From positions 1 through 23,571 of the IMG/VR virus record IMGVR_UViG_3300032032_000026: a stretch of DNA of 23,571 nucleotides. One strand, 5' to 3'. The notes under the pieces were generated by a model, which worked only from the letters and a program-made list of their open reading frames with translations, ran no database searches and was not told the origin of the DNA. This DNA is from a virus. Positions 1 through 23,571 of the stretch are shown here, one piece after another (within the stretch, counting starts at the first letter, position 1; each line of letters begins with the position of its first letter). Both the position numbers and the translations under genes were made by a program.

Positions 1-54
1 ATCCTCTTCAAAGTCTAGTTGTGCTGTGAGGCGATCGTCTGGTACTTCGCTCAT
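1..54 (-). CDS. N-terminus of an unidentified protein (cut by window edge)
   Basis: An ATG at 54 opens an in-frame run of 18 codons to the window edge, giving an acidic start (MSEVPDDRLTAQLDFEED). A late-promoter-like box (ACTAAATA on the minus strand) lies 24 nt upstream, and the gene follows the oxygenase after a 38-nt gap. In T4-like gene order the large terminase gp17 follows gp16, so this could be the start of gp17 or another small gene before it. The 18 residues do not decide, and I do not recognise them. That a gene starts here is likely; its function is unknown. Confidence 0.6.
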   Translation of the reverse strand, partial: MSEVPDDRLTAQLDFEED

Positions 55-78
55 AACCTTATACTATAACAACACTAA

Positions 79-86
79 TATTTAGT
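79..86 (-). promoter_or_regulatory. Late promoter box (ACTAAATA)
   Basis: On the minus strand the sequence reads ACTAAATA, a variant of the T4-type late -10 box (TATAAATA; C or A in the second position is seen in marine relatives). It lies in the 38-nt gap between the oxygenase stop and the next start, 24 nt from the ATG. This spacing matches the other intergenic boxes in the window. T4 late promoters need no -35 and are read by the phage gp55 sigma factor. Assignment is by motif and position only. Confidence 0.5.
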
Positions 87-92
87 ATAGTT

Positions 93-692
93 TTAGTAGT
101 GTTCTTCACCTGGACCTTCAACGTTCCATACTAGATTACCTGCAACAGTAACTCTCTCTTCATTGGTGGATTTATATGGATACACCCCATGCTTAACATG
201 AGATGGGAAGGCAATGATAGTACCATTCCAAGACTTATCAATTTCTAATACATCGTTCTCTAATTGAAAGGATCCATGACAACGATGCTCTTCCTTTTCT
301 TCTCTACCATAAGGTAGATCTACAAAGATAACAAAACTCACTACACCGTTGTGACAGTGCATTGGATTATATTCACCTGGTCTTTGATAGTTTACCCACA
401 GATCTCTAAGCTTTAAAAAAGGACTAACGTCCCCCATTGACTCAAATTCCCATGGACATGTCTGATGTATATCGCTCCATAACCTAGCACCATACCTTGT
501 TAGATATAATTCTAACTCTGAACTCCATGATATACTCGACTGTTGCCCAAGTGCTCCAACCAGTCTGTCATTATAATTCCAGTCCTGATCAAGTCTTCTT
601 TTCTTTGTTGTTGAAAGTAATTCAGTGTAGAGAAAGTCAGGTAACTTCTCACTGATTATCATTGATGTATTTCTAAGGTCGTGCCAACTCAT
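93..692 (-). CDS. 2OG-Fe(II) oxygenase-like protein (TIGR02466-like)
   Basis: About 199 residues. The metal-site region reads PMHCHNGVVSFVIFVD (first His pair near H112/H114). The distal His lies in FPSHVKHGV near H168, followed about 12 residues later by an Arg (EERVT, about R180) that would hold the 2-oxoglutarate carboxylate. Phage members of this group often carry HxH in place of the usual HxD. The FPxxVKHxV block also occurs in the products at 13738-14301 and 15118-15723, so these are distant paralogues. A GTG at 701 keeps the frame open, but that GTG is part of a Shine-Dalgarno-like GTGAG (697-701) lying 4 nt before the ATG at 692, so I chose 692. A later ATG at 662 would remove the overlap with the upstream gene and remains possible. 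The substrate is unknown. Confidence 0.7.
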   Translation of the reverse strand: MSWHDLRNTSMIISEKLPDFLYTELLSTTKKRRLDQDWNYNDRLVGALGQQSSISWSSELELYLTRYGARLWSDIHQTCPWEFESMGDVSPFLKLRDLWVNYQRPGEYNPMHCHNGVVSFVIFVDLPYGREEKEEHRCHGSFQLENDVLEIDKSWNGTIIAFPSHVKHGVYPYKSTNEERVTVAGNLVWNVEGPGEEHY

Positions 693-858
693 GTATCTCA
701 CACTTTACATAATTACAGTCTGAACATTCCATTTCGGATCGATAACTCTCGACCTTATGAATCAATCTATCGTATTCAGTTCCTACTACTGGGTGAGCAG
801 ACTTGTAGTAGTCACAGGCTTGGAGTAGGTGTGCTACATCTTGTTCATGAAATTGCAT
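673..858 (-). CDS. Small protein with a Cys/His cluster, function unknown
   Basis: 61 residues, not recognised. The N-terminal half is helical-looking (HEQDVAHLLQACDYY). The C-terminal half holds C45-x2-C48-x4-C53-x2-H56, a spacing that could bind a metal such as zinc, although it is not a spacing I can assign to a named finger family. It starts at 858 by TAATG overlap with the stop of the upstream gene, which indicates translational coupling. Its end overlaps the start of the oxygenase by about 20 nt. No promoter is visible directly upstream, so it is probably expressed with its neighbours. Confidence 0.6.
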   Translation of the reverse strand: MQFHEQDVAHLLQACDYYKSAHPVVGTEYDRLIHKVESYRSEMECSDCNYVKCEIHELARP

Positions 859-1082
859 TATATATCTAAGGCATACAACATTGGTAGGTCAGGTGTCTTA
901 CCTGCTTCTACATATGAGAGCACTCTAGCACCTGGATAAATTTTGTTAGCTTGTTTCTGGATCTCCTGACGCTGAGGCTTCTGTAAGTTAGGAAAGAATA
1001 TCTGGACGCGATACATTCTGCCACGCCAAACCAACTCGACGTAATAGTATTTCCCGTACTCATTCAGACGTGCCGCTGCCAT
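858..1082 (-). CDS. Conserved-type hypothetical protein, 74 aa
   Basis: A basic, aromatic-rich 74-residue protein (NEYGKYYYVELVWRGRMYRV), followed by a helical stretch rich in Gln and Lys (QKPQRQEIQKQANKIYP). It contains no Cys, signal peptide or membrane segment. The start overlaps the previous stop as TAATG at 1082. The same one-base overlap joins it to the next gene, so it belongs to the transcript beginning at the late box at 1645-1652. The layout suggests a small virion or packaging accessory protein, but nothing in the sequence proves a function. Confidence 0.65.
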   Translation of the reverse strand: MAAARLNEYGKYYYVELVWRGRMYRVQIFFPNLQKPQRQEIQKQANKIYPGARVLSYVEAGKTPDLPMLYALDI

Positions 1083-1621
1083 TAGTTATTAACCACTTGA
1101 ACTTCTGTACAGTATACAGTAGAACCTGATCCTGTCTTAGGCATTATAGCATACTTTTGAGAAAGTCTAGCTTCAGCAGTACCTGAGAAAGCACTGAAAC
1201 CTGAACCGTCAACGGCAACTGTGAAAGTTGTGGGAGTAACAGCGGTAATTGCTTGATGAGATACATTATAATCACCTACAGAGGAACCAGTTGTTGTGAC
1301 ATAATCACCTACCTTGAATTGGTTATGATTTCCACCTGATCTTTCGATTGTAAAAACTGTTGGGTTAGCAGCAGTACATCCAGTGATACCCACTCTTATG
1401 GGACTATCTCCTTTCAGTATTACTGATTCTCCTTTCTCAACATAGAGAGTTGAGGTGGTAGCATTGGCATTGCCACCTATAGCAATAGCACATCCACCCT
1501 TGGCGATGTCCACTGCGAATCGGTACAAACCTGTCTTAACTGATAATGCTGCGCTTTGTGTGTTAGCAGCACTACCCACGTCAGTCGTAGGTCCGTCCTG
1601 TACTACTTTTAATACGGTCAT
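1082..1621 (-). CDS. Probable virion (decoration-type) beta-rich protein
   Basis: 179 residues rich in Thr, Ser, Gly, Ala and Val, with alternating beta patterns and no catalytic motif. It opens with MTVLKVVQDG and a Thr/Ser/Ala-rich stretch typical of small phage surface or decoration proteins. Around residues 101-148 there is a module QFKVGDYVTTTG...AVTPTTFTVAVDGSG, resembling beta modules in the gp14 and gp15 proteins of this window (FSIGD, FSIGE). It has its own late-promoter box 23 nt upstream, consistent with strong late expression of a structural protein. Position between gp16 and the packaging genes is compatible with a head or neck role. The exact role is not known to me. Confidence 0.7.
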   Translation of the reverse strand: MTVLKVVQDGPTTDVGSAANTQSAALSVKTGLYRFAVDIAKGGCAIAIGGNANATTSTLYVEKGESVILKGDSPIRVGITGCTAANPTVFTIERSGGNHNQFKVGDYVTTTGSSVGDYNVSHQAITAVTPTTFTVAVDGSGFSAFSGTAEARLSQKYAIMPKTGSGSTVYCTEVQVVNN

Positions 1622-1643
1622 GATTTTTTAGTTGGTTCCTGAG

Positions 1644-2054
1644 TTATTTATCTTTGGAAGCATTCTTTAACATCTTCTGGAGATCCGCTGTGCTCCCTAC
1701 GAATAGGGCGTTGTTCACAGTTGATGGACCTTTCTTAGATTCTTCTTTGACATCCTTAGTCATCTTTTGGAGAGTCATAAGTTTGTCAGCAACATCACCT
1801 ACATGCTTAATTAATTGTCCAGCAACTTCATATGCTCTGGGATGGTCACTACCTTGTGCTACATCTAAAGCACCATCGACTGCCTCTTGACCTTTCTCTA
1901 TAAGAGAATATAAGTTTGCTCTCGCATACTCATGGTCATCTCCCACTTGATCTTCAGAGATCTTTTTAGTAGGTCTCTTTTTTGGAGTTGGATTGTTTAC
2001 AGCTTCAACAGTATTGAATGCTTTATCCAAACCCCCATAGTTTTCATTAGCCAT
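1644..2054 (-). CDS. gp16: Terminase small subunit (gp16-like)
   Basis: 136 residues. The T4 gp16 family recognises concatemeric DNA and regulates the large terminase during packaging. The central helical part (residues about 65-100) contains SDHPRAYEVAGQLIKHVGDVADKLMTLQKMTKD, split here only by description; the HPRAYEVAGQLIK block is the typical feature of marine T4-like gp16. The N-terminus is basic and Pro-rich (PTPKKRPTKK) and the C-terminus Lys-rich. It overlaps the gp15 stop by 8 nt (ATGGCTAA). Its place directly after gp15 is the conserved T4 order. The large subunit is not in the window unless the edge gene at 1-54 is its start. Confidence 0.88.
   Translation of the reverse strand: MANENYGGLDKAFNTVEAVNNPTPKKRPTKKISEDQVGDDHEYARANLYSLIEKGQEAVDGALDVAQGSDHPRAYEVAGQLIKHVGDVADKLMTLQKMTKDVKEESKKGPSTVNNALFVGSTADLQKMLKNASKDK
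1645..1652 (-). promoter_or_regulatory. Late promoter box (GATAAATA)
   Basis: GATAAATA on the minus strand, a 7-of-8 match to the T4 late consensus, with 23 nt between the box and the ATG at 1621. It overlaps the last codons of the small terminase gene. It probably boosts expression of the 179-residue virion-type protein and the small genes behind it. Evidence is motif plus spacing shared with the boxes at 79, 11061 and 20177. Confidence 0.6.
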
Positions 2055-3051
2055 AGAAAGAAGTCATCTCATTGAATCCAAAGTCATCGTCACTGTCTAT
2101 TAGAGCAGTGTCAGCAGAGGTAATTAAATCAATCACAGATCCACTAGCATGAGCAGATGATGTGGTTGCGTTCTGACCACGTGTGACAGTAATACTTGTA
2201 CCATCAGGCTTGGTCTTAACCTTCATAACTTCATTATTGATTTCAATGTAATCTCCAATACTGAAGACTGTTGAGTCAGTAACTTGAAGTGTACCAATCT
2301 TAGCAGTAGCAGCAGCAGTTAAGGTTAGACCTGCTCCATCACTATCCTTATCACGTAAGGCTTTTGGTTCGACTGTATATGATACACGTCGTGGTGAATT
2401 GACCACATCGGTACCAGTCTTGTAATCGACTTTTGCTTTCTTGATTGGCTTGCCAGTCTGCGTAGGTCCGAAGATATACGCTTTCATAGTAAAACTAATA
2501 TCAATAGTAGTTAATTTCCTTGTTGAGAAATCTCCTTCATAATCATCAGCATACTGAAGACTGTTAAGTACTATAGGTATATCACGGTACTCGTTGATGT
2601 CATCAAGTATTTTAATAGTAACATTATATGATGGTTGAAATATTGGTAGTATCTGTTCAGTAATCTCTAGTGCCTCATCGTTTGTCTTCGATAAGATAGA
2701 CATTGTGAAATCTAAATTATATGGTACAGGTGTAAATATTTTCCTTACAGCATTAGCACCATCCTGTTTGTAGTCAGCAGTAATAGGACTTAGTTTCCTA
2801 CTACTATCATATGATATACCTTGCATCTCAAATGAGATTCTAGGTAATGTAATAGCAACCTTCTTGTTGAGATCTGGTTGTTGCTCCAGTCTAGCCAAGA
2901 ACTTTTGCTTAGGACCATAGGCAAGTGGTACCTTCATCTTCTGATAGGTAGTACCTGAAACTTCCTTACGGACCTCTATATTATTAAAAAGTGTACCGAA
3001 AGCAACTACGCACTTACGGATAACTTTGTTGTATGTGTATGCTCCTAACAT
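2047..3051 (-). CDS. gp15: Tail sheath stabiliser and completion protein (gp15-like)
   Basis: 334 residues versus about 272 in T4. In this family the protein caps the tail and joins it to the neck. The N-terminus (MLGAYTYNKVIRK, NIEVRK) and the block KVAITLPRISFEMQGISYD around residues 65-83 are the characteristic conserved parts; residues 105-195 (PVPYNLDFTMSI...IDISFTMKAYIFGP) complete the core. The extra length comes from a C-terminal extension, residues about 225-312, containing FSIGDYIEINNEVMKV and SITVTRGQNATTSSAH, a small beta module found on many phage virion proteins. The start lies 1 nt after the gp14 stop. Confidence 0.9.
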   Translation of the reverse strand: MLGAYTYNKVIRKCVVAFGTLFNNIEVRKEVSGTTYQKMKVPLAYGPKQKFLARLEQQPDLNKKVAITLPRISFEMQGISYDSSRKLSPITADYKQDGANAVRKIFTPVPYNLDFTMSILSKTNDEALEITEQILPIFQPSYNVTIKILDDINEYRDIPIVLNSLQYADDYEGDFSTRKLTTIDISFTMKAYIFGPTQTGKPIKKAKVDYKTGTDVVNSPRRVSYTVEPKALRDKDSDGAGLTLTAAATAKIGTLQVTDSTVFSIGDYIEINNEVMKVKTKPDGTSITVTRGQNATTSSAHASGSVIDLITSADTALIDSDDDFGFNEMTSFYG

Positions 3052-3052
3052 A

Positions 3053-4384
3053 TCAAGTAGCTATTCCAAATGGGTTTCCTTCACTGAAGTCAATAATATC
3101 ATCAGCCTCACTCTCAAACAATGTACTGTCAGAGAACTTGGTGTCTGTTGTTTTCATTGCATCAAAACTATGTATAGTAATAGACGCTCCAGAAGTGGAT
3201 CCAACTAACTGCTCACCAATAGAGAAGTCCGCAGTTGGGTTCTTAAGTTTGAGCCATCCTTCACTCTTATCCCAGTCTGCCAGTAGAGCAGTACCAGAGG
3301 ATAGATCTCCAGTAACTGTTTCTCCATCGGAGAAGTTACCAGATAGACCACCAGGTACAGACTGTAAAGCAAATGCAGCAGTAGTGTAATTAGAACCAGG
3401 AGTGTCTATAACTATGGATTCAACTGAGTCATACCCTGACCCTTCGTTTGTTATCTCAACCTTAGTGAGTTCACCAGACGAATTAAAAGTCGGGGTAACC
3501 ACTGGTTTGGAGCCTGAGCTAGGAGGATCAGAGAAATTAATACTAGATCTAGATACATCATAACCAGCACCTCCGTCGATAATTGTTATTCCTGTCATTT
3601 TACCGTTGACCACTTTGGGATCTAATACGGCAGCTCTAGTTGGAGTTGATCCTGCTACATTAGCAATGATCATCTCAGCATGAGCAGTACAACCACTCCC
3701 GTCTCCACTGCAAGTAACAGTAGGAGTGAAATTGTACTTACTTCCGTTTGTAGTGACGACTCCTTGGGTGACCGATCCATTACTAATGAGTGGGGTAGCG
3801 GCAGCTGCTACACCTGGGTTAACCAGATAGTAGTACTGTACTGTATATCCAGTATCTATAAGCTCATCATCACCAGCAAAGAATTCTCCCTGCTCATCAC
3901 TGAACTCAAAGAGTTCTGCCTTAAGTTTATATACGTAGTTCTTACCAAGCTGATAGAAAGGTTCTTCATGCTCTACGAACTTGATCTCAAAATAGTTAGA
4001 ACTCAATGGGAAGAATATTAGATCTCCTTCCTGTGGTCTATCTCCTAATGCTATATCGTTATCTTCTAAAAGGAACTGTGATATTAAATCTTGAAATCTC
4101 TGTTGTGAGATAACCATACTTATTTCATCAGTCTGTCTTATACCAAACTTAGTTAGTAAATCTCCACCACCTTGGAACCCATCAAAGTTCTCTAGGTATG
4201 CTTCAATCAGATATGAGTCGTCAAATTCTGACGCAATCTCTTCATTGAATACACCATCCTGAGCAACCATCTGTCTGGGGATATACAATATATCCAACCC
4301 AAACATCTTGATAAACTCTTCAGTAAGATCTTGCTGAAGGAACTGTTCGTTACGAGTTCCGTGAGTAAAAAATACGTTTCTCAT
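3053..4384 (-). CDS. gp14: Neck protein (gp14-like) with large C-terminal beta insertion
   Basis: 443 residues versus about 256 in T4. Residues 1-195 carry the gp14-type core (MRNVFFTHGTRNEQFLQQDL; FGLDILYIPRQMV; then YLIEAYLENFDGF). The rest is mostly additional beta sequence. Residues about 200-335 hold repeats ending in G-x-G-Y or similar (GVVTTNGSKYNFTPTV; ITIIDGGAGYD; VEITNEGSGYDS). Residues about 349-405 hold two copies of an F-S-x-G-E-x-x-x-G-x-x-S-G-x-x unit (FSDGETVTGDLSSGTALL and FSIGEQLVGSTSGASI). The final 35 residues (SDSTLFESEADDIIDFSEGNPFG) return to gp14-like acidic sequence, so the beta block is an insertion before the C-terminus. It overlaps the gp13 stop by 4 nt (ATGA). Confidence 0.88.
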   Translation of the reverse strand: MRNVFFTHGTRNEQFLQQDLTEEFIKMFGLDILYIPRQMVAQDGVFNEEIASEFDDSYLIEAYLENFDGFQGGGDLLTKFGIRQTDEISMVISQQRFQDLISQFLLEDNDIALGDRPQEGDLIFFPLSSNYFEIKFVEHEEPFYQLGKNYVYKLKAELFEFSDEQGEFFAGDDELIDTGYTVQYYYLVNPGVAAAATPLISNGSVTQGVVTTNGSKYNFTPTVTCSGDGSGCTAHAEMIIANVAGSTPTRAAVLDPKVVNGKMTGITIIDGGAGYDVSRSSINFSDPPSSGSKPVVTPTFNSSGELTKVEITNEGSGYDSVESIVIDTPGSNYTTAAFALQSVPGGLSGNFSDGETVTGDLSSGTALLADWDKSEGWLKLKNPTADFSIGEQLVGSTSGASITIHSFDAMKTTDTKFSDSTLFESEADDIIDFSEGNPFGIAT

Positions 4385-5190
4385 CCAATCATATCCATTG
4401 GTGGGATTTCATATGTAGAGATCATCTTATCTTCAAGCTCATCGAGTTCTCTCTGACCTTCTCTATATAACTCTTCACCGTTCATGGTAATACCACCAGG
4501 TAACTGAGCACCCTTGAACTTACTTAAGTTCTGACCCCACTGTCTCTTAACTAAAGAGGTTAGGTATCTCTTAAGGAATATATCATTATACATGTCTGTG
4601 TTCTGTGTTGGATCTAATGCTCTCCAGCAATCAAATACCAAGAAGTCTCCGTCATTCACATCAGTGTGGAAATCTAGATCCATAAAGAGCTTATCTCCTC
4701 TCATCTGGAATCTCAATTGCTTCTGACCTTCCAATAACCAATAGATATCTTCCATCCTCCTGTTGACCATTTCATAAGTAAGGATCTCTGTCTGAGTCAA
4801 ATCCCATAGGTCATTCAATCTCCACTGATACCTAACATCAAACATGTTAGTAGTATTCTTTGAAGTGAAATCAAATATCTTAACCACCTGAGTTACATGC
4901 TCAGGCATCTCAATGAAATTATTCTGTGTAAGAAATTCTGTTGCTCTAGCACCTACCTGTGTAACAGTTTCTGTACTATCAGTCTTCATCAGATCTATGG
5001 TAGCCTGATCAAACTTATACTTTAGGAAAGTTCTCAAGTAACCATCACTGTTTCTTTCATTGAAGAATTGAACAGCGTCATCTACGAGATCAGATATCTG
5101 ATCGTCATCGACATTAATTTCTAAAACTGGTGCACCCAGTTTTCTTAAAGAATACTCTATGAGAGCATCGCGGGTTGCTGGTTTTGCCAT
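4381..5190 (-). CDS. gp13: Neck protein (gp13-like)
   Basis: 269 residues, somewhat shorter than T4 gp13 (309). Family role: forms the head completion/neck ring with gp14, closing the packaged capsid and presenting the site for tail attachment. The N-terminus MAKPATRDALIEYSLRKLG followed by VLEINVDDDQISDLVDDAVQFF and NERNSDGYLRTFLKYKF is the typical start in marine T4-like phages. Residues about 185-215 (VFDCWRALDPTQNTDMYND) and the run LKRYLTSLVKRQWGQNLSKF are also typical. The start ATG overlaps the stop of the giant protease gene by one base (TAATG), so it may be translated by coupling. The order gp13-gp14-gp15-gp16 is intact. Confidence 0.9.
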   Translation of the reverse strand: MAKPATRDALIEYSLRKLGAPVLEINVDDDQISDLVDDAVQFFNERNSDGYLRTFLKYKFDQATIDLMKTDSTETVTQVGARATEFLTQNNFIEMPEHVTQVVKIFDFTSKNTTNMFDVRYQWRLNDLWDLTQTEILTYEMVNRRMEDIYWLLEGQKQLRFQMRGDKLFMDLDFHTDVNDGDFLVFDCWRALDPTQNTDMYNDIFLKRYLTSLVKRQWGQNLSKFKGAQLPGGITMNGEELYREGQRELDELEDKMISTYEIPPMDMIG

Positions 5191-8100
5191 TAAACTGTAT
5201 CGACGTTGAATCTCACTCGTACATAATATGTAGTAGTTGGTAGTAGATTCACATCACCTGGTAAGGTGTACTGTAGTAGGTTGGTTGAGTTTCCTAAGGA
5301 TTGGTGTTCAATATTCAGGAATGTATCTGCCTGAGAGAACTGCCAGTCAGTAGAGTTGTGTCCATATCCAGCCTTGATAGCTGGGGAAACAACGTTAATC
5401 GTTGGATTAAATGCTGGAGTGAATGCCTGTATGACAGGTTGATCTACAACTGGTGTCTTAAAGACAACTGGGTTACCATAAGATGATACCAAACCATTGT
5501 TATCCTTATACTTAGCTTGTGCTGTATAAGATGTATCAAAGTCTAAGTAACCCGAAGGTACTGTAAATGTAGCTAAGTTAACTGTATCACCAGCAGACAA
5601 GTCAGGAACTGTAATCAATGAAGTATCATATATCACAGTGTTATCAGATAATTTCTTAATCAACCAGTAACTAGCATAGTGAGTAGAACCTGCGTACTGA
5701 CTATTGAAAGCAGCAGTAGTAAATGTTGGTTGTCTATTATATGAAAGGGTAGTATCAGTATCAACATTAACAGTCAGTGAAGCTGGTGCTGATACAAATT
5801 CAGATTCATTAACCGTTATAGTAGCAGCATTAGATGTTACTGATATGGCATTAGAATTAGATAGTACACAACGGTACTGATTATTTAATGTTGGGAATGG
5901 TTGAACAACTGTAGTATAAGCAGCAGCAGTAGCACCAATTACATTACTCCAGTTACCACCACTATCAGTTGACTTCTGCCACTGGTAGTTGATTACACCA
6001 CTTGTTATAGAAGCAGTAATATTATATGTTGCTGCGTTACCTTCAATGATAGTAGCATCTTGTGGTTGAGCACTGATAGCAATTACTCTCAGAACTGTTA
6101 AGATAGCATATGTGGAAGTAATAGATGCTTGAGCACCTACCAAACTTACAACACAACGGAACCTATCATCATTGTCAGTACCAAATACTAGAGATGGTGT
6201 GTTATATGTTGCTGCTGTAGCACCAGGAATATCATTATAGTCAACAGCGTTGTCAGACTTCTGCCATTGATATGTCTGTGCTCCACTAGATGTAGAACCA
6301 GTTACAGAGAAGGATGAACTTCCTCCTTCATTACCAGTTGCGTTAACTGGTTGAACAGTAATTTGATGAGTTCTGTATACAGTAAGATTTGCTGCGTTTG
6401 TATAAGCAACAGCATCTGCTCCTGTAGCATCTAACTTACAACGATATTGATCAGCATGATCATCAGCATATGTTAGAGTGCTAGTTGTATAAGAGTCACT
6501 CGTAGCACTTGGTACATCTGCCCAGTTACTACCAGCGTCATCAGACTTCTGCCACTGATACGTTAGTGTTGGAGTATGATTACTCCAGATAGAATTATAT
6601 AATTCAGGATCAGCAGCAGTCTCAGCATGAGCAGCGTTACCACCACCTGAAGGGGTCGTCCAGTTTCCTACCCCGAAGGAAGAATTTAATAGTGCGGTTA
6701 TAGCACTGTTGTCTACAGTACCAGCACAAGTAAACGTAGCAGTACCAGTCTCATCAGAAGATTGATCAGATGGATGAGATGTTACTGTAACTTGTACAGT
6801 CTCTACTTGTAGTACAGCAGCATTAGAGAATACGTTGGAAGCACCAGGGGCAGATAAGTAACAACGATATTGATACTCATCATACTGTGATGTTAACGTG
6901 GGTGTAGTATAAGAAGCACTTGTAGCACCACCTATATTACTCCAGTTACTACCATCATCGATAGATAACTGCCATTGGAATGTAATGTCAGAATTATCAC
7001 CATCACTAAGAGTAGCAGCAACATCAAATTGTCTTGTACCACCTACAGATCCTGTTTCATTATCAGGGTGATCTGTTACTGTGATACCTCGTGCGACTGT
7101 TAGTGTAGCACTGCTGGAAGTAACTTCAGCTGCTCCAACAGCATTAACTTTTACTCTGAAATAGTCTCCATTATCAGCATTAAATGATCCTGGAGGTGTG
7201 CCACCACTATCGTAAGTAGTAGCAGTAGTTGTATATGTATTACTTGTAGCACCAGAGATTACATGCCATGCTGTGTCATCTTCTGATTTCTCCCATGAGT
7301 ATGTTACTCCAGCACCATCAGCAGTTGTAGCAGCGGCTGTATATACAGCAGCAGTTGGAGCTGTAACTGACTGGTTGGTTGGTTGTGTATTAATCGTAAC
7401 TGTTCTGTATACAGTTAATGTAGCAGCATTAGTTGTTGTAGTAGTTGCTGCTGTATTTGAATCACAGACGCATCGGTACTGCCATCCATTGTATGAGTAA
7501 TCATCATCAACAGTTAATGTATCTGTTGTCTCTCCACTGTGTCCAGCCTGAGAACTGATGTCTGCCCATCCTCCACCTGTACTATACTGCCATTGATATG
7601 TAACAGTAGAACTATCGGATGTACTAGCATTGAGAGGACCGAAGGTAGCATTGGTTCCAGCACCCGCCTCAATACTTGTACTTGAAGGTTGCGATCCGAT
7701 AGTTACAATCACACCTGTTCCAGATGTGTGGAAATTGTAACTTTGTGATTCACCACTGGTCACTTCGTTGACCGTCACACTATAGAAACCATCCTGATAG
7801 CTCGATGTAACAGTACCACTTAGCTCACCAGAAGTGGCGTTAAGTGATAGTCCTGTTCCAGATATACTGTCACCACTTAGGGTGTACTCTCTGATATTGA
7901 ATGGTTCAGTAGCGTAGCTAGTGAATGTGTTTATTCCTAATTGGGTTGATATAGAAGCACCGTTAGCAAATCCATCACCACCAACTGTTCCTGTAGTAAC
8001 TCTATTAGAAGTTCCTGTTCCTTGGACACTCTTGATAGAGAATGGATGACCTGAAGCATTAACGTCAAATATTAAAGTATCACCAACGGTTGCGTTGATT

Positions 8101-11030
8101 GTAACGTCATCTCCAGTATCACCTGGTTCAGCAAGAGTGATAGTTCCTACCATACCACCATGGTATTCACATTGGTAATAGTAAGTACCAGCAGTTGCTC
8201 CTGTTGTATTCCATACAACGTTACCAACCTCAGCACCTTGACCTGTTACCCCTGATGATATTTGATTACCAGTACCTGTACCAGCCTGTGTCTTAAGATA
8301 GAAGGGGTGTCCTGTTGCGTTAACAGCAAATGTTATTGTATCTCCGACCCATACCTTTACACCAGGATCAGCAGCAGAACTATGAGTAGTATCTCTATCA
8401 GTACCAGATATAGTATAGTCACTACTACCAGTATTTGATACGGTAATACTGAGAGATGTAGTTGCTACATTTTGTTCAGCAAAATTATAAGCACCATTAC
8501 CAGCATCAGTTACATTCCATTTTCTAACAGCACTTCCACCACTACCAGACAATACAACCTGACCATACATGTTAGTATGAGATTCGCATTGTGTAAAGTA
8601 TGTTCCTGTACTTACTCCTGTAGTCTTCCACCAGATTCTTCCACTGGTTACTCCAAATCCACCACTCGTTGATAGTGTACCAGATGCTCTATGCCATGCT
8701 ATAGACTTATTAATATACTTGGTGAATATACCTCTTACCTTACTGAGAAGAGAAGTAGTGTCTTGGAAATTAAAGTCAGCACCTGTATCAACTGGAAGTT
8801 GTTCAATGGTACGACCTGTATGACCTGCCTCTTCACTGTCAAGTTCAGCATATAAAGCTACGTTAGCAAACGTAGGACCATCTGTTGCTTCATGTGTACC
8901 TGATACAATTGCCATATAGTTGTTAGTACCACCAGCAGTTTCATCACTGGTACCAGAGTTAGTAACTTGAATAGTTATTGTGTTAGCAGCAGCATCCTGA
9001 GCAATAATTCCATGCCAGGTTCTTGATACATCCTTTATGTCTATTCCACCAACAGTTAATGAGTTGGGTTGTATTCTTAACTGTATCTTCTTACCAACAT
9101 TGTTTAGGAAGTAAGATGAGTTAGCAGACTCGAACTCAATCTTTATTTGTTGACTACCGTTAGATACCTCAAATGGGTTAGATGGTAGTTTATATTCTTT
9201 AGCACTGTTACTAGGATATGCTGTACTACTTACAGCATTATACTTACCAGTATCTCCACTAGCTCTTACCCAGTTCTTACATAGGGTGGGTAAAGTATTA
9301 GTAGCATGAGTGTAACTATTAGCAGCAATGAACTGGCATACTACACCAGCAACAATAGGTCCAGAGAATGATGTACCACCAATATTAGTGTAGTTACTTA
9401 CTGTATTATATGTTGTGTTCGTAGTCCAGTCGTACTTCGGAGATGTTATGTGCTGACCTGGAGCAGTAGTTGTACAACCTGATCCATAGTTAGAAAAGTC
9501 TGCCCAGTTGTCATTGTAATCTGTAGCACCTACAGATATAGATGCGATGTTTGTATCGAAGATGTTAACATCACCATCTTGATAACCTGATGATCTAGCA
9601 CCAGCTTTAAATCTTGTTTGTAGAGGTCCAGCGAAGTTATCACCAGAGTCTTTGAAACCATTACCAGCAGATCTAACAAGAACTATGTTAGCATCTACTA
9701 CATCTTTTTCAGTTTCGTCATATAGTTCAATGTCGAACCCTGCGTCAGTTCCTGATTCGTTTAGTTCAACATAAGGTACTGATCCACTAGGAGTAGTTGG
9801 ACCAAAACTAGCATTGATAACTGCTGGTCTAGTGTTACCTTTATAGTTAACATGTCCTGAATCATTATGGTTTATAACAGCCTGATAGGCATTCATAATA
9901 CCTGACAGTGATCCACTACCAACAGAACTAAAGCATTTTACACCGTAGACTTTAACCTTTCTTCCGACACCAGATTTAATACCACCAGCTAGACAAGCAC
10001 ATTGAGTCCCGTGACCATTGTCATCTTCATTAGAGTCGGGATTTCCGTTGACTGTATATCCTGATGTATATCCTCCAACCTCATACACACGGTATGCTTG
10101 TTGCTCAGACAAACCATTTAAGTCAGCGTTGTTTGTTACGTCAAATAATTCTGGGTGGAGTCCGACGTTCGACCCCGTTGGGCGCGACGCTCCTCTAACA
10201 CCAGTATCAAGTACGTACAAGTCAACACCTTCAGATTCTTCAGTAGTGAAGTATTGTCCATTAAGATAATTCCTATTCTGTTTGGTAATCCTATCTAAAT
10301 GCCAGAAGTCGTGTACACAAAGGCAACCATACCTAAGAGGACTATCGTTATAAGCACCATAGTCAGCGTTACTAGCATTGTACCAGTATAGCACAGATGC
10401 TGTTGTTGATCCTATTGTTAAACGTGTATAAGCACCAGAAGATCCTGGAGTACCAGCAGTAGTTACACCAGTAGTATAGTCTACACCATCTTTATGTGTA
10501 CCATCAGGTATGATTGAGAATAGAATACGATGACCAGCGTTTGATGAATCTGATTGGTCGAATGTATATGTACCGCCCTGAGTAAAACCTGAGTAAGTTC
10601 CTATTCTAGAATAAACACCACCTTGAGAACTTGCAAACTGGAATCGGTTCTGTCCACTATAGTTGGCAACCTTAACATAGATGGTACCACCACCAGACCC
10701 AGTTAAAATTCTTGTATTTTTATTATCTGTATTAACATCTGATACTAGAGCAGTTGCTTCTTCTACAGTATCCTCTGAGAAGATGACATTCTCGACTGCT
10801 CCATCAACAGGTTCTACTTCAAATTGCTTATCATAAGTAGCACCAACTACGTATGGCAATTTGCGAATATTATCTATAGAGTCCTGGTCCTCACTGGGAG
10901 CAGTAAACTGAATAGTCTTAAATGATGGGAAGGAACGTACAAACTCTAAATAGCTATGCTGGCTGATGATTCCTGTCTGAGCACCATCCAATGCTGTTGA
11001 GTCTGCGACCTTTACTAAAAGGGTTGCCAT
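5190..11030 (-). CDS. Giant virion-type protein: S8 protease, cupredoxin-like modules, six Ig-like repeats
   Basis: 1946 residues. Residues 1-265 form an N-terminal region, possibly a propeptide plus beta insertion. Residues about 266-600 are a subtilisin (S8) domain with the full triad: D275 (LYVLDTGV), H340 (DDNGHGTQC), S554 (GGTSFSGP), oxyanion N457 (SAGNG) and the VINASFG strand at 404-410. Residues 770-1022 hold cupredoxin-like sequence with H908, C954, H957, M960 in the complete copy. Residues about 1040-1105 look like a cadherin/He_PIG-type fold. Residues 1108-1740 contain six Ig-like repeats, each about 90-140 residues. The last 200 residues are beta-rich, FN3-like. No signal peptide is visible, which fits assembly into a particle. 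Its position just before gp13 and its late promoter suggest a tail, fibre or neck-attached protein able to cut host surface proteins. That role is inference; the domain calls are direct. Confidence 0.88.
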   Translation of the reverse strand: MATLLVKVADSTALDGAQTGIISQHSYLEFVRSFPSFKTIQFTAPSEDQDSIDNIRKLPYVVGATYDKQFEVEPVDGAVENVIFSEDTVEEATALVSDVNTDNKNTRILTGSGGGTIYVKVANYSGQNRFQFASSQGGVYSRIGTYSGFTQGGTYTFDQSDSSNAGHRILFSIIPDGTHKDGVDYTTGVTTAGTPGSSGAYTRLTIGSTTASVLYWYNASNADYGAYNDSPLRYGCLCVHDFWHLDRITKQNRNYLNGQYFTTEESEGVDLYVLDTGVRGASRPTGSNVGLHPELFDVTNNADLNGLSEQQAYRVYEVGGYTSGYTVNGNPDSNEDDNGHGTQCACLAGGIKSGVGRKVKVYGVKCFSSVGSGSLSGIMNAYQAVINHNDSGHVNYKGNTRPAVINASFGPTTPSGSVPYVELNESGTDAGFDIELYDETEKDVVDANIVLVRSAGNGFKDSGDNFAGPLQTRFKAGARSSGYQDGDVNIFDTNIASISVGATDYNDNWADFSNYGSGCTTTAPGQHITSPKYDWTTNTTYNTVSNYTNIGGTSFSGPIVAGVVCQFIAANSYTHATNTLPTLCKNWVRASGDTGKYNAVSSTAYPSNSAKEYKLPSNPFEVSNGSQQIKIEFESANSSYFLNNVGKKIQLRIQPNSLTVGGIDIKDVSRTWHGIIAQDAAANTITIQVTNSGTSDETAGGTNNYMAIVSGTHEATDGPTFANVALYAELDSEEAGHTGRTIEQLPVDTGADFNFQDTTSLLSKVRGIFTKYINKSIAWHRASGTLSTSGGFGVTSGRIWWKTTGVSTGTYFTQCESHTNMYGQVVLSGSGGSAVRKWNVTDAGNGAYNFAEQNVATTSLSITVSNTGSSDYTISGTDRDTTHSSAADPGVKVWVGDTITFAVNATGHPFYLKTQAGTGTGNQISSGVTGQGAEVGNVVWNTTGATAGTYYYQCEYHGGMVGTITLAEPGDTGDDVTINATVGDTLIFDVNASGHPFSIKSVQGTGTSNRVTTGTVGGDGFANGASISTQLGINTFTSYATEPFNIREYTLSGDSISGTGLSLNATSGELSGTVTSSYQDGFYSVTVNEVTSGESQSYNFHTSGTGVIVTIGSQPSSTSIEAGAGTNATFGPLNASTSDSSTVTYQWQYSTGGGWADISSQAGHSGETTDTLTVDDDYSYNGWQYRCVCDSNTAATTTTTNAATLTVYRTVTINTQPTNQSVTAPTAAVYTAAATTADGAGVTYSWEKSEDDTAWHVISGATSNTYTTTATTYDSGGTPPGSFNADNGDYFRVKVNAVGAAEVTSSSATLTVARGITVTDHPDNETGSVGGTRQFDVAATLSDGDNSDITFQWQLSIDDGSNWSNIGGATSASYTTPTLTSQYDEYQYRCYLSAPGASNVFSNAAVLQVETVQVTVTSHPSDQSSDETGTATFTCAGTVDNSAITALLNSSFGVGNWTTPSGGGNAAHAETAADPELYNSIWSNHTPTLTYQWQKSDDAGSNWADVPSATSDSYTTSTLTYADDHADQYRCKLDATGADAVAYTNAANLTVYRTHQITVQPVNATGNEGGSSSFSVTGSTSSGAQTYQWQKSDNAVDYNDIPGATAATYNTPSLVFGTDNDDRFRCVVSLVGAQASITSTYAILTVLRVIAISAQPQDATIIEGNAATYNITASITSGVINYQWQKSTDSGGNWSNVIGATAAAYTTVVQPFPTLNNQYRCVLSNSNAISVTSNAATITVNESEFVSAPASLTVNVDTDTTLSYNRQPTFTTAAFNSQYAGSTHYASYWLIKKLSDNTVIYDTSLITVPDLSAGDTVNLATFTVPSGYLDFDTSYTAQAKYKDNNGLVSSYGNPVVFKTPVVDQPVIQAFTPAFNPTINVVSPAIKAGYGHNSTDWQFSQADTFLNIEHQSLGNSTNLLQYTLPGDVNLLPTTTYYVRVRFNVDTV
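5811..7709 (-). repeat. Six tandem Ig-like repeats in the giant protease gene
   Basis: Codes for residues 1108-1740. Each unit starts with a strand like VTI-x-QP, has a central YQWQ(K)S block, then a YRC block and ends AATLTV. Approximate units: 7410-7709, 7095-7400, 6804-7085, 6378-6791, 6090-6362 and 5811-6083. Unit 2 lacks the YRC cysteine (YFRVKV). Unit 4 has an insertion of roughly 45 residues (1443-1487). At the DNA level GACTTCTGCCA recurs at 5971, 6256 and 6544 on the plus strand, so units remain similar enough for recombination. Confidence 0.8.
7967..8723 (-). other. Cupredoxin-like segment (one complete, two half modules)
   Basis: Codes for residues about 770-1022 of the giant protease protein. 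The middle module (about 889-966) has GHPF (H908) and QCEYHGGMVG (C954, H957, M960), the His...Cys-x2-His-xn-Met set of type I copper proteins. The module before it retains only the C-terminal half (QCESHTNMYG, C815/H818/M821). The module after it retains only the N-terminal half (GDTLIFDVNASGHPF, H995). Copper binding is inferred; marine phage virion proteins often carry the degenerate form. Confidence 0.65.
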
Positions 11031-11051
11031 TTATATCTGGGTCAGTATTAT
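11024..11051 (+). promoter_or_regulatory. Sigma70-like promoter for the plus-strand gene
   Basis: TTGCCA (11024-11029; one mismatch to TTGACA) and TATTAT (11046-11051; one mismatch to TATAAT) are separated by 16 bp, pointing rightward. A start site would fall near 11058, about 17 nt before the ATG at 11075. Early promoters of T4-like cyanophages resemble host sigma70 promoters, so this gene may be expressed earlier than the surrounding late operons. The -35 lies within the first codons of the divergent protease gene. By-eye match only. Confidence 0.5.
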
Positions 11052-11060
11052 CCTCTTTTG

Positions 11061-11068
11061 TATTTATA
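11061..11068 (-). promoter_or_regulatory. Perfect T4-type late promoter (TATAAATA)
   Basis: The minus strand reads TATAAATA exactly, 30 nt before the ATG of the giant protease gene at 11030 and inside the divergent gap 11031-11074. It is the best intergenic late box in the window. It probably drives the protease gene and, by read-through, gp13-gp16. An AGAGGA at 11051-11056 is the nearest Shine-Dalgarno-like sequence but lies about 20 nt from the ATG, farther than usual. Confidence 0.75.
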
Positions 11069-11074
11069 GAACAA

Positions 11075-11365
11075 ATGGCTGGACTTAGAGATAGAGAAGC
11101 ACCTATTGGTGAGTATAGGAATAGAGAACACCTATACTCTAGGGTAGATTTACCGTTCACTGGTGATCCAAGTACGATACCTTATGATGTGGGAAAGAAA
11201 TATGAAGAACGTCCTATCATAGCAATAGGTACCACAAAAAATATTTACGGGAAGAGGTATTATCTCATAGTACAAGGAGATAAGACCCATTCCCGTCAAA
11301 GGTATGAATTCGATGAGAAGCATGATTTGATCTCATCAAAGTTTTTAGGATTAGAAGTTACTTAG
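11075..11365 (+). CDS. Plus-strand hypothetical protein, 96 aa
   Basis: The frame is open from further upstream, but the first ATG with a sensible N-terminus is at 11075 (MAGLRDREAPIGEYRNRE), giving 96 residues; the upstream part would need a non-ATG start inside the divergent gene's leader. The protein is basic with many Arg, Lys and Tyr (KNIYGKRYYLIVQGDK; RQRYEFDEKHDL). It looks like a small beta protein, and no family is recognised. No competing minus-strand gene covers 11031-11357. It is divergent from the protease gene and its stop overlaps, tail to tail, the stop of the 77-residue coiled-coil gene by 8 nt. It is the only credible plus-strand gene here. Confidence 0.72.
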   Translation: MAGLRDREAPIGEYRNREHLYSRVDLPFTGDPSTIPYDVGKKYEERPIIAIGTTKNIYGKRYYLIVQGDKTHSRQRYEFDEKHDLISSKFLGLEVT

Positions 11366-11591
11366 TTTTAACATCCTTTGGAGGTATTGCTACTGGTGGG
11401 GCATTAGTCCCCGCAGGTCCAGGACCAGTACCTTCTTCATTTTGAGTAGCGAGACGCAACCCTTCAATAGCTCCACCTAAGCGTAGGAGCTGATCTTCTC
11501 GTGCCTTTAAAGCTTCTTTAAGTTCAGCTACTTCTGCTCTAACTTTACTTTGCTGTTCAGTAAAGTCGGTAATCATTTCTTCAATAGTCAT
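11358..11591 (-). CDS. Small coiled-coil protein, 77 aa (last gene of the oxygenase operon)
   Basis: Residues about 1-50 are a strongly predicted coiled coil by heptad pattern (MTIEEMITDFTEQQSKVRAE, then VAELKEALKAREDQLLRLGG). The tail from about residue 52 is disordered and Pro/Gly-rich (GTGPGPAGTNAPPVAIPP). The segment RLGGAIEGL matches RLEGAIEAL in the adjacent upstream protein, so the two are probably ancient duplicates. It overlaps that gene by 4 nt (ATGA). An oligomeric accessory or structural role is plausible but unproven. It ends at the convergent plus-strand gene. Confidence 0.7.
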   Translation of the reverse strand: MTIEEMITDFTEQQSKVRAEVAELKEALKAREDQLLRLGGAIEGLRLATQNEEGTGPGPAGTNAPPVAIPPKDVKTK

Positions 11592-11881
11592 TTAGATTCC
11601 TCACGTTTAATAAGAGATTCCACACCAATTACTTGTGTGCGTACGATATCTAGTGCTTCAATAGCACCCTCAAGACGATTCACTTTATTGCGAGCGTCAT
11701 TAACTTCAGTTAAATCAATCCTTGTCATAAGACTAGAATTCTTTTCTAACTCTTCTTCCTTTTCTTTGACATCCGCACGAGCCTGAGTAAGTTGACTTAA
11801 AAAGTCCTCCCATACCTGGTCGAATGTCCATCCCTCTTGCTGAGTTTCCTCAGTAGTGGGAGCTGTGTTTTCATCAGACAT
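11588..11881 (-). CDS. Small coiled-coil protein, 97 aa
   Basis: Acidic N-terminus rich in Thr and Glu (MSDENTAPTTEETQQEGW), then FDQVWEDFLSQLTQARADVK leading into a long charged helix with heptads (EKEEELEKNSS...EVNDARNKVNRLEGAIEAL). RLEGAIEAL is shared with the next protein. It starts within the stop region of the upstream oxygenase (ATGTCTGA, 8-nt overlap) and overlaps its downstream partner by 4 nt, so all three are translationally coupled. No enzyme motif. The pair may form a hetero-oligomer, which is inference from their similarity and linkage. Confidence 0.7.
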   Translation of the reverse strand: MSDENTAPTTEETQQEGWTFDQVWEDFLSQLTQARADVKEKEEELEKNSSLMTRIDLTEVNDARNKVNRLEGAIEALDIVRTQVIGVESLIKREESK

Positions 11882-12488
11882 AATTTTGTACTTCGTCTTT
11901 AATGTGCTGTTGGGTCATAGTATAGGGAGTAGCAAGATAAGGACGAGTGTCATATCTCAAGTCACTGTACTCACCATCAGCGTACACGAACTGTAAGAAA
12001 GCATTTACATGTTCCCTACCAGTATACTTTTCCCTCCAATGAGGAATAGTTCCCGTATATATTACCACATCTCCTGGTTCTAAGTCAACCCTCAACTCCT
12101 GCCCCATCCATTCAAATAGTAAATCCCATTGAGTATCTCTTGCAAGAGAGACGTTAACTGCCAACTGCGAAGAGCGGCGATCAGTATGTTTTATCAACTC
12201 ACTTCCCTCTGTATATATGCGACCATAGGAATAGGTCGGATGGAGATCCGTACCTAAAATTTTCTCTACAATAGGTTGAACATATAGACTTAATGCTTCA
12301 AAGCATAGTGGAGAATACCAAGAAAAACAACCTGGTACTGTGGGATCATTATAACCTTCCTTATTGCCCATGGCAAGTAAGGCATCCCTCATCAATCTGA
12401 ATTCAATATAAGCAAATTCAACTATCGATAGAGGGATCAAACCCTTCTTGACTTTTAGTATTGGGGAATGTGTAATTACGTCGGTCAT
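11874..12488 (-). CDS. Prolyl-hydroxylase-like 2OG-Fe(II) oxygenase
   Basis: 204 residues. The first metal motif is H101-x-D103 in ELIKHTDRRSSQLAVNVSL and the distal ligand H150 is in GTIPHWREKY. The sequence PTYSYGRIY just before it and LEPGDVVIYTGTIPHW are typical of a phage/marine-bacterial 2OG family whose members keep the phrase KKHxDRPSCE. The ATG at 12488 makes a 71-nt overlap with the upstream gene. I keep it because the stretch before the next Met (LSIVEFAYIEFRLMRDALL) also fits the family's usual N-terminal helix. The alternative start is the Met at 12392. Substrate unknown; family members hydroxylate proline or other residues in proteins or free amino acids. Confidence 0.75.
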   Translation of the reverse strand: MTDVITHSPILKVKKGLIPLSIVEFAYIEFRLMRDALLAMGNKEGYNDPTVPGCFSWYSPLCFEALSLYVQPIVEKILGTDLHPTYSYGRIYTEGSELIKHTDRRSSQLAVNVSLARDTQWDLLFEWMGQELRVDLEPGDVVIYTGTIPHWREKYTGREHVNAFLQFVYADGEYSDLRYDTRPYLATPYTMTQQHIKDEVQNYV

Positions 12489-13149
12489 AATGTTGACTGT
12501 TATATATGGTAGGCATACAGGGTATGCTCATTGATAACCTTTCTCCATTAGGAGATGCTTTGTGAAAAGCCCTGTCTGGTATGTATAATAGATCTCCAGG
12601 ATTCATATCTCCTTCCCAATCAATTACCATCTCTTCTTCATTGTGATAGAGATCATTCCGAGAATGGTATAATGCTGTTGCTCTATTCTTATATACCTTC
12701 CATGGTGTAGTACCCTTAGTCTGTATTATAAGGTTAGCAAAATGGTCATAGTGACATTTGAATGATCCACCCAAACCCCTACCACCATATACATGGGTAC
12801 AGCAATTTACATTAAACTCCCTTTCTACATCAGAACATAAGTCTTTTATATATTGATTAGATCTACTATATCCAACGATAACAAAACCCAATCCATTTAT
12901 CAAATGATCCCATACAACTTCCTTATCAACGTCTGGAGTAGGTGCCCAGTAGGGCTTGTACGTTCCTAACTCCCTCTTAGTACCATCAGAGTTTATTAAC
13001 TCCCAACCCATATCAGAACGAGATAACGCATCCTCTACATGAGTCCAATTACAATACTTTTCTGGTTCTTGTAGGAACCCTTTTATATGTACAGCACCAT
13101 CGTTGTGAATAAAATCACGACTGGCGCATAAACTGTTTAACGAGACCAT
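12418..13149 (-). CDS. JmjC/cupin-like Fe(II) oxygenase
   Basis: 243 residues. The central block FKCHYDHFANLIIQTKGTTPW has H133-x-D135 followed by the Q and the T-x-P-W-K-V-Y strand that mark the JmjC/Cupin_4 (ribosomal-oxygenase-like) group. The distal His is H196 in IPDRAFHKASPNGERLSMSI. MNPGDLLYIP is the usual strand before it. Characterised relatives hydroxylate protein side chains, which points to a protein substrate here by family inference. The ATG at 13149 has a Shine-Dalgarno GAAAGG 11 nt upstream (13161-13166) and overlaps the previous gene by 35 nt. This is the only member of this subgroup in the island. Confidence 0.75.
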   Translation of the reverse strand: MVSLNSLCASRDFIHNDGAVHIKGFLQEPEKYCNWTHVEDALSRSDMGWELINSDGTKRELGTYKPYWAPTPDVDKEVVWDHLINGLGFVIVGYSRSNQYIKDLCSDVEREFNVNCCTHVYGGRGLGGSFKCHYDHFANLIIQTKGTTPWKVYKNRATALYHSRNDLYHNEEEMVIDWEGDMNPGDLLYIPDRAFHKASPNGERLSMSIPCMPTIYNSQHYDRRNYTFPNTKSQEGFDPSIDS

Positions 13150-13741
13150 GGTTATGATTACCTTTCTTTACGAGGTTAATTGTAATAGCTATCCTAGCAG
13201 GACATTCCTTAGGACATGAACTTGCGTGATAGTGTTTGCCATTGAAAGCAAATAGTTTATTCTTCTCTGGATGACACTTACCAAGTATAGTATACTTCTC
13301 AGATTCCTGATGCTCATTGAATACTACAGTAGGTCCATCTGATTCATTAATATAATATAAGCATGTGTAATGCTCACCAACTGATGTCTCTGGATAATCT
13401 ACATGTGGAGCATTGTGTTCCTGATGTTGATCAAATATTGAAGGGAAGTTCATCCCTACTCTAATCCTAGCTAGGTACCACTCCTCTCCATCTAGTTCCA
13501 ATGCGTCTAGAATATAATGGTACATGAATGAAAAACTAGGATACCACTCACTAGCTTTACCATCAACAAATGGAGTGTGATGAAACCCAGGTTGACTTGG
13601 AAGAATCTCAGTTACTTTAGTCCTATCTTCAGGAGCAGTGGTAACATCATCAATCCAATACCAAGGAAATATATCAGATGTAACTACATCATGTATCTCA
13701 TGTGCTAATGAGATTGGGAAAAAATTTCTAAACTCTTTCAT
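13115..13741 (-). CDS. 2OG-Fe(II) oxygenase, prolyl-hydroxylase type
   Basis: 208 residues. APHVDYPETS supplies H113-x-D115; YHASSCP supplies the distal H172; PARIAITINL supplies R183 for 2-oxoglutarate. The strand GEHYTCLYYINESDGPTVVFN between them is the usual double-stranded beta-helix core with a product-side Glu/His region. The C-terminus is basic and His-rich (KKGNHNHGLVKQFMRQ). It starts by ATGA overlap at 13738-13741 and runs 35 nt into the next gene. Substrate is not deducible. The HxD/H triad makes an active oxygenase likely. Confidence 0.78.
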   Translation of the reverse strand: MKEFRNFFPISLAHEIHDVVTSDIFPWYWIDDVTTAPEDRTKVTEILPSQPGFHHTPFVDGKASEWYPSFSFMYHYILDALELDGEEWYLARIRVGMNFPSIFDQHQEHNAPHVDYPETSVGEHYTCLYYINESDGPTVVFNEHQESEKYTILGKCHPEKNKLFAFNGKHYHASSCPKECPARIAITINLVKKGNHNHGLVKQFMRQS

Positions 13742-14301
13742 CGTAAATTAAATGCTAAAGAAATGCGGTCCTCTTCAGACTCGTTTGGTAGTACTTGATG
13801 TTTGACCCATGCTGGAAATATTATAGCACGATTTACCTTAGGTTTGTACATCCACTGAGCACTACTATATCTAGTGTTGTCAGGGCAAATAGATCCTAAA
13901 GCATAATCATTACCATCCCTAGTGAAACAAAGATCACCAGAGTTCTCTTGTGCTTTAATATAAAAGACACCAGAGAATCTTGATACAGGGTGTACATGGG
14001 GTTGATTGAATCCACCTTTAGGATTGATGTTAACCCATAGGTTATCCATCTTAGGATAGTCTCCACGACATCCTAAATCATCTGCTAGATGTGTTACCTC
14101 ATTCTCCATCCATTCAACGAAAGGTTTTAATGGAGTACCACCAAACTCTTCGATATCATTAGACTGCCAACCACCTACGTTCGATACATCTCTACCTGTA
14201 TCCTCCTCTTTTATTCTACGACACCAATACTCTATAGAACCTAAATCAAACTCTAAGTCAAATATCCATATAGGTGTAGGGAAGATCTCATCTAATATCA
14301 T
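13738..14301 (-). CDS. TIGR02466-type 2OG-Fe(II) oxygenase
   Basis: 187 residues, a compact family length. The N-terminus MILDEIFPTPIWIFDLEF is the usual start for this group (short strand, FPTP-like). GFNQPHVHPVSRFSGVFYI holds H102 and H104; FPAWVKHQVLPNESEEDRIS holds H168 and R179. As in other TIGR02466 members the first motif is HxH rather than HxD, so the carboxylate ligand may be absent or supplied elsewhere. It is coupled on both sides by ATGA overlaps. Its FPxxVKHxV block is shared with the products at 15118-15723 and 93-692. Confidence 0.82.
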   Translation of the reverse strand: MILDEIFPTPIWIFDLEFDLGSIEYWCRRIKEEDTGRDVSNVGGWQSNDIEEFGGTPLKPFVEWMENEVTHLADDLGCRGDYPKMDNLWVNINPKGGFNQPHVHPVSRFSGVFYIKAQENSGDLCFTRDGNDYALGSICPDNTRYSSAQWMYKPKVNRAIIFPAWVKHQVLPNESEEDRISLAFNLR

Positions 14302-15125
14302 TTATCCCATGGTGTAGGAGAAAAATTCAATGGAGTATACTTAAATCCAAAGCAATGACTCCATCTGAAATCTACACCATCCGCAATATAAGGTGAGTGT
14401 GGAGTGTTAGCATTATAGATTGTCATCGTACCATGCTTGGCAGGAGCAAATCCTATTCTTCTAAATCCCCACTCGTAAGCTTCCTTGTCTGTAAAGTTAT
14501 TCCATCCTGGTTTATGATCGGTACCGCTTCCGTACCAACTATGCCACTTTTTATAGAGCTGGTGATTTGGATCGATTTGGAAATCGTACCGTCCTTCACT
14601 AATCGTTCCTTTATACTCATAGAGGGTTGTGCCTGTTGTTCCTGGTTCATGTTCTGATAACCATAGGTTTGAAATGAAACCTTCATCATATGGATAATCC
14701 ACATGAGGTAAAGCACTATATCTAACTGGGTTAGATTCAGATCTTAAAAAGATATTAGCCCACTCAGATAAACGTTCATCATTTATACAGGACTCTTCTT
14801 TAGGTCTCTTAAAATAATTTATGACAACAAAGTCTCTTACTGCTTGAGCAAGAGGGTTAAACAACCAGTAAGGTATGTGATGAACAATGAAGGGATTGGC
14901 ATCAAAGGCAGTCTCTTGATTGTTCATATCCTCTATAGGATAACACTCACATATATCCTTTAACCTATCCAATCCACCATCAGCAAATATATTATCTACT
15001 TCCCAATGTGTACTGTGATACACATGTGTCCACTCCTCTGCTGGCTTGATGATATCAGTACCATCATACAGGTGTCTGGGGGTTGGTAAAACTTTCATAA
15101 AGTTTCCTGATACAGTCTCAATCAT
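14298..15125 (-). CDS. DUF6445-like Fe(II)/2OG oxygenase
   Basis: About 275 residues. YSALPHVDYPYDEG gives H141-x-D143 and NANTPHSPYIADG gives the distal H243 with a trailing FRWSHCFGFKY strand. The long loop between them (GTTGTTLYEYKG to WHSWYGSGTD) is Trp/Tyr-rich. In bacteria, DUF6445-type proteins are often encoded near tryptophan-halogenase-like genes, and this neighbourhood repeats that pattern; the family match is by eye. The ORF can be opened at a TTG at 15131, but the ATG at 15125 fits the 8-nt overlap with the preceding stop (ATGATTGA) and is preferred. Confidence 0.68.
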   Translation of the reverse strand: MIETVSGNFMKVLPTPRHLYDGTDIIKPAEEWTHVYHSTHWEVDNIFADGGLDRLKDICECYPIEDMNNQETAFDANPFIVHHIPYWLFNPLAQAVRDFVVINYFKRPKEESCINDERLSEWANIFLRSESNPVRYSALPHVDYPYDEGFISNLWLSEHEPGTTGTTLYEYKGTISEGRYDFQIDPNHQLYKKWHSWYGSGTDHKPGWNNFTDKEAYEWGFRRIGFAPAKHGTMTIYNANTPHSPYIADGVDFRWSHCFGFKYTPLNFSPTPWDK

Positions 15126-15723
15126 GGCCAAAGTAATTAAATGAAATACAGATTCTAGGACTTACATTACTAGATGGTACCCTATGTTTAACCCATGATG
15201 GGAACAGAAGGAACTCATACTGTTCTGCTGGAACCTCAATAGAATGGTCGTTAGTACCTAACATGGTAGCATACGGTGTCATGCGTAGTATAGCATCGTT
15301 AGGATTTATGAACCTTATGTTAGCAGACCCTTTGGGTTTTCTAAAATAGAATACACCAGATACTTGAGATTGACCCCACCAACCATCTCTATGGTTGTGA
15401 GCAACAGTAGTGTCACCTGAGAAATGTTTATTAGCCCAAGCATCATGAGCATCAATATACATCATCTTCCTGTAACCAAGTACCTGTACCCAGAACTCTC
15501 TGACAGCCATGGTCAATGGTTTGAACAACCATTGTAATTCTTCAAACTCATGTAGGTTTAATGTCTGTGGTCCAGTTGATAGACCAGACTCACCTTCAAA
15601 CTCACCTAAAGTCTTGTCCAGAAACATTCTGTTCAGACAATCTTCAGTATGGGCATCATCATATTCATTAGGTATGATGCGACCTCTTTCAACTGGTACT
15701 CCAAATAAAGGTAAGACACTCAT
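15118..15723 (-). CDS. TIGR02466-type 2OG-Fe(II) oxygenase
   Basis: 201 residues. MSVLPLFGVPVERG is a typical family start. TTVAHNHRDGWWGQSQVSGVFYF contains H109/H111, and LLFPSWVKHRVPSSN contains H180, with R190 in SPRICISFNY. The middle block (INPNDAILRMTPYATMLG) matches the family's F-x-D/N-P-R region. The frame opens from a TTG at 15729, but the ATG at 15723 makes a clean ATGA overlap with the DUF6065-like stop. It is paralogous to the product at 13738-14301. Function within the island is unknown. Confidence 0.82.
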   Translation of the reverse strand: MSVLPLFGVPVERGRIIPNEYDDAHTEDCLNRMFLDKTLGEFEGESGLSTGPQTLNLHEFEELQWLFKPLTMAVREFWVQVLGYRKMMYIDAHDAWANKHFSGDTTVAHNHRDGWWGQSQVSGVFYFRKPKGSANIRFINPNDAILRMTPYATMLGTNDHSIEVPAEQYEFLLFPSWVKHRVPSSNVSPRICISFNYFGHD

Positions 15724-16538
15724 TTCCAATACTTCCTCAATATCTTATTCGTCTTCAACTGCCTCTGCGTTACACTAACATTCTCAGGGAACTGGTTATA
15801 AGCAGTGTACATAAACTCATCTTCTAATCTATAATCTTTTTGTTCAGCACAATCTATACTGACATCTAAGTCTTCTAATAATCTTCTAGATATTGGTATG
15901 TACATACAGAGTGGAGTACCTGCTTTAACTAATTCATCTCCTTCTAATACGTGCCACCATAACTGGACATTGACTTCATAAGCAGAACGTGGATCGAGTA
16001 TACCAGCTATTGCTGAGAAGCGAGTCTCATTAACAAATGGTACTTTTGTTTGTAAGAATACAACATCATCATCAGCCTGTACACGCCAAGTAGTATTCAC
16101 CTTTACTACCTGATCAACAGTAGTATCCTTGCTACTGTCCAGTAACCATTTGGATACGTTCTCATCATGAAGCACCACGTAGTCAGATCCAGGTGGACTG
16201 AAACCCGTCTGCGTGAATAGAATAGTATGTCCGTCCCCGTTAGTATGTACTTTAAAATCAGCAGGAGCATGGACAATATATCCAGTCCTCATGATTTGAT
16301 TAACAGCAGGGCATCTCCCTATAGAATTTGATTCCTCACGTTCTCCTCTCAGTAGAGGACCAATAGGACATCTACTTAATCTATCTTGAAACTCTTTCTT
16401 TTCTTCCTTACGCCAGGTTCTATCTAAGTCAACAGATTTAGTTATTGGATGAAGTGTATGTACTCCATGATTTAATGAAAAAAATCTTGCTCTTGGGTTC
16501 TTCTTACGAAATAAATTCAAAGGATTCATCATTATCAT
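15720..16538 (-). CDS. DUF6065-like protein of the halogenase island
   Basis: 272 residues, basic N-terminus (NLFRKKNPRARFF). Central features are SIGRCPAVNQIMRTGYIVHAPADF (residues 72-95) and, near the C-terminus, GTPLCMYIPISRRLLEDLD (207-225). These resemble the DUF6065 layout, with an RCxx...GW/GY-xx-xxP-x-D block and a late G-x-P-x-x-x-x-P-x-x-R block. Bacterial DUF6065 genes often neighbour tryptophan-halogenase-like genes, which supports the call but does not prove it. No oxygenase triad is visible. ATGs occur at 16538, 16532 and 16529; I use the first. It overlaps the halogenase end by 35 nt. A carrier, scaffold or substrate-binding role is possible. Confidence 0.6.
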   Translation of the reverse strand: MIMMNPLNLFRKKNPRARFFSLNHGVHTLHPITKSVDLDRTWRKEEKKEFQDRLSRCPIGPLLRGEREESNSIGRCPAVNQIMRTGYIVHAPADFKVHTNGDGHTILFTQTGFSPPGSDYVVLHDENVSKWLLDSSKDTTVDQVVKVNTTWRVQADDDVVFLQTKVPFVNETRFSAIAGILDPRSAYEVNVQLWWHVLEGDELVKAGTPLCMYIPISRRLLEDLDVSIDCAEQKDYRLEDEFMYTAYNQFPENVSVTQRQLKTNKILRKYWK

Positions 16539-18063
16539 ATATGTTCTTCAGTAGGTAATCATAATGAACAGGCTGCGTCTTTAAGTATCTTAGCACAGAT
16601 TCCTTATAATGCTTGTGCCTGTCAGCAGAGTTCCTTGCTTCTGCCTCTGAGTATTCACCTCTATTTATGACGTATCTTGTAGTCGCTTTTGTACAGGGAT
16701 GGTACCCTAGACCAGCAGCAATATATGTAGTACCTCCCAATGCCTGAGGAGCATTTGAGATATTAAAAGAGTGGATCAATTCTTGGTATAACCGTGGTGA
16801 CCGTACTATCTTATCATTCATTTCTTCATGAGTGAGAGGAGACCTTTCATGGAACTGTCTCCAGTAAGCAGTATCAGTTCTTGGAGACAAGTAATAGTGT
16901 ATCTCAAGAAACTCTTTCATTGCTTCCATCTCATAGTTGACTGAGTGGTTGTAACCATCTACATCAAGTTTTGATATAAACCCATCTCTACGTTGGAAGA
17001 CATCAATTAATCTTATAATATTTTCATGTGTACTGAAGAGTCCAGTGGATTCCAAAGGTTCTAAGAACCCCTGTGACAACCCAATACCAATAACATTCTT
17101 CACCCATGCGTCCATCCTTCTACCATGTCTGAACTTAATGTGTTGTAGATCACCCTCAAACCCTCCCAGGTGCTCTCTGAAGGTCTCCTCAGCATCTTCT
17201 TCAGTAGTAAACTTACTTGAGTAAACATATCCCTTACCGATACGATTCCATAAAGGAATTGTCCATACCCATCCTTCAGGCATAGCATACCCATCAGTAG
17301 TATTGATCATCTGTTCACGACGATTCTCATATGGAATCCTCGCTGCTATAGCACTATCATTAGGTAGGAATTCAAAGTCTAGATGAGGTACTCCCATGAT
17401 ACCACCTAAGAGAGCAGACTTAAATCCTGTACAGTCAATAAAGTAATCAGCATGATACATCATACCTTGACTGTCTACTAGGTAATCAATCTCACCATCA
17501 CTATTAAAGACACCCTTTTCTATATCAGCCCAAGAATGTTCAACACTCTGACATCTATTATCCTTTAACCAATTCCCAAATTTATCTGAATCAAAATGAT
17601 ATGCTCTATTCCATGTTGGACTGAAGTTACGAAGATAGTTGCCACTACCATTTACTCTATTAGTCTGAGCAAGATATGTTATAGGATTGTAGAACTCGCA
17701 GAATGTATTATCTGGAAACTCATCTGGATATAAGTTATGAAGATGGTACCAATCAACTATACCACCATCTGAATAATCTGTCTCACCAAATGGATACTGG
17801 AATGTTGTTCCATCTCCTTTCCAATTGGTAAATTGAATCGATACTTTATAGGTAGCATTACAAGCTGCCATCCACTCCTTGTCTTCAAGTTCAAGTAGAT
17901 TCAGGTACCTATTAAAATGTCCAAGTGTAGACTCTCCTACACTCATCTTTGGTTGATGATAACTCTCTACTAATTGTATCTTATGTTCTGGAAACAAATG
18001 GCAGAAAGCGGCAGCAGTCATCCATCCAGATGAACCACCACCAACTATACAAATTTTAGCCAT
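16504..18063 (-). CDS. Flavin-dependent (tryptophan-type) halogenase B
   Basis: 519 residues, full length for the family. FAD site GGGSSG (residues 8-13) then SVGEST (41-46). The essential Lys that forms the chloramine-type intermediate is K73 in ATYKVSIQF (PrnA K79 equivalent). GWVWTIP (264-270) is the classic W-x-W-x-I-P motif that bars monooxygenase chemistry, and FLEPLESTG (333-341) carries the family F-x-x-P-x-x-S-x-G motif and the Glu (E338) corresponding to PrnA E346. All catalytic elements are present, so activity is likely; it would need reduced FAD from a host reductase. Marine cyanophage Syn10 encodes a related halogenase (VirX1) reported to iodinate diverse substrates. The natural substrate here is unknown. 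ATG at 18063 overlaps the upstream halogenase by 8 nt. Confidence 0.92.
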   Translation of the reverse strand: MAKICIVGGGSSGWMTAAAFCHLFPEHKIQLVESYHQPKMSVGESTLGHFNRYLNLLELEDKEWMAACNATYKVSIQFTNWKGDGTTFQYPFGETDYSDGGIVDWYHLHNLYPDEFPDNTFCEFYNPITYLAQTNRVNGSGNYLRNFSPTWNRAYHFDSDKFGNWLKDNRCQSVEHSWADIEKGVFNSDGEIDYLVDSQGMMYHADYFIDCTGFKSALLGGIMGVPHLDFEFLPNDSAIAARIPYENRREQMINTTDGYAMPEGWVWTIPLWNRIGKGYVYSSKFTTEEDAEETFREHLGGFEGDLQHIKFRHGRRMDAWVKNVIGIGLSQGFLEPLESTGLFSTHENIIRLIDVFQRRDGFISKLDVDGYNHSVNYEMEAMKEFLEIHYYLSPRTDTAYWRQFHERSPLTHEEMNDKIVRSPRLYQELIHSFNISNAPQALGGTTYIAAGLGYHPCTKATTRYVINRGEYSEAEARNSADRHKHYKESVLRYLKTQPVHYDYLLKNIYDNDESFEFIS

Positions 18064-19621
18064 GTTCGTAATAAGGATTATCTATGCCAGCTACATCTTC
18101 GTAATAAAAGTCCCAAGGTTCAGGGAACTTATCTATCTCTTTTATAATCTCATCGCTGAGTTGATACCCTGATGATAACTTAACAAAGGAAGCTAAGTCA
18201 ATGTTATTACGTTTATCCATGTAATCGCATGTCCATTCAGTAGCAGGAGTATGCCTATGACCAGCAGCAATGTAAGAATTACCAGCTAGGTTCTGGAAGT
18301 TCCAGTCAGATATTTGATCCATCCTCAATGGGAACTTATCAAATGGGTATGCTCTATACTCATCCCTTGCCATGTCAGAAAGATAATCTATATCCTCACT
18401 GATATATTTCCAGTATGGGGTATCATCCCTAGTGGTCATCATATAATGATTAGCCACAAAATGAGCAAAAGAAATGAATTGTTTGCGAGATCTATGGTTA
18501 AACTGATCTCTTATCAATGTATTAACTTTACCATTATGTACTGACAAACTATCTGCTAAGAAGATAGCAAAGTTATGTACACTAAGTAAGCCATTGGATT
18601 CTAATGGTTCAATGAACCCACCAGCCAAACCTATACCTACAACGTTCTTATGCCATATCTCTTTCGATACTCCATTTCTCCATTCGATCAAACGAGGTTC
18701 ACCTATGATCTCATGATCACCTAGGTACTCTTTAAATTCCTTTAATGCTTCCTCATCAGAACAGAACTTATTACTGAAGTTATATCCTATTCCCATTCTT
18801 GTTGTTAACGGGACATGCCAAACCCAACCATTATCAAGTGCTGTACACTTGGTATGGTTTAACATCTCAGTCTTCTTATCAATGTACTTGACTCTCGCAG
18901 CCCAAGCACGATTGTTAATTAACCATGGGAACTCTTCCCACTCAACACCCATGTACTCCCCTAAGAGGAGTGATTTAAATCCAGTACAATCTATAAACAG
19001 ATCAGCATCATACTCATGCTTATTACCTATTAGTGTTGTAATATTTCCTGACTCATCCTTCTCACAATCTTGAATAGTATCGTGATGATGCTTTACTCCA
19101 CGAGGACCACAGAATTCTCTCTTCAACCACTTAGTAAACTTAACAGCATCTAAGTGATACCCTGAGTTTTTCGTGTAATCGAAACTTTGAAATTGATCTA
19201 CTACTACTTTATTATCTTCTATTATTTTCCAATATGGAACCATCCACTCAGCAAAAGACATGTCTGGTTTGCCACCAGTTGCCTGTAAGTGAAAGAACCA
19301 TTCTAAAATATCACAACTTGAATTAGAGGGAGGAGCACCATCATAGAATGGGTAATGGAAATCTCCATACTCACTGAAGTTCTCGAATTTTACACTATAC
19401 TTATACGTCGCTTCACATTCATCCATCCATACATCAGAGATATTCATCTCCTTACACCAGTCCCTAAACAATTGAGTAGTGGATTCTCCTACCCCAATCG
19501 TCGGTATGTCTGGCGAATCTATGACTGTTATATCAAGCCATGGATGTGATTTAATCAGAGTAGAAGCAGTTATCCAACCAGCAGATCCGCCTCCAACTAT
19601 ACAAATCTTCTCAATTTTCAT
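18056..19621 (-). CDS. Flavin-dependent (tryptophan-type) halogenase A
   Basis: 521 residues, paralogous to the downstream halogenase but clearly divergent. FAD site GGGSAG (10-15), GVGEST (43-48), K74 in ATYKYSVKF, GWVWHVP (265-271; V replaces I of W-x-W-x-I-P), FIEPLESNG (336-344) with E341, and NSYIAAG near the C-terminus. The conservative I-to-V change does not argue against activity. No flavin reductase gene is in the window, so the cofactor would come from the host. Its ATG lies 17 nt after the small tail-fibre-type gene, behind the late box at 20177. Pairing of two different halogenases suggests different substrates, positions, or a heteromeric enzyme; none of these can be chosen from sequence alone. 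Confidence 0.92.
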   Translation of the reverse strand: MKIEKICIVGGGSAGWITASTLIKSHPWLDITVIDSPDIPTIGVGESTTQLFRDWCKEMNISDVWMDECEATYKYSVKFENFSEYGDFHYPFYDGAPPSNSSCDILEWFFHLQATGGKPDMSFAEWMVPYWKIIEDNKVVVDQFQSFDYTKNSGYHLDAVKFTKWLKREFCGPRGVKHHHDTIQDCEKDESGNITTLIGNKHEYDADLFIDCTGFKSLLLGEYMGVEWEEFPWLINNRAWAARVKYIDKKTEMLNHTKCTALDNGWVWHVPLTTRMGIGYNFSNKFCSDEEALKEFKEYLGDHEIIGEPRLIEWRNGVSKEIWHKNVVGIGLAGGFIEPLESNGLLSVHNFAIFLADSLSVHNGKVNTLIRDQFNHRSRKQFISFAHFVANHYMMTTRDDTPYWKYISEDIDYLSDMARDEYRAYPFDKFPLRMDQISDWNFQNLAGNSYIAAGHRHTPATEWTCDYMDKRNNIDLASFVKLSSGYQLSDEIIKEIDKFPEPWDFYYEDVAGIDNPYYEHG

Positions 19622-19638
19622 AACAAAGTATTATTGTG

Positions 19639-20154
19639 CTATCCAGTATATATAGGTCTCCCCGTAACAGGGTCTGGACCCCAACCTTCTTCATATACTG
19701 TTGGGTTCTTAAAGGTAGTTACCTTCTGTCTCTTATTAGCAGGAAGACTATTCCATGCTGGAGCCTCCTCAGTTCCCATCTCAAATTCTTTCTTATCCGC
19801 ATAGAAAGAAGCATCAGCATCAGCAGCATCTTGATTAACAATAGCGTTCTTAACTGCTGTTATACTATCCCTCCATTTGGTAGTACCATTTATTTGGTCC
19901 CAATACAGCATATCGAGTTGATCCTCGACTTGACCATATTCAACCTTTCTTTTCATTTGTTGGTTACGTTCTAAGCGATCCTCGCTATTAAAGAACTCAC
20001 CATTATAGAGTACCCATAAGTTAGTGACATTATCATCGTCACATTGTACCCATCTGACCTGGGCATCATCACCCTGGTATACCTCGAACTCATCACCTAC
20101 ATCAACGATATCTGTGATAAAGCCTCGGTAGTCTACTAGACAACTTTTAGCCAT
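19639..20154 (-). CDS. Tail-fibre-associated structural or chaperone-type protein
   Basis: 171 residues, acidic. The N-terminal 60 residues (GFITDIVDVGDEFEVYQGDD; RWVQCDDD; LWVLYNGEFF) form a small beta region of the kind found at ends of tail-fibre assembly proteins. The middle has YGQVEDQLDMLYWDQINGTT and WRDSITAVKNAI, a widespread phage tail-fibre-linked pattern (QLDxLxxD...W...I..VK). The C-terminus is Pro/Gly-rich. It follows the adhesin genes after 25 nt, has its own late box, and is first in the transcript that carries the halogenases. Assignment is by pattern and position. Confidence 0.62.
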   Translation of the reverse strand: MAKSCLVDYRGFITDIVDVGDEFEVYQGDDAQVRWVQCDDDNVTNLWVLYNGEFFNSEDRLERNQQMKRKVEYGQVEDQLDMLYWDQINGTTKWRDSITAVKNAIVNQDAADADASFYADKKEFEMGTEEAPAWNSLPANKRQKVTTFKNPTVYEEGWGPDPVTGRPIYTG

Positions 20155-20176
20155 GTTTCTTTTGAATCCTGTTTAC

Positions 20177-20184
20177 TATTTAGC
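20177..20184 (-). promoter_or_regulatory. Late promoter box (GCTAAATA) ahead of the halogenase operon
   Basis: GCTAAATA on the minus strand overlaps the last codons of the third adhesin gene and lies 22 nt before the ATG at 20154. The C in position two is a variant, but box and spacing match those at 79, 1645 and 11061. No other box is seen in a gap between here and 11358, so it is the best candidate for the promoter of the whole halogenase-oxygenase cassette, placing it in late expression. Confidence 0.55.
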
Positions 20185-20935
20185 GAAATTCCATAACGAT
20201 AACAGCACCTGCCATACCATTCGCTCCTTGATAAGAACGCTGATATCCAGATGTCCCACCACCACCTCTAGCAGCTCTTAACTGTGAGGATCGTGTGCCT
20301 TGTGACCAGTTACCATGGGCACTCATTGTGCCACTACCGAAGAAGCCACCGCCACCATGACCAAAATAGTTCATGTGACCAATGCCGCCCCCACCGATAA
20401 TGTTGAGGTTTCCTCCAGTTGATTCACCACCCAGTCCACCACAATGTTGATAAACTTGGTTAGCACCTAGTCCACCATAAGCAGAACAGTAGTTTCCAAA
20501 GGAAGATGTGTTACCTCCACCACCGTTTCCAGAGTAGTATGTACCACTTCCAGAACCTGAACCGACTGTACAGTATACACTTGTTACACCACGTACGTCG
20601 ATAACTTCTTCACAATATCCTCCAGCACCACCTGATTCAGCATGTCCTGAACCACCACCACCGCCTCCAATGACGCGAACAATGATTCTATTAATGCCAC
20701 TTGGTCGGTACCATGTACCACTATTGAAGAATGTTTGTATACTTGCTGGTCCTATTTGTTCGTAAGTAGCATTGCTACCATCACTGATTAAAAATTTCCC
20801 TTCCTTGTTCAATGGACTTGGAGGGATAGAGCTACTATTCATAGTAGTTCCACCGAGTGATAGGTTATACCCTTCGGGGATCAGAATAGTTTCACCCGAC
20901 GCAGCGTCGAGTTCGTTAGTGTATACGTTTGACAT
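20180..20935 (-). CDS. Glycine-rich adhesin-like tail fibre protein (copy 3)
   Basis: 251 residues. An N-terminal attachment part (residues 1-60, ending GKFLISDGSNATYEQ) is shared by all three copies. Residues 68-92 (TFFNSGTWYRPSGINRIIVR followed by six glycines) match the glycine-rich fibre-tip domain. Residues 100-235 are dense in Gly with NQVYQHCGGLGG and the end GMAGAVIVMEF. The architecture recalls T-even gp38-type adhesins, whose glycine-rich loops contact the receptor, but orthology is not claimed. Glycine runs and aromatic positions differ between copies. It starts 2 nt after the previous stop. Confidence 0.8.
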   Translation of the reverse strand: MSNVYTNELDAASGETILIPEGYNLSLGGTTMNSSSIPPSPLNKEGKFLISDGSNATYEQIGPASIQTFFNSGTWYRPSGINRIIVRVIGGGGGGSGHAESGGAGGYCEEVIDVRGVTSVYCTVGSGSGSGTYYSGNGGGGNTSSFGNYCSAYGGLGANQVYQHCGGLGGESTGGNLNIIGGGGIGHMNYFGHGGGGFFGSGTMSAHGNWSQGTRSSQLRAARGGGGTSGYQRSYQGANGMAGAVIVMEFR

Positions 20936-20937
20936 AG

Positions 20938-21699
20938 TTATCTAAAGTTCCAGACACAGACGACACCAGACATTCCCCTAGCACCACGTCTTTGTCCGTG
21001 ATATCCAGGTGAACCACCACTGCCTCTAGCAGCCCTGTATTGATAGTTATAAGCGTAGTGACCTCCACGAGGGTGACCAGTAGCACCAGCACCACCAAAG
21101 AAAGATCCACCACCAGGCATACCAGACCAATATTCATGACCTGATCCACCTCCACCATAGATGTTCATCTGACCACCTGAGCCACCGCCAGGAAGTCCAC
21201 CACAGTGTTGATAATTACGGTTAGCACCATTTCCACCACCAGCAGAAAGGTAGTTACCAAAAGAAGAGGAATTACCGTTAGCAGCACCACCAGAATAATA
21301 GGTTCCACCCCATGATCCAGGTTGTCCTACAGTAACAGATATAGATGATACACCTGTTACATCAATAATTTCTTCTGAGTATCCACCAGCACCGCCAGCT
21401 TCTCCCACACCAGATCCTGCTCCTCCTGCTCCGCAGATTCTAACAAGAATTCTTTTTACTCCAGTTGGTCTTGACCATGTACCATTAGATGTCCATACAG
21501 ACATAGAAACAGCACCATGTTCTTCCCAGTTACGAGATGATCCATTACTTATAAGGATCTTACCATTCTGCCCACTAGGTGATGGCATAACACTAGAAGA
21601 GTCTAGGGTTTTGCTACCTAATCTAAGTGAATATCCTGACTGAATAGTTACGTTCGACCCTGATTGGGGTACTAATGTATTAACTTTAAGTAAACTCAT
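20938..21699 (-). CDS. Glycine-rich adhesin-like tail fibre protein (copy 2)
   Basis: 253 residues. The N-terminus MSLLKVNTLVPQSGSNVTI and LRLGSKTLDSSSVMPSPSGQ are the marine T4-like fibre-attachment pattern. Then VWTSNGTWSRPTGVKRILVR enters the glycine-rich domain, which contains GGAGGYSEEIIDV, NRNYQHCGGLPGG and GGSFFGGAG and ends GMSGVVCVWNF. The interior differs from its sisters in loop sequence while the framework is kept, as expected for receptor-binding tips under diversifying selection. It starts directly after the previous stop (TAAATG). Receptor binding is inferred from family and place. Confidence 0.82.
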   Translation of the reverse strand: MSLLKVNTLVPQSGSNVTIQSGYSLRLGSKTLDSSSVMPSPSGQNGKILISNGSSRNWEEHGAVSMSVWTSNGTWSRPTGVKRILVRICGAGGAGSGVGEAGGAGGYSEEIIDVTGVSSISVTVGQPGSWGGTYYSGGAANGNSSSFGNYLSAGGGNGANRNYQHCGGLPGGGSGGQMNIYGGGGSGHEYWSGMPGGGSFFGGAGATGHPRGGHYAYNYQYRAARGSGGSPGYHGQRRGARGMSGVVCVWNFR

Positions 21700-22452
21700 T
21701 TATTTAAACTCCCAGACTACGATCATTCCACTCATACCTTCTGGACCCAGATAGGATCTATGCCAAGCATTAGCACTTCCCGAACCAGGCGCACAGCGTG
21801 TTTGGTGGTTACGAGAATAATCTCCACCACGAGGGTGACCTCTAGCAGCACATCCACCAAAGAAGGATGAACCACCAGCACCATTATATCTCCCGTGAGC
21901 AGATCCACCGCCCCCGTACATATTAACATCTCCTCCAGTTCCTACTCCACCTAAACCACCAGCGTGCTGATAAGTTTGGTTAGCACCGTCACCACCTGTA
22001 GCAGTACAGAATGAACCGAATGATGAAGCAGTACCAGCTCCCGATCTACCTGAATAGTATGTACCAGTTCCACCTACACCAATAACAACTGAGACTGAAC
22101 TGACACCACTAACATCGCATATACGTTCAGTGAATCCACCAGCTCCACCACATTCTCCATGTCCAGATCCTCCTCCACCAGCAGCAACAAGTCTAACCAT
22201 AACGGTATTAACACCAGTAGACTTACTATAACTACCAGAACTTGTAAAGGTCTGAATTGAGGTAGCTCCGTATGTATCGTATATAATTGATTCTCCATCA
22301 CTACCAACTGCTTTGTTGGTTTGTCCAGAAGCACTTGGTAGAACTGAGGACTCATTAATTTTGGCACCACCCAATGACAACGATGTTGTCGCTGGAATAG
22401 TAATAGTTGAACCTGAGTATGCTCTCAGGTTATTTACGTATAATCGACTCAT
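21700..22452 (-). CDS. Glycine-rich adhesin-like tail fibre protein (copy 1)
   Basis: 250 residues. The N-terminus MSRLYVNNLRAYSGSTITI and LSLGGAKINESSVLPSASGQ match copies 2 and 3. The glycine-rich part starts at TFTSSGSYSKSTGVNTVMVR and holds GGAGGFTERICDV, NQTYQHAGGLGG and SSFFGGCAARGHPRGG. The end GMSGMIVVWEF is the common closing strand. Compared with copy 2 it has more Cys (CDV, FCTATGG, GGCAAR, TRCAPG). It begins 6 nt after the long tail fibre gene. Likely the same role as the other two: exchangeable or combined fibre tips. Confidence 0.82.
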   Translation of the reverse strand: MSRLYVNNLRAYSGSTITIPATTSLSLGGAKINESSVLPSASGQTNKAVGSDGESIIYDTYGATSIQTFTSSGSYSKSTGVNTVMVRLVAAGGGGSGHGECGGAGGFTERICDVSGVSSVSVVIGVGGTGTYYSGRSGAGTASSFGSFCTATGGDGANQTYQHAGGLGGVGTGGDVNMYGGGGSAHGRYNGAGGSSFFGGCAARGHPRGGDYSRNHQTRCAPGSGSANAWHRSYLGPEGMSGMIVVWEFK

Positions 22453-22458
22453 AGTTTT

Positions 22459-23571
22459 TTAGAGAATTACCCAAGCACCGCCTGATGCGATGGAGATTGT
22501 GTAGCCAGAACTGACTGTTAGTGGACCGTAGGAGGCACAAGAGTCACCATTATTTATAGTGATACTTTCTGAGATAGATTGGTTATTACGCTTGATAATA
22601 CCGTACCTATCTACCCACTGCTTAGATCCGTCAGCACGTAGTACAACTGATCTTTGACCACCTGATAGACCAACTGAATCGGAGTCAATGTCTAAACCAT
22701 TATCACCCTTGATCTGCATCCTGTAGGATGTCTGAGTAGTGTCACTACCTGGTTCAAATAATGTCCAATGACCGCCATCGGTTAGAGATGCTACACTATA
22801 GTCAGCATCGTTTCTCCAGTAGTAGTTACTACCAGTACTGAAGTATGTATGAGAGTTGTTAGAGAAGTAGAAGCGTCTCTGACCCTCATTAGAATTCTGC
22901 CACTGGTTGACTTGGTTACCCAAGTAAGGTAATCCAGTTGCTGTGTAACCATCAAGTAAGTCAGCGTTCAAGTTAGAAACAACTGTAGTAGAAGCAACTA
23001 CAAATGGTGCTGTACCAGTAGAAACTCTAGATTGTATCTGACCGAAGAAGTGTACAGTAGAATTATCATAACGGTACTTCATGACACGAGTGTCAGCACC
23101 ATTCGATCTTCTGTAGAAGGTTATATCATCACCTTGCTCAGAGTTAAATGCTCCAGGAGAGTTGTCTCCGTTGTAAGCAATACCACCACCATAGGCAGAT
23201 GATTGTCCAACGTATAAGTAACCTGTACCTTGGTTAGAACCATATGCTTCAAAACCACACTGATAAGAATCACCAGCTAATGCTCTAATAGTTGTGTTAG
23301 CAGATCTACCTGTTGATCCAAACTGTGCGTCACCTGAAGATGTTAAAGAAACGCCTGGATTGCTATCACCAATGCCCAAGCGACCATTACGGAAATAAAC
23401 GTTATTGTATGATAGGTATGTACCATTCCATCCGAAGTTATTTGAATCATTACCAAATCTAATGTAACCTAGGTTACCATTGTTCTTACCTTTAATGGAT
23501 AGAACGTTGGTTGTTGCCTTACCGATATGAATACCGTTGGCATCACCTAGTTGTAAGATAGTAGTACCAGT
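22459..23571 (-). CDS. Tail fibre protein, C-terminal part (5' end outside window)
   Basis: The reading frame is open to the window edge, giving at least 370 residues. A TTG at 23379 is not the start: upstream codons continue in the same style (KATTNVLSIKGKNNGNLGY, FGWNGTYLSYNNVYF) and then run off the edge. Sequence is Gly/Ser/Asn/Tyr-rich and beta-fibrous. The block VVSNLNADLLDGYTATGLPY is the repeating tail-fibre motif N-x-N-A-D-x-L-D-G-Y of marine T4-like phages, and the end (TVSSGYTISIASGGAWVIL) is the usual fibre C-terminal strand. It likely forms the fibre shaft on which downstream adhesins act. The C-terminus is complete at 22459. Confidence 0.87.
   Translation of the reverse strand, partial: TGTTILQLGDANGIHIGKATTNVLSIKGKNNGNLGYIRFGNDSNNFGWNGTYLSYNNVYFRNGRLGIGDSNPGVSLTSSGDAQFGSTGRSANTTIRALAGDSYQCGFEAYGSNQGTGYLYVGQSSAYGGGIAYNGDNSPGAFNSEQGDDITFYRRSNGADTRVMKYRYDNSTVHFFGQIQSRVSTGTAPFVVASTTVVSNLNADLLDGYTATGLPYLGNQVNQWQNSNEGQRRFYFSNNSHTYFSTGSNYYWRNDADYSVASLTDGGHWTLFEPGSDTTQTSYRMQIKGDNGLDIDSDSVGLSGGQRSVVLRADGSKQWVDRYGIIKRNNQSISESITINNGDSCASYGPLTVSSGYTISIASGGAWVIL
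22551..22558 (-). promoter_or_regulatory. Possible internal late promoter (TATAAATA) before the adhesins
   Basis: A perfect TATAAATA on the minus strand inside the last codons of the tail fibre gene, 98 nt before the adhesin start at 22452. In T4-like phages late boxes can lie inside upstream genes. However, the box is set by codons for Thr-Ile-Asn, and the distance exceeds that of the other boxes, so chance is a real alternative. Confidence 0.3.

What the first reader, a model, noticed from the sequence alone, without database searches (positions are those of the whole stretch)
11358..20154. Late halogenase-oxygenase island: two halogenases, a DUF6065-like protein and six iron oxygenases in one coupled operon
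Seen: after the first gene and the 17-nt gap behind it, every junction overlaps (8, 35, 4, 8, 4, 4, 35, 71, 8, 4 nt) over about 8.8 kb, with a late box ahead of the set and structural genes on both sides. Known: flavin-dependent halogenases occur in marine cyanophages (VirX1 of Syn10), and TIGR02466, DUF6445 and DUF6065 proteins associate with halogenase-like genes in bacteria. Inference: because no pathway for a small halogenated product is present and expression is probably late, the enzymes may halogenate and hydroxylate a protein or peptide (tail fibre, adhesin, giant protease or a host surface protein). A combined two-halogenase, multi-oxygenase phage cassette of this size is not one I recognise as described.
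Basis: partly seen in the sequence, partly recalled or inferred. Interest (0 to 1): 0.85.

Follow-up and report, generated by a model that had tools for sequence, protein, structure and literature searches.

The report
Cyanophage island modifying tail-fibre adhesins
A marine cyanobacterial virus carries two halogenases and six iron oxygenases in one gene block that, in related viruses, almost always sits right behind the genes for its host-binding tail-fibre tips, which suggests that the virus chemically alters its own grappling hooks; this is inferred from comparison and has not been shown by experiment.

Summary
In detail: one overlapping block (11358-20154, minus strand) with two flavin-dependent halogenases (FDHs), a dUTPase-fold protein and six oxygenases with conserved metal motifs. 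It is not unique: the same order occurs in cultured cyanophages (S-RIM44, Sf-FP1), and in Syn10, whose VirX1 is the ortholog of the second FDH. The constant partner is upstream: one to three glycine-rich proteins ("GLY") and a small protein. The GLY model matches the receptor-binding fibre of cyanophage Pam3 (Z 21). In IMG/VR, 63 of 63 testable GLY loci have an FDH within 3.5 kb; 55 of 57 loci found through the dUTPase-fold protein carry GLY and FDH. FDH-linked GLYs share four near-invariant residues (E100, Y135, H165, H188; 126 of 127 each) at loop apices, all absent from the three closest FDH-less relatives. One oxygenase is nearest to protein histidyl/arginyl hydroxylases. Late-promoter boxes are enriched at the head of the module. 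Best reading: a late maturation island that halogenates and hydroxylates the phage's own adhesin tips (0.6). The substrate is inferred; the residue contrast is one evolutionary split.

The parts
22459..23571 (-). C-terminal part of a long tail fibre (runs off the window)
   Evidence: phrog_5342 tail fiber protein, E 7.7e-36
21700..22452 (-). GLY1: glycine-rich tail-fibre tip (adhesin) paralog
   Evidence: phrog_863 'tail fiber assembly' E 4.9e-44; PF21722 Gly_rich_2 23.9 bits, just under the 24.3 cut-off; carries E, Y, H, H at the four key positions
20938..21699 (-). GLY2: glycine-rich tail-fibre tip (adhesin) paralog; its AlphaFold2 model was used
   Evidence: PF21722 24.9 vs 24.3 bits; model pLDDT 91.1; VIA Z 21.0 to Pam3 fibre 7ypx_A
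20180..20935 (-). GLY3: glycine-rich tail-fibre tip (adhesin) paralog
   Evidence: phrog_863 E 4.2e-46; 52% identical to GLY2; carries E, Y, H, H at the four key positions
21400..21402 (-). codon of E100 in GLY2 (near-invariant, apex of loop 1 by DSSP)
   Evidence: 126 of 127 nr FDH-linked GLYs; 0 of 33 aligned FDH-less domains
21295..21297 (-). codon of Y135 in GLY2 (near-invariant, apex of loop 2): candidate halogenation site (inference)
   Evidence: 126 of 127; 2 of 28 aligned FDH-less
21205..21207 (-). codon of H165 in GLY2 (near-invariant, apex of loop 3): candidate hydroxylation site (inference)
   Evidence: 126 of 127; 0 of 20 aligned FDH-less
21136..21138 (-). codon of H188 in GLY2 (near-invariant, apex of loop 4): candidate hydroxylation site (inference)
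   Evidence: 126 of 127; 1 of 22 aligned FDH-less
20177..20183 (-). T4-type late-promoter box CTAAATA ahead of g171
   Evidence: box ahead of g171 in 22 of 59 nr upstream regions vs 2.4 expected
19639..20154 (-). g171: small protein between adhesins and enzymes, candidate fibre-assembly chaperone (inference)
   Evidence: phrog_1787; follows GLY in 63 of 63 testable loci and in FDH-less NATL2A-133
18056..19621 (-). FDHA: flavin-dependent halogenase-like enzyme
   Evidence: PF04820 307 bits; phrog_2928; motif WVWHVP and Lys in TYK
16504..18063 (-). FDHB: flavin-dependent halogenase, ortholog of VirX1 of Syn10
   Evidence: PF04820 340 bits; VirX1 (6qgm) E 2.3e-132; 43% identity in Syn10
15720..16538 (-). 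D6065: dUTPase-fold protein, phrog_7084
   Evidence: model pLDDT 92.0; VIA Z about 10 to dUTPases
15118..15723 (-). O1: TIGR02466 oxygenase, HxH...H...R
14298..15125 (-). O2: 2OG-type oxygenase, HxD...H...R (PHROG 'minor coat protein')
   Evidence: PF20043 DUF6445 only 14.6 vs 24 bits
13738..14301 (-). O3: TIGR02466 oxygenase, HxH...H...R
   Evidence: 99.5 vs 62.5 bits
13115..13741 (-). O4: 2OG oxygenase (PF13640), HxD...H...R (PHROG 'DNA endonuclease V')
   Evidence: in 84 of 87 cassettes
12418..13149 (-). O5: JmjC_2 oxygenase, HxD...H
   Evidence: PF08007 56.7 vs 22 bits; family profile hits NO66, MINA, L16 Arg hydroxylase, JMJD5
11874..12488 (-). O6: 2OG-type oxygenase, HxD...H (PHROG 'ferrochelatase')
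   Evidence: no Pfam match and no convincing PDB relative
11588..11881 (-). s97: small protein of the module
   Evidence: phrog_20247; in 79 of 87 cassettes
11358..11591 (-). s77: small protein at the end of the block
   Evidence: phrog_580

Best explanation
The island is a late-expressed maturation module for the phage's receptor-binding tail-fibre tips. Up to three glycine-rich adhesins (GLY1-3) and a small protein that is probably their assembly chaperone (g171) are made together with one or two flavin-dependent halogenases and a set of 2OG/JmjC iron oxygenases. These enzymes act on the GLY tips before virion assembly: the VirX1-type halogenase on an aromatic side chain, most plausibly near-invariant Tyr135, and the JmjC and other oxygenases on His, Asn, Glu or other residues around the loop apices (H165, H188, E100). 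Directly seen: gene order, conserved linkage, adhesin fold of the model, intact catalytic motifs, late box. Inferred: that the adhesin is the substrate, which residues are changed, that g171 is a chaperone. Unknown: which halogen, and what the modified tip gains.
For: (1) Linkage. GLY-profile scan of IMG/VR: of 76 loci, 13 had under 3.5 kb downstream; all 63 others have g171 within 1.5 kb and an FDH within 3.5 kb (nr 33 of 33). D6065 scan: of 57 testable loci (of 80), 55 have FDH, g171 and GLY upstream; 40 of 41 testable have at least 3 oxygenases downstream. Cultured phages: all 20 records with a GLY match carry an FDHB match; 9 of 9 GLY-bearing genomes inspected have GLY-g171-FDH. (2) The module sits next to gp13 in some phages and elsewhere in others; P-HM2 has other genes at the gp13 site and no FDH, GLY or oxygenase hit there. 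(3) GLY model matches Pam3 fibre, Z 21.0, 2.2 A over 180 residues; in Pam3 the fibre has its own chaperone, absent from virions (PMC9608196, abstract and passages). (4) E100, Y135, H165, H188 in 126 of 127 nr FDH-linked GLYs from loci not chosen on GLY; 0 of 33, 2 of 28, 0 of 20, 1 of 22 aligned in FDH-less homologs under 64 bits plus NATL2A-133, where structural F147 stays in 22 of 29. The three closest FDH-less relatives (L343 137, NATL2A-133 118, L353 113 bits) lack all four, while 23 distant FDH-linked GLYs at 116-221 bits keep them in 22, 21, 23, 23. They lie near loop midpoints (98, 134, 165.5, 189.5). (5) O5 profile: NO66 5.3e-13, MINA 8e-9, L16 Arg hydroxylase 5.7e-7, JMJD5 1.2e-4. (6) Late boxes: GLY 46 of 172 vs 5.4 expected, g171 22 of 59 vs 2.4, D6065 0 of 81, O4 0 of 137; FDHB 14 of 59 when g171 precedes it, 0 of 36 when an FDH precedes it. 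(7) FDH-like QhpG dihydroxylates a Trp within a protein (PMC7876137, abstract and passages); VirX1 is a trimer with a large accessible active site (PMC8407142 passages).
Against: No modified protein, enzyme assay or structure of a complex. The FDH-linked GLYs form one side of a single split (100/97, with L343 and L353 added: 97/68), so the residue contrast is one evolutionary event; most FDH-less homologs are far more divergent (8-64 bits), and 23 of those 38 have under 3.5 kb downstream. E/Y/H/H could be a metal site instead. The GLY-scan patterns include E100 and H165, so that scan samples this clade only. FDHs also occur without GLY: 11 of 49 testable FDH-scan loci, S-B64 and S-MbCM6, and all 80 bacterial loci fetched. 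Three of 87 cassettes show FDHB but no oxygenase or D6065 hit. Enzyme sets vary and no clean enzyme-residue pairing was found. VirX1 accepts small arenes in vitro. Loop apices were read from secondary structure, not coordinates.
Confidence: 0.6

Rival explanations
1. The enzymes make or alter a small halogenated or hydroxylated metabolite (antibiotic, signal, capsule decoration) that helps the host or phage, and sit by the fibre genes by chance or through hitch-hiking.
For: Published readings: antibiotic protection (PMC2984593 and PMC9964418 passages), host metabolite activity (PMC10452541 passages), secondary metabolite or capsule for a different FDH cluster in S-SSM6a (PMC7824862 passages). 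VirX1 accepts many small arenes.
Against: No scaffold-building gene was recognised in the block; 63 of 63 testable GLY loci are FDH-linked and the block keeps GLY-g171 in different genome positions; O5 belongs with protein hydroxylases.
Confidence: 0.13
2. The enzymes modify another protein: the long fibre, another virion protein, or a host surface protein.
For: Fibres and other virion proteins are nearby; variable enzyme sets would fit several substrates. FDHs also sit beside other adhesin-type genes (two other Gly_rich_2 proteins in L164, Laminin_G_3 proteins in L161 and L132).
Against: GLY-g171 is the constant neighbour; the S8 protease is in 14 and gp13 in 10 of 87 cassettes within 9.5 kb downstream.
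Confidence: 0.14
3. E100, Y135, H165 and H188 form a metal or ligand site at the tip, and the enzymes have a different target.
For: E, H, H and Y are common metal ligands (recalled), and the residues sit at apices of successive loops.
Against: Does not explain the FDH and oxygenase linkage; the closest FDH-less relatives lack the set.
Confidence: 0.08
4. The oxygenases consume 2-oxoglutarate to tune the host nitrogen signal or energy, as proposed for cyanophage 2OG enzymes.
For: Proposed in PMC3037559 (passages) and repeated in PMC9602691 (passages).
Against: Does not explain several different conserved oxygenases, the halogenases, or the fixed link to an adhesin.
Confidence: 0.05

Closest known systems
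VirX1 of cyanophage Syn10 (PDB 6QGM)
   Same: FDHB is its ortholog (E 2.3e-132; 43% identity). Syn10 CPUG_00131 matches the 6QGM chain over its full length and lies in the order GLY-g171-FDHA-FDHB-D6065-oxygenases.
   Different: The natural substrate and gene context of VirX1 were not discussed in the passages seen; the VirX1 paper itself was not held. Syn10 has more oxygenase-type genes in the block and another genome position.
Pam3 gp24/gp25 tail fibre and chaperone
   Same: The GLY model matches gp24 (Z 21.0); adhesin plus a small chaperone-like gene.
   Different: Pam3 has a hypervariable tip (PMC9608196 passages); here four apex residues are near-invariant and modifying-type enzymes follow. 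g171 has no PDB sequence relative, so it is not shown to be a gp25 homolog.
QhpG, FDH-like monooxygenase of cysteine tryptophylquinone maturation
   Same: FDH-like flavoenzyme acting on an aromatic residue of a partner protein (PMC7876137); FDHA has a sub-threshold QhpG match.
   Different: 43.8 vs 240 bits: not a QhpG; QhpG hydroxylates.
JmjC protein hydroxylases NO66/MINA/L16 arginine hydroxylase/JMJD5
   Same: O5 belongs to JmjC_2 and its profile hits these, with HxD...H.
   Different: The known members act on ribosomal or other cellular proteins (recalled).
S-SSM6a halogenase/carbamoyltransferase cluster (PMC7824862)
   Same: FDH with 2OG and cupin oxygenases in a cyanophage (passages).
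   Different: Predicted there for a secondary metabolite or capsule, with carbamoyl transferases; the S-SSM6a FDH is only 27% identical to FDHB (H58).

Membership tests
Flavin-dependent (tryptophan) halogenase | PF04820 over cut-off | tested here: met
   307 and 340 bits vs 21
Flavin-dependent (tryptophan) halogenase | GxGxxG, catalytic Lys, WxWxIP | tested here: met
   GGGSSGW, TYK, WVWTIP in FDHB; FDHA has WVWHVP (Val for Ile)
Flavin-dependent (tryptophan) halogenase | halogenating activity | not testable with these tools
   only the Syn10 ortholog VirX1 is reported to halogenate (PMC8407142 passages)
2OG-Fe(II) oxygenase (O2, O4, O6) | HxD/E...H metal triad, distal Arg | tested here: met
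   triad in 100% of 38, 45 and 44 nr rows; distal Arg 100% in O2 and O4; in O6 a conserved Arg152 stands two residues after the last His
TIGR02466 (O1, O3) | NCBIfam cut-off 62.5 bits | tested here: met
   64.7 and 99.5 bits
2OG-Fe(II) oxygenase (O1, O3) | carboxylate in the HxD/E...H triad | tested here: not met
   HxH...H instead, 100% of 45 rows each
JmjC_2 / ribosomal-oxygenase-type protein hydroxylase (O5) | PF08007 over cut-off and HxD...H | tested here: met
   56.7 vs 22 bits; H133, D135, H196 in 100% of 45 rows
JmjC_2 / ribosomal-oxygenase-type protein hydroxylase (O5) | hydroxylates a protein residue | not testable with these tools
   no assay
DUF6065 (PF19541) | match over cut-off | tested here: not met
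   window protein no hit at E<=1; 1 of 5 relatives at E 0.089
dUTPase | dUTPase fold | tested here: inconclusive
   VIA best Z 10.1, about 115-140 aligned residues of 272; active-site motifs not tested
DUF6445 (PF20043) for O2 | match over cut-off | tested here: not met
   14.6 vs 24 bits
Gly_rich_2 / glycine-rich tail-fibre tip | PF21722 over cut-off | tested here: inconclusive
   24.9 (GLY2) over, 21.6 and 23.9 (GLY3, GLY1) under 24.3 bits
Gly_rich_2 / glycine-rich tail-fibre tip | TNF-like plus glycine-loop fold of Pam3 gp24 | tested here: met
   Z 21.0, rmsd 2.2 A, 180 residues, predicted model
T4-type late operon | late box ahead of the first gene, conserved | tested here: met
   22 of 59 nr g171 upstream regions vs 2.4 expected; transcription not measured
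QhpG | NCBIfam equivalog cut-off 240 bits | tested here: not met
   43.8 bits for FDHA

The most novel reading that the evidence does not exclude
Marine cyanophages carry a dedicated oxidative and halogenating assembly line for their own receptor-binding protein. The VirX1-type halogenase installs I, Br or Cl on near-invariant Tyr135 at an apex of the glycine-rich adhesin tip, and the JmjC/2OG enzymes hydroxylate H165, H188, E100 or neighbours, so the tip uses non-coded side chains to grip the host in seawater. This would be the native role of VirX1 and the first virus-encoded halogenation/hydroxylation of a virion adhesin.
Probability: 0.4. Interest if true: 0.93.

Novelty: categorically new. 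Interest (0 to 1): 0.85.

Why it matters
VirX1 is the first halogenase characterised from a virus and prefers iodide (PMC8407142 passages), and cyanophages carry many 2OG oxygenases whose functions 'have not been specifically investigated' (PMC9602691 passages). The linkage here offers both one testable answer: they mature the host-binding tips. If true, viruses expand the chemistry of their receptor-binding proteins after translation, which bears on host range and on phage protein engineering. Every part belongs to a known enzyme or adhesin family; what I found no description of, in open PMC full text only, is the combined system and its proposed role.

Tried and rejected
Considered and set aside: (a) the giant S8 protease as substrate, within 9.5 kb in 14 of 87 cassettes; (b) PHROG names 'DNA endonuclease V', 'ferrochelatase' and 'minor coat protein' for O4, O6 and O2, at odds with their conserved HxD...H; (c) enzyme-by-residue association to pair each oxygenase with a site: best phi 0.78 (O1-Y215, O2-Y134), confounded by clades, no claim; (d) sequence relatives of O4, O6, O2, g171 and GLY among solved structures: none convincing; (e) bacterial FDH loci: 0 of 80 with GLY, g171 or D6065 in flanks of up to 8 kb; (f) a distant GLY as tblastn query: no match; (g) the NATL2A-133 GLY domain as IMG/VR query: 1 partial relative, as tblastn query: only itself; (h) paper search returned nothing, but its phrase cannot match '2OG-Fe(II)', so it counts for nothing.

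Corrections made on the way: the first D6065 count missed four loci where FDH and D6065 overlap (L039, L054, L061, L070); one search recounts by start position. The motif-scan analysis used 80 of the 120 stretches; one search uses all 120 and its numbers are the ones given for FDH-less relatives (two domains under 15 bits, L303 and L315, left out of the residue counts). The 80-stretch figures were 0 of 25, 2 of 22, 0 of 13, 1 of 15. The 'shuffle' is mononucleotide. GLY alignment A4 used 100 of 133 nr sequences; A6 drops rows from named phages (88 left). The FDH tree used 20 of 80 bacterial loci. Tree 135 left out five long-branch FDH-less rows.

The 87 cassettes are not de-duplicated by contig. 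No coordinates of the models were available, so distances between the four residues were not measured.

Full report
WHAT IS THERE. The window is a 23,571-base linear viral fragment of a T4-like cyanophage (gp13, gp14, gp15, gp16 at 5190-1644). The genes of interest are on the minus strand. In transcription order: end of a long tail fibre; three glycine-rich paralogs GLY1-3 (22452-20180); g171 (20154-19639); two flavin-dependent halogenases FDHA and FDHB; D6065; six oxygenases O1-O6; two small proteins s97 and s77; then a 1946-aa S8 protease and gp13 to gp16.

THE ENZYMES. Both halogenases are far over the Pfam cut-off and keep the flavin motif, the Lys and the WxWxIP-type motif (FDHA with Val for Ile). 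FDHB is the ortholog of VirX1: best PDB match 6qgm, E 2.3e-132, and Syn10 CPUG_00131 matches 6qgm over its full length. O2, O4, O5 and O6 have HxD...H and O1, O3 and the separate O7 have HxH...H with a following Arg; each of these metal-site residues is conserved in 100% of the nr rows aligned (38-45 rows; 14 for O7). O5 is over the JmjC_2 cut-off; the profile of 30 O5 relatives hits NO66 (5.3e-13), MINA (8e-9), a putative asparaginyl hydroxylase (8.8e-9), the L16 arginine hydroxylase (5.7e-7), JMJD5 (1.2e-4) and weakly FIH (0.03), which are hydroxylases of proteins; NO66 and JMJD5 entries also bear demethylase names. O4, O6 and O2 have no convincing sequence relative in the PDB. D6065 has a confident model (pLDDT 92.0) with a dUTPase-like barrel (Foldseek E 4.6e-4; VIA best Z 10.1); its function stays open. 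The DUF6065 label is weak (1 of 5 members at E 0.089).

NOT A ONE-OFF. S-RIM44 has the same order gene for gene from GLY to s77. Sf-FP1 lacks only FDHA in that stretch. Syn10 and P-TIM40 have both FDHs, D6065 and differing oxygenase sets. S-CREM1, Sf-FR1, S-SZBM1, S-WAM1 and P-RSM6 have GLY-g171-FDH followed by oxygenases: 9 of 9 GLY-bearing cultured genomes inspected. Three further FDH-bearing genomes inspected (Sf-CH11, S-B64, S-MbCM6) have no GLY of this family. By tblastn, 20 of 50,697 phage records match GLY2, and all 20 are among the 65 records that match FDHB; all 14 D6065 records are among the 20. In some phages the module lies next to gp13, in others not. P-HM2, the best nucleotide match for gp13/gp14, has other genes between fibre and gp13 and no hit to FDH, oxygenase or GLY profiles there. 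So the module appears to move as a unit.

LINKAGE IN UNCULTURED VIRUSES. Three IMG/VR scans gave 80 D6065 loci (of 309), 78 new FDH loci (of 593 or more) and 76 GLY loci (of 247), annotated with profile HMMs built here. D6065 scan: 57 of 80 loci had 6.5 kb upstream; 55 of these carry FDH, GLY and g171 (nr 32 of 33; exceptions L084, L085), and 40 of 41 with enough downstream sequence have at least three oxygenases, median six. GLY scan: 13 of 76 were too short; 63 of 63 have g171 within 1.5 kb and FDH within 3.5 kb (nr 33 of 33). FDH scan: GLY upstream in 38 of 49 testable (nr 31 of 40). Among the 11 exceptions, some sit by other adhesin-type genes: two other Gly_rich_2 proteins over cut-off in L164 (proteins of the same lengths in Sf-CH11 and, by gene order, a similar L169), two Laminin_G_3 proteins upstream in L161, a Laminin_G_3 protein directly upstream in L132. 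In L126, L149, L163, L166, L167 and L168 I recognised none from ORF lists, but of these only one L163 protein was scanned against families. In bacteria 0 of 80 FDH loci have GLY, g171 or D6065 in the fetched flanks. On an FDH tree of 121 rows the GLY-linked label needs 11 changes against a shuffled mean of 40.1; some 'noGLY' rows there are contig ends.

WHAT GLY IS. GLY1-3 match phrog_863 'tail fiber assembly' and sit at the Pfam Gly_rich_2 cut-off. The AlphaFold2 model of GLY2 (88 sequences, pLDDT 91.1, pTM 0.80) has as best solved match the cyanophage Pam3 fibre: Foldseek E 4.8e-8, VIA Z 21.0, 2.2 A over 180 residues, 27% identity; next Bxb1 tail tip (14.6) and the ALK/LTK glycine-rich domains (8-10). 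In Pam3 this protein is the receptor-binding fibre, its tip is hypervariable, and its chaperone gp25 is not found in virions (PMC9608196, abstract and passages). By position g171 is the candidate counterpart; it has no PDB sequence match.

THE FOUR APEX RESIDUES. In 127 nr GLYs from the D6065 and FDH scans, which were not selected on GLY sequence, the non-glycine positions with at most one exception are E100, Y135, F147, H165 and H188 (126, 126, 127, 126, 126 of 127). F147 is in a strand. The other four fall within 2 residues of the middle of the first four glycine loops by DSSP (midpoints 98, 134, 165.5, 189.5), the place where Pam3 varies most. All three window GLYs carry all four. At locus level at least one paralog carries E100, Y135, H165, H188 in 116, 117, 118, 117 of 118 loci. 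A control set was drawn with a DNA motif for TxxGTWxxPxGV, which covers none of these residues. All 120 fetched stretches: 133 motif ORFs, 79 with a GLY-profile domain. Of 41 domains at 100 bits or more, 29 have an FDH in the stretch; 10 of the other 12 end within 2.5 kb downstream; the remaining two, L343 (137 bits, 4.4 kb downstream) and L353 (113 bits, 8.8 kb downstream), have none. The 38 domains at 8-64 bits show no FDH (15 of them with 3.5 kb or more downstream). In 37 FDH-less domains (36 of those 38 at 15 bits or more, plus NATL2A-133) E100 is 0 of 33, Y135 2 of 28, H165 0 of 20, H188 1 of 22 aligned, F147 22 of 29; gaps are many. The best controls are the three closest FDH-less relatives: podovirus NATL2A-133 (118 bits; GLY-type head followed by a g171 homolog, no FDH or oxygenase profile hit in 47,000 of 47,536 bases), L343 and L353; all three lack all four residues and keep S146-F147. 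FDH-linked GLYs of a distant group score 116-221 bits against the same profile, mostly a little above these, yet keep them in 22, 21, 23 and 23 of 23. Caveat: the FDH-linked GLYs are one side of a single split (100/97; 97/68 with L343 and L353 added and L343 as sister), so this is one evolutionary contrast.

EXPRESSION. The CTAAATA box before g171 overlaps the stop codon of GLY3. Within the window the word is not enriched. Across nr relatives a late box lies within 80 nt upstream of g171 in 22 of 59 (2.4 expected on mononucleotide shuffles), of GLY in 46 of 172 (5.4), of FDHB in 19 of 113 (6.7), of gp13 in 7 of 16 (0.9), but of FDHA in 4 of 65 (3.0), O1 1 of 53 (3.8), O3 4 of 140 (7.0), O6 1 of 56 (2.7), D6065 0 of 81, O4 0 of 137, O5 0 of 66. 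For FDHB the box is present in 14 of 59 cases where g171 precedes it and 0 of 36 where an FDH precedes it. This supports late transcription from the head of the module. Published Syn9 expression data were not held.

HOW IT MOST LIKELY WORKS. Seen: the module, its conservation, the adhesin fold, the enzyme motifs. Inferred: the enzymes mature the GLY tips before or during chaperone-assisted assembly. FDHB is in all 87 cassettes tabulated and O4 in 84, matching near-invariant residues; Tyr135 is the only near-invariant electron-rich aromatic at an apex, so it is my best guess for halogenation, and the two invariant His suit the His-hydroxylase-like O5 or its relatives. But O5 is in only 66 of 87 cassettes while the His are nearly always present, so O5 cannot be their only modifier, and three cassettes show FDHB without any oxygenase or D6065 hit. 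Precedents: QhpG, an FDH-like flavoenzyme, dihydroxylates a Trp within a protein (PMC7876137, abstract and passages); VirX1 is a trimer with an open active site (PMC8407142 passages) and Pam3 gp24 is a trimer.

LITERATURE. Seen as listings, abstracts or passages only. Cyanophage halogenases are read as antibiotic or metabolite enzymes and 2OG oxygenases as host-metabolism, DNA-repair or general protein-modification genes (PMC9964418 and PMC9602691 mention protein modification in a general list). No paper found proposes modification of the phage's own fibre. The VirX1 paper (PMC6875430) and the Syn9 genome paper were not held, so their discussion is unknown to me; subscription literature is missing.

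VERDICT. Real, conserved and undescribed as a module in the text I could search; adhesin maturation is the best reading at 0.6, with the exact chemistry open.

Noticed in passing
window 5190-11030: 1946-aa protein with an S8 subtilase domain and a long repeat-rich part, just upstream of gp13; profile relatives in P-HM2 and in the window's closest relatives (L015-L025).
   Followed up: no
window 93-701: A seventh TIGR02466-like oxygenase (phrog_81, HxH...H) beyond gp16, outside the island.
   Followed up: partly
window 2047-4384: gp14 and gp15 are longer than in S-RIM44 (443 and 334 aa vs 292 and 266) and carry fibre-type insert matches.
   Followed up: no
L006:8924-10513: P-TIM40 protein with a GLY head and an extra C-terminal domain that looks fibrinogen-like by eye.
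   Followed up: no
L043, L046, L052, L065 and relatives, about 8 kb downstream of D6065: Two further divergent FDHA-like genes on the opposite strand; they group together on the FDH tree, apart from the cassette FDHs.
   Followed up: partly
L167, L168: Four tandem D6065 paralogs with several oxygenases and one FDHB, without GLY.
   Followed up: no
window 13115-13741, 11874-12488, 14298-15131: PHROG names 'DNA endonuclease V' (274), 'ferrochelatase' (2954) and 'minor coat protein' (1644) look wrong; members keep a 2OG-type HxD...H, and the names recur in phage record annotation.
   Followed up: yes
GLY positions 134, 164, 166, 215: Residues associated with presence of O2, O3/O5, O1, O1 respectively across 87 cassettes; clade-confounded, so only a lead for pairing enzymes with sites.
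   Followed up: partly
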